From Owenia fusiformis (Eukaryota; Annelida; Polychaeta; Sabellida; Oweniidae): 64,000 nucleotides of DNA. The translations under genes were made by a program, and so were the position numbers. Below are positions 1-64,000 of this stretch, one piece after another. The notes beneath the pieces are model-generated. The model saw only the letters and a program-made list of their open reading frames with translations, made no database searches and was not told where the DNA came from. The DNA is taken from assembly GCA_903813345.2 (NCBI GenBank), contig CAIIXF020000007.1, positions 33,052,538 through 33,116,537 of the forward strand, written 5' to 3'. The first letter of the stretch is position 1. Every line of letters begins with the position of its first letter.

Positions 1-224
1 CATTTGCTTTGTTCAAAGATGAATTTTCAAGATGGCCACTGAATTTCAAAATGGTGGCCATTTTTCATAAAACCAGCGAACGGATTTGTTTTAAATTTTA
101 TATGATAATGCCTAGGGACACAGTAGCTCTGTTCGAGGAAGAATTTTCAAAATGGCAGCTGAATTTCAAAATGGTTGCCATTTTTCTTAATTCAAATTTT
201 ATATGCTGATACCTAGGGACACTA
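1..224 (+). repeat. Family A repeat body (left part, head outside the window)
   Basis: Two diverged copies of the family A body unit are visible. Each has the run about TAACTCAAATACCAG then a TTGGTTCAAATTTTATATG-like run, 'gcctagggacacagtagctctgt', and a stretch alternating 'ttttcaagatggcc' with 'caaaatggtggccattttt'. The head must lie left of the window. The body resumes at 2290 and ends at about 2534, so the CCATGG-rich block between looks inserted into it. No gene is present; the small reading frames here only translate the repeat. Confidence 0.75.
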
Positions 225-226
225 TA

Positions 227-2287
227 CCATGTTGAAATGGACCATGGCCATACCATGGTATACCATGGTATGACCATGGTATACCATGGTATATGGCCAT
301 GAAATGCAATGAAATACCATGGTAATACCATGGCCGATCATGAACGTTAAATGGCACCATTGCATTTCATTGTTAACAGTGCGTTTTTAACATGGAGTTT
401 TCCATTGAAAAAATACTGCCGTTTCGCAGTATTTCATGGTCAGAAACCATCAAATGCAATGATATCATGGTCAAGTTCTCGGCCATGATATCATTGCATT
501 TGATGGTTTCTTGACCATGATATCATTGCATTTGATGGTTTTTGACCATGAAATACTGTGAAACGGCAGTATTTTTTCAATGGGAAACTCCATGTTAAAA
601 AAACGCTCCTGACCATGAAATGCAATGGTGCCATTTAACGATCATGATATACCATGGTATACCATGGTCAATTAACATGTAATTTTGTATCTAAAAAATA
701 CCACCGTTTCACAGTATTTCATGGTCAAATACCATCAAATGCAGTGATATCATGGTCTAGACATTTAACCATGATATGCAATGGAGCCATTTAATTATCA
801 CGATCTACCATGGTATACTGTGGGAACTACACTTAAAATTTTGCATTTAAAAATACTGCTATTTTGCAGTATTTCATGGTTGCAAACCATCAAATGCAAT
901 GAAGTACAGTCAAGATGTTTAATCGAGACTGGAGGTTTGACTTACAAAATATTAAGTTGATCTCCTATTTATCTGACAACAGTCAAAGAAAAGTAAAGCA
1001 TATTTGTTTAACAAAAAAAAATTGTTTCTAGGGTTATTAACTTAATTATTCATAATAGAAATTAATTTATTAAATAAAGGAACAAAAGTATATAAATTTG
1101 TGATTTTGATGAATATCAGAATCACTAATTATAATAATTTGGTTATCTAATTAACATTTATTAATAAAGATATTTCATGTAAAAAATACTTTTTGAACAT
1201 GGTCTTTCATTGTATTTCACTGCATTGCAAGAAAGACCATTGCATTTCATTGCATATCATGATCAATCATTGTATTTCATTGCATTTCATGGTTAAACGT
1301 GGTATTTCATTGCATTTCATGATCCATTTCAACTCTGACCAAATTTAGACTTGAGACTCTAGTAGAGTTCTTTTTAGCAATGAAATACCATGGTATAACC
1401 ATGGTATTTGATGGTCAGGTTTGACAATGAAATGCTATGAAATACAATCAACCACGAAATGCAATGATATGCCATGATAAATGATAGTTATGATTATGGC
1501 AATGAAATGCCATGGTATGACCATAGTATTTGATAGTCAGGTTTGACAATAAAATGTCATGAAATACCACCAACCATGAAATGCAATGATAAAACCATGA
1601 TAAATGAGAGTTATGATTTTGGCAATGAAATGACATAGTATGACCATGGTAATTGATTGTCACACGGTACAATGAAATGCCATGAAATGTCATCAACCAT
1701 GATATACAATGGTAATACCATGGTAAATGATGGTCAGGTACACAACAATAAAATATCATGGTATGACCATGACATTTGATTGTCAAATTGTACAATGAAA
1801 TACCATCAACCATGATATACAATGGTAATACCATGGTAAATGATGGTCAGGAACATGGCAATGAAATACCATGGTATGACCATGGTATTTGATTGTCACA
1901 TCTTATAATGAAATGCCATCAACCATGATATACCATGGTAAATTATGGTCAGGAACATGGCATTGAAATACCATGGTATTTGATTGTCACATCTTACAAT
2001 GAAATGCCATGAAATGCAATCAACCATGATATACCATGGTAATACCATGGTAAATGATGGTCAGGAACATGGCAATGAAATACCATGGTAATTGATGGCA
2101 AACTTTGGACATGAAATACCATGAAACATGGTATAACATGATATACCATGGTATACCATGGTCAAAAATTGACCAAAAAAACATCATTGCCACCATGGTC
2201 AGAGTTGATGGTAATTTCATTGCCGATCATGATAGACCATGGTAAACCATGGTATACCATGGTATCATGGTTTACGTTTAAACATGG
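227..2287. mobile_element. CCATGG-rich palindromic element inside family A
   Basis: About 2 kb built from short self-complementary words: CCATGG, TACCATGGTA, and 'atgcaatg/cattgcat' in both orientations, joined in many orders. It replaces the family A body between 'gggacac' (left) and 'tagctctgttcgag' (right), which are contiguous in other copies. The ends read TACCATGTT at left and AACATGGTA at right, so a short inverted terminus with TA at both sides is possible. A larger inverted repeat is visible inside, around 'accatcaaatgcaatgatatcatggtc' near 450 and its complement near 500-540. The reading frames at 98-331, 1448-1834 and 2020-2220 translate only this repeat. A part near 950-1180 is ordinary AT-rich sequence. 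No known family was recognised. Confidence 0.6.
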
Positions 2288-2289
2288 TA

Positions 2290-2534
2290 GCTCTGTTCGA
2301 GAAAGATTTTCAAAATGACTGCAGAATTTCAAATGGCCACCATTTTTAGTAAAAAAGAATGTAATCTTTGATAACTCAAATTTTAATTTATGGATATGGT
2401 TTACATTTTATATGTTGATGTTTAGGGACAAACAAGCTCTGCTCAAGAAGGAATTTTCAAGATGGCCACTCATAATCTAGATATGTTTTGTTCGGTGGGA
2501 TTTGCTACTCCGTGGAGTTGCTGTTTTTCTAGTT
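2290..2534 (+). mobile_element. Family A repeat, 3' end
   Basis: One body unit followed by the family A 3' terminus: GTTCGGTGGGATT (the inverted copy of the family head), then the palindrome ACTCCGTGGAGT, a ten-base spacer and CTAG-TT. It ends exactly where L1-like coding sequence starts on the other strand, so it truncates that LINE. Confidence 0.75.
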
Positions 2535-2704
2535 TGTAATTTATTCAGGAGGATCTTGTATCGGAAGGCCCATAATTTTGTTTCAGGTGTTTCATTTCTG
2601 GCTAATCTATAATAAAATTTCATGTCATTTTCTGGAACTCCCATTTTTAACCATTTATTTAGTGCAGTAGGTTTTTCACATTCCTTTTCTAGTAGGTTTT
2701 TATT
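2535..2704 (-). pseudogene. L1-like LINE ORF2, C-terminal fragment
   Basis: About 56 codons open on the minus strand, containing the run LWAFRYKILLNKL, typical of the region after reverse transcriptase in L1/Tx1-type ORF2 proteins. The 5' side continues, across the family B element, into the coding sequence at 4815-5509. The 3' side runs into the family A terminus, so the last residues in this frame are read from the repeat and are not LINE sequence. Confidence 0.7.
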
Positions 2705-4814
2705 ATGCCCCCACCACATAGTGTGGGGCCATATTGTCGGCCTAGGCGTGTCCGTCCGTCTGTCTGTCCGTCCGTCCGTCCGTCGTACCTCCGGCAGTTT
2801 TCTCCAAAACCGCTACAGATATCACCTTCAAATTTTCAGGGATAACTTATAAGTGCTTACAGATGTGGATGAAAATTTTTTAACTCAATACCTACTTCCT
2901 GTCGGCCATTTTGAAGTCAAATGCTAAAATCCTTGTCTGCAAAATTTAAGAAAAAAGGCTTCACAGTTGCTTTTAAAACTTTAACATCTTGTTCAGCTCA
3001 CTTCATTGTAGATCTGATTAGGTTTTGGACCTGTTAACTCAGTCATGGCCCTAAACATCAACATATAAAATGTAAACCATATCCATAAATTAAAATTTGA
3101 GTTATCAAAGATTACATTTTTAATGTCTTAAGAAAAGTTAGTGTGCGATAATACTTTGTATCATATTGAATGGTGTTTTTGAGTTTTCATACTTTAACTA
3201 TTTAGTAGCTTTATAAATAATTTCAGGTGTACTTTGTTGTTAAAGCCTTTGTTATTGTTAATGGTGGTTATATGTGATAATTTTGAAAAAAGAAATCAGC
3301 AAAAACTCATAATCACTTTTTTATTTTCGGCCATTTTGGGTTTTTCCGTCCTAAAATCTTGTTTGTAAAGTCTTGTCTATGCGTTTTCAGCTGAACCGTT
3401 TTGTAGATCAATTTCAAATTTTTAGGGATGATTCTTAGGCCAAACAAAGAATATCAGAATTTGAAAATAAAATACAAATTTGAATCCTGATCCTGTTCAT
3501 AAAGCTTTTTATTCTACTCAAAACGTGACCAGAATAGAAGAATATAAAGTCACCTACCTTAGAGAAGAACAATTTGAAGTAAAATAGTCAGATAATCATC
3601 AGTATTTAGAAAAAACACTGAAAAATCATCTGAATTTTGCCGTGAGCAAGCAGGAAGTGACTCAGAGCTTACAATTTTGGTATTTTGTATTGATCGCACT
3701 GCCATCTTTATGACAACCAGACACCTGTCTAGAACTCCTTGATACATTTGAATAATATTATTGATTCCTTTATTTGTCCATCCTCATTAGACTTATTTTA
3801 ATGAGGTTCAATTCAAAAGATGCTCCATTTTTAAAATATTGATCTCTCCAAAATCTGAAATAAAAGCTTCTTGGATTCAATTCAAAAGATGCACAAAAAC
3901 AAAGTTTCCCTTTTAAAATACTGATTTATACACTCTGAAATGAAAGCTTGCAGGGTGACACATACTGTGGCAGATATAACAATATGTTTTTATTCCAGTG
4001 TTACAAATATGACTTATTTGGTATATAATTCTAGTGTAGACAGTTTATCAGCATATTCTCTAACATACCCTCAAAAATTATGAATAAAATTTCAAATAAA
4101 AATAAAATATTTTTCCTACCTACCTACCCTAATCTGAAAATTCATTGAGCAGGAAACGGACATATATTTTTGTTTGGCCTTAGTATGAAAATCTAGATCT
4201 GATTAGTTTTTTGGCATTCTGGGTAATTGTCAAGGTGGCCATTTTGGATTTTCCGTCCTAAAATCTTGTCGGTAAAGTCTTGTCTATGCATTTCTAGGTG
4301 AACCGTTTGGTAGATCAATTTCAAATTTTCAGGGATGATTCTTGGTATGAGAATCTAGATCTGATTAGTTTTTTGGCATTTTGGATAAATGTCAAGGTGG
4401 CCATTTTGGATTTTCTGTCTTAAAATCTTGTCTGTAAAGTCTTGTCTATGTCTTCGCGTTTTCAGGTGAATCGTTTGGTAGATCAATTTCAAATTTTCAG
4501 GGATGATTCTTAGTATGAAAATCTTGAACTGATTAGTTTTTTGACATTCTGGGTAAATGTCAACGCGGCCATTTTGGATTTTCCATCCTAAAATCTTGTC
4601 TGTAAAGTCTTGTTTACATGTTTTTGGTTAACTGTTTGACGGATCAATTTCAAATTTTCAGGGGTGGTTCTTAGTATGAAAATCTAGAACTAACTAATTT
4701 AATGGCATTCTGGGTGCCCATTTTGGATTTCCCGTCCTCAAATTGTGTCGGTAAAGTCTTGTCTACTCATTTTCGGGATAACCATTTGATGGGATCACCC
4801 ATCGGTGGGGACAT
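2705..4814 (+). mobile_element. Family B repeat element (complete)
   Basis: The head ATGCCCCCACC leads into CACATAGTGTGGGGCC, an imperfect hairpin, then a TCCG/TCTG microsatellite (2744-2783). The body contains several units of about 170 to 180 bp: 'ggccattttggattttccgtcctaaaatcttgtc', 'tttcaaattttcagggatgattctt', 'gaaaatctagatctgattag'. Near 3200 it carries 'tagctttataaataatttcagg', also found in family C. The right end has the hairpin GATGGG-ATCA-CCCATC followed by GGTGGGGACAT, the inverted copy of the head. It lies inside LINE coding sequence and has no recognisable gene. Two reading frames, 2622-2852 and 3559-3747, are not convincing as genes. Confidence 0.7.
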
Positions 4815-5509
4815 TTTGTACACATTTGTGTTCTTGTAGATTTCTTTACAAGTTATACCTTTTGTAGGTATTTCCATGGGCATGGCACTTATTGTACTTC
4901 TATATTTTAAAAAGTCGATTTTAATACTGTATTCTTCAGCTATATTTTCACTTGTTTTAAAGGAGTTGTCTTACTCTTTATTTAAGACGTCATCAATTTT
5001 TGTTATCCCTGCCTTGTACCATTCTTCATAAAAACAGATTTGTTATTCACTAGTATATTTTTATTATTCCATATTTATTGTTTTTTCACATCTTCCCAAG
5101 TTTCAATTTTAATATCATTCATGTTTGCCCAAACATTTAGCATTTTTACATAGAACTTTGGTATATTCAATAAGTATAAGAAACTTGTATCAAAATTGCA
5201 ATCCAGTAAAAATTTACCTCCATTTTGTTTAAGGCATGCAAGGGGGATAGCCATCAGGTTGTAAATTCTTTAGATTTAAATCGTTTTATCCACACTCCTT
5301 TAAGGGCTTGATCCATTAAATGGTAGTCAATCATTCTGAGTCCGCCTTTCTCTATAGGGGCAAATATGGCTTTAGTTTTGACTTTTGGTGTTTTTTTATT
5401 CTACAAAAATTCAAAAATTATCTTGTTTATGTCCTTTATTATGTTTTCAGGAATATATTGTACTGCACTTAAAAATGAAAGTTGTGAGATGCCTAATGAT
5501 TTAATTATT
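4815..5509 (-). pseudogene. L1-like LINE ORF2, post-RT region
   Basis: Reading leftwards from 5509, the frame shows IIKSLGISQLSF, then a segment ending KTPKVK with the downstream PIEKGGL-type motif that follows reverse transcriptase in L1/Tx1 proteins. A Trp codon typical of the family just before 'NKKTPK' is a stop here, with more stops further on, so it is not functional. The piece joins in frame to the RT fragment ending at 6890 once the family A element between them is removed. Confidence 0.65.
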
Positions 5510-6889
5510 ATCCCATCGAACGAAGTTCGGAGGGATATAGGGAACGCCTCCATCTGTCTGTCCGTCCGTCCGTCCGTCCGTCCGTCCGTCCATACATCCG
5601 TCCGTCCGTCCGTCCGTCCATACATCCGTCCATCCGTCCGTCCGTCTGTCTGTCCGGGCAATAACTCAAATACCGTTGGCCTGATTTTGTTCATATTTTG
5701 TACATATATAGCCAATGGGGATAGGAGTTCTGCTCGTAAACCGATTTTCAAAATGGCAGCACATTTAAAAATGGCAGCCATTTTAGTGCCGATTTTACAG
5801 TAATTTAGGTACTGCATATAAAACTGTAATAGCAATATGTTTCAAATGTAAAAAAGTTATATAGGACATTGATTAAGATAGAAATGTAAATACAGAAGAA
5901 ATACATGGCAGCCATCTTGAAAAATGGCTGCCTTTGCATGTCATTTTACGATTTTTGCTGTAACTTGAAAAGTAGTGGAGCGATTTTGTTCATATTTGGT
6001 ATGTGAATACTTTAAGCATGGCACAATGCCTAATTACATTTTTGGTAGTAGGCGGCCATTTTGAAAAATGGCTGCCATTTTTACGTGTGTTATTTAACAT
6101 TTTTTACTGTAAGTCAAAAAGTAGTGTAGCAATTTTGTTCATATTTGGTATGTGAATACTTTAAGCATGGCCCAATGTCTAATGACATTTTGGGTAGTAG
6201 GTGGCCATTTTGAAAAATGGCCACCATTTTTAGGTGTGTTATTTTACATTTTTTACCATAACTCAAAAAGTAGTAGAGCGATTTTGTTCATATTCTATAT
6301 GTGAATACTATAAGCATGGCACACTGTCTAATGACACTTTGGGTAGTAGGTGGCCATTTTGAAAAGATTTACGACTTTTGCTGCCACTTGAAAAGTAGTG
6401 GAGCTATTTTGTTCATATTTGGTATGTGAATACTTATGATCCTTGCACACTGTCTCATGACACTTCGCATAGTAGGTTGTCATTTTTAAAAATGACTGTC
6501 ATTTTTTACATTTTTTACTATAACTCGAAAAGTATTGGAGCGATTTTGTTCATATTTGATATGTGAATACTTTAAGCATGGCACATTGTCTAATAAAACT
6601 TTGGGGAGTAGTTGGCCATTTTGAAAAATGGCCACCATTTTTATGTGTGTTGTTTTACATATTTTATTATAACTCAAAAAGTAATAGAGCGAGCGCGAGC
6701 ATTTACATGTTTGTGTGTGCGATTTTTTAAAAATCTTATATGTGGCTACTTAAAAGCATATTACTTCTGATGACAACTTGGCTAGTGAGCAACCATTTTG
6801 AAAATGGTGGCCTTTCTTTGTTTGTAAAAATGCCAGCCATTTCTGTTCGATGGGATTCGCTACGCTTTGTCGTTGCCGTTGTTCTGGTT
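5510..6889 (+). mobile_element. Family A repeat element (complete), inside LINE ORF
   Basis: Head ATCCCATCGAACGAAGTTCG then GAGGGAT, a hairpin with inner CGAAC/GTTCG and outer TATCCC/GGGATA pairing. A TCCG microsatellite with 'catacatc' interruptions follows (5550-5657), then five or so units of about 170 bp, each with 'cgattttgttcatatttggtatgtgaatact' and a palindrome such as CCATTTTGAAAAATGG. The right end is GTTCGATGGGATTCGC, a short hairpin region, then CTGG-TT. The open frames on both strands at 5366-5835 run through the head and are not genes. One unit (about 6400) carries a TATGATCCTTGC variant shared with the copy at 20.6 kb. Confidence 0.8.
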
Positions 6890-7254
6890 TGGACTCTTCC
6901 TTCTAAAGTTAAATTTCTTTGTTTCCATAAGTTTAATTTACTTTTCATGGTTTCTATTTTATCATAAATGCTATTATTAATTTCATTTTCATCATAAGAA
7001 AATGTAACCCCAAGTGCATTTACAGCAGATTTGGGCTTTAGACCAAGAATTGTGTCAGTACTTCCTCTTTTAGCTCCTACCCACATGGCTTCTGTTTTAT
7101 TTTTATTAATTTGCAGACCAGAGCATTTTTCAAAATTAGCTAGTATTTCTAGGACACGTTCAGCTGATTTTTCTTCCTCGATAAAAACAGTGGTGTCGTC
7201 TGTGTACTGTGTTACTTTAGCTTCGCTTTTGTCGTTTATAGTAATGCCTTTCAC
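6890..7254 (-). pseudogene. LINE reverse transcriptase, C-terminal part (YTDD)
   Basis: Contains the catalytic motif as QYTDDTTVF (usual form YADD), then FEKCSGLQINKNKTEAMW, the conserved stretch after the RT active site in L1/Tx1-type LINEs, and LNLWKQRNLTLEGRV, where the sequence meets the family A insertion. The Ala-to-Thr change in YADD may be drift. Upstream codons continue towards 7396 with a stop (7380-7400) and frame changes, so the domain is broken. Confidence 0.75.
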
Positions 7255-7431
7255 ATTTCTATCTGACCTTATGACTATACCTTATACTTCTGCTACTATA
7301 ATGAATAAAATTCCTGAGATTGGGTCCCCTTGTCTTACTCCACGCTCCATGTTGAAGAACTCTGAAGTTTCTCCATTATTCATGACTGTGCTTTAGGGAT
7401 TGTTATACTGTTATGTTATGCTTAATGATTG

Positions 7432-8124
7432 TTATGCTTTGATATATTTTATAAAAATTGGTCCAAAATTAAATTTTTCCAAGGTTTTTAACATGAAGGT
7501 CAAATTAACACTATTGAATGCTTTTTTGAAATCAATTAAGAGAAATAAAGTGTTTTTGTTTGCATTCTTTGTAAAATCCATCAAATCTTTCATTAATCTA
7601 ATGCTTTGTCCGATAAAGCGACCTTCTACATATCCCGATTGGTCTTGGTGAATGATTTTTGGTAAAATTTTTCGAAGTCTTTCACTGAGCGCTTTTGTAC
7701 ATATTTTGTAGTCATAATTTAAGAGCGTAATGGGTCTCCAATTTTCCAAATGTTGTTTGTTTTTATTTTTCTTAGGTATTATAGAAATAATTCCTCTTTT
7801 TTTGAGATATTTATGCCTCCTCTTTTATTAATAAATGATTAAAGCTTTTAATTAAATCTTCTCTGATGTCTTCCCAGAAGGTTAAATAAAATTCTACTGT
7901 TAATCCATCAGTGCCCGGAGTTTTATTCTTTTTAAATGACTTTACAGAATTAAAACATTCTTCTTCTGTAAGCAGTTGCTCACATTTAATCTTATCTTCT
8001 TCACTTATTTTTGTTATGTTATCATTTAAGAATTGATTTTCTGATTGTTGGTCACTTTCTCTTTTGCTGTATAAGTCTTAATAGAACTGCCTCTCTGTCT
8101 TAAGTATATCTGAACTTTCTGTTA
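7432..8124 (-). pseudogene. LINE reverse transcriptase, N-terminal part
   Basis: From 7749 down to 7432 the frame reads NWRPITLLNYDYKI, QSGYVEGRFI and LIDFKKAFNSV, the RT fingers/palm motifs of L1/Tx1 LINEs (the last holds the first catalytic Asp). Upstream, around 7900-7940, the minus strand encodes a KTPGTDGLTVEFY-like motif, but in shifted frames, so the domain has frameshifts. It lies between the linker piece (8125-8505) and the YTDD piece, in the right order and orientation. Confidence 0.75.
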
Positions 8125-8505
8125 CTAGATTCCATTCTTAGTTGTATATTGACTTAATGTAGTTCGTTTTTCTAAATTTAAGAAATATTTGCTTGATTTT
8201 TCTCCGTATTCGCACCATTTTGTTTTGCCTCTTAACATACTACTTCTTGTTTTTCTATGTTGAATTATTTCAACCTTTAATTTACTTCTATTGTATTTTG
8301 TCAGATTTGTCTCGTCATTGTTTTTATCCAATTCAATTTGTGCTTTATTTAATTCAACCAATGCTTCTTTTTCCTCGTTCTTCCTTTCTCTAGCTTTTTT
8401 CTTACAGAATTTTATGCACTCTGATCTGATTTCAAGTCCTGGGTCAGTTGTATTTTTATATTTAATCTTTGCATCTTCAACTGGTGAGCTTTTGCAATCG
8501 CTCAC
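8125..8505 (-). pseudogene. LINE ORF2 linker between endonuclease and RT
   Basis: A 126-codon frame, rich in Lys and Glu, ending in KWCEYGEKSSKYFLNLEKR, the conserved stretch just before RT in L1/Tx1 ORF2 (often W...GE...YF..LE). The first few codons come from the family C head, so the Met at the start is not a real start. The endonuclease end continues beyond the family C block, at 10978-11218. Confidence 0.75.
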
Positions 8506-10978
8506 TTGTCCGTCTGTCTGTCCGTCCGTCCGTCCGTTATGTCTTATTTATTGAATCCATGCAGGGAAGGGGAGTGTTTCCATGGACTAAAACGTTAAAC
8601 CCACCTATGCCCAGTCACAAGCCTGAGGAACCTGCTTTTATATCTAATGTGGATTTTTATCTTACCAATCATGACTTAAATATTAATATGGGTATTTCCT
8701 ATAATTAATATATACTGGATTTTAACTTACCAAATATGACTTCAATATTAATATGGGTTTAAACCTATAATGTATTAAATACTGGATATGACAAGTAAAT
8801 AAAATCAATTATAATCTACCTATATGATGTAGATATCCAAATGTTGGTCTGAATTTATCTTTGTGGAAAGATTGTATGCTTCAGTTGCTCTTTAACAAAA
8901 CATGTGGGACAGTGTATCTATATATTACAAGACGTCCGTCCGTTCGTCCGTTCGTCTGTCCGTCCGTCAACAATAGTGGCACGTTTAAAAACCTCTGTCG
9001 ATAGGATTCCTGTTTTAAGTTATTTCTGTTCAACATCAATACAGAAAACTCCCCTATGACTCCTGGTTCAAAAGCTCGCCTAATTTCAAAATGGCCGCCA
9101 TTTTTGTCTCGCGAAATTCACTTTTGACTGGCACGTTTTAAAACCTCTGTCGATAGGATTCCTGTTTTAAGTTATTTCTGTTCAACATCAATACAGAAAA
9201 CTCCCCTATGACTCCTGGTTCAAAAGCTCACCTATTTTCAAAATGGCCGCCATTTTTGTCTCGCGAAATTCACTTTTGACCCATTTCCTAGCTTTACAAA
9301 TAATTTCAGGTGTCCTACATTGTTAAAATCTGTGTCAATGTAAAGAGTAGATATATGAAATAATTTTGTTACAAAAAATCAGCGAAAAATTATATCTTTT
9401 TTTTTATTTTCAGCCATTTTAGTTAACATTGATTTGTTCATCTGACTTGTGAAATCCACTTTTCCGTCAACAACAGTGGCACGTTTTAAAACCTCTGTCG
9501 ATAGGATTCCTGTTTTAAGTTATTTCTGTTCAACATCAATACAGAAAACTCCCCTATGACTCCTGGTTCAAAAGCTCGCCTAATTTCAAAATGGCCGCCA
9601 TTTTTGTCTCGCGAAATTCACTTTTGACTGGCACGTTTTAAAACCTCTGTCGATAGGATTCCTGTTTTAAATTATTTCTGTTCAACATCAATACAGAAAA
9701 CTCCCCTATGACTCCTGGTTCAAAAGCTCACCTATTTTCAAAATGGCCGCCATTTTTGTCTCGCGAAATTCACTTTTGACCCATTTCCTAGCTTTACAAA
9801 TAATTTCAGGTGTCCTACATTGTTAAAATCTGTGTCAATGTAAAGAGTAGATATATGAAATAATTTTGTTACAAAAAATCAGCGAAAAATTATATCTTTT
9901 TTTTTATTTTCAGCCATTTTAGTTAACATTGATTTGTTCATCTGACTTGTGAAATCCACTTTTCCGTCAACAACAGTGGCACGTTTTAAAACCTCTGTCG
10001 ATAGGATTCCTGTTTTAAGTTATTTCTGTTCAACATCAATACAGAAAACTCCCCTATGACTCCTGGCTTAAAAGCTCGCCTATTTTCAAAATGGCCGCCA
10101 TTTTTGTCTCGCGAAATTCACTTTTGACCTATTTCCTAGCTTTACAAATAATTTCAAGTGTCCTACATTGTCAAAATCCATGTCAATGTAAAGAGTAGAT
10201 GTATGAAATAATTTTGTTACGAAAAATCAGCAAAAAATTATATCCATTTTTTTTTATTTTCAGCCATTTTAGTTAACATCCGTCTGTCTGTCTGTCTGTC
10301 CATCAACAATAGTGGCACGTTTAAAAACCTCTGTCAATAGGATTCCTGTTTTAAGTTATTTCTGTTCAAAATCAATACAGAAAACTCCCCTATGACTCCT
10401 GGTTCAAAAGCTCGCCTATTTTCAAAATGGCCGCCATTTTTGTCTCGCGAAATTCACTTTTGACCTAATTCCTAGCTTTACAAATAATTTCAAGTGTCCT
10501 ACATTGTAAAAATCCATGTCAATGTAAAGAGTAGATGTATGAAATAATTTTGTTACGAAAAATCAGCAAAAAATTATATCCATTTTTTTTATTTTCAGCC
10601 ATTTTAGTTAACATTGATTTGTCCATCTGTCTCGCAAAATCCACTTTTGGACCATTTGCCTTAAACCCTCTGTCGATAGGATTCCTGTTTAAAGTTAATT
10701 TTGTTCAACATCAATACAAAAAACTCTCCTATGACTCTTGGTTCAAAAGCTCGCCTATTTTCAAAATGGTCACCATTTTTGTCTCGAGAAATTCACTTTT
10801 GGCCCATTTCCTAGCTTTACAAATAAGTTCAGGTGTCCTGCATTGTAAAAAGCCATGTCTTTGTAAAGAGTAGTTGTATGAAATAATTTTGTCACAAAAA
10901 ATCTGCAAAAAATTATACCCGTCTTTTTTATTTTCACTTTTGAGCAACACCATGTGAGCCCAGTACCCACGGTACTAA
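8480..10978 (+). mobile_element. Family C repeat element, internally duplicated
   Basis: The head is decayed (CTGGTGAGCTTTTGCAATCGC; the clean copy at 60067 has AGCTCAC-ATG-GTGAGCT). A TCCG microsatellite follows at 8508-8537 and another at 8935-8968; 8560-8930 holds no recognised repeat or gene. The body has seven or so units with 'cctctgtcgataggattcctg', 'cccctatgactcctggttcaaaagctc' and 'tttcaaaatggccgccatttttgtctcgcg', and a second unit type 'cctagctttacaaataatttcagg'. The right end is CACCATGTGAGC, the inverted head, then the hairpin AGTACC-CAC-GGTACT and CTAA-TT. It interrupts the L1-like LINE between endonuclease and linker. No coding capacity is seen. Confidence 0.7.
8961..9960 (+). 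repeat. 500-bp direct tandem duplication within family C
   Basis: The block 8961-9460 is repeated at 9461-9960 with a period of exactly 500 bp. By eye the copies differ at the first few bases and at one position near 9670 (TTTTAAATTA against TTTTAAGTTA). Each copy contains two 'gtggcacgttttaaaacc' units about 160 bp apart. The following copies (from 9961 on) are more diverged, so this duplication is recent. Confidence 0.85.
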
Positions 10979-11218
10979 TTTTTGAATACTTTTTATAAAC
11001 TTAGGGTCTTCATCAAACAAGGAATTATACTTTCAGAAGCCTGGCCCACGTTCTTTGAAATCTTTGGGAGTGTAACTCAGGACAACTGCATGGTGGTCGG
11101 GTGAAGGTCCCCATATTATATCTGTGTTGAGCAGGTCTATTAAAGTGGAACTTACGAGCCAAAAATCTAAACGACATTGTACTTTATAAGCCTTTTCTCT
11201 CCAGGTGAATTTTTTCTC
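10978..11218 (-). pseudogene. LINE endonuclease domain, C-terminal remnant
   Basis: The minus strand reads TWREKAYKVQCRLDFWLVSS, then a segment ending PSPDHHAVVLSY and RGPGF, then a stop where the family has Trp, then KYNSLFDEDPKFIKSI. This is the end of the apurinic-type endonuclease of L1/Tx1 LINEs; the SDH catalytic triad position is PDH here. It precedes, in order, the linker at 8505-8125, separated only by the family C element. Upstream (11219-12290) no further endonuclease sequence could be recognised; that stretch holds no gene I can support. Confidence 0.7.
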
Positions 11219-12290
11219 TATGAGAAATCAAGTTTGACTATGAGAAAAAAATAAATCTGGTAAAATAAAGTTAAAAGATCCAAACATAACAGCACAAAAA
11301 TCATGTCAATGATCACTATTTCACATCAAATCAATGTAGGATGTGAGGTTTAACATTTTTCATTGTTATTTGATACTCTCATAAGCTGGGCTTTTAATAG
11401 CAGGGGGCAAGTGTCCGAAATCGCCGTTTGTTTTCGATAATTTGCCGTTTGTCAGAAGCCAAATATTGTCTAAAGTTTTGGAGGGAAATTAAAAGTCTTC
11501 TGTAGACTATCCTTGATCTTATTTAGCAATCGTATTTTGCACTTCCTTGTTTATAATTTGTACCTCCATTTCCTCATTACAGTAGTAAACCTCATGTGAT
11601 CTATGAATGTTATACCGGTTTGGGCTATGCATTTTAGACCACTATCAGATCACTATCATATCACTATCACTATCTTAATTCAAATTCAAACTTTTGGTAT
11701 AATTAGAGTTGGTTATTTTCCATGGAATATGCAGTTACATGTATGATTGATACAACTCTGTATACTTTTATAGTATTAGAAAGTATAGTATGATTGACTG
11801 TTTTGGATACATTGTCTTTGGAATATAATGCACATCAGAATTATATATTATTTTTGGCCTTTGGCCCTTGTTCATTTGTTCACTTTCAGTCCATGGACTA
11901 TTTTTCATCTGCCTCTTGTACAAAATGTTACTGAAACCACTGACAAGTAAAGCTTGTAAAGAAACCAGGTTTTAAACTCCAATTTCGACTAGACAAAAAA
12001 TATGAAAAGAAAGAGACGACTTGTCAGAAACAATTACATGAAATTGTGAATTGAAAAAACTATTATTGTGGGTTTTATTTTTTGAGAGTTCATCATTAAA
12101 CACTTCAGTGTATTAATTTTAAAAGGTAATACTTCTCAGTTCAACTTAGGAAAATAAAAACTGATTGAAAAATTCACGAAAACATAGACCGGAAGTTGCC
12201 AACGTAATTGAGCAGAATTGGAGATGGGCTTTCTTTTTAATTTTGAAATCAAATATTGCTGTTAACATCAAAATTCATCCTATACAGGGT

Positions 12291-12975
12291 GTCTCAAAAA
12301 ATGTACCCAAAAGTATATCAAGAGCACAGATAAACCAATCAATATTTTCAGACAGTTTTTGCATGGTCATGTAGCCAAAACATGAAAGTTTTCTCCCCAA
12401 TACACCATTTTTATTTCAGTCTTGTCTTTTTGATGCTTTAACCCTTTACCTTTTACACCACATAATCGATGTTACCTCATATTTCGATGACAGCCTATAT
12501 CCTTACTGCTACATTGTTCATCACATTTGATAATAATTCTGGTGGAATGTTTGGATTTCTCTTTGGAGGTAGCCCTTAAGTTGGTCTCGGTCTTTTTGCT
12601 TGGAATGAGCATTAAAACATACCTTCAAATAGCCACAGAGAAAGATGTTTGAGGATGACGATGGCAGAACAAACACAGATAATCAGGTCAATTATCAGCA
12701 AATGATTCAGGAGTTACCTTCCAGAGTTAGGCAGGCTAGCCAATGCAGTGTCTTGAACCTCTGATCTCTCTGTATAAGGGGGCTATAAGACATTGTGAGG
12801 GCCGCCCTATTCACCATATTTGAAGGCCCATACTTTTTTCTCTGAGGCTATTTGAAGGACAATTTTTATGCTAAACCCAAGCTAAGAGACCTAGAACAAC
12901 TTAAGACCAGCATCCGAACAGAAATCAAAACATTCCACCAGAAATATCTTTTGTCCTGTTATAATACTTGGATAT
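12291..12975 (+). mobile_element. Decayed mariner-like element
   Basis: Starts with 'tacagggtgtctcaaaaaatgtac', a terminal sequence common in mariner-like elements. Near 12795 the plus strand encodes the end of the transposase, RPPYSPYLKA, then after a stop and frame change KLRDLEQLKTSIRTEIK; this corresponds to the PP.SPDL.P.DFFLWG...L..LK..I..EI region of mariner-type transposases. Stops and a frameshift make it inactive. No right terminus was found. Confidence 0.5.
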
Positions 12976-14582
12976 AACCAGTCTTACTTCCTACAAAACT
13001 CTGTGTTGATAGGTCTGATGGTTTCGGAGTTATGGCCCAATTATATATGCTGAAAACTGTAAATTTCAGCGTTATGTTGTTGCACTAACTTTTTCCTTAA
13101 TCATAACGTAACAATATCTTTATTATTCAATTTTCATATGTGGAACTGTTTAGTGCTGTTGAAAAGTGTATTTAATTTCCTGCATTTTACAATTTATTTG
13201 ATAGAAATCTGATCATTAGATCAATTTCAGTGGCCTTTCCAAAAATGTCTTCTTCGTTATGGAAAATGCCATTTTATCTATTGTACAAATTTCACAAGGT
13301 AGAAAAGAAAATGTAATGGTCAGATAAAAGCTGGTAAAAGTGTAAAATTTTCTGTAGTGTCCGTAGCCCCCTTGCTTTAAAAGGTTTGAATGGGAGTATC
13401 AAACAATGGTTCTCTATTTTAATTGCTCTCATCTTGGGCTACACTTATGCAAAAATAAAAACAGTTTTCTTGCAATCTTTCTCATTTTACATGGTGAGAA
13501 ACATGAAATGTAGTGTCCGTTACCCTGTAGTGTCTGTAGCTAAGCCTAGTTGAACTAAACCACACATTATCTACAAGTAAGTCCCCGATCTGATTTCCAA
13601 AAGGGCTCTAGAAAAGGGGTTTTGTTGTCCGGTACTTTCCCACATAAAATGATTGTACCGTTTGAAAGAACAGACTTCCCTCTTAAAGAAAACACCTCTT
13701 CTATTGATGTAAACAGGGGCAAAAGGCACCAAAACGGGGTTGGACAAGGTGGCATTCTGAAGTCTCACTTTCGTGTCATCACGATTCCAGGTAAACCATA
13801 AGACGGATTTACTTCAAATTTTCACACATGTTACATGGTAAGAAGTTCTAGAGCTGATTAACTTTGCGGCGGCCATCTTGCATTCTGGCGGCCATCTTGG
13901 AATTTTTTTCAGATAAATATTGTCATTGCGATTCCACAAAAACCACATAACAGATGTACTTCAAATGTTCACACATGTAACATGGTAAAAAATTCTAGAC
14001 CTCATTATTTTTTCGGTGGCCATCTTGCATTCTGGCAGCCATCTTGGAAGTTTAAAGATAAATCTTGTCATCACGATTTCAGGAAAACCAAACAGATTTA
14101 CTTCAAATTTTCACACATATTACATGGTAAGAAGTTCTAGAGCTAATTAACCTTTCGGTTGCCATCTTGCATTCTGGCGGCCATCTTGGAAGTTTTTTGG
14201 ATAAATCTTGTCATTGTGATTCCAGGAAAACTACTTATACTGATTTTCTTGAAACTTTTACACATGTTACAAGGAAGGTTACATGCTACCTTTTATATTG
14301 ATATAAACAGGGGCAAAAGGCAGTAAAGTGGGGTTACACAAGGTGGTATTCTAAGGAGAATGTTATCTATTTTTCTGTATTTTAAACCACATAATTTGAC
14401 ATAAATGCATATTTGGTGCATGATATCATGTTTTATATTGATAGAAACATGGGCAAGAGGCGCTGCAATGGGGTAGCACATGGTGATATTCTAAAATACA
14501 TATTTTTACTCTGTTTCTGTACTTTATACCACTTAAATGCATTTTGTGTATGACATCGATTGATTTTTAGAATAAATAACTA

Positions 14583-16230
14583 CACTGTTGCTCATAAATA
14601 TGGAATATTAGATTTGGCAGCTCAGAATTCAAATTTTGGAGTAAGAGAATATTTATTTGGAGTCGGTTCAGACATTTATTTTCTAGGCAAATTATAACCA
14701 CATATTTCATCTACAAATCAACATTTTTTAGAGAAAAAATATTCACATTTAAATTTAGAAAATTGCTTTTATTTAAACAGGGGTAAGCTGAGAATTTTTG
14801 CATTTTCAAAACACCCCGATCCAAATCGTCATGTAAAACAGATCAAACAAAATAAACATCTGGTCATGAAGATTGAAGTGTCCTCTATCCAATTATAGCA
14901 CTTATATGCGGTATGTCCTCTTTGTGCTGCAATCAGAGCATCAACCCTACGGGTCCAGCAGTGAATGAAACATCTGACCTTTCTAAGTGAAATAAGGCCC
15001 CATTCCTCAATTTGAGCAGTACGTAACGTGTCTAAATTTTGAGGTTGAGGTCCAAGTCACGCATCTCATTACCAAGGTCGTCCCACATTTGCTCTGCATT
15101 AGCCTGATTGGCTGACTTTTGTGCCTATGGTAGCTGGTCCACATTGCCTGCCCTGATGTAATCCAACACGATGCAACTAGCATATGCAACAGCATGATCA
15201 TTCTGCAGTTGAATGTTGCCCCAAAACACTCTGTTCACATATGGTACTTGATGGACGTCCAAAAGGTCAATTTACTCTGAAATTATGCTTGGGAATCACC
15301 AAGGGGGTGCAACTTCTGTAGTACTGCTCCAAATAACCTCTGTAATACTGCTCCAAACATAAATAGGGTCACCTTCGTGGACTGCCACATCAGTAAGTGT
15401 CCTTATTGTCTCTTTCCTCTGGTCTACGACAGAAACGATAACACTTATCAACTTTGTGGAGGACACATCTTATTTCTTCACATGCTGTCATATGACACAA
15501 AAGATTAGGTGCAACGTTTTCGTGCTTTCCTGCCCATTGAAGGCACATTTCTTTGTTATGATCAGTCAGCTGTGGTTTCTTTAAAGGTCTCATGGCCTTG
15601 CAACCGTTCTAAAGAAATCACTGGTTGTCTATAGCTCTGGAACACAGGTTTTGAGGTGAGACAGCCATTCATCTCGTAGACTACTGGTTGACTTAAAGCG
15701 ATTTTGATGACATTAATGCAGCAGGTGGTGGTCTTTTCCTACATTATTCTCCCTAGGGTTACTATTGCTGTGACCTGGAGTCATATTCCAATGCCTTTGG
15801 TACCACTGCAGAATTTTAGAGACTGTTCCTGACACACTCCTAGGGTCCTGGCAATGGCAGTTTGTTTCATGCCAGGGAGCGTCATACCTATGACCTGCCA
15901 TGCTCTTTTTCGCTTATTATGCCCCATGCATGCCTTCTAAAAACTCTTCCAACTCTAAATTAAAGTTTTATAAAATGTGCACAATGGTTACAACTAAGAT
16001 TTGGACACCTCTTTCAAGTTACCAATATCACGAGGTCATGGGGTCACCTGAGTGAATACAAGTTTAATTGACCATAAATATTTTAACTTTTCATACCAAT
16101 CAGTTTTATATGCAAAACTGATGAGGGAATGAGAACACATTACAAATTTTCATCAAAATGTTATCATTTTGTAGAAATTCCATCAAACAGTTCGTATCTA
16201 TAAAATATTCCATATTTATGAGCAACAGTG
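14583..16230 (-). mobile_element. Tc1-like transposon with perfect 27-bp inverted repeats and TA duplication
   Basis: The ends are a perfect 27-bp inverted repeat, 14583-14609 and 16204-16230, beginning CACTGTTGCTCATAAATATG. TA flanks both sides (14581-14582, 16231-16232). It is 1648 bp, the usual size for Tc1/mariner elements, and carries the transposase remnant on the minus strand. It lies in the centre of the large fold-back element, so it is younger than that. Confidence 0.93.
15007..15927 (-). pseudogene. Tc1-like transposase, frameshifted
   Basis: About 920 nt, close to the family length of 330 to 350 codons. A start at 15927 gives MGHNKRKRAWQVIGMTLPGM, followed by a KQTAIARTLGV helix-turn-helix, the DNA-binding end of Tc1 transposases. 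Later pieces, in different frames, include KKPQLTDHNKEMCLQWA (15390-15593), a WGNIQLQNDHAV-type segment with the second catalytic Asp near 15215, and an NVDQLP/QMWDDLGNEMR-like end near 15100. At least two frame changes separate these. Dead but well preserved at its ends. Confidence 0.8.
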
Positions 16231-16939
16231 TACATTTCATCAAAAAGAAAAAAGATTATTGAAAATGTCAAACATTTCTTTGAAATCCATTATTGCACAG
16301 CGATTTTTGAGAGCGAAATGTATGCTAAATTGGCCTTGATCTGAGTATATAACGGAATTAAAGCTCATTTAAACGGAAATGTAAATGTGTGGAAACCCTT
16401 TCACTGTGCATCATGTCAACGAAATGTTCTTCATGCAGTTGAATTATCTTCTGGACAGGTGATCACACAGAAGGAGAGATGTTGCGAGTTCGAGACACAC
16501 GTGCTCTTTGCGTTTAATAATCAACAAAAATCACTTAAACCTGCACTAAAACAGTGTGTCAGATCGATAGAAGTATAGGGTTTGGAAACTAATTGTACCA
16601 ACAAAAAGAACTTAAAAAACACTGCTACAATATCAACATAAGCTTTCAATAGTAGTGACGATGCAGAAACATGCAAAATGTCACCACACCTTGTTAAGTA
16701 TACAGTACACATTAACTACTGAACAGTGTCAAGATAAACGTTCGAAGCTATTACAATATGTCACCCAATCACTAGTGGTGGTGACATAAAAATAATGTAT
16801 AGAAAAATCTTGAACCAAAATAAACTTTGTGATAGAAGAACTGATTGTTTACTCTATTTTATCGAAAAGCAAAAATGATTTCATGTTATATAAAATCAAA
16901 TAAATTAATTATATTTTTTTCGTTGTGTTAGTTACACCA

Positions 16940-17063
16940 GTAATAATAAACCTGTTTATAAAGTGGTGTTAACTATACTATATAATTTAACAGTCATAAA
17001 AGTAATAATAAACCTGTTTATAAAGTGGTCTTAACAAGACTATAGAATTTAACAGTCATAAAA
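16940..17063 (+). repeat. 62-bp direct duplication
   Basis: The run 'gtaataataaacctgttta' begins at 16940 and again at 17002, each followed by 'taaagtggt', 'aacagtcataaaa'. Two copies, about 90 percent alike by eye. It lies in the central part of the fold-back element. The rest of 16233-16939 holds no gene I can support. Confidence 0.7.
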
Positions 17064-18890
17064 CCTAAAAAAATATACCAGGAAGGGACCATTGTGAATG
17101 TAAATGTATAAAGTGTGAAAATTTGAAGCAAATCTGTAAAGTGGTTTTTCTGGAATCATGATGACAAGATTTATCTACAAACTTCCAAGATGGCCGCCAG
17201 AATGCAAGATGGCTATCGGAAAGTTAATCAGCTCTATAACTTCTTACCATGTAACATGTGTGAAAATTTGAAGTAAAACTGTTACGTGGTTTTCATGGAA
17301 TTGTGATGACAAGATTTATCTAAAAACTTCCAAGATGGCCGACGGAATGCAACATGGCCATCGAAAAGTTAGTCAGCTCTAGAACTTCATACCATGTAAC
17401 ATATGTGAAAATTCGAAGTACAACTGTGAAGTGGTTTTTCTGGAATCGTGATTACAAGATTTGTCTATAAACCTTCCAAAATGGCTGCCAGAATGCAAGA
17501 TGGCCACTGAAAAGTTAATCAGCTCTAGAACTTCATACCATGTAACATGTGTGAAAATTTGAAGTTAATCTGTTAGGTTGTTTTCCTGGAATCACGATGA
17601 CAAGATTTATCCCAAAATATCCAAGATGGCCGCCAGAATGCAAGATGGCTGCCGAAAAGTTATTCACCTCTATATTTTCTTACCATGTAACATGTATGGA
17701 AATTTGAAGTAAATCCGTTTGGATTTCCTGAAATCGTGATGACAAGATTTATCTTAAAACTTCCAAGATGGCTGCCAGAATGCAAGATGGCCACCGAAAA
17801 AATAATGAGTCTAGGACTTTTTACCATGTAACATGTGTGATCATTTGAAGTACATCTGTTATGTGGTTTTTGTGGAATCGCGATGACAATATTTATCTGA
17901 AAAAAATTCCAAGATGGCCGCCAGAATGCAAGATGGCCGCCGCAAAGTTAATCAGCTCTAGAACTTCTTACCATGTAACATGTGTGAAAATTTGAGGTAA
18001 ATCCGTCGGATGGTTTACCTGGAATCGTGATGACAAGAAAGTGAGACTTCAGAATGCCACCTTGTCTAACCCCGTTTTGGTGCCTTTCGCCCCTGTTTAC
18101 ATCAATAGAAGAGGTGTTTTCTTTAAGAGGGAAGTCTGTTCTTTCAAATGGTACAATCATTTTATGTGGGAAAGTACCGGACAACAAAACTTTTTTTCAG
18201 AGGGTCCAGATCAGGGACTAAAGTGTTTGCCTGTTTGTTACATGTTTCTGTTATTAGCATACATAAGAGGTCTGAAATAAGTGTTTTAAAAGTGTTTTGT
18301 GTTGTTTTGTCGTGAGCTCTTTCTTCAAAGGACATTTTGTCAGATGGAAGGATAAATTGGTTTTCTGAAAATTTGGCACTTTTTATGTTTTTGTTTCTAA
18401 TATGTGATGATGGCATCATGTCTGAAAATAAGTTATTGATGACATTTGTTCATTAATCTCCTTATATGGCAGTGTAGGAGTATATTTTCTAAAAAGGGCT
18501 ACAGACACTACGCAACACATTTGCGCACAATAGCTTGAAACAGCCGAATGTGATTAACAATGTAGTAGTAAGGATGCAGACTGTCATTGAAATATGAGGT
18601 AACATTGAATATGTGGTGTAAAAGGTAACAGGTTGAAGTATCAAAAAGGCAAAACTGAATCGAAAACTGTGTATAGGGGAAAAAACTGTGGGGCATATTT
18701 TACCATCTTTCTTGGGTTACAATATGATGGCTATCTTCATCAACTATGTCAGTGGGTCAATTGATATTTTTCTTTTCAATATGATCACTTAACCAAATAT
18801 ATACTTTAAAAAGTTTTAGTTTTATTTCATCAATTACACATAAAGCTACATATTGAGATGAACAGAGCGCCAACCATTAGTTTTGTTTAA

Positions 18891-19292
18891 AGGGGCAATG
18901 GACCAATCAACATACTTTTTAAAAAATGTTGACTTAATTTTCACCCAAAATGCAACCTTTTATTATATTGTTGAATGCATAATCAGAATGTGTTTTGAGA
19001 CATGTTCGATTTCCTAAAAGAAAAAGTCGATTGCTCTAGGGACTTTAAAGATACTGAATTTGGATGACCATAATATACTGAAACCAATGGATGGCATGAG
19101 ATTTTTCAATGGAGAAATAACATGGGGAACACTAATCTTATAGCAATTAAGTTTTTCTTTCAAGAACTATTTGATACATCAAAATAAAGAATAGTTATGC
19201 ATTAAACATTGTTAAAATGATTGCATTTTTGGTGAAAATGAGGTCAACATCTTTAAAAAAGTGTGTTGATGGGTTGATTGCTAGTTAAATAT
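18891..19292. mobile_element. Palindromic MITE-like element
   Basis: The left half (18891-19035) pairs with the right half (19150-19292): 'ccaatcaacatactttttaaaaaatgttgac' against 'gtcaacatctttaaaaaagtgtgttgatgggttgatt', 'ttttcacccaaaatgcaacc' against 'gattgcatttttggtgaaaa', and 'ttgttgaatgcataa' against 'ttatgcattaaacattg'. Arms are about 150 bp with mismatches. No gene. The flanks 18240-18890 and 19293-19792 show nothing I can name. Confidence 0.6.
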
Positions 19293-19792
19293 TTCCAAGT
19301 CCGTTTGACTTTATTATTATTGTATATAATTTTTTTTGAGATAGTGAATGGATCTTAAAGACCTGTCTTCATGGTCAGAAAATAGTCTTAATCCAAGATA
19401 TAATTGTCTGAAATTGTTTGCAATAATCTATGTGAATTTAACCTTTCATGACCATGTGCTATTTTCAAATAAACATAAATCATTCCACACATCATCTATA
19501 TCTTTCATTCTTGCACAAAAGGTTTGATAAAATTCATCATAAACGAGCTAAGCAAAATGAAGCTTTGATGCAATGGACAGTTTTCTAAAACCAATAATCC
19601 AGACAATTGAGGCCAGTTTGAAAAGAAAAAAGATAATGAGACAGTGAATGAGGATAGTAAGTAAAACATATTTTGCGAAGGTCATACTGGGTAACCCTAA
19701 ATGATGAAAAATATGTTTTGCATGATTTATTTATATCCCAAGAATTAGATGGCCAGACCAAAGCAAACATATTTGAGATTGTATTAATTATT

Positions 19793-21070
19793 ATCCCATC
19801 GAACGAAGTTCGGAGGGATATAGGGAACGCCTCCGTCCGTCTGTCCGTACGTACGTCCGTCCGTACGTACGTCCGTCCGTCCGTCTGTCCGTCCGGGCAA
19901 TAACTCAAATACCATTGGCCCGATTTTGTTCATATTTTGTACACATATACCCTATGGGGGTAGAAGTTCTGCTCGAAAGCCGATTTTCAAAATGGCCGCT
20001 CAATTCAAAATGGCGGCCATTTTAGTGCCGATTATACAGTAATTTAGGTGCAATATGTAAAACTGTAATAGCAATATGTTTTAAATGTAAAAAAATTATG
20101 AAGGACATTAATAAAGCTATAAATGTAGACATTAAAGAATCACATGGCAGCCATCTTGATAAATGGTGGCCTTTACTCGTTATTTTACGATTTTTGCTAT
20201 AACTCGAAAAGTAGTGGAGCGATTTTGTTCATATTTGGTATGTGAATACTATAAGCATTGCACACTGCCTAAACACACTTTTGGTAGAAGGCGGCCATTT
20301 TTCAAAATGGCCGCCATTTTAACGTATATTACTATAACTCGAAAAGTAGTGGAGCGATTTTGTTCATATTTGGTATGTGAATACTATAAGCATGGCACAC
20401 CGTCCTATGACACTTTTGGTAGAATGCGGCCATTTTGAAAAAAAATTTGAAAAATGGCCGCCATTTTAACGTATTTTATAACTCGAAAAGTAGTGAAGCG
20501 ATTTTGTTCATATTTGGTATGTTTCATATTTCATATGTAAATACTATAAGCATGGCACACTTTGGGTAGTAGGTGGCCATTTTGAAAAATGGTCACCATT
20601 TTTATGTTTTTTACTATAACTTGAAAAGTAGTGAAGCGATTTGGTCATATTTGATATGTGAATACTCATGAGCCTTGCACACTGTCTCATGACACTTCAG
20701 ATAGTAGGCAGCCATTTTATAAAAATGGCTGTCATTTTTACATTTTTTACTATAACTCGAAAAGTAGTGGAGCAATTTTGTTCATATTTGATATGTGAAT
20801 ACTTTAAGCATGGCTTGAAAAATGGCCACCATTTTTATGTGTGTTATTTTACAAGTACATGTATGCGATTTTTCAAAGATTTTATAGGTGGCTACTTAAA
20901 AGCATATTATTTCTTCTGATGACAACTTAGCTAGTGAGCAACCATTTTGAAAATGGTGGCCTTTCTGGTGTGTTGTTTTATGATGTTTGCTATATATTTC
21001 GTTTGTAAAAATGCCAGCCATTTCTGTTCGATGGGATTCGCTACGCTTTTGCGTTGCTGTTGTTCTGGTT
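19793..21070 (+). mobile_element. Family A repeat element (complete)
   Basis: Head ATCCCATCGAACGAAGTTCG with GAGGGAT, microsatellite of TCCG mixed with TACG (19833-19893), five body units with 'ataactcgaaaagtagtggagcgattttg' and CCATTTTGAAAAATGG-type palindromes, and the terminus GTTCGATGGGATTCGC ... CTGG-TT. It is very close to the copy at 5510-6889 in unit order, including the TATTTCGTTTGTAAAAATGCCAGCC run before the end. The flanks share ATT before the head. Reading frames here (19585-20919) are repeat translations. Confidence 0.85.
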
Positions 21071-21094
21071 ATTTTAACGAAATAAATTACCACT

Positions 21095-21180
21095 TCATTA
21101 TTCAACCGAAGAAGATCGAGGAGAATATAGAAAAGCCTTTCGTCCACCTGTCCATTTGTTCATTTGAACAATTACTCTAG
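21095..21180 (+). repeat. Diverged family A head
   Basis: 'attattcaaccgaagaagatcgaggagaatatagaaaagcc' then 'ttcgtccacctgtccatttg' matches the family A head plus microsatellite start, but is much diverged and followed by no body. The stretch 21181-22974 holds no gene I can support. Confidence 0.4.
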
Positions 21181-22390
21181 TAATGTCATCAATACCATGG
21201 CTATCAACATTTCATCCAGTGGCCTAAACTTCAAACATCTTAAATTGACACACCAAAGAGACAAAGAAAGGAAACTTCTACTTTTATTGGGGGAAAAGAT
21301 CAAAAAGGTAGTTTTCGAGGGACACATTAAATTCCAGCAAATCAGAACATAGTATTTCAAATAATTCTTAAAATAACAACATATTGCATGGCTATTTTTA
21401 GATTCAGTGAAATGATTATCCTCATCAAGTATGAGTTGGCAGTTGAGGGAAAACATATAAATACAGGTAGTATCATAAGGAATAGCAAGACAGGTGCTTA
21501 TGCATTTAACTTACAAAACCCTTGTAAAAACATTCCTTGTGAAAAGTATAAGTAACATTGCAATGCTTTAATTTGATTAAAATTATTGTGATATTTTACC
21601 CACTTCATAAAATGTATTTTGTCATTGTTGATTGAAGAATGAAATAAATTATTACACGATCAATAATAAAGGAATATGTCAAGTGTTTATCATATAAGCC
21701 ATATACAATATAGAAATAATTTTCCATTTAAAAATTAAACCAGTACCAAAAGTATGGTTCCCCTGTAATATAAAATGTCATGTGAAAAATGAAAGTCACC
21801 CCCTTTAATCTATTTCCACAGAGTTTTTGTGAATATTTTACATTTTTCTATATTTTGCGTAAACGGGATGGTAAATTTTTTTTTTCTTGTCAAAATATTC
21901 ATATAATCATTACAAATCAATTCTGTGAATTTCATGAAAACCGCACCACTACATTAAGAAATAATCAAGATTAAGTCATTTTTCTCATTGGGCTCCATTA
22001 TAAAAATTTAATTTTCAAACTTAACATTTTAAAATTCTACGTGGTGAATAATGGGTTGTTAGTTAATGCATGGGCATTATTGAAAGCCCATGGTTAATGC
22101 TATGGCATTAAAAATTCAAAGCAAAAAGGAATAAAGAAAAATTGCCAAAGGCAAGTTATTTACATAAGTCTTTAAATACCTAATAAGTAAGTAATAAATT
22201 AAACTCAAGAATATGTTATAATTAGCATAATAGAATACATATCTTGACATTCTTTGAAACAGGGATTATTCTACTAGAACTGTACTGACCAAATAAATGG
22301 ATGATCAATTTTTCTGACCAGATTCTCTTGCTAATGCAACTACCTTTGTGATATTAGAGAGGTTAAGCTACATGTAACTGAACAAAAGTT

Positions 22391-22590
22391 GAACTTCAAT
22401 GTGCGCGCAGATAAATGGCGTCAGATTTGTTTATTTTCTGTGGGCCAGAGTGAAGTTTACAGGTTTTTACATGAGATTATCATATTGGTCCAATTTACAG
22501 ACGCGTATGCAACAAAGCATGAATGTGAACTTCTATGCGCGCGCAGGAAAATGACGTCAGATTAGTCTACTTTCTACAGGTAAGTTACAG
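22391..22590 (+). repeat. Two GCGCGC-containing blocks, diverged direct repeat
   Basis: 'gaacttcaatgtgcgcgcag' at 22391 and 'gaacttctatgcgcgcgcag' at 22527, each followed by 'ataaatggcgtcagatttg' or 'gaaaatgacgtcagatta' and 'tttctg/ctac'. The second carries TGACGTCA, a CREB/ATF-type site. It is unclear if these belong to a promoter or a repeat. They lie 0.7 to 0.9 kb before the first visible NAXE exon. Confidence 0.4.
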
Positions 22591-22973
22591 GTGTAGATGA
22601 GCGATTAGAAGTCGCTCATTACATGATTGATTTTAGCTATGTTCTAGGATTGGCCCAGGAGCCCATATTTGATACAGATAATCTTGCTTGTTATATTGGT
22701 AAACCCCAATACTTAATTGGAAATAAGAATACATTTTAATAGGTAAATGACAACTTGAAATGTGATCGTTTTGTTTCATTCCGTACAATAAATGTATACT
22801 AAACGAAATGAAATGACAACTAGGGCCTACTATTGCCTTATCACTACATTTGATTTGCGAACGAGGCATTTTCTTTGTATTACGTCGGCCCTTGATATGA
22901 GCAAAAAGTGATACTTAAGTAATTGTATTGTGGTTGAAGATGAAATAAAGCAAAAATAAAAACAAAATTGTAT

Positions 22974-23047
22974 TCAAGCGACTAGATTTGAACCCAGGCC
23001 TTATGGACATGAGTCCTAAGTGCTAACCATTACACCATAGAGTCATG
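22974..23047 (-). tRNA. tRNA-like sequence, probably a pseudogene or SINE head
   Basis: The minus strand reads TGGTGTAATGGTTAGCAC (a good internal A box), a 'ggactcatgtcc' anticodon-arm region, then GGGTTCAAATC (B box). The layout matches tRNA-Gln/Glu-like genes, but the anticodon stem is imperfect and the acceptor ends (GACTCTA against TCGCTTG) do not pair, so a working tRNA is unlikely. It may be the head of a tRNA-derived SINE running left; no tail was identified. Confidence 0.5.
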
Positions 23048-23269
23048 AGCCTTCGTCATAGTCACCACATAAATATAGCTCCACGTCAACTGACATGGTT
23101 TCAGACGTGTAGCTAACAGAGAATTTTCTTAAACATGTACTTGAGCATGGACTAACGCGTTCAGGTTCATGGTTTGCATTTGAGCGTGTAGCTTAACCTC
23201 TCTATTGCCTGTCCCACCCTGTGAGTATACTTACTGTGTGTTTGACCACCTTGTTTTTATATATTTCAG

Positions 23270-23378
23270 CCAAGAAGAGGCCCAGAACATTGACCAAGAA
23301 TTGTTCACAGAGTATGGCTTCAGTGTAGACCAATTGATGGAACTAGCTGGTCTTAGTTGTGCTGTTGCTTTAGCCAAG
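23270..23378 (+). CDS. NAXE: NAXE exon a (first visible)
   Basis: Preceded by 'atatttcag' and followed by GTATGT. After one base finishing a split Ser codon, 36 codons encode the [12 protein letters not shown] start of the YjeF_N domain and [16 protein letters not shown]. It ends in phase 0. The reading frame open upstream to 23205 is intron sequence. The 3' half of this exon, with its donor, recurs three times at 24662-24900. Confidence 0.93.
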
Positions 23379-26300
23379 GTATGTAAGGGCCCAGTATAGC
23401 CAAACTTATTGAACTAATAGAGAGATTTCGCACCTAGTGAAAGTACAACTTATAACGTATACTTATACTTATAGGTAAACGTACAAGGTGTTTCATAATG
23501 TGGGCTTTTCGTCAGGAAAGATCTTCTCGGACTGTAATAAATACAGGTCAAAGGGATGCCATTTGTACTTTCTTGAATTGTAGCATGTTTAGTTGATCCA
23601 AATGTCTTTGTTAGTACATATGTTATAGACTCATCTCTTCTCAAATTGACTTTTTGGAGATGCTCATTATGAAACACCCTGTATGTAATATGTTGAGCTA
23701 CTGAATTTACTGTTTCCAGGAATTGCTAGAACCTACTGGTTTGATTGGTGTTTCAAATTGATGGTTAAAGTATTTGATTGGATACTGTTCCCACTCAGCC
23801 AATTAATTTCAAAAAATGCTTGCTGTGAATTGTTCCACACACGTGTAGGCAAATCTTTATACGGAGATCCAACTGTATACGTTATCATCTACGTATATAT
23901 ACCGTTTTGTAAGTTCATTGAACTTTTACTGATCATGAAAACATTGAAATAATCAACTTGTTTATGTAATGACTCACTTTAAAGAATCATGACTCACTTT
24001 AAAGGATCGTGTTTATAATACACTACAACTACAAGGACACGGAAGCAAGCATTTAATCATAATGTGTATAATCTACACGTGCAGATGACAGTGCATTCAG
24101 TCTCTAGTTGATGGAGCTTTTCTATAACGGGATTAGTTATGTTCCATTAAGTACAATTTAAAATTGATTTTAGTAAATATAATAGTTCGACATGACCCTT
24201 TAAACTATACGTATACGTATAAGTTGTAATTTCACTTATGTGCGAAATCTCTCTATTTATACAGCCAATTTCACTGTTTTATTGCGTCAGTAAAACCTAA
24301 AAAGTAAGAAATCAAAAGATCATTATGCAATAATATATGGAAAAATATATTCCTATTGAACATTAATGACATGTGTTTATCTTGGATTGCTTCTAGTTTG
24401 GCTAATAAAGTGTGTGGCCTTTTATATTTTGATGCTTCTCTGCCATTAATAGTACTTTTCAAAAAGATTAAAATGGCTGAAATTCTTTAAATTCTAGTTG
24501 AATGTCCATGAATTACCAGAGGGCACAGGCTTATTGCACAAAAAATGAAATAATCTGAAATATGCAAATGTCATTCATGTACAATATAAATATACTTTTC
24601 CATATATTGTTGCACAATTGTCTACTGATTTCTTATTTTTGGGGTTCTACTAACGCAATAGAACAGTGAAATGGGCTGTAGCTATTCTAGCTGTGCTGTT
24701 GGTTAAGTCAAGGTATGTAAAAATCAGTATACAAAGTTATGGAACTAGCTGTTCTTAGTTGTGCTGTGCTGTGCTGTTGTTGCTTTAGCCAAGGTATGTA
24801 AAAGCCCAGTATAGGTGAACTAATGGAACTACCTGGTCTTAGTTGTGCTGTTGCTTTAGCCAAGGTATGTAAGGGACCAGTATTACACTACCAGGGCCGT
24901 AGGGAGAGGGGGTTCAGAGGGTTCGTGCAACCCCCCCCCAAAAAAAAATCTTGCTTAAAAAAAAGGAACCTACCTTTTCCAGGAATTATGCGATCCTCCA
25001 AATTTGGAGTTAATTTTTTGCAGTGTTTCAGTAATTTATCGTTTTTTGATTAACTTATAGATATTTGAGGTACTGTATTTGGAAAGATGAAAATTTTTGA
25101 GATGTACATATAACTTTATCTTGAGTAAAAAGACTGATCTATTTTGAGATGAGCGATAATGGGTTTGCACTTCGCATTTAAGGCGTAAAAAATAAATACT
25201 GATCTAATACCATATAAAGTAATTCAATTGTACAAATAAAGCATACTACCGAGAAGAATCTGTCTGATTGGGATATAACGTCAAAATGATCCATAACTCA
25301 GAGAACTTTAAACATGTTAAAGTTCTGTGATGCACTGCACGTGATGCACAAAAGTTCTGAACGCTAGAAAAGTGAATGTTCTTACTTTTTAAAAGCTGTA
25401 ATTAGACCAAACAGCAAGTATAAAGATCAATCGCAGTATAATACAATGATATTTACCATAAAAACTGGCGGGAGCTTACATGAGTGAATTAAATATGAAG
25501 AACAATGTTTCAATTATATAACACAAAGGGCTACATTTTGGAAATACATACAATCAAAACAATTTTTACGAATTTTTGCCTTCTATTTATTTGAAGAGCA
25601 CATTGTGCAAGTAATAGAAAATACAAGACAATTGAATTACACCCTATGCTTGAATTGATTTGGGTGGTTATGGGGGGGGGTCTTTGTCTGATAATGTCCT
25701 TAGGCTGTTAATCTTGGATTTATTTTTCTGACGTATCCAGAAAGTGGTTAAAACGTTATATTTAAAGGATATTTAATAAGCTTTTGTTGAAAAGTTCTAG
25801 ATTTTTGCCCTTAAATAATGTTCCAAGTGAATGGAATTTGTCAAAAATTGGGAATAAATTAAGCTTTGGCAAAAAGGACTAGAGATCGCTAAAATGAACC
25901 AAGAATCAAACCAAACAATATTTTAGAAAACCCAAGAGGGCCCCTCAAATTAATGAATGATTTTCCCGGATTATCTTCATTATTTCTACTAAAGACTGCT
26001 GGATATTGATCTAAAGTATTCTGACTTATGATCTTAATTTAATGATAGATCATCTTTCTATGTAAAAGTCGCGTAAACGACGTGAGAATAAGGGGACCAT
26101 TTTTTATTCAATTTTAGTGACTACTCTATTATCGCCCGCTTGAGTTCCTTCGATAGTCAAATCTTTTTCTGATTTCTTTGGTGTAACCTGTCATTATCCC
26201 ACCGAATGAAGTTCGAGGGGGATATAGAGAAGCCGTCCGTCCGTCCGTTCCTTTGTCCGTGTGTCCGGGCGATAACTCCAATACCGGTTAACGGATTTGG

Positions 26301-29300
26301 TTCAAATTTTATAGGCTTATGCCTTATGAGTGTAGGACCTCTGCTCGAGAAGGAATTTTCAATATGGCCACTCAATTCAAAATGGCCGACATTTTTCGTA
26401 AAAAATGTAATCGTTGATAACTCAAATACAAGTTGACGGATTTGGTTCAAATTTTATATGCTGATGCCTAGGGACAAAGAAGTTTCGCACAAAAAGAGAT
26501 TTTCAAGATGGCCACTTAATTTTTTCAAAATGGCGGCCATTTTTCGTAAAAATATGTAATCTTTGATAACTCAAATACCAGTGAACGGATTTGGTTCAAA
26601 TTTTATATGATGATGCTTAGGGACACAGTAGTTATGGTCGACAAAAACTTTTCAAGATGGCCACTTAATTTCAAAATGGCGGCAATTTTTCATAAAAAAC
26701 GTAATCTTTGATAACTCAAATACCAGTGAACAGATTTGGTTGAAATTTTATATGATTATGCCTAGGGACACAGTAGCTCTGTTTAAGAAATAATTTTCAA
26801 GATGGCGGCTATATTTCAAGATGGCGGCCAATTTTCGTAAAAAACGTAATCTTTGATAACTCATATACCAGTGAATGGATTTGGTTCAAATTTTATATGA
26901 TGATGCCTAGTTCACAATGGTATAAATTAACTTTGTGACAAATTTCATGCTTCTATCACAAAGTGCACAAACATTTCAACATTTACACTAGCTATAATAA
27001 GCATAATATGTTTTGTTCGATGGGATTTGCTACTCCATGGAGTTGCTGTTTTTCTAGTTCCTCGATATTTTTGTTTAACTTTGTGAAGCTTTGAGAGTGT
27101 TTTTAGGTGACGGGATTGAAAATCTGGAGTCTATTGTTTTTGCCTGTTTTCTTTATTATTAGACTCCAGATTGAAAATCTGGAGTCTATTGCTTTTGCCA
27201 GTTTTCCTATTATTATTAGACTCCAGATTGAAAATCTGGAGTCTATTGCTTTTGCCAGTTTTCTTATTATTATTATTTTTCTTTCCGAACCAGTTTTCTC
27301 AGCAACTAGAAGAACTTACTCAAATCTACTTACTATAGGTCAAATTTTTATCTAGGTCAAAGGTCAAAATCTAGGTCAAATTCATAGTTTTCCTTATTTT
27401 TACTATTCTGACACTACACTTTAATAATTTGCTTAAAAATTTTGTATACAGATAGCAAAGAGTGTGCTCATAGTGTTAGCCTTTTGCTGTCAGAAAGTAT
27501 TTTGACCCACTTTTGAGATATGGTGTCCGAAAAGTAGGTCAAAATAAAAAGTTCTCCAAATTTAACGTATGAGCTATGAATTAAGGGTAGAATTTTCCAA
27601 GGAATCCGAATCTGCAAACCAAATTTCAATCCGACTTTCGGTTCGGAAGTTATGGCGTTTTGAAAGCTCAAAAATCGCTAAATTTGGTGCCTATGTTAAG
27701 TCAACGGGAAAAAAGACTTTTTCGAAGTGTAAAATACAAGATATAGACTGAGTACAGCTTGACATAATGAATGCTTATAAAAGAAGGGGACCTTAAAAGC
27801 TACATAGCTTCAAAATTTGGACACCAAAATGCCTAGGTCAAAATCTAGGTCAAATTCATAGTTTTTCCTTATTTTTACGATTCTGACACTACACTTTAAT
27901 TATATTCTTCGAAATTGTGTATACATGTAGCCAAGAGTGTGCTAATAGTGTTAGCCTTTTGCCGTCAGAAAGTATTTTGACCCACTTTTGAGATATGGTG
28001 TCCGAAAAGTATGTCAAAATAAAAAGTTCTCCAAATTTAACATATGAGCTATTAAGGGTAGAATTTTCCCAGGAATCCGAATCTGCAAATCAAATTTCAA
28101 TCCGACTTTCGGTTCGGAAGTTATGGCGTTTTGAAAGCTCAAAAATCGCTAAATTTTTGCCCCATGTTATGTCAATGAGAAAAAAGATTTTTTTGAAGTG
28201 TAAAATACCAGATATTAACTCAGTACAGCTTAACATTCTGAAAGCCTATAAAAGAAGGGGACCTCGAAGGCTATCTAGCTTTAAAATTTGGACACCAAAA
28301 TGCCTAGGTCAAAATCTAGGTCAAATTCATAGTTTTTCCTTATTTTTGCGATTCTGACATTACACTTTAATGATTTGCTCCGAAATTTTGTATACAGGTA
28401 GCAAAGAGTCTGCTTATAGTGTTAGCCTTCTGCCGTCAGAAAGTTTTTTGACCCACTTTTGAGATATGGTGTCCGAAAAGTAGGTCAAAATAAAAAGTTC
28501 TCCAAATTTAACGTATGAGTTATGAATTAAGGGTAGAATTTTCTCAGGAATCAGAATCTTTAAACCAAATTTCGATCCAACTTCTGATTAGATAGTTATA
28601 GCAGTTTGAAGTCTCGAAATATGATGATATCCCCATGTTAAGCCAATGGAGTCGAAGATAACATTCTTAAGAGTTGTCTAAATGTCTATATTCTAGCTGA
28701 CTCAGCTTATTCTGAATGAATATTCACACTATAAGTTGACCATTTTGGGGGTTTCATTGAAGCTATAGGTGTTCATTGACACAACATCAAAATATTTTAC
28801 CAAGTACATTATTGGCATTACAAAGCGTTTAAATATGAAATATAAACATACCTTCCCTCCAAGACCTCCATTTTGCCGGGCTTTGTCCACACATTTCATC
28901 ATTGCTTCAAAAAATTGTCCACACTCATACCAGGGAGTGAAAAATCATGTGCTAAATCTTTTATTTAAATTCACTGTTACACAGTGACCCTGTCCAAACA
29001 TCACTGGCATGTAGCGATTATAGCGGTCCTGTCTTGGCTTATTGAATTGTTACGAAGTTACGTATGCGGTGCGGAAGTTAGAGAGCAAATGACCATCATT
29101 TCAATGTAATAGTTTATGCAGGAAAATTGAGATTAGGCCATTGGAGTATTTGTTTCATGCATTTGTAAAACATTACCCACTCATAGGTCATACTTATCGT
29201 TAAACCAATAACTCAAATATATGCCCTTGTACACCGATCACCTGTTGAAATTAATACAGGCCGATTTCAACAAATGTAAAGGGCGATATATTTAAAATCG

Positions 29301-32300
29301 TATTCAAGCATGATCACGCCCCTCTTCTTTTGTTTTCTTTACAACTAAGCTATGACTGCAGTCTATTCAGTGTTGCGTATCGAACCTTGTTTATTATAAA
29401 AATAGTGCAACAACAAGCAGAATTCACACATTTACCTTATACTTATTCTCAACTGAAGACATTGAATTTATCTCTTAGGTTTTACATTATAAATATCTTA
29501 ACATGCAGAATACGAAAATAGAGGCTTAGGCCCAACTTTGTATGAATTTTATGAGAATAATCTGATTTTAGAGAAATGAAAAGAAAAATGTCCACACCCT
29601 ACACAAAATATTTATGGTTCCCCGGGAATACGTATGTGCTGCTTGTATATTAGAATCGTATTCCAGTTACAGAAAGAAGTACATATCATGCTAAACTATA
29701 TACAACAGTTATGCACTTGGAGGTTTTGGATACAGGGAATATCCCGAGGGATATATAATTCATCTTCCCTTGGTCCCTTCGGTCCCTCGGGAAGATATAT
29801 TGTATATCCCTCGGGATATTCCCTGTATCCAAAACCTCCAATTGCATAACCCCTATATATTGGCCAAGGGATAATCCCAATATCCTGAACCGCGACTATA
29901 GGATAATATGTTTATCCCATACCAATCTTGGTCATCTGGTTCACATTGTTAAATCGTGGAAACATTTTAGAATATTCATGTCCAGTTTTGTTTTCTTGGC
30001 CGTGGGCGGATTTTCATGTTCTCTCAAATATTCCCATATTTATTTTCTCGAATTTTTTATTGATTAAGTGGATGCTCTTTCCCCTTTTTTAACTATCAAA
30101 CAGACCCTGATTGTCTGTGTTTTCTCCATTGCCGTTTACAGTCATTCCGCGAACGTTACAAATTATGAACAAACATGCAAGCGGCGATTATGACGTAGCG
30201 GGCAGATATACTATATCTGCCCGCTTGGAGCGGGGCGTAAAGCTTTATCCCATGGTTGCAAGGAGGATATAGATCGAATATCACATGATGATATATTTGA
30301 TATGTGGATCAAGATATCATATTTTAGCAAACAATTTACAAACCATCGAATATCACTTTTAAACTATCGAATATCACATCTTAAATAGAGGATATCCTAT
30401 GATTTATGAGTGATATGATTTTTATCCACGAATGGATATGATATCTGCACGAGTGAGCGTAGCGAGAGAGTGCAGATATCAACATCCATAAGTGGATTAA
30501 AATCATATCACGAGTAAATCATAGGATGTTCTTTATATTCCATAGTTAAAGTCATCATCAGAATCGTCGGGAATTAAGTGATTTAAAACGAATTTTCCAA
30601 ACGATACGGCGATATTGACACTTAGCCTCGTTTTGAGTCTGAAGTAGCAAAAATCCATAAACCATGGCATACGGCGCCGTATGTCATGGCTAAAAGCCCC
30701 CCCCCCCCCCCCTAAAACACCGTATGCTATGGTTAAGTGAAAATTTGCCAAAAATATCATATTTTACCACTGATTTCAAAAATACCGTTTTTATTTTGAC
30801 ATGTTATCCTATGGATATCATGCTAACTATGGAATAATATAGGAATATCCTATGGCTCTGAAAAAATATCACTTATATCCATGAGTGGATATTGATATCT
30901 TCGCCAGTGAGCGCAGCGAATGAGTGAAGATACTGATATCCATGAGTGGATATAAGTGATATTTTTGAAAAAACATAGGATTGTCCGTTTATCCCATTGG
31001 GAATTATTATCTAGCGAACATTGAATAGTCAGATAAATTGCAATGGAAATTCCATTTGGTCTGACATTTTGATTGCGATAATTCAACGAACGTCATATAC
31101 GTGACGTAACAGAGTGGTTTGTATTTAATGCGAACGCCGTAAAAACAAGATCCCAAAAAATAAAAATATATACTCGTAATAAATATATAAACAATCGTTT
31201 TGCTGAATTAATAAAAAAATTGAAAAAATCAAAACCATCGAATATCACTTTTGAAACCATCGAATATCACTTTTGAAACCATTGAATATCACCTTTCAAA
31301 AAGTGACATTCGATGGTTTCAAAAGTGATATTCGATGATTTGGGAATTGTTTGCTAAAATATGATCTTCATCCACGTATCAATTATATCTTCACGTGATA
31401 TTCGATCTATATCCTTGTAACCATGGGATAAATAAGGGTTATGTACTGGGGTTTTTTGGATATGGGGTTTTTCCAGAGGGAGATATGCATATCTACCTGA
31501 GGGACCGTAGGGACAGAAAGTAGATGTGCATATCTCACGAGGGATGAACCCAATATCCAAACCGACCGTACATAACTGCTTTATCCTATACCAAGTAGAG
31601 TTTTCAGTAGTACAAGGTGTAAAAAATAAACAAATCATTCATATGCAAAGTCATTTTATTGCATTTCCACTTTTTTTGGAAGCGGGAAGATACGCCCCGA
31701 AGCGGGAAGATATGCACCGAAGCGGGAGATATGACGGGAGATATGGAGGTTCTTGATATGTTAACCTCAAAATCAGGATACGGGATATATCTTACCAACT
31801 TATCTCCCTAAAACCCTACTTGGCATAGGATAAATCAAGATAATTTCTACTCGCATCTAGTCTATTCCACATATTTGGGAAAAGTTTACAGGAAAATCTC
31901 CATGTTCAATTGATGTATGATCAATATATACGAATCGAATGTATTCTCGTGTGCATTACAATATCCACATTGAAACATTTTTGGCCTGCAATGGACGTAT
32001 AATAAATTAGAATATGAGGCCGTGTTATCATTCTAATGTAAAGTCATGGTATTTACTGTGGTATTGGGTTGCAAGCTAATATCAGATTCAATGCAAATTA
32101 ATCATCTAATATCAGATGCGCGATCAGTCCAATAATCTAATTTCAGGTCATCAGTTCGATATCTAGCACTTGTTCTAACGACACGGTATTACTAGGCTAT
32201 CATATTATAAATATACACACATATAAAACAATCAAACTGGTACACGATATAAGCACGACTGCTCTTTCAATTGAGTATAAATGTTGATAAACTCACCCGG

Positions 32301-35300
32301 AAGCCAAGACATACACGTTTAGACGATGCTATTTTCAGTTCAGTGTAAGAGTAAATGCCCGGATATCGAGGCTTTTTCGTGTAAAGTTTTAACCAAGCAT
32401 CTAAAATCGGGTTATATTGCGTGTAGAATTTATCGATATCAGGGCCGCTACATGCCAGTGAAACATAGTGTTTCGTAGTTTTTTGCAAGCATTTCCAAAT
32501 AGCATTTGAAATATTCTAATGACTTCCCCCCCTGTAAGCATTCGCGCTTCAATGTAGTCCAATGAAACATATCATTCTTTCTATTAATCATTATATTCTG
32601 GTTAAGGGAAGGTAACTGGGATTTTGGTTTTACAGATGATAAGATAACTGATATGCGGTGATGCGGTAACATTACGAGAGTTTATAATGGAGAGCTAAGA
32701 TGTGCAGTTACAGCGTATTGAAAACTAACATGACCCTTACTGTATCTTACATTTCCAGTTACCTTCCCTTAAGCGCTGGAAGATATCGTTGGACTGTGGC
32801 GCCACGTGTGATGACATGAAAAAATTATCATACTCCATACTTCCCATGTCATATAAGTTTGATTTGGTTCAAATATCAAAGCATAACGTTAACTATAGAC
32901 TAGTTTAATTCGATGAAAACTAAAAATATCGAAATCGACAATTAGCGTCCACCATCTTACATGCGAAGGTAACGGCTGTTACCTTCGCTTGATACTGACC
33001 AGTGACCAGGATAGAAATGGTCTGGCCAGGAATGTCCCCTTAAATGTAGGAGATGTGGATCATTTTCCCATGTTGTAAACATACTGGCAAACTCATTACA
33101 CATTCTGGTCCTGGCATGGGATAAACTCTTCCTACTTGGTATTCTACGGAGACATATTTTTACTGATAAAAACAGGGATTCATTAGCTTAGCATAACAAG
33201 CATTTAAGTCAGAATAGCTGCATCAAGTCAATATGAATGTTTTAGAAATTAGAAATCTGCATAATAAGCTGCTTTGTATAGTTAGTAGCTAGCTTGAAAT
33301 GCTATTTTCATTGACATTTTATCATCTGATTTTATATGCTTAAACCCAAAGGAGTTATAGTCATCTCTGAAATGTAGTGATTATAAATAACTTTAGCTGG
33401 GACTTTGTTTTTGTAGCAATTATAAAAGGGCAATTTTGTGTCATATTCACTCTTGTAATTATCCCAGCGAATGAAGTTTGAGGGGGATATAGAAAAGCCA
33501 TCCATCCGTCTATATATATATATATCTTTTATTGACTCTCTGATGTCATTACAATGACATATTAGTCACTAAAAACTACAATCTACAAAACTGACCTAAG
33601 ACTAAAATAACTATTGAATACAAAAATAAAGTTGTTGTCAAATACAATTCTAATTACATCATCAAATGTAAAATACAGAATACAAGATAATTGTACATGT
33701 AAAATACAAATATAACTTGACAGAAATTTAAATATCAGTGTGATGCATCGTTGACACATTAATCCAATTTTTTGAGTGAATGATAGATGAACTTTGCTAA
33801 ATGTAAAATTACATAAGAATTTTTGTGAGACATTAGTTTTTTAAAAATAATGTCAGGACTGCCTACAAAATTAAATCGTGTAAGGGTGTCAAACAAAATT
33901 TTTCTTTCTGTAGTGTTTTTCTTACAAATCATGATGAAGTGTTGTTCATCTTCTAAAATACCACAAATATTACATAAACGTTCATCTACAGGTTTTGGCT
34001 TTGGCTTTAAATGACGACCAAGTTCTATATGTAACTTGTGGGAACTAAGCCTAAATCTACAAATTGCTTGCCTGTAATTTTTATTTTGGATATTTAAATA
34101 ACTCTCTCTTTCAAAGACATTTTTGAATTTAACATAAGTTCTCAAGACAGGGTAATTTAATATATCTTTGTTCCATTGAGTTTTATAATTCTGATACAGT
34201 GTTTTTGTTATTGTCTTGATAAAAATATTGTCATCATCAATCTTTTGAGTATCCCAATAAGATAATAAATCACACTTTTTTAAAATATCAATGACTTTGT
34301 TTGACCAAGTGCCTTTAAAACCAAATTGACTCATTTCACGGTCATATATATATGTTTTATGAAGAATGTTTCCTGGTGATAGGTGAAGTAAACGGAGCCA
34401 ATATTTAATTAATTTGATTTCAAAACGTATTTTTAACGGCTAGCGTCCCAATTCTCCATAAATTGCTGGTGTTGAAGTTGATTTTTTAACACCTAACAGA
34501 CATTTAAGAAAAGATAGGTGCATTATCTCTATTGACTTCAGATGTTTTTCATTGATCCACACCTCCGAGGCATAAGTTAAAATAGGTTCAACTAAGGAAT
34601 CGAAAAGGTGCAATGCAACATTAACTGGAATGTCATTAAATTTTTTATATTGCTGTTTAACTTTAAACAAAGCTTTCCTTGCTTGCTCTTTCAAGTAAAA
34701 TACATGCTGGTCAAAATTCTTTGTTTTACTTAATACACATCCAAGATATTTGTACTGCTCAACATTTTCTATAGCACTATCATTGAATCTGAAAACTGCA
34801 TCAACTTTTGAGTTAAAAATAATTGATTTTGTCTTCATTGTGTTAACTATGAGATGATATCTCTTACAGAAATCAAAAAGGCAATTGAGCAAAATTTGGG
34901 CACCATCTTTACTATTTGACATCAAGATAAGATCATCAGCCCAAAGTAAATGGTTTAACATATTTCCATTAAATTGAATACCATTTTCTTTTGGTAAATT
35001 ATCTTTTAAGTCATCAAGGAAATGGTTGAATAAATAGGTACTAAGTACAGAGCCCTGCATTACTCCAACATCTGTTTCAAAAGTAGGGGTGATACCTTCT
35101 TTAAATTTTAGGCATGCTTTTGATTTTTCATACATACTAGATATAACCTTGAATATATTAGAATTAGGTGAAATTCCTGATTTACAAAGTTTATACATAA
35201 GCGCCACTCTATTTACATAGTCAAATGCTTTTCTAAAATCTATCATGATACAGTATAGAGGCTTTTTCATGAGCTTATAACGGGCTAAGATTGTATTTAA

Positions 35301-38300
35301 AATATATAAATTATCTGTTGTTTGATGTCCAGGTTTATATGCCCCTTGGAGTGGATCTTGGATATCTAACATTTCAGCATTAAAAACAAGTCTGTTTTGT
35401 ATTACTCTATCAAAGATATTACCGATACAAGTCAACACATTTATTCCCCTATAGTTATCAGGATTAAATCTACAACCTTGTTTAAAGAGAGTTGTTAACA
35501 TGCCTATACTCCATTCATTAGGGTAGTCACCATGAGAAAAGATGTGATTAAAAAGGGACGTGAATTCAGGGACTAATATACTGCAATTCTTAATGATATT
35601 AGAAGATAACCCATCTATTCCAGGTGCTTTGTTAACTTTAACCTTATTGAGAGCAGCATATACCTCAGCTTCCTTTATATTGCTATTAAGCACTTCGTGA
35701 CTAAATCCAATTTCTCTGCTCAAAACACTATTTTTATCATATTCATCTATAAATAATTGCATCTCTTTTAATGCTCCATCGTCAAAATAGTCTATTTTGG
35801 GATTCTTACCCAACTTTTCAAAAGCACAAAAAAGTTCTGATGCCTCAATAGGGATTTCATTTGTATTACTGCTACCTGGGATACTATTTATCATTTTCCA
35901 AAATTCTGTTGGATTTTTAGATTTGAAAGAAATGAGAGATTTTAAAAGATTTGACTGATATGTTCTTTTCTCGCGCTGTTTAGTTTGGTTATACGTTCTC
36001 TGTAAATCAGCAATAATGTTATTAGGTAGCTTCTGCTTAATTGCAGAATGTAAATCCTTTTTCAATTTTTTGCATTCACTGTTAAACCATGGATTCATTG
36101 GGAACTTTTTAGTACTTTTCTTTAAATGTTTAAGTGGGAGTATTTTATCAGAAGTGTCATATATAACATGTTTAAGAGACTGTAGTAAATAATCTGAATT
36201 AGTTTTGGAACCAACATCAATATAAAATTTTTCAAGTAAACCATTGTTGATATTTGCATCCAATAGATCGGTGAATTGTTCCTTTAATTTATGATCCCAT
36301 TTAAAGTATGAGTAAGGTAAATTCTGCATATTTTTGCTGACTTTATTTTTAATTTTGGCCTGACCTAGATTAAGATTAAAATTTATAGGACAGTGGTCAG
36401 AATCTGGACGCCTTTCATGTACTTTAAAGTCTGAAATTGTATTAAGTATATCAGCTTGAACTGCAACGTAGTCTAATACAGATTTTCCCTTACTTGGATC
36501 CAGGTTAATTTCATTTATGTATCTATAGTATGTAAATTGACCAATGTTTTTATCATGAAAAAATCTGCCATTTAGGATTCTTAAATTAGATGCCTTGCAT
36601 AGACTTATGAATTCATTGCCATGTGTCTGGCTTATTGCCTTTATATTTTTATCCATTGAAACACGGTTATGAAGAGGGTCACTTGGTTCATGGTGATGAT
36701 TATTATTATTTATATAGTGATCATTTAAAAAATAAGAATTGGTAAACTGATCATTCGATCCATGAATGTCAATATTCATATCTGATAACTGGGCAGTGCG
36801 GGCATTCATGTCTCCGCATATGATTGTTTTACCAGAAAGTTGATAGGAGGCAATTGATTTTTCTAAAATGTCAAAGTTGTCAAAATGTTCATAAGTTGAA
36901 CCTTTATGAGGCATATAAACAAAACAAATATCATTCTCTAAATTGTAAAAAGAAGACTTAACTCTTAACCATACAAAGAAATCATGAGTCTGTTTTAGCA
37001 CTTCAATTGAATTATAACAGTCATCTTTTATGAAGACAGCTATGCCTCCAGAATAAAAATTTGAGTTTGTGTTTTTGGTTTTTCTTGCGAGATTATGTAC
37101 AGTATAACCATTGAATGATATGTTGTCACATGGATCCAGCCATGTCTCACTTAACAGGATCACTGAATATTTACTGAAGAGCTCATAGATATCACATCCG
37201 TCGTATAACTTATCGGAAATTCTGTTAATATTCCAAAATAGAAAATTTATATCACCTTGACTCATATTATCATTTGTTTGCTTTAAATTACCATTTATGT
37301 TGTTGTCAGTTGATTTGAGCCTATAGCGCAGATCCTGCGACTGGGCATTCAACTGTGTTGTTATAGGACTAGAGGGTTGAATATTGATTTCATTTTGGGA
37401 AACTTGACTTAACGTGGTGTTTAATTCCATATTGTGGGGGCCCAAATCAGAATTATTTGGAGTTACATTATTTGCACAAAATGGAGCTTCACTCATTATC
37501 ATATGATTTGAATCATGGAAATGAATAGAATTGTGTTTTATCTCATTTAAAGAATCACTCATACATTCTGTGTTTGAGATGCTATCACACTGATCAGTGT
37601 TTATAACTTCAGTCCAGTTCGAGATTTGCGAGGGTTTCCCATGCTTACTGCCTCTGCATAGGAGTTGTGTGTTGAGTTAATGATAGACAACATTGCATCT
37701 ACCAACCGAGTTCTTCCAGTGAAGTTAAAGTGAAGATTGTCATTATATAGTACATTCATGTTAGGGTCCAGTGATGTTGAATCGTTAATTCTGTTGATGT
37801 TAATGAAATGAAAGCCTTTCTTCGTGGCAAAAGACTCCATCTCTCTATTGACTTGGTCTATTTTCATATTCATTTGTTTCACTTCCTGAGGATTGTGATG
37901 ATCTGCCCTGTGGTGCAGTCCACATAGAGTTATTTTGGATGTTGGGTGCTGGTTTTGAGCTGTAATTGCCAGATTTTTCAACTCGTAAGTAATGGTTTGA
38001 GCAGAGTCAACTTTAACGTTGTTTGTTCCAAAACCTAGGAATTTGTGATCTGTTGATTTGCCAATGTCACCTTGTTGTATGATACGGGTGGCATCTTCGA
38101 TGTTAGCACCACTATACACTGATGAGGTCACTTTCATGTTTTTCCCCTTTGATCTATTGTGCATCATACCTGATAGTTTCTTCCCATTTGAGGAGTACAT
38201 TATATGGACAGTTGTTGGGAGCTGCTTGGAACTATTGATATATTTTCTTGGGGATGGTTTTGGGGGGCTCCTTGAAGGTACTTTGGGGGGTCTGTTAGGG

Positions 38301-41300
38301 GGTTGTGTAACAGGCCTCTTGGCAGTAGAGGCTGATATTCCTTCATTGTCATGAGTGGGGAATCGCTTTGTAGCAGGATTTTTGTTTACAAATCTCTTGG
38401 GTATGCTGGTTTTTGAGGTAGTCTGTCCTTTTTGGGAAATGGTTGGAGGCGACATTGATTGTGGGAGTGACTGATCAAAATCATGACATCCCATCTGTTG
38501 AAACCTCTCAATAAGGGCGACATTTTTCCTGTGTTGTGTTGCAAGGTCTGCTTTAAGCCCCTGTATTGTAGTTATTTGCCACTTCTCGTTTGATTCATAG
38601 CATTCAAGCTTACTTGCCAGATCTCTCGTCTCTTGTTCATGGAGTTGTTTTGCCATCTGAATTTCATCTTCTTTCTTCTTGTCAGCTGATTGAAGCCTAT
38701 AGTGCAGATCCTGCAACTTGGCATTCAGCTGAGTAATGTGTTGACTGTGTTCAATAGATTCCTCTTCAAGCCTCTTTTCAAGAGAGATAATCCTAGTCCT
38801 CAGTTTTTTGTTTTCACATTGTAACTCCGATGTTATGCTTGGTGTGTCAGGTTTAGAAGTGGATTCTGTCTGAGTAGGAGATATATTTGATAAATGCAAA
38901 GATCCTGTCGCTGGTTGGGATGCATTTTGAGAAAGCGGTTTTTGAGTATCAAGCTGAGTTTCTGGTATAACAGTGGGCTGTATTAGAGACTGAGATTGAG
39001 ATATTTGGGCAGATTCACCACTGTCAGCTTGGGTATTGGGTATAGTATCATTACCCAAGAAGAAGATAATACTGTCCTCGCCAGTGTCTATTTCCTCGGA
39101 TTGGCTTATGAAGATATCCTCTTGCGTTTGTGCGGGTAATGTTCCACTACTGTGAGTATTACAAGGAGTTGAGGTAGATGGCAGAGATGTAGAGTATGAA
39201 TCAGGAGTAGATGTTATTTTCAAAGAAACTAATGTTCCTTTGATCAGATCAAAATCATTGTCTCTCCAGTCCTGTAGCTCTTCTCCAAAGACTGTAATAA
39301 TGCCTGAGTCACTGACTTCTACTGTCACATAATCTGACACAGTTATTTTAGTTCCATGTTTGAGGCGTGCTGTTGTTGCTTTCATACCTTTTCGCTGATA
39401 GAACTGCTTGAAAGCCTCTAACCATAGAAGTGTTCGTTCTGTGTAGAATACCAGACTCATAAACTCATCATCTAAAACTAGTACACCTGTGTTTTGCAAA
39501 TCCTTGTACTCAAAGTTCTCATGTAATGTCTCTGGGTTTTTCTTGAGGGTTCTCATTGTCTGTTTCTTTGTATTTCTTCTTTTCTTCCCCTTAGCATCAG
39601 GTGTGGAGAATGTTTTTGTGCATGTACGCCGAGTTTCTCTGTCTTTTTTCTCCATAGCCATTTTTCTGAGTAATAAGTCAGTTTATATAATTAACATATG
39701 ACTGCATCAAAAATATGTATTATATCCAATTGTTGTAATTCATATCCCTTTCTAGCATGTGTCTATAATAGTTCAAAAAGTAGATATGTTTTTGTTTTCC
39801 ACACACCCTTCATGTTCAATATATAGGTATGTTTTCAAGTTCAATATGTAGGTATGTTTATGCTATTCCATTCACTCCCTCAGTTTATATACATGTTTTA
39901 ATTACTTCAAGTAATTAAGTGGCTGTTCCATTCACTTCTCAATTATGAAAAACAATTTAAATGGCTGTTCCATCCACTCCCTGTAGATTTTCCATATACA
40001 TTTTTGCTATTTATATATTATATATGTTTCCTAAATTATATTAAATCATTCTGTTCATAAGAATAAAGATTTATTCCAGGTTATTGTTTTTATATCATCC
40101 ACTGAGATGTTTAGCTGAAGCTATCTAAAAGTTTTTTCAAAAATTTCAAGAAATCTCTTTGTTTGATTATTTGTTTTTCCATTGTTTAAAACTAAGAACT
40201 TTTCTTGTAAATATCCTTGTAGATAATGTCCACACAATTGTTTTAATCAGTCCAATGTGTTCCCTGAAGGTTCATGTATAATCCAATGTAGTTCCTTTCC
40301 TCAAAATACTTTTAAACACTCTTGAAACTTGATATTGATAGGAGCAAAATTATGCAACATTTAACTGGCAGCCATTTTGGATCACCATTCGTCCGTCCGT
40401 CCATTTGGGTGTCCGAGCAATAACTCAAATACCGGTTGACGGATTTCATTAAGATTTGATAGGCTTATGCCTCTGACATTTTCAAGATGGCCACCATATT
40501 TCAAATATTTCAATATTTGAAAGTTATCTTTCATAACTGAAATACCATTGAATGGATTTGGTTCAAATTTTACATGCTGATGCCTAGGGACAATGGAGCT
40601 CTGCTCGAGAAGGGATTTTCAAAATGGCCACCATTTTTCGTAAAAAAACATAATCATTAATGACTCAAATACCAGTGGATGGATTTGGTTCCAATTGTAT
40701 ATGCTGATGTTTAGGGAAAAAGGAGATCTGCTTCAGAAGAAATTTCAAAGGCGTCAGCTGAATTTCAAAATGGCTGCCATTTTTCATAAAAAAGGTAATC
40801 TTTGATAACTCAAATACCATTGGACGGATTTACTTCAAATTATATATACTGATGCCTAAGGATAAAGGAGCTCTGCTTGAGAGGACATTTTCAAGGTGGC
40901 TGCTATTTATCGAAATCTCCGCCATTTTTCATTAAACATGTAATCCTTGATAACTCAAGTACTAGTTGACGCATTTGGATTAAATTGTATACGCTGATGT
41001 CTTTGGACATAGGAGCTCTGCTAAAGAAGAAATCTAAAGATGGCAGCTGAATTTCAAAATGGCAACCATGTTTCATAAAAACATAATCTTTGAAAATTCA
41101 AATACCAGTGGATGGATTTGGCTCAAATTTTATATGGCTGCTATTTATCCCCGGTATTTATCAAAACATATTTTGTTAGGTGGGATTTGTTACTCCGTGG
41201 AGTTGCTGTTTTTCTAGTTGTCAGTACTGTTGAGGCCTCAAATTTCCAGATCCACTCCTGATCAAAATATCAGGTGGCCAGATTGTTAGAGTTGAAGGAC

Positions 41301-44300
41301 CCTCTGATAGGCCCAGGAAAAAATCTTGGGGCCTCAATTAGTGGGCCTTTGTAGACATTACTTGGCCTTTTTTAGGCCGAATTATCAAAAATGGACCTTA
41401 ATTTTTCAAAATTTGCAGGGCCCAACCCAAAAATTTGGCGTAAAAATTTGCCCCCCCCCCCCCCCCACTTGTTACCTCCGGATCTACCAGTGAATATTAA
41501 ATGAAAGTTAACTGTTGTAGGCTTACCCTCTGGAAACACTGACTAAGGACAATGGAGCTGTGCTTGTGTGTTGTGGTCCAGGAAACAATGGAGGAGATGG
41601 TTTAGTGTGTGCCAGACATCTGAAATTATTTGTAAGTGAATACTGTACACGTGTTAGATAAGTCAGGGGTAATTATCCCAACGAAAGAAGTTTGATAGGG
41701 ATATAGTGAAGCCCTCCATATGTCAGTCCATCAGGAATTTGCTTTAATTTTGAGATCTTTTTAAAGTACATCTTTAATATACTCAAATGAAAGTCAATAT
41801 ACTATATTAGAGTAGATTGCAAATGTTGTATCCTTTTTATGTCCCCACCACATGGTGTGGGGCCATATTGTTTGCGTGTCTGTCTGAACGTTAATACATT
41901 TGCATTATATAATAAGGTGATTTTGAGTTTTCATGATAAAAATGTTTAGTAGCTTTATAAATAGTTTCAGGTATCCTGTATTGAAAAAGCTCATGTCACT
42001 GTTAAAAGTAGTTTTATGCGATAATTTTGTATAATGAAAGAACGAATGGCTATAGACACCCCTGGGGTCACTTAACATTTTTTGAAAAATGCAATGTCGT
42101 TAATATCAGGGTTCGTACACACCTGGAAATGTCAGGGAAATTGATTTATTTTTCCAGGTGCTGGAAATGTCAGGGAATTTTAAAATTGGGTCAAAAAGGG
42201 CCAAAAATGTCAGGGAATTTTCTTTTCATTAGGGTTGGTTGAATGACATTAGATCTGGTATTGTCTATTTGTAAGAACAGTGTGAACATAACACTGAAAC
42301 CGAATATAAAAATAATAGATGATTTAATACAATTATGAAAAACAAAAAAAATTCTGGGAGCTCTTTACAATGTAAAATTCTATTTATATTAAGAAGCTGT
42401 CTGTTCGACAATCCGATCGTACGTCAGTCTTTTCAACTTTCAGGGGCTTTGCCAATTTTGAAAACCTTAGCACATGGAAGTAGGCAACCAAAATGTGTGT
42501 GGGGTACTATTAACAGTTTTTGAATTTGGTCCAAATTTTTCTTCTTGTAAAGATGAACCCAGCATTTTACTTTGGCTCAAATTTTGTATGATGTAGCCTT
42601 AGGGACAAAGGACCTGCTAAAGAAGAAATATTCAAGATGGTCTCTGAATTCAAAATTGCCACCATTTTTATGACATTTTTGATAATTTAAAGAAATTTGA
42701 TTCCTGATAACACAAAATACTGATTATTTGATTTGGTATCATAGGCCTGAGCCTTTTCGTGATCTGGTGATGCTACTTGAGAAGGAATTTCTAATATGGT
42801 GTCAATTGTTTTGGTGTAATTTTCCCAAAAGGGAGAAGACAATAGTAATGCCAGGTTATTGCTATCATATAATGTTCACAATGATAGTATTCAATAGAAA
42901 TATGTTTCATTAGGTGGGAATGGCCCCTCAAGTGAGTTGCTATTTTTCTAGTAGGATTTAGATCAAAATTTTAAAGTTTCAGTTGTCATTTGGATTCATT
43001 TCAAAACATTAACAAATTATAGTTTGAAATGCTTAGAATGCACCATATACAATTGTCAATTTTGAAAAATTTCCGGGGGTGAACCCCCGTACCCCCTCTT
43101 GGTTTTCCTTCGCTAGCAGTGATGCAAACCCCAAAAGATGCACCTCCTTGATACTTGTTGGCTATGCCCCTGTACATGTATGTTTACCTTTGGCCTTATG
43201 CAATGTAGAATATGTAATATTAAAAATAAAATGTATCAGGAATAAATTGGTGAATAAGACTGCCTGTACAAGTAGTTAAGTCATGAGAAATGGAACTGAA
43301 GGAGAAACCCCAAATGTTTCATAATAAGTCTTTTTGTCTTGAATAATACAGTTGTTTGAGACTTTTTAGAGGGCGCGCGAGGTAAATTAGATCTGGAAAT
43401 TTCCTTTTTTGCCTGGAAATGTCAGGGAATTGTCAGGGAAATTCATTTTGAAAAAGGTGTACGAACCCTGAATATCCTTAATATGTAGGATCAAATTGTA
43501 GATAAATATGTATATTTTCAAGAAATAGCAATAAAAAGCATTTAAGATTACTGATATAAGTATATTTTGGTTGATTTGGGAGGTATGTATCACTTCCTGT
43601 GAAAATGTGAATTTTTTATCAGTCTCAGAAAATGTCTCCAGAATGTATAAACCCAAATTGGCAGATGTCCCATTGTTTAATTGTGTCACTCTATACACTC
43701 ATTGGATTAATATTTTGTACATATAAATAGTTTAGTTTAAGTTTAATAATAGTTTATTTCTGTGTCACACTGTGGCTAGTTGATCTATGTGGATGCAGTC
43801 ATTTATATGTAATGTATCGTGGGTACTCGCGTACATTATAGGGAATGGGATCATTGCAAAAATATGACAGCAAATCGAGGTAAGTGATCTCAGAGTTTCT
43901 ACTTAACATTGTGACTTGAAATCTTGCACACATATTCAATATACATAGTATGACAATGTGTGAAAGTTTCAGCTACCATATTCCTGTTATAGGGAAGATA
44001 TTTGAAACACATTTCGTAAACGTCAACATATATGTATAAAATGGATGCACCTATGTATCATTTGGATTCAGAACGGTAACAAATGGATGCTTTAATAAAT
44101 TATACTTTTATCATGATGATTTATTTACTGATGGACAACTGGCCAGATTTTCTTTGTATCCATTGTTTGGATAAACATTCCTCATTCAGTAAAGTAATTA
44201 GCCACCCCATTACAAGTAGTCTAAAGGCACCCTCATGAAAAATTGAAAATACTATATATAAACCCATCAACTGGAAAATGCCATTACAGATGAAATAAAG

Positions 44301-47300
44301 GACCCACGGTCCTGTGCTCACACAGTGTAGAACCTACAGAGGAATGTATATCCTGGTTTACAAACAAAAGTATTGGTATATATGAGATCAATTAAAGATG
44401 ATTTGTTGTAGTCAAAAGAAAAACTATGAATTTGACCTAGATTTTGACCTGGGCCTTTTAGTGTTCAAATTTTGAAGGAAAGTAGATTTTGAGGGACGGC
44501 TTCTATTGTAGATTCTTTTTAAGTTGGCTGCATCCAAACTGTATCTAGTGTTGTGTTGTTACAATTGATAATTTTCTCAAGCCCCATTGACTTAACATGG
44601 GATACCAAAATAGTGATTTTTGAGATTTCAAAATGCCATAACTTCCGAACAGGAAGTCGGATCAAAATCTGGTTTGCAGATTCGGATTCCTTGGACAATT
44701 TTACACATATTTCATAACTTATACATTGAATTCCAAGAACTTTTTATTGTGACCTACTTTTCGGATGCCATATCTCAAAAACGGTAAGAGTGATCAAAAA
44801 CAACTTGCCTGTAGGGATTGGCTTTTTTCCAAGGAACATGATTAAAAAAACGGAGCAAAAATATTCAAGGACGACTGAGAAAATTGAAAAAAAATGACAA
44901 AGTACTGGATTTGATCTAGTTCTTGACCTTTGACCTGGTTTAAACCGGATTACACCCAGATCTGGACTTGGACCTGAGCTGGACCTTGACTTGGACCTGG
45001 AAATGGACTGGACTGGTATTTTTTCAATCTTTTCTTCACTTCTCTTGACTTTCTATAAGGCTATCATCAGATCGATTTTTCTCGAAATTTAAAAATCAGC
45101 AATTTCTCGGAAACTGGGGGAACTTGGGAAATGGCGATGATAGGTCAAATAGACATTATGGATATGCATAAAATGAATGTGGAAATGACTCAATCCGAAT
45201 AGCAGTTTTAATTTGTGCAGCCAATGTTGACAGACGGACGGACCAACGGACGGACGGACGGACCAACGGACGGACGCCTGGTCGATCCCATAGTCTCACT
45301 GTGTGAGCCAAAAACTATGGTTTTTTTGCTGATACTGTTAATTTGAAAAACGGGTCCATAACATGTAATGATGACAATGAAAATGTTGAAATTAGGTACG
45401 CTAATGAAGTGAATTCAGAGCAAAAGACCCATCGACCCACTGGAATACCCACAAATCAAGTTTCATAGCCTTGCCAAAGTCGGTCTATTTTACTTATCTT
45501 GATTTCTATTATGACCGCCTTGTACCCAAGAGAAAGCCATGTGCTTTACCGACCCAATGTTTTTGTCCGTAAAATTTGACAAATCAACGACGGCCCTACA
45601 TTGCCTGACAAGGTCTTTGTGCATTTCCATCGCGAGTTCAGTTTTGATTTTGAATCAACATTGAATTGCATGATTTCATTTAGACGAGAATTAATGACTA
45701 CTTACATTCCAATGTACATTTAATAACATAATATATTGTAACTCTCAAGAAACACTCGATCAGATCATTGAATTTCAAGTCCTAGACGGGTAGTTTGCTT
45801 TTTTATGCAGGTCAACTTGATAACGTTTTGATTGGTCAATCAGCCTGAAGTCACACATTGTGTCCGTGTCCATATTGTCAATCAATATGGTTTTGCGATA
45901 CCCTTAGGTAGCCTAGGTATTATGGGAATCTCGGAACCGCTGAATAAGTTAGCATAATATCAGCGATGATACATTGGATTGTACAAGGTGGTAATAATTC
46001 AAGATCAGATAAGTAAATAAATACTGACTTGGGCAAGGCTACCAGTTTCAGAGCCATTAACATTCCTTGAAGGTGACAATGAGCAGCAAACAGATGGACC
46101 ATCCGTAAATCTTGATGATTTTGTCAGCTCAGCTGAACGAGCCTCCAGATTCCTTGAAACAAATGACCATCATTCAAGAATAGTATTATCTATTTACAAT
46201 TTTTTGAAATCGTGGTAAGTGGAATTTTTCCAATTACCAATATAGCATTTTTATTGTTTTCGGACACTGTGGATTAAAATATAAAAAATACACACATTCA
46301 AAATGATTCAATTGAAACCTAGCCAGTCTGTTCAATGAATCCAATCAGAACGTCTACTCATCCACATGATACATCATAATTAAATTGCTTTTTAAAGCTG
46401 ATATTTCATACCATAACTCCAAAAATATTATAAAACGCATTGTATTTGTATTTTACTTCACACAGACATATTTGTGAATGTGAAATAATTATATTACTTG
46501 AATTTTTTATTCCCCATTACAAGGTAAACCTATTTATACATACCTTCTCACAGCTATGAGCGAGATGATAAAACTGGTCGAGTGAACTCGTTTGAGTTAT
46601 CTATTCTCCGTAAAAATATCAGAGAATGTGTGTTTATAGCGTAGCTTTGGTTTTGTAAATCAATGAAGTATGATATACACGGATGAGTAAATATAGATTA
46701 TTTAAACAGAAGTGCAAAATTCTTCCATTGAAAAGTACAGAGGCGGGTACTCAAGAAACATTACATGTGCCTGACTGCATCCACATAGATCGACTAGCCA
46801 CAGTGTGTCACAGGTTTACTAAAATATTACAAGTAAAATACATGTATTAAAAAACCCAACAGCCGACATCGGCTTACGAGACACCATATAAATATACAAA
46901 GATAGTCAATTGAAAAATATAGCATCGGTATGTCGAATAATATCACAGAGGATGTAGAGTAAGTTTGCAGAGTGTGAACAATACACAGACAAAATGACTA
47001 GAGTTAAATAACATACAATATAAACATGTGATTTCAAAATGCAATAAATGAGAATACAGTAATTATGACTGGTTGATAATATTGCACATATTTAATATCA
47101 CAAACGTTCCAGGTTAAATAAACGTTTTGAGAACATTTTGTAAAGAGTAGCAGCAAGGCAGCTTTGAATGTTCTTTGCATGTAGTAATGTGATCATAATT
47201 AAGGTTGGATTGGCACTTGAAGTATTTAAATAAGGTACTTTAACTTTGGCTTCCTGATACAACATGTCTCTTAATTCTGTATAATGTGAACATTTAACAA

Positions 47301-50300
47301 GAAAATGTAATTCATCTTCAACTTCATTTGAGTCACACAGTTTACACTTCCTTTCCAATAAAGGAGTGTTATTATACCTTTGTGTCTCAACATTAAGTTG
47401 AAGGGACCCAGTTCTAAAGCTAGCTAGAATTTTCCTATGATGTCTTGGCATGTAAATGTTATTATAATGTTCAGTTACTACTCCTTACTTGAACTGTCTA
47501 TATGTCCTCAGTTTATTACCATTGACTAGGTTACAGTATGTTGATCATTCCAAATATTTGTAAGAAATGGATCAGTTTGTTGAAAATAATCACTAATTTT
47601 TTTCATGAAGGGTTTACATGGGGTTTGTGTCCCTAAATGTTGTTCAAGACCTGCTAGTTGTATTATGTGCTGTGTTCTGGAATCCCAGCTTGAGCGTCTT
47701 TTTAGAGACCATTTGTAGATCTTATGGTTCAATCTGTTGGGGTTCATGTTTCTGAGTCTAAATAGGTGGCGTACACATTCAATTTTCTGTTTATCCTTTG
47801 CTTGTGTCCAGCCTAAGTCCCCTCTTACAGCTTCATTGCTGGTCTTTGCTCCAACACCCAGGAAAAATTTTCCAGCTCTATTTTGCACTTTGTTAATACA
47901 GCTATGTTCTGACAGCCCAACAATTGAGCATCCATAGTTAATAATAGGCTGAACCATGGTGTCATACAATTTGTTATACACTGAGAGGTCCATGCCACCT
48001 AACTGTTTATACTTAGAGATTATAACTCCAAGGGCACGATTTGCTGACTTGGCTATTTCTTTTGCAGTTTTATTGTAATTGATATGTTCATTAGTATAAT
48101 AGTCATATTTCAATAGACATTGAGTAGGGATTAGTTATGTTTGCAATTGTGTTGACCTACTTCTTTTTAGATAGAGGAAGGTCATGATAAACTCTTGCTT
48201 TGTTCATATAACGCTTGGTTCTTACCTAGAAAGTTATATGTATTGAGGGAATAATGTACTTCTAAGGTACTTCTTGAGATATATAAAAATCTAGGTAAGG
48301 ACCAAGCGTTGTGCAAAAATGGAACTTTTCTGCAATTTTCAGCATGAAATAAAATGATGTCAGCCATTTTGAAAATCCTTAGAATCTGATAGTTGTGTTT
48401 TATATATTTGAGTATATTTTCTTTATTCATATGATCTTTTTATGAACTAAAATGTATGCTTGCACTGGAGCATGACCTCTTGAGAAGCATATATCTTTAC
48501 CATGGCTCTTAGCAACATAATAACATGCAATTCCTTTCAATATATTCAAATGAGATGATTGTTGTACAATCATTTTATCTTGATGTTTTGTGTATGAATA
48601 ATTTTTTATATTATCACAGTTCACTGGCTGATCATACCAATCTGTTCATATTTAGAAATCCAGCTCAACTTTATTGTACAGAAGAAATATACTGTAAGTC
48701 ACAATCAGTAGGCGGAAAAAACGACATTTGCTAATAAAATGCCCAAAGCAAAGGGAACTGCATGAGTGAACTGCAATATCCCAGTACAGTCAGTTGGAGA
48801 CAAGAGGGTTACATCTAAATCATAGTAGACTGTCTTGAGATCAAGCCAACCAATTTAAACGATGCACAGATGACCATCTTCAAGTAGATGATTTGTGTAA
48901 AAGTCCAGTAATCGGTTTGTGTCCTCTAAATCTCATTATACATGGGTGGAGTATAACCCAGATCCAGATGTATGTAATAGTATTGATGCAATCACTGGAT
49001 GATCTTGTACATGCCTTGTTGGGAGTAGGGTTGTAGGCACAAGAGGTATAAAAGCAAAAAGAAATTTACGAAGTTTGACATTTTAAAATCAAAAGATATG
49101 TATGAAATGTTGTCATCTGAAGAAGATGATGATCGCTCAGAGAATCTCTTATTATAATGAACAAACACATGAATGTACTTTTTTATTATTAAAATAATTT
49201 ATTATAGTGTCACTGGTTTACATTTGGTACAAATAAATACATATTCTAAAAACCACCAGCCGATGTCGGCTTATGAGACACTGGACTTTAAAGATCAATA
49301 ATAACAGTGTAGAATGTCATAGAATGTCATAGAATGTCATAGAATGTCATAGAATGTCATAGATATGACATTCAACAATAAAACTACAATGCATCTACAA
49401 GTACGTTAATGCATAGATTGATAAATATTAATAATTCCATCTATAAATGATGATAAATGATTTACATCTTGTGAGATAATGACTAGATTCTTGACTACAA
49501 AATGGTGTGGAGGTTAGGCCCTCACTGCAATAAATACGGTACATAGGAATAATATGGCAAATTATTATACTGCAGTCAACCGTTCCAGGTCAAATTGCCT
49601 TTTCATGAACATTTTGTATAACAGAGCAGCCCACTGTCTCTGAATTGATCTTGAATAGGCTTATAAATAAAAGTAACTCATTGTCGGTGTTTGTTCTTAT
49701 ATGTGGTGTTAAAATATCAGTTACAGTTCTATAAAAATGTGTTCTCAAGTTGGAATATGTTTACATTGGACAGCAAAATGAATTTCATCTTCAACAAAGT
49801 TACCATCGCATAATTTACATGTACGATCATTTAGTGCTGTATTTGACCAACGACCTGTCTCAATGTGAAGTGGGAGGCTACCTGTTCTCAGTCTAGCAAG
49901 AATGGTTCTGTGATGCCTTGGAATGTATTCAGACACATATGGTTCATTAACTACTCCATATTTAAACAATCTGTATGTTCGAAGCTTATTGCCATTCTGT
50001 AAATTATTTGTATCATCCCAAATGTTTTTAAGAAGGGGTCTTTTGCATTGAAACTGTCCTGTAAACGTTTTACTGTTGATTTTATATGCAAGAAAATATT
50101 ATTATCAATAAAAATGCCATTTTTAGTCAGCATAGCTTTAGTGTGATAGTCCCAACTTCTTTTGTTTTTTAATGACCATCTATGTACCTTATGATTCAAT
50201 CTATTATTGTCCATGTTATGTAACCTCAGGTATTGTCGAGCGCATTCCACTCTTTGTTTATCAATTAGGGGACTCCATCCAAGGTCCCCACAGACTGCTT

Positions 50301-53300
50301 CATTACTGGTTTTAGGGCTAACTGTACTCATCAACAGTTATGTTGTGGCCATTTTGGATTTTTTTTCATAAAATCTTCTCTATGAACACTTGTCTACACA
50401 TTTTCAGTTGAACTGTTTGACAGATCAATTTCAAATTTTTAGGGATGTTTCTTAGTATGAAAATCTAGGACTGATTAGTTTTTCTGCATTCTGGGAAAAA
50501 ATTAAGGTGCCCATTTTGAATTTCCTGTCCTAAAATAGTGTTTGTGAAGTCTACTCATTTTCAGGATAATCATTTGATGGATTGATTTCAAATTTTCAGG
50601 GATGATTTTAAGTATGAAAAGTAGTGATTAGTTTTTCGGCATTCTTGGTAAATGTAAAGGCAGCCATTTTGGATTTTCTGTCTTAAAATCTTGTCTGTTA
50701 AGTTTTGTTTACTCATTTTCAGGATTATCATTTGACAGATCTATTTCAAATTTTCAGTGATGATGTTTAGTATTAAAATCTAGAACTTATTAGTTTTTTG
50801 GCATTCTTGGGAAATGTAAAGGCAGTCATTTTTGATTTTCCGTCCTAAAATCTTGTCTGTAACGTCTTGTGTACTCATTTTCAGGATAACCATTTGTCTT
50901 ATCGATTTAAAATTTTCAGGGATGATTCTTAGAAAGAAAATCTAAAATTGAATAGTTTTTCGGCAAATTAGATAGATGTTAAGGCAGCCTTTTTTGGATG
51001 TTCCGTCCTAAAATCTTCTCTGTAAAGTCTAGTCTACATGTTTCCTGGTAAACAAGTTGACAGGTAGATTTCAAATCTTCAGAAATGATTCTTGATATGA
51101 AAATCTCAAACTACTTAGTTTTTGGGCAGTCTGGGTAAATTTTAAATCGGCCACATTGGTTTTTAGTCTTAAAATCATGACTACAACTCATTAGTGTTTG
51201 GCATTCAGCTTTGCTCAAGAAGACATTTTCAAGATGGCTGCTAAATTTCAAAATGGCCAGCATTTTTTCCTAAAAACTTAATCTTTGATACTCAAGTACC
51301 AGTAGACAGACTTTGTTCAAATTTTATATGCTGATGCCAAGGGACACAGCAGCTCTGCTGGATAAGAAATTTTCAAGATGGCAGCTGAATTTCAAAATGG
51401 CCACCATTTATTATAAAAGAGTGTAATCTTTGATAACTCAAATACCAGTTGACGGATTTGGTTGAAATACATTTATCATATGCTGATGCCTAGAGAGAAA
51501 GGAGCTCTGCTAAAGGAGACATTTTCAAGAAGGCCCTTAATTTCGAAATGGCCACCATTTTTTGTTGAAAATCCTAATCTTTGATGATCAAAAACCAGTA
51601 GACTGAGTTGGTTCAAATTTTGTACACTGATGCCTAGAGATAATGAACTCTCCTCAAGATAGCAGCTGAAATGGCCACCATTTTTCATAAAAAAACATAA
51701 TCTTCAATAAATCAAATACCAGTGGACTGATTTGGTTCTAATTTCATATGCTTAAACCTAGGGACAAGGGAGCTCTGTTCACGAAGAGATTTTCAAGATG
51801 GCCACCATTTTTCAAAACATGTTTTGTTCGGTGGAATTTTCTACTCAGTGAAGTTGCTGTTTTTTCTAGTTTGATAAAATAAAACATAAATACCTGCATT
51901 TTTACTGTAGGGCTATAAACCAACCATATTCTACCCTAAGAGACCTAACAAGCCACTGTTTGTAAACCTTGTGAACCAATGTGAGAAATTTGACATCCCG
52001 TTTCTCTCCTACATCCCTGCAGAGACGAGCCTTCTTAAAGATCACTACAATTTCATCATCGATGCCTTGTTTGGCTTCAGCTTCAAGGGTCCAGTAAGAC
52101 CAGAGTTTGCAGAGATTCTAGAAAGACTTCAGCAACTGGAGACACCTATATGTAGCATTGATGTACCATCAGGTATGAGATACCTATATGTAGCATAGGT
52201 TTACCATCAAGTACACCAATATTTATCATAAATGTACAATCAGGTATGAGACTCATATATGTAGCATAGGTGTTCCATCAGGTAAGAGAAACCTATATGT
52301 AATATAGATGTACCATCAGGAACGAGACACCTATATGTAATATAGATGTACCATCAGGTATGAGACACACATATGTAGCATAGGTGTTCCATCAGGTAAG
52401 AGAAACCTATATGTAATATAGATGTACCATCAGGAATGAGACACCTATATGTAATATAGATGTACCATCAGGTATGAGACACACATATGTAGCATAGGTG
52501 TTCCATCAGGTAAGAGAAACATATATGAAGTATAGATGTACCATCAGGAATGAGACACCTATATGTAGCATAGATGTACCATCAGGAATGAGACACCTAT
52601 ATGTAATATAGATGTACCATCAGGAATGAGACACCTATATGTAGCATAGGTGTACCATCAGGAATGAGACACCTATATGTAATATAGATGTACCATCAGG
52701 TATGAGACACACATATGTAGCATAGGTGTTCCATCAGGTAAGAGAAACATATATGAAGTATAGATGTACCATCAGGAATGAGACACCTATATGTAGCATA
52801 GATGTACCATCAGGAATGAGACACCTATATGTAATATAGATGTACCATCAGGAATGAGACACCTATATGTAGCATAGATGTACCATCAGGAATGAGACAC
52901 CTATATGTAATATAGATGTACCATCAGGTATGAGACACACATATGTAGCATAGGTGTTCCATCAGGTAAGAGAAACATATATGAAGTATAGATGTACCAT
53001 CAGGAACGAGACAGCTATATGTAGCATAGATGTACCATCAGGAATGAGACACCTATATGTAATATAGATGTACCATCAGGTATGAGACACACATATGTAG
53101 CATAGGTGTTCCATCAGGTAAGAGAAACATATATGAAGTATAGATGTACCATCAGGAATGAGACACCTATATGTAGCATAGATGTACCATCAGGAATGAG
53201 ACACCTATATGTAATATAGATGTACCATCAGGAATGAGACACCTATATGTAGCATAGATGTACCATCAGGAATGAGACACCTATATGTAATATAGATGTA

Positions 53301-56300
53301 CCATCAGGAATGAGACACCTATATGTAATATAGATGTACCATCAGGAATGAGACACCTATATGTAATATAGATGTGCCGTCAGCAGGCCTGTCAATTTGG
53401 GAACACCTAACAAGGTAAAAGGAACAAAAAACAATTGCACTAAAAAACAAAAAATGTTAACAAAAACAGTAATATAAAATATATATAAATTATTTTCGCA
53501 TTAAATTGTTTGTTTTTTTTAAATTAATTTATTAACATTGAAACATTTATACAATTTTTACATAATATGCAGAACTTATTGGTTATAGATTTTACTATTT
53601 CTTTGTGTCCAAATTTCAAACTTGTGTTTAAACACTAAATGATTTCTATAGCATTTGTTCTCAAAATCTCCTTCATTGTTATAAAATAAAATTTCTTGTT
53701 CAGAAAACATTAAATTGTTGTCAATCAGTCAACATTACATAAAGGACCGTGTTTTTTACAGTATGTTTTCAATAATTGGTTGAAGAGAAAAACATTGCTG
53801 AATTCAGTCCATATCGATACCAATCCTTTTATTGCATTTCACCAAATTTTGGACACCTCAAAATTTTCGCGCTTGCTACGCTCGCGTTATTTAGACTATA
53901 ATATTACCAATACCTATCAAAATGGTAAAAGAACTCAATAATATTGTATTTGTAAATTAATTTGCTTTCATTTGACATTGTTTGATACACAAATCAAAAA
54001 TTTTGTCCTTCTATAAAGCTGGCATAGGGGTTATATCTGTCTAGTCAGTTTTTAGCATACCGCCTTCAGCAATCGGTAAATCATGATTTTGGCTTCGGGC
54101 CAAGTTATAAACATTGCAAAAGTCAGTGTACGGAGCCAGATGCAATATTGGACGAAAACATAAAATCAATGCTGACTGTATCCTTTTAATTCAATGTACC
54201 AAAAAGCCAAATTACTCCTCTTTGCAATGGAATATCATTCATTAACAGGGGGTCATCTCTGGCCGAATAATCATTAATTTTGCAAAGTGGGGCAAAATTC
54301 AGCTCGGACCCAAGTTTTAAACATCACAAAAGTCAGTACAAGGGGTATAGGGGCTATTGGAAGAAGTTGTGACAGGTATGGTATAGACAGTAAAGTGTTC
54401 ATACTCATACTCTTGCAAGAATACATCCTATAACCCTCCAAATTGCCACCACTTCCTTGCATATAAAGATGCGCTCATCTGTCCATGTCAAGCATGGTTC
54501 AGCCCTGAATCATGTGTGGGTTAAAGCAGAGAAAAGCAGCCCATGGGCAAATCTCTCTCGAGGTTTTGCAATATCTTGTAGAGGAATTGTGAGCACAGAT
54601 GCTCTTGAGATAGCTCCAAAAGAAAAAGTCACAACAATTCAAGTCAGGGGAACTTCCATTGGCACTTAGCCCTTGCACTGATTTTTTCAATATCTAAAAC
54701 TTGGCGCAGAGCCGATTTTGACCCACTGTGCAAATGGAAGGATTTCTCACCCAACCATTACCACATGTGAATGAATGACATATCATTGCAAAGAGGAGAG
54801 ACATGGCTTTACGGTACATTAAATGAAATTGATGTAGTCATCACTAGTTTTGTGATTTTACGAGATAACTACTTGTTGTGTTTTTTTTGATACACCCTGT
54901 ATATCATTTTGTTGGAAATTGAATTGTCTTTCCAATGATATGATTTAAACATTTGTCTGTAGTATTAAAAATGTTGTAGTACAACAAAAATATGGATGTT
55001 TTTTGGCCCACTCTGTAGATTGAAGAGAAAACCAATAAAATACAGCATCATTTCTGAAACATATGGAACACCGTGTAAGTTAATGCCGTCAATATGAGCT
55101 CAGGTCCTGAACCAAGTGCCTCTACCATGGGGTAGTAAAAGTGTGATTATAGAATTATATAAATTAAGTAAATTATGTAAAAATTTCAGGTGATTTCCTT
55201 TACTTAGAAAAACATACTACAGCATTTTTATCAGAACTTCTGGATCGGCCTTTGTATAATACCAGTTAAAGTGAAACCTACTTTTTCATTGGTTACAGTT
55301 CGACATAAAATAATTAAAGTCTGCATGCCCTTATCTTAAATATTATTTTAATGGCTTCCATTTTCGAAGATTGTTTTAAATCAGACGTCCTGTTCTCAAT
55401 AGGCGTATTCCTATAAAATAATTGAGTTGTATTCAGAATCTAGACAGACAAACAAACAAACAAACGGTCGGATGACTTTTTTATATCTTTGGATTAACTG
55501 GAAACGACGACAGGTTGTTTTGGTCTCAAAATGTGCTCCCGTTTGTAAGGATGAATAATGAATATTATGTATCAAAACTTGAAAACTGTCTAATCATATT
55601 TTACTCCAAATAAACTTTGAATATGTGTTGACTCATTTGTCCGTAAATTACTTTTTGCGCTTAAATCGTCTCTTCTTAAAGGTTACAAGCAGATAAATAT
55701 GTTACAATTCACGCGGGAAAATTTTCGGTACAATGTGCGTGAGTCAGTATTATAGTATTTTGATAGCTCTAATAATAGTAATTGTAAGATTAGAAGACAG
55801 ATTAATTGTGCTGATGGGCACATGACTCTGTTCAAGAAGGAATTTTCAAAACGGTTGTTGTTACTCAAAAAGTAGTAGTAGATTGAAAACATATTAAGTT
55901 ACCTTGAAGTAATCCATCAAAATGTGAAGAAATATATAAAAAGCATTTTTTAAGTAGTATTTATTGAGATCGTTTTTGCGCAATGAATACTTAATTTTTA
56001 TCTTCAGGTTGGGATGTTGAGGACGGTGATCCAGCAGGATTGAAACCAGAGTTTCTCATTTCTTTAACGGCGCCGAAAAAATGTGCAAAATTATTTACAG
56101 GCAAGTATCATTACCTGGGTGGAAGATTTGTGCCTCCTGCACTCGCTCAGAAATATAACCTGATGCTGCCTAAGTATCCTGGCACAGACTGCGTCATTGA
56201 GTTGCACACACAGGGACTAGCGCCATCTAACCATGATTTAGGTCTAGCAGAGTCTGCAGCGTTGTCATCAGAAATTGAAAACGGCGAAAAAAGTTTAAGT

Positions 56301-56309
56301 GAGAAATGA
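23270..56309 (+). CDS. NAXE: NAD(P)H-hydrate epimerase, four exons, 5' end missing
   Basis: Exons 23270-23378, 41521-41631, 51911-52172 and 56008-56309 join in frame to about 260 residues, matching vertebrate NAXE/AIBP from the SQEEAQ...DQELF motif to the C-terminus. The enzyme interconverts R and S forms of hydrated NAD(P)H so that the S-specific dehydratase NAXD can repair them; it is usually mitochondrial or secreted. Visible: the YjeF_N Rossmann-like fold, the GPGNNGGDG loop in exon 2 of this set, and [12 protein letters not shown] and SIDVPSGWD, whose Asp residues line the site in the family. All introns begin GT and end AG, with matching phases (0, 0, 1). The start Met and targeting peptide lie in an upstream exon not identified here; the first visible codon is split (AG|C). 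The C-terminus is about 25 residues longer than in human NAXE. Confidence 0.93.
23420..24253. mobile_element. MITE with TA duplication, copy 1 (NAXE intron)
   Basis: TIRs of GAGAGATTTCGCAC (14 bp perfect), then partly matching 'tagtgaaa.tacaacttata' for about 45 bp; TA on both sides (23418-23419, 24254-24255). It begins only about 40 bp after the NAXE donor. An inverted, truncated copy is at 57735-58395. Inside, around 23480-23500 and 23660-23690, 'gtgtttcataatg' and 'cattatgaaacaccctgta' form a second inverted pair. Tc1/mariner-type by duplication; no transposase. Confidence 0.75.
24662..24900 (+). repeat. Three decayed copies of NAXE exon a tail plus splice donor
   Basis: Three direct copies of the exon end and first intron bases. 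Donors fall at 24713, 24794 and 24865, spaced 81 and 71 bp. The last copy is closest: ATGGAACTACCTGGTCTTAG, then the exon run up to GCCAAG|GTATGTAAGGG and a ..CCAGTAT intron stretch; it differs from the true exon by one base in that stretch plus a GGACC for GGCCC. The middle copy has an extra GTGCT repeat. The first is most diverged. No acceptor is seen before them, so they are not exons. Confidence 0.85.
24905..26195. other. Intron sequence with no gene seen
   Basis: Starts with 'gccgtagggagagggggttc' and a C9-A9 run at about 24931-24949, a type of repeat end that recurs near 41449 as a C-run. A G9 run lies at 25671-25679. The rest is AT-rich without supported ORFs or repeats that I can name. 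Confidence 0.5.
26196..27059 (+). mobile_element. Family A repeat element (complete)
   Basis: Head ATCCCACCGAATGAAGTTCG with GGGGGAT, a short TCCG run (26235-26255), four to five body units with 'taactcaaataccagtgaacgg', 'cctagggacacagtagctctg' and 'caaaatggcggcca', and the end GTTCGATGGGATT, the palindrome-like ACTCCATGGAGT, spacer and CTAG-TT. No gene. It lies in NAXE intron 2, sense orientation. Confidence 0.8.
27112..28735 (+). mobile_element. Family D repeat element with three tandem heads, 3' truncated
   Basis: The family D head is GACTCCAGATT, loop GAA, AATCTGGAGTC, then TATTGCTTTTGCC. Here a partial head (27114) is followed by two full heads (27161, 27220), about 60 bp apart, each ending in 'gccagttttc.tattattat'. 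The body has three units of about 475 bp with 'aggtcaaaatctaggtcaaattcatag', 'gacactacactttaat' and 'tttgacccacttttgagatatggtgtccgaaaagtaggtc', starting near 27355, 27830 and 28305. The expected 3' inverted terminus is absent. 28736-29700 holds no gene I can support. Confidence 0.7.
29708..29850. repeat. Perfect 38-bp inverted repeat (hairpin)
   Basis: The arms 29718-29755 and 29803-29840 are exact reverse complements, starting TGGAGGTTTTGGATACAGGG. With one mismatch the pairing extends ten bases outward, to 29708 and 29850. The 47-bp loop contains a second small palindromic part, 'cttccc..ggtcccttcggtccc..gggaag'. A diverged relative lies at 31437-31580. Confidence 0.9.
30198..30224. repeat. 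27-bp near-perfect palindrome
   Basis: GCGGGCAGATATA, one central C, then TATATCTGCCCGC: 13-bp perfect arms. It is part of the palindrome cluster and lies just left of the 1.2-kb fold-back element. Confidence 0.9.
30388..30538. repeat. Long hairpin, first inner
   Basis: 'aggatatcctatgatttatgagtgatatgattttaatccac.aatggatatgatatctgcac' pairs with its complement on the right ('gtgcagatatcaacatcc.taagtggattaaaatcatatcacgagtaaatcataggat'). The arms are about 60 bp with a few mismatches, and the loop is GAGTGAGCGTAGCGAGAGA. Confidence 0.8.
30838..30978. repeat. Long hairpin, second inner
   Basis: 'aatatcacttatatccatgagtggatattgatatcttc' pairs with 'gaagatactgatatccatgagtggatataagtgatatt'. The loop GCCAGTGAGCGCAGCGAATGAGT is related to that of the first inner hairpin. 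Arms are about 40 bp plus outer 'cctatg/cataggat' pairing. Confidence 0.8.
31437..31840. repeat. Diverged palindromic block with tandem GAAGCGGGAAGATA
   Basis: 31440-31580 is an imperfect hairpin related to that at 29708-29850 ('ggttttttggatatggggttt' against 'aacccaatatccaaacc'). It is followed at 31680-31745 by tandem units 'gaagcgggaagatacgcccc'. The next 760 bp (31841-32600) have no recognised feature. Confidence 0.55.
32606..32768. mobile_element. 163-bp MITE with TTAA duplication
   Basis: Perfect 14-bp TIRs GGGAAGGTAACTGG, with TTAA on both sides (32602-32605, 32769-32772), as for piggyBac-type insertions. Family assignment rests only on TTAA. Confidence 0.65.
32963..32988. repeat. Hairpin GCGAAGGTAAC-GGCT-GTTACCTTCGC
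   Basis: An 11-bp perfect stem with a 4-nt loop. The stem resembles the TIR of the 163-bp element 200 bp to the left (GGGAAGGTAAC), so both may be parts of one family. Between 32989 and 33460 nothing else is recognised. Confidence 0.8.
33461..33510 (+). mobile_element. Family A head, split from its body by a LINE
   Basis: Head ATCCCAGCGAATGAAGTTTG, GGGGGAT and the first 'ccatccatccgtc' of the microsatellite, then the LINE begins. The microsatellite and body resume at about 40388, with the end at 41219. Confidence 0.75.
33759..37562 (-). pseudogene. LINE ORF2: endonuclease-reverse transcriptase with one stop
   Basis: About 1267 codons open but for a single TAG at 34440-34442. Domains: unique N-terminal stretch (1-105); apurinic-type endonuclease (about 106-400) with NINR, LLSETW, GDMNA and SDHCP motifs (Asp/His near 247 and 388); reverse transcriptase (about 630-900) with [10 protein letters not shown] (about 772), GVMQGSVLS and WADDLILM (about 873; YADD in most LINEs); and a C-terminal region with C-x2-C-x7-H-x4-C at about 1195. 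The frame continues uninterrupted past the stop for 35 codons and then through the segment starting at 34334. The stop replaces one residue after YGELGR. Without that TAG it would be a normal-length ORF2. The ORF begins 38 nt after the ORF1 stop. Confidence 0.88.
37601..39661 (-). CDS. LINE ORF1 with coiled coil and SGNH-hydrolase-like domain
   Basis: 686 codons, intact. N-terminal 1-150: Lys-rich start then a folded-looking segment. 150-280: Ser/Thr/Gln-rich, low complexity. 282-367: coiled coil, [19 protein letters not shown] then [15 protein letters not shown]. 423-477: Pro/Lys-rich, probably disordered and nucleic-acid binding. 480-670: an SGNH-hydrolase/esterase-like fold as in ORF1 of some CR1/L2-like LINEs, with MYSSNGKKL (about 485), GFGTNNVKV (about 543) and DNLHFNFTG (about 643). 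The GDSN motif is YSSN here, so the Ser and Asn are kept but Gly-Asp are lost; the terminal Asp-x-x-His pair is kept. Whether it is an active esterase is doubtful. Start chosen at the first Met; the next upstream codon is not in frame with another obvious start. Confidence 0.88.
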   Translation of the reverse strand: MAMEKKDRETRRTCTKTFSTPDAKGKKRRNTKKQTMRTLKKNPETLHENFEYKDLQNTGVLVLDDEFMSLVFYTERTLLWLEAFKQFYQRKGMKATTARLKHGTKITVSDYVTVEVSDSGIITVFGEELQDWRDNDFDLIKGTLVSLKITSTPDSYSTSLPSTSTPCNTHSSGTLPAQTQEDIFISQSEEIDTGEDSIIFFLGNDTIPNTQADSGESAQISQSQSLIQPTVIPETQLDTQKPLSQNASQPATGSLHLSNISPTQTESTSKPDTPSITSELQCENKKLRTRIISLEKRLEEESIEHSQHITQLNAKLQDLHYRLQSADKKKEDEIQMAKQLHEQETRDLASKLECYESNEKWQITTIQGLKADLATQHRKNVALIERFQQMGCHDFDQSLPQSMSPPTISQKGQTTSKTSIPKRFVNKNPATKRFPTHDNEGISASTAKRPVTQPPNRPPKVPSRSPPKPSPRKYINSSKQLPTTVHIMYSSNGKKLSGMMHNRSKGKNMKVTSSVYSGANIEDATRIIQQGDIGKSTDHKFLGFGTNNVKVDSAQTITYELKNLAITAQNQHPTSKITLCGLHHRADHHNPQEVKQMNMKIDQVNREMESFATKKGFHFININRINDSTSLDPNMNVLYNDNLHFNFTGRTRLVDAMLSIINSTHNSYAEAVSMGNPRKSRTGLKL
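40388..41219 (+). mobile_element. Family A body and 3' end (right half of the split copy)
   Basis: Begins in the microsatellite (TCGTCCGTCCGTCC), with 'gggtgtccgagcaataactcaaataccggttgacgg', then five body units with 'gctgatgcctagggac', 'caaaatggc.gcca' and the end GTTAGGTGGGATT, palindrome ACTCCGTGGAGT, spacer, CTAG-TT. Sense to NAXE. Its head is at 33461-33510, beyond the LINE. Confidence 0.8.
41440..41466 (+). repeat. C16 homopolymer
   Basis: A run of 16 C (41450-41465) follows 'ggcgtaaaaatttg', about 55 bp before the NAXE exon b acceptor. Confidence 0.85.
41521..41631 (+). CDS. NAXE: NAXE exon b (GPGNNGGDG loop)
   Basis: 111 nt, phase 0 to 0, after 'ctgttgtag' and before GTAAGT. Encodes the [19 protein letters not shown]-type strand followed by the [15 protein letters not shown] glycine-rich loop that binds the cofactor in YjeF_N proteins, and ends HLKLF. 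Matches the human protein over its entire length with only a shorter linker. Confidence 0.93.
41675..41837 (+). mobile_element. Family A head, truncated
   Basis: ATCCCAACGAAAGAAGTTTG, then TAGGGATATAG, then 'ccctccatatgtcagtccatcag' (microsatellite mostly lost). The body is missing and family B sequence follows at 41838. A family A body and end that cannot be linked to it lie at 42520-42953. Confidence 0.65.
41838..42106 (+). mobile_element. Family B head, truncated
   Basis: ATGTCCCCACCACATGGTG then TGGGGCCATATTG matches the head at 2705; then a 'gtgtctgtctg' remnant of the microsatellite and the shared unit 'tagtagctttataaatagtttcagg'. It ends at the TIR element. Confidence 0.65.
42107..43470. 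mobile_element. TIR element CAGGGTTCGTACAC with nested family A part
   Basis: Ends CAGGGTTCGTACAC and GTGTACGAACCCTG (14 bp perfect); the flanks are AATAT on both sides (42102-42106, 43471-43475), a possible 5-bp duplication. Near each end are copies of 'ctggaaatgtcagggaatt', direct at left and repeated at right. hAT-like by its CAG start, but no transposase and no 8-bp duplication, so not assigned. The block 42520-42953 with a family A end (TGAGTTGC ... CTAG) sits within it. Confidence 0.65.
43768..46805. mobile_element. 3-kb TIR element (CACTGTGGCTAGT...)
   Basis: The TIRs match imperfectly for about 70 bp, beginning CACTGTGGCTAGT.GATCTA, then 'tgtggatgcagtca' and 'gtaatgt.tc..g.gtac..g'. 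TGTCA lies on both sides (43763-43767, 46806-46810), as 5-bp duplication; a longer 7-bp reading GTGTCAC is possible because the ends overlap. Contains an inverted family E element (44300-45322). Remaining ORFs (44121-44321, 45920-46102) are short and not recognised. The element appears to split the 3' end of the LINE at 46812. Confidence 0.65.
44300..45322 (-). mobile_element. Family E repeat element (related to D and C)
   Basis: Read on the minus strand: head GGCTCACACAGTGAG then ACTATGG, a hairpin CTCAC/GTGAG with outer CATAGT/ACTATG, and a TCCG microsatellite (45232-45275). The body resembles family D ('ccgaaaagtaggtcacaataaaaag', 'tttgacctaggtc'). The 3' end is CACTGTGTGAGC followed by AC and the hairpin AGGACC-GTG-GGTCCT, the same design as family C. 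Lies within the 3-kb TIR element. Confidence 0.65.
47098..47451 (-). pseudogene. LINE ORF2 C-terminus with CCHC
   Basis: Encodes [20 protein letters not shown], then [19 protein letters not shown], a C-x2-C-x9-H-x4-C zinc-binding motif typical for the end of several LINE ORF2 proteins. It follows the fragment at 47526-48113 after a frame change or stop in between. Ends with a TGA-type stop at 47098. Confidence 0.75.
47526..48113 (-). pseudogene. LINE ORF2 fragment, RT thumb and downstream
   Basis: About 195 codons with the run '[18 protein letters not shown]' and [13 protein letters not shown]; this is the thumb and connection region after RT in many LINEs. The catalytic RT part is missing, cut at about 48120. 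The Met at the start is only the first ATG. The continuation at 47451 is in another frame. Confidence 0.75.
48205..48315. repeat. Hairpin of about 100 bp
   Basis: AACGCTTGGTTCTTACCTAGA at 48210-48230 pairs with 48290-48310 with one mismatch. The 59-bp loop has further partial pairing ('atatgtattgaggg' and 'ttgagatatataaa'; 'tacttctaaggtact'). Palindromic MITE or a hairpin precursor; no evidence for either. 48316-49204 holds no gene I can support. Confidence 0.75.
49205..50336 (-). mobile_element. 5'-truncated LINE, copy 2 of second family
   Basis: The 3' end has 'gtgtcactggttta', AGCCGA-TG-TCGGCT and TATGAGACACT, shared with copy 1. Two pieces of ORF2 are seen on the minus strand: 50334-49951 ([20 protein letters not shown]) and 49969-49745 ([19 protein letters not shown], the C-x2-C-x9-H-x4-C motif). 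Frame changes make it dead. A 10-bp tandem repeat lies in its 3' part. Truncated at 50336, where family B body begins. Confidence 0.7.
49311..49360 (+). repeat. AGAATGTCAT tandem decamer, five copies
   Basis: Five perfect copies, directly followed by 'agatATGACATTC', the complement of the unit, so array and flank can pair. Confidence 0.95.
50340..51189 (+). mobile_element. Family B body without head
   Basis: Five units of about 170 bp with 'ttggattttccgtcctaaaatcttgtctgtaaag', 'tttcaaattttcagggatgattctt' and 'ctgattagtttttcggcattc'. Neither terminus is present. Confidence 0.7.
51190..51871 (+). mobile_element. Family A body and 3' end without head
   Basis: Four body units, then GTTCGGTGGAATT, ACTCAGTGAAGT and CTAG-TT. 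The first 40 bp join family B body sequence. It ends 39 bp before the NAXE exon c acceptor. Confidence 0.75.
51911..52172 (+). CDS. NAXE: NAXE exon c
   Basis: 262 nt, phase 0 to 1, after 'tttactgtag' and before GTATGAG. Encodes [17 protein letters not shown], then [18 protein letters not shown] (the Asp here is the catalytic/potassium-binding residue in the family) and ends [10 protein letters not shown], with the Gly split across the intron. Its last 31 nt are the source of the 38-bp array that follows. Confidence 0.93.
52173..53385 (+). repeat. 38-bp minisatellite derived from NAXE exon c end and its donor
   Basis: About 31 to 32 head-to-tail units of 38 bp, each a copy of the exon end 'acacctatatgtagcattgatgtaccatcag' plus the donor 'gtatgag'. 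Where the true donor is GTATGA, 5 units have GTAAGA (donor positions 52282, 52396, 52510, 52738, 52966 and 53118; the first is near the start), about 6 have GTATGA and about 19 have GAATGA or GAACGA, without the GT. Spacing of GTAAGA units is 114, 114, 228, 228 and 152 bp, that is 3, 3, 6, 6 and 4 units, so there is higher-order structure. 38 bp is not a multiple of three. 53386-54150 contains no recognised feature. Confidence 0.93.
54150..54905 (-). mobile_element. Decayed mariner-like element, copy 2
   Basis: The right end is 'ttttttttgatacaccctgtatatc'. The left and right subterminal parts are inverted copies: 'ttcaatgtaccaaaaagcc.aattactcctctttgcaat' and 'attgcaaagaggagagacatggctttacggtacattaaatg'. 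The minus strand at 54690-54499 encodes [19 protein letters not shown], the conserved end of mariner-type transposases (usually PP.SPDL.P.DFFLWGYLK). Dead. Same family type as 12291-12975. 54906-56007 holds no gene; a short family A body fragment is at about 55805-55870. Confidence 0.6.
56008..56309 (+). CDS. NAXE: NAXE last exon
   Basis: After 'atcttcag'. Completes the split Gly, then [35 protein letters not shown] and [14 protein letters not shown], all conserved at the C-terminus of NAXE, then about 25 residues ([14 protein letters not shown]...) with no counterpart in the human protein. Stop TGA at 56307-56309. Confidence 0.93.
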
Positions 56310-56386
56310 CTAGAATGTGGATCGAGATTGTAAAATGATTTTTGAACTGTAAATATTAGCTGAGCTAATACTTCCTTGTAGATCTC

Positions 56387-56392
56387 ATTAAA
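56387..56392 (+). terminator. NAXE: Possible NAXE polyadenylation signal ATTAAA
   Basis: ATTAAA 78 nt after the stop. It is only a weak candidate; AT-rich sequence makes chance matches common. 56310-56610 would be the 3' UTR and flank. Confidence 0.3.
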
Positions 56393-56610
56393 GAATTTAG
56401 AATTTATTAAGGCACAGCCATTGTGTTATCAGGGCATGGCCAAACTATAATTATACAAACTACATTTATACAGTCACATTAATCTACAAAGATATTGTGT
56501 TGTGATGGTTGCGATGTTATAGATTTCTTTCTTAAAGCACATTTCAATGAAATGATTTGTATGACATAATGTATAGGAACTTGTTTTCCTCAGTCATGTT
56601 AGAAAATATA

Positions 56611-57696
56611 CAGTAAAACCTGAGTTAGTGTACACATCTCTCTAGTGAACACCTATTAACAGTGAACGTTTTTATTCGGCAAAACCTTTTTCTCCCATTG
56701 ACTCCCATGTTAAAGTGCAATCCTATAGTGAACACCTACCAACTATGAACAGTGAACACTAAACCCTGGCAAAATCAATTGAATTATCCTGTCTCTAGTG
56801 AACATTGAATCAGATATAAGATTTCTCGCCGATTTTCTGCAACTGCCTTATCAGAGTTAAGCAGTTTATGTTTATATTACCTGCCAAAAATAATTAAAAG
56901 GTCAATTTGAGATCTTGATCTCTTCTATTGAAACAGGTGTGACTAATTATAATTCTTAATAAGCTTTGTTTTTGTTACAAAGGATATGCGTCTGGGATTG
57001 ATTGCTTGGAGATAATCTGGTTAACTATTATTACCTCTATCTGCTAAGTCCCAACTTGATCTTTTTTCTCATCCCGTCAATTTAATAAAACGATTGGATC
57101 AAAATTATAATTCATAATCATTTCACTATTAACTGCATCTATCATGTCCATTAACTAATTCAATAAAGTCCTTTAACTGACTCAAATGTCTCAAAAATTC
57201 CACTTTTTAAAGGACCATCTTGATGAGATAAAAAGAATTATATAGAGATAAAAATTTGACAATAAAAGGATGAGCCATTCAGATGACAGTCAGTCTAAAA
57301 TAAGTCAGTTTGTATATAGCATTACAACAAATTAAATACTTAACGCTTGAGTGTCATGGGTTAATATGGGTAGAAAATACAATTTAAATTTATTATTCAA
57401 ATATGAATATGTTTTAATTCTTTTTAAGACTCATTTTAGTTTGATAAAATGTGCTGTTTTAACCAACATGGAATTGTGGATATTTTTCGATTACATGCAC
57501 CTTAATGTAAGAGTGCCACTGTTAAAAAAGTGTATATCTAAATAAATAAATAATAAAAAAATAATAAAAAAATATTCCCTCCTCTCTTTTAATAGCTGGT
57601 CTCTTTATATAATCAAATCATTGCTGTAGTGAACACCTACCAACAGTGAACATTTTTTCTTGGCAAAAAATTGTTCACTATACGCAGGTTTTACTG
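56611..57696. mobile_element. Pogo/Tigger-like MITE with TA duplication
   Basis: TIR CAGTAAAACCTG perfect at both ends, with weaker matching to about 27 bp; TA at 56609-56610 and 57697-57698. Inside are direct and scattered copies of 'agtgaacacctaccaac'. The reading frame 57351-57545 is not a transposase. 1086 bp, non-autonomous. Confidence 0.8.
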
Positions 57697-57734
57697 TAGT
57701 GCGCTCACTTTCGTAGATTTTGCATCTCATAATA

Positions 57735-58395
57735 GAGAGATTTCGCACATAAGTGAAAGAACAACTTATACGTATACGTATAGTTTAAAGGGTCATGTCG
57801 AACTATTATATTTACTAAAATCAATTTTAAATTGTACTTAATGGAACATAACTATTCCCGATACAGAAAAGCTCCATCAACCAGAGTCTGTGAATGCACT
57901 GTCATCTGCACGTGTAGATTATGCACATTATAATTAAATGCTTGCTTCCGTGTCCTAGTAGTTGTAGTGTATTCTAAACATGATCCTTTAAAGTGAGTCA
58001 TGATCCTTTCAAGTGAGTCATTGCATAAACAAGTTGATTATTTCAAAGTTTTCATGATCAGTATAAGTTTAATGAACTTACAAAATTGTATATACACGTA
58101 GATGATAAACGTATACAGTTGGATCTACGTATAAAGCTTTACCTACATGTGTGTGGAACAATTGACCGCAAGCATTTTCTAAATTAATCGGCTTAGTAGG
58201 AACAGTATCCAATCAAATACTTTAACCATCAATTTGAAACACCAATCAAACCAGTAGGTTCTAGCAATTCCTGGAAACGACCCATTCAGTAGCTCAACAA
58301 ATGACATACAGGGTGTTTCATAACGAGCATCTCCAAAAAGTCAATTTGAGAAGAGATGGGTCTATATGTATGTACTATATATGAGCCTATTTATT
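57735..58395. mobile_element. MITE copy 2 of the NAXE-intron family, truncated
   Basis: Begins GAGAGATTTCGCACATAAGT with TA before (57733-57734), and matches the reverse complement of 23600-24253 closely over about 620 bp ('gtttaaagggtcatgtcgaactattatat', 'acagggtgtttcata'). Cut by the family D head at about 58396. Confidence 0.8.
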
Positions 58396-60029
58396 AGACT
58401 CCAGATTGAAAATCTGGAGTCTATTGCTTTTGCCTGTTTTCTTATTATTCCTCTTTTTCTTTCTTTCTTTCTTTCTTTCATTCTTCCTCCTAACACATTT
58501 TCTCTCCAACTATAACATCTTACTTAATCCAACCTACATGGTTGACTAGGGAATGTATCTGGCTTTCTGGGAAATTAGGTCAAATTTTTATCTAGGTCAT
58601 AGGTCAAGAACTAGGTCAAATCTTGGATTTTCACTAATTCACCACTTTTCTCAGTCCTCTTTCAATATTTTCGCTCTGGGTTTTTTTCATCATGTTCCTT
58701 GGAAAAAACGCTAATTCCGTAAGGCAAATCGTTTTTTGATTACTCTTACCGATTTTGAGATATTGCGTCCGAAAAGTAGGTCAGAACAAAAAGTTCTCCA
58801 GATTCAACATGTGAGTTATGAAATAAGTGTAGAATGATCTCAGGAATCCGAATCTGCAAACCAAATTTGGATCAGATTTCCGTTATGGCGTTTTGAAAGC
58901 TCAAAAATCGCTAAATTTGGTGCCTATGTTAAGTCAATGGGAAAAAAGACAAGATATAGACTGAGTACAGCTTAACATAATGAATGCTTATAAAAGAAGG
59001 GGACCTCAAAAGCTACATAGCTTCAAAATTTGGACACCAAAATGCCTAGGTCAAAATCTAGGTCAAATTCATAGTTTTTCCTTATTTTTACGATTCTGAC
59101 ACTACACTTTAATAATTTACTTCAAAATTTTGTATACAGGTAGAAAAGAGTGTGCTAACAGTGTTAACCTTTTGCCGTCAGAAAGGATTTTGACCCACTT
59201 TTGAGATATGGTGTCCGAAAAGTTGGTCAAAATAAAAGGTTCTCCACATTTAACATATGAGCTATGAATTAAGAGCACAATTTTCCCAGGAATCCGAATC
59301 TGCAAACCAAATTTCAATCCGACTTTCGGTTTGGAAGTGATTGCGTTTTGAAAGCTCAAAAATCGCTAAATTTAGTGCCCCATGTTATGTCAATGAGAAA
59401 AAAGATTTTTTTGAAGTGTAAAATGCCAGATATAAACTGAGTACAGCTTAAAATTCTGAAAGCCTATAAAAGAAGGGGACCTCGAAGGCTATCTATCTTT
59501 AAAATTTGGACACGAAAATGCCTAGGTCAAAATCTAGGTCAAATTCATAGTTTTTCCTTATTTTTGCGATTCTGACATTACACTTTAATGATTTGCGTCG
59601 AAATTTTGTATACAGGTAGCAAAGAGTGTGCTTATAGTGTAAGCCTTCTGCCGTCAGAAAGTATTTTGACCCACTTTTGAGATATGGTGTCTGAGAAGTA
59701 GGTCAAAATAAAAAGTTCTCCAAATTTAACGTATGGGTTATAAATTAAGGGTAGAATTTTCTCAGGAATCAGAATCTTTAAACCAAATTTCGATCCAACT
59801 TCTGATTAGATAGTTATAGCGGTTTGAAGTCTCGAAAAGTCGATATGATGATATCCCCATGTTAAGCCAATGTAGTCGAAGATAACATCTTAAGAGACTA
59901 AATGTCTATATTCTAGCTGACTCAGCTTATTCTGAATGACTCAGCTTACAAGTATTTGGATGACTCAGCTTAAAAAAAGTCTGAAATCTGGAGTCTTAAA
60001 TTGAACTTGTTCAATTTACATGTCTAGTT
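58396..60029 (+). mobile_element. Family D repeat element (complete)
   Basis: Head GACTCCAGATT-GAA-AATCTGGAGTC, then TATTGCTTTTGCC and a CTTT microsatellite. The body has units with 'aaatctaggtcaaattcatag', 'tttgacccacttttgagatatgg' (near 59185 and 59660) and 'gaatccgaatctgcaaacc'. The 3' end is AATCTGGAGTCTTAA, the hairpin AATTGAAC-TT-GTTCAATT, then ACATGT and CTAG-TT. The frame 59117-59359 is repeat translation. Confidence 0.8.
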
Positions 60030-60066
60030 ATTATTATTATGTAATTATTATTATTATTAGCTCATT

Positions 60067-61368
60067 AGCTCACATGGTGAGCTTTTGCAATCACTCACTT
60101 GTCCGTCTGTCTGTCCGTCAACAATAGTGGCACATTTTAAAACCTCTGTCGATAGGATTTCTGTTTTAAGTTATTTCTGTTCAACATCACTACAGAAAAC
60201 CCCCCTATGACTCCTGGTTCAAAAGCTCGCCTATTTTCAAAATGGCCGTCACTTTTGTCTCGCGAAATTCACTTTTAGCCCATTTCCTAGCTAACTTCTG
60301 TCGATAGGATTCCTGTTTTAAGTTATTTCTATTCAACATCAATACAGAAAACCCCCCTATGACTCCTGGTTCAAAAGCTCGCCTATTTTCAAAATGGCCG
60401 TCACTTTTGTCTCGCGAAAATCACTTTTGGCCCATTTCCTCATTCTGATACTCATAGCATCTTTCTGTTTCACCTGAAACATGCTCTGATATTATGAGGC
60501 ATATTCTGTGATCTGAGCACATCAGATGGGAAGAGTTATAACTGTCAATAAGTGTGATTGTTATCATGTAATCATCTACCTTAATGTCAATACACTACAT
60601 AATAGGCATTGTATTTAACAGCAGATATTACAACAGGCACAGTTACACAAGTTTTATGACCCCAATTAGATGAAATATGAGCTGGGATGAAAGATCTCAA
60701 AAATCCTCAATTTTGGGCTCTCCTGGATCGCCAAATCAAGCTCATTATATCATGGCATCTCAGGGCTGAGAAGATTTGAGATGGCATGGTTTATCATGAT
60801 GCCATTTCCTAGCTTTACAAATAATTTCAGGTGTCCTACATTGTAAAAACCCATGTCAATGTAAAGATTAGATATATGAAATAATTTTGTTACAAAAAAT
60901 CAGCGAAAAATTGTATCCATTTTTTAATTTCAGCCATTTTAGTTAACATTGATTTGTCTATCTGACTCGCGAAATCCACTTTCTGTCAATAACAGTGGCA
61001 CGTTTTAAAACCTCTGTCGATAGGATTCCTGTTTTAAGTTATTTCTGTTCAACATGAATTCAGAAAACTCCCCTATGACTCCTGGTTCAAAAGCTCGCCT
61101 ATTTTCAAAATGGCCGCCATTTTTGTCTCGTGAAATTCACTTTTGACCCATTTCCTAGCTTTACAAATAATTTCAAGTGTCCTACATTGTAGAAATCCAT
61201 TGCAAAGTAAAGAGTAGATGTATGAAATAATTTTGTTACGAAAAATCAGCGAAAAATAATATCCATTTATTTATTTTCAGCCATTTTAGTTAACATTGAT
61301 TTGTCCATCTGTCTCGCGAAATCCTCTTTTGGACCATTTGCTTAAAACCTCAGTCGATAGGATTCCTG
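60067..61368 (+). mobile_element. Family C repeat element with clean head, 3' truncated
   Basis: Head AGCTCAC-ATG-GTGAGCT, TTTTGCAATC, a short TCTG/TCCG stretch (60101-60118), then the same body units as at 8.9-10.9 kb. 60440-60790 is an unrelated insertion or diverged segment with 'cacatcagatgggaagag' and no gene. The right terminus is replaced by the satellite. Confidence 0.75.
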
Positions 61369-63335
61369 GTCAGCCCCGGCGAAAAAGCATGGAATAATTC
61401 CTGATTATTCGTGAATTATTCATCAATATTCATGTAAAATATTCATGAATAATCCACCAATGAAGAATAATTATTCATGAACTATTCATGAATATGCGTG
61501 ATCATCAATTTGGACACTTCCCCAAAATTCTTCAAAACTGAATTACTGGAATATTCATGAATAAACTTTCAAGGACCCGTGAAGAATAAACAAGAACAAA
61601 AAAGAAAGAAATATCAAGGAATTTTTGAAGAATAAACATGAATTTATATTCCTTTTTATTCTTCACATTCTGATTCAGCAAAAATCATGAATTCTTCAAG
61701 CATATGCTTGAACATCAATTTGGATATTCTTCATTATTCTTCAAAATCCTTCTATGTTCATCATTTATTACTCATTTTTCATCATATGATAACTAGCACA
61801 CCTGCCATGAATTATTCAAGAATAAAGATGAATAAAAATTTTAATTGTCGTGGAATTTTATAAGAATAAAGAAGGAGAAATTTTTATGAATCTTTAAGAA
61901 TACACAAGAATGAGCATTCATGATTTTTGACGAATAAACAAGAATTAATATTCTTCTTTATTCTTCAAATTTCTAGTAAGCAAATTCATGAATTATTCAA
62001 GCATATGCTTGAACATCAATTTGGACATTCTTCATTATTCTTCACAATCCTTCTATGTTCATCATTTATTCCCCAAATTTTCATCATATGATAACTTGCT
62101 CACCTGCCATGAATTATTAAAGAATAAAGATGAATAGAAATCCTGATTATCAGGAATTTTTTAAGAATAAAGAAGGAGAAATCTTTATGAATCTTTAAGA
62201 ATACACAAGAATAAACGTTCATGATTTTTGACGAATAAACAAGAATTAATATTCTTCTTTATTCTTCAAATTTCTAGTAAGCAAATTCATGAATTATTCA
62301 AGCATATGCTTGAACATCAATTTGGACATTCTTCATTATTCTTCACAATCCTTCTATATTCATCATTTATTCCCCAAATTTTCATCATATGATAACTTGC
62401 TCACCTGCCATGAATTATTGAAGAATAAAGATGAATAGAAATCCTGATTATCAGGAATTTTTTAAGAATAAAGAAGGAGAAATCTTTATGAATCTTTAAG
62501 AATACACAAGAATAAACATTCATGATTTTTACGAATAAACAAGAATTAATATTCTTCTTTATTCTTCAAATTTCTAGTAAGCAAATTCATGAATTATTCA
62601 AGCATATGCTTGAACATCAATTTGGACATTCTTCATTATTCTTCACAAACCTTCTATGTTCATCATTTATTCCCCAAATTTTCATCATATGATTACTTGC
62701 TCACCTGCCATGAATTATTAAAGAATAAAGATGAATAGATTATCAGAATTTTTTAAGAATAAAGAAGGAAAAATCGTCATGAATCTCTAAGAATAAACAA
62801 GAATAAACATTCTCGTTTTTGAAGAATATATATTAATAAATATTCTTCTTTATTCTTCAAATTTCTAGGAAGCAAATTCAAGAATTATTCAAGCATATGC
62901 TTGGACATCAATTTTGATATTCTTCAATATTCTTCACAATCCCTCTATGTTCATGATTTATTCCTCAATTTTCATCATATGATAACTTGACACTTTCCAT
63001 GAATTATTCAAGAATAAAGATCCTTATTATCAGGGATTTCTTAAGAATAAATGAGAAATCTTCATGAATAAACATTCATGTTTTTGATGAATAAACAAGA
63101 ATTAATATTCTTCTTTATTCTTCAAATTTCTAATCAAATTGATGAATTATTCAAGCATATGCTTGAAAACTAATTCTTAAATATTCATCGGTAATTCTTC
63201 AATTTTCAAACTTCCAGTCACTATTGAGTTCCCAAGAATAAAGATGAATAAACATTCAGGATTATTATTATCACTTTAGAATAATGAAGAATAAATTCTT
63301 CATGAATAAACAAGGATTCCTTTATGATTTTTAAG
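61369..63335 (+). repeat. AT-rich satellite, 300-bp period
   Basis: The palindrome AAGCATATGCTT marks units at 61698, 61999, 62300, 62600, 62891 and 63153; spacing 301, 301, 300, 291 and 262. Units carry 'ttcttctttattcttcaaatttctag', 'gaattattcaagcatatgctt', 'tccccaaattttcatcatatgat' and many GAATAA/TTATTC words in both orientations. The middle units are the most alike. The first 330 bp (61369-61697) have the same words ('attcatgaataatcc') but no clear unit. Confidence 0.85.
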
Positions 63336-63662
63336 AATGAAAATATTTTAAAGAATAAATGATAAAAACTTACCTCATTTCTTTTTACTGAGTTATTCAT
63401 GTATATGCATCATGGGTAGTAATCAGAAAATGCTTCATTATGCATCACCTCAATTTTTTATCTGATGTTTGCACTTTCCCTGAGTTTCTCAAGAATAAAT
63501 ATGAATAAAGAATAAACAATTCAATTGAAGTTACATAGAACTGCTTTATATTATTCTTAACAAATACTGTCAAACTACAAAATGAGTGTCCTTCTACAGG
63601 AAAGTTACAAAGTTACAAATACAAGTGTCTTGTCAAGTTGCAAATACAAGTGTCTTACGCAT

Positions 63663-64000
63663 CTACATTCTATTTTTTAAGCGTAATGCCTTTTGAATGT
63701 TAGCAATTTTTTCCTTCGTAATTTTTGGAGAAGTCTTACAATGTCTTTCCACTAAAGTTAGCACTCTGTTAACATTAGTCTGGTCTAGTGGGGGTCTAGA
63801 GCTCTCTGAACGACTTGATTTTTTCCCGGTGACACTATGGAGTATCAACTCTTCTTCTGTGAAAAAATAGCTTACCAGCTTTTTTGTCACTGAACGGACA
63901 TCACTTGCTGGTAGATGCTTAATAACATCATAAGCAATGTCATTTTCGTCCATATGCATTGCTTTTCTTATTTCAGCAACTTGGTTCTCGAGGTCCTTTA
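63663..64000 (-). CDS. BEN-domain-like protein, C-terminal exon (partial)
   Basis: Open from the right edge to a TAG at 63663; about 112 codons visible. The first part, LENQVAEIRKA, resembles a short coiled coil. The rest has SDVRSVTKKLVSYFFTEEEL, then LHSVTGKKSS and TNVNRVLTLVERHCK and ends KEKIANIQKALRLKNRM. The order (FxxEEL, SVTGK, a helix with a conserved hydrophobic pattern, a final basic helix) matches the second half of BEN domains, which bind DNA in chromatin proteins and some transposon or viral proteins. This is a family-level guess from motifs, not a search. It could be a host gene or part of a DNA transposon. Confidence 0.55.
   Translation of the reverse strand, partial: KDLENQVAEIRKAMHMDENDIAYDVIKHLPASDVRSVTKKLVSYFFTEEELILHSVTGKKSSRSESSRPPLDQTNVNRVLTLVERHCKTSPKITKEKIANIQKALRLKNRM

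Follow-up and report, generated by a model that had tools for sequence, protein, structure and literature searches.

A minisatellite of exon-end and splice-donor copies in the NAXE gene of Owenia fusiformis

The intron preceding the last coding exon of NAXE in the annelid Owenia fusiformis begins with a minisatellite made of copies of the preceding exon's end and its splice donor. Its sequence places it with the exon-border minisatellites known from human CBS and ABCA7. It lies in a window of 64,000 nt (contig CAIIXF020000007.1, positions 33,052,538–33,116,537), to which the coordinates below refer; all features described are on its forward strand. The account that best fits the evidence, and that is considered likely, is of a duplication across the exon border whose copies spread by exchange, with the real donor still used nearly always and the array tolerated. 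Arrays of this general sort were frequent in the other genes sampled, and exon borders embedded in minisatellites look like a common condition in this genome, NAXE being one case.

The assignment of the array-bearing exon to NAXE held up on two grounds. Its 87 residues are all covered by a match to apolipoprotein A-I binding protein (2dg2, E 7.8e-30), and aligning the window, with splicing allowed, to a guide sequence of human NAXE places four coding exons: 23262–23378 (its 5' limit set by the reach of the guide alignment), 41521–41631 (with the GPGNNGGDG motif), 51911–52172 (262 nt, the source of the array, ending …DVPS-G in phase 1), and 56008–56309, an open frame running from WDVEDGD… to the stop codon and the last coding exon of the gene. 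The second and third of these also match PF03853. A second PF03853 match above the cut-off was found on C10 (L002). With the real donor, GTATGA at 52173–52178, the reading frame is intact across these exons, and the use of this donor in NAXE is inferred from that.

Tandem Repeats Finder (TRF) places the array at 52139–53383, with period 38, 32.9 copies and 85% matches, and the core of the array contains a 228-bp higher-order repeat. Cutting at each border gives 33 unit borders, one of them the real donor after 52172 and the other 32 intronic, so that the period and the make-up of the units agree with the original prediction while its count of about 31 copies should be 32 intronic ones. The 32 intronic copies match the last 31 nt of the exon plus 7 nt of intron at 26–36 of 38 positions. 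Elsewhere in the intron the best ungapped match to the unit is 19/38, and the best of 50 shuffles reached 22, which rules out chance similarity of the units. At the sensitivity of the genome search that was run, the array was found at a single locus, and a dispersed satellite is ruled out on that basis. There are 12 distinct sequences among the 32 units; the first three are each unique, one of them 33 nt long, and the later types are mostly recurrent. Because GAG is shared, the phase of the unit is ambiguous and can be read as 31 exonic plus 7 intronic nt or, from the TRF start, as 34 plus 4. Because of the early 33-nt unit, use of decoys would extend the exon by 38, 71, 109, 185 nt and so on, rather than by the clean multiples of 38 nt first supposed. 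The list of splice junctions suggested for checking was also inconsistent, giving the last base of the exon for the real donor (52172) alongside first bases of the intron for the others (52282 on).

The unit holds conserved NAXE codons (…ICSIDVPS-G) followed by the donor, which supports the proposal that the array began as a duplication spanning the exon-intron border. Since this border lies within the conserved stretch DVPSG-WDVE, the exon is taken as the source and the intronic copies as derived; the converse possibility, of an exon copied from an older intronic array, is ruled out by the same conserved codons. The array thus goes back to a tandem duplication of a 38-nt segment that included the exon end and donor, the added copies lying within the intron. 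These would then have expanded to 32, with unequal exchange making them more alike and giving rise to the higher-order repeat. The pattern itself is evident: sequence 228 bp apart (six units) has an identity of 0.937, compared with 0.866–0.908 at lags of one to five units, and the succession of types T06-T08-T09-T07 is seen repeatedly. This suggests that the types spread through unequal exchange.

The hexamers following the 32 intronic borders are GAATGA (16), GTATGA (6, or 7 of 33 borders when the real donor is counted), GTAAGA (6), GAACGA (2), GTACAC (1), and CAGGCC (1), that is, the donor classes previously described and two single variants besides. The intronic GTATGA copies start at 52244 (52244–52249), 52358, 52472, 52700, 52928, and 53080, and the GTAAGA copies at 52282 (52282–52287), 52396, 52510, 52738, 52966, and 53118. 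GT is thus kept at 13 of the intronic borders and absent from 19, in 18 of which the change is the identical T to A (GT to GA). It had been proposed that this could reflect either reduced competition with the real donor or the spread of a single mutated unit, and the second alternative fits well, with nearly all of the losses alike and the types recurring at 228 bp. In the core, one unit would have lost its GT and one would have gained GTAAGA, each then spreading with its neighbors from a putative single origin. That selection stripped GT from most units because the decoys damage NAXE splicing is very unlikely. The number of losses would agree with it, as would the rank of position +2, the second most departed of the 38 columns, where 18 of the 29 core units differ from the real donor (one exon-side position differs in all 29 and another in 16), and the retention of intact decoys at 54 of 60 copies counted in border arrays of other genes (11 of 12 arrays; see below). 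However, one spreading event is enough for losses that are identical and sit in recurring types, and the stronger GTAAGA also spread, to six copies. The NAXE array, at 85% matches, is moreover more diverged than 10 of the 12 other border arrays (94–98%). As one spreading change accounts for the pattern of loss, selection against decoys is not needed to explain it.

Local donor strength was estimated with a matrix from 125 introns in seven other genes of the same genome, whose positions were set solely by the fit to the protein and by the GT-AG rule. From 134 introns, nine were left out, each adjoining an alignment exon of less than 25 nt (in a first version of the matrix, 5 of 46 were left out); a 57-nt SF3B1 intron that was kept may be an alignment artefact. 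The real donor, CAG-GTATGA, scores 7.26 bits, above 110 of the 125 donors, and CAG-GTAAGA scores 8.31 bits, above 123 of them, so that 12 of the 32 intronic borders equal or exceed the real donor by this measure. The thirteenth GT decoy, CAA-GTACAC, is weak, at -2.58 bits. Pairing with U1 was calculated at -7.2 kcal/mol for the real donor and -11.0 for the GTAAGA decoys, and the 9-nt site is predicted to be unpaired with a probability of 0.001 at the real donor, 0.002–0.013 for the intronic GTATGA copies, and 0.058–0.122 for GTAAGA. By all three measures, which are local ones, GTAAGA is indeed the better donor.

With CAG-GTATGA or CAG-GTAAGA at these 12 intronic borders, an acceptor-like CAG stands beside a donor GT, and the units could in principle act as recursive or paired splice sites through which the intron is removed stepwise. 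This can hardly be credited. As acceptors the unit borders score from -6.1 to -1.7, against 8.6 for the real acceptor and a median of 6.1 for the genome's own acceptors (n = 125), only four of which fall below the best unit; the pyrimidine-tract acceptor directly before a donor that marks recursive sites was not seen at any of them.

Use of a decoy would have the same outcome wherever it occurred. When each of the 13 GT decoys is joined computationally to 56008, all give one identical truncated product, ending at a TAG at 52196–52198 where the open frame closes. The expectation that extended transcripts run into stops is borne out by these joins. The last junction would lie 12 nt downstream of the stop for the decoy at 52210, 45 nt for that at 52243, and at least 83 nt for the other 11. 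Nonsense-mediated decay usually follows a 50-nt rule, and given these distances most decoy transcripts are expected to be targets and to be removed by it. Since the 13 decoys share one product, copy number could at most alter its amount. The decoys would also lengthen the exon to between 300 and 1207 nt. Internal exons of the seven genes have a median length of 173 nt, with 3 of 127 above 400 nt and the longest at 582 nt (unfiltered figures, including a few tiny alignment exons), and the real donor would be expected to win for this reason.

Two of the closest known systems are human. CBS has a 31-bp VNTR, c.1444_1467+7(16_21), at the border of exon 13 and intron 13, with 24 exonic and 7 intronic nt per unit (PMC2630376, PMC1395315, as far as their available text goes). 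Like the NAXE unit, readable as 31 plus 7, it straddles the exon end and donor, but it has 16–21 copies and is polymorphic in people, while NAXE has 32 in one assembly. The VNTR in ABCA7 intron 18, in the account given by the accessible portion of PMC5954066, has a 25-bp unit and, as in NAXE, is an array of donor copies beginning at the real donor. Its unit begins at the GT, however, in a C-rich region and in about 12 to 427 copies, whereas that of NAXE includes 31–34 exonic nt and has lost GT in most copies. In ABCA7, splicing at the next unit's donor leaves 25 nt in the transcript, with a frame shift and a stop; this retention was 2 ± 1% and independent of array length, transcripts carrying the stop rose under cycloheximide, and array length did have an effect on the skipping of exon 19 (PMC5954066). 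The features by which the NAXE array is placed with these two, a unit with exon end and donor and several donor-like copies, are both present in it.

The original prediction went further and proposed a copy-number-dependent switch, in which competition from the decoys would leave longer or GT-richer alleles with less productive NAXE mRNA. The local measures lend this some weight, with 12 decoys that equal or surpass the real donor in matrix score and with U1 pairing and accessibility pointing the same way, as does the stop into which the decoy products run. Nevertheless a switch of this kind is unlikely: all 13 GT decoys yield one product, unit retention in ABCA7, the closest case with experimental data, stays near 2% regardless of length, and other essential genes of this genome bear border arrays with intact decoys, among them RPB1, where ten donors show no difference from the real one across 24 nt, and PRPF8, with nine acceptors matching at 26–30 of 30 nt. 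In the preferred account, that of a tolerated array, the exon-proximal donor at 52172 would be used nearly always, because exon definition favors the donor near the exon's acceptor; the first GT decoys (52243, 52281) are probably used occasionally, and there would be at most a slight drop in NAXE output. Judged from sequence, the array is probably a neutral to mildly costly minisatellite, close to neutral. Some observations run counter to this account. By the matrix, U1 pairing, and accessibility the GTAAGA decoys should win, and in ABCA7 array length raised skipping of the next exon, so that an effect of length by another route is possible.

Three of the seven genes used for comparison, PRPF8, CLTC, and RPB1, were originally taken just as a source of donors, and further arrays were then met in PRPF8. 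VCP and EEF2 were picked with their sequence unseen, and SF3B1 and RPB2 served as a test set. Counting arrays past thresholds of 30 for period and 100 for length, these seven housekeeping genes, with 125 kept introns, contain 22 arrays, 12 of them on exon borders in five of the genes; at these thresholds EEF2 and SF3B1 have no border arrays. PRPF8 has five at acceptors (periods 53, 136, 102, 85, and 111). CLTC has one at a donor (70 x 9, with eight near-identical donors), and RPB1 has one at a donor (108 x 11, the source of its ten identical donors) and two at acceptors. RPB2 has two at acceptors. The single VCP array starts at the donor, and a search of it for the donor motif alone, GTATGTAATG, gave ten occurrences including the real one. 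Of the 40 decoy copies counted in ten of the border arrays 39 are intact, as are 15 of 20 in the eleventh counted, a short-unit acceptor array of RPB1. Decoy use would lead to a stop in eight of the nine border arrays (of 12) in which this was followed; the 102-bp array of PRPF8 is the sole exception, being open and in frame. Two myosin loci provide further cases, judged by coding signal only: one array (34 bp x 4) adjoins a donor and the other (260 bp x 4) an acceptor. As the exon borders of these loci are approximate, they are outside the border statistic.

Border arrays are thus frequent in the sampled genes, and the genome seems rich in them. Whether arrays prefer borders is a separate matter. 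For the first five genes 10 of 15 arrays are on borders where 3.34 are expected (P 1.7e-4). In the test set of SF3B1 and RPB2, with the criterion fixed beforehand, the figures are 2 of 7 and 2.84 (P 0.89). Pooling gives 12 of 22 against 6.18 (P 0.004), a result that depends on the discovery set. Chance rates were also obtained when PRPF8 (5 seen, 4.99 expected) and CLTC (1 seen, 2.54 expected) were put through a rotation test. With the pre-set test and the rotation test both at chance, no claim of enrichment at borders is made; the conclusion is limited to the frequency of such arrays in the sample. A broader reading, in which splice-site arrays are a standing gene architecture at about one in ten housekeeping introns, at both donors and acceptors, where low decoy use dependent on array make-up allows frequent reversible tuning of output, and in which NAXE is an older array with most of its donors silenced, is quite unlikely.

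Tandem copies of gene segments bearing splice signals are also known from intron gain. Duplication of AGGT-containing exon segments has given rise to introns in vertebrate ATP2A1, fission yeast SPOG_01682, and Drosophila cases (PMC4974935), and a potato RdRp variant has tandem copies of a gene segment with splice signals (PMC4974935, PMC2891723), according to the available parts of these papers. The copies are comparable to those of NAXE, but in those cases a new intron was created, while in NAXE they grew inside a 3.8-kb intron (52173–56007) whose acceptor is outside the array, 2.6 kb beyond it; this is not an instance of intron gain. A minisatellite found in introns of C. elegans is over-represented close to regions of alternative splicing and is linked to genes with several splicing decisions (PMC4039745, in the part available), which makes splicing effects of intronic arrays plausible in general and is a further point against the account of a tolerated array. 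Among the best 10 of 240 hits for NAXE and tandem repeats, as far as their available text goes, there was the human GGGCC expansion of NAXE in STRchive, a different array, and nothing about splice sites was found in the text examined on a human CTNS intron VNTR. In the literature covered, which excludes most subscription journals and was available in part, single cases of exon-border arrays were found and no genome-wide survey.

By itself the NAXE array is one more example of the CBS/ABCA7 type. Greater weight attaches to the 12 border arrays among 125 introns of seven essential genes. Choice among equal splice sites is usually studied with built minigenes; the runs in RPB1, PRPF8, and CLTC are natural tests of site choice among many equal splice sites.

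Arrays of splice-site copies also occur in other housekeeping genes of the same genome. An acceptor array of 21 copies in RPB1 (positions 14311–14924 of L019 and L020 joined) is effectively the NAXE array in mirror image. Copies are spaced 27–29 nt apart, with a single gap of 33, and five of the 20 decoys have lost the AG. The same locus carries a 108-bp donor array of 11 copies (7944–9130), its 10 decoy donors exactly matching the real site over 24 nt. In CLTC, a 70-bp donor array of nine copies lies on the reverse strand (positions 15771–16401 of L016–L018 joined). All eight decoys outscore the real donor, seven at 4.5 bits and one at 2.7, compared with 2.0.

Two myosin loci have arrays at exon borders placed approximately, by coding signal only: four copies of a 34-bp unit (100% identity) at a donor (L007, 3202–3337, reverse strand) and four of a 260-bp unit at an acceptor (L010, 5927–7023). 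Elsewhere, on contig C9 (37986009–37994334), one stretch of the myosin head (profile positions 18–84) is matched 12 times in tandem, which may point to a muscle myosin gene with mutually exclusive alternative exons.

The NAXE intron with the array also contains a dispersed element of about 815 bp with inverted ends (window 54089–54903); 39 other copies, at 93–96% identity, were found among 40 candidates scored of 4687. Further upstream, two long open frames on the minus strand (1078 and 693 aa, window 34440–39682) resemble a LINE-type retrotransposon.

Two of the five arrays across PRPF8 acceptors have units of 85 and 102 bp. In the 85-bp array of 9.6 copies (positions 23727–24543 of L013–L015 joined), nine decoys, nearly identical in sequence, precede the real acceptor. 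The other, a 102-bp array of 4.9 copies (L014, contig C12, 3554–4074), bears four decoy sites with no mismatch across 30 nt. Its units are open and in frame, so that use of the decoys would add 34 residues per unit to the protein.
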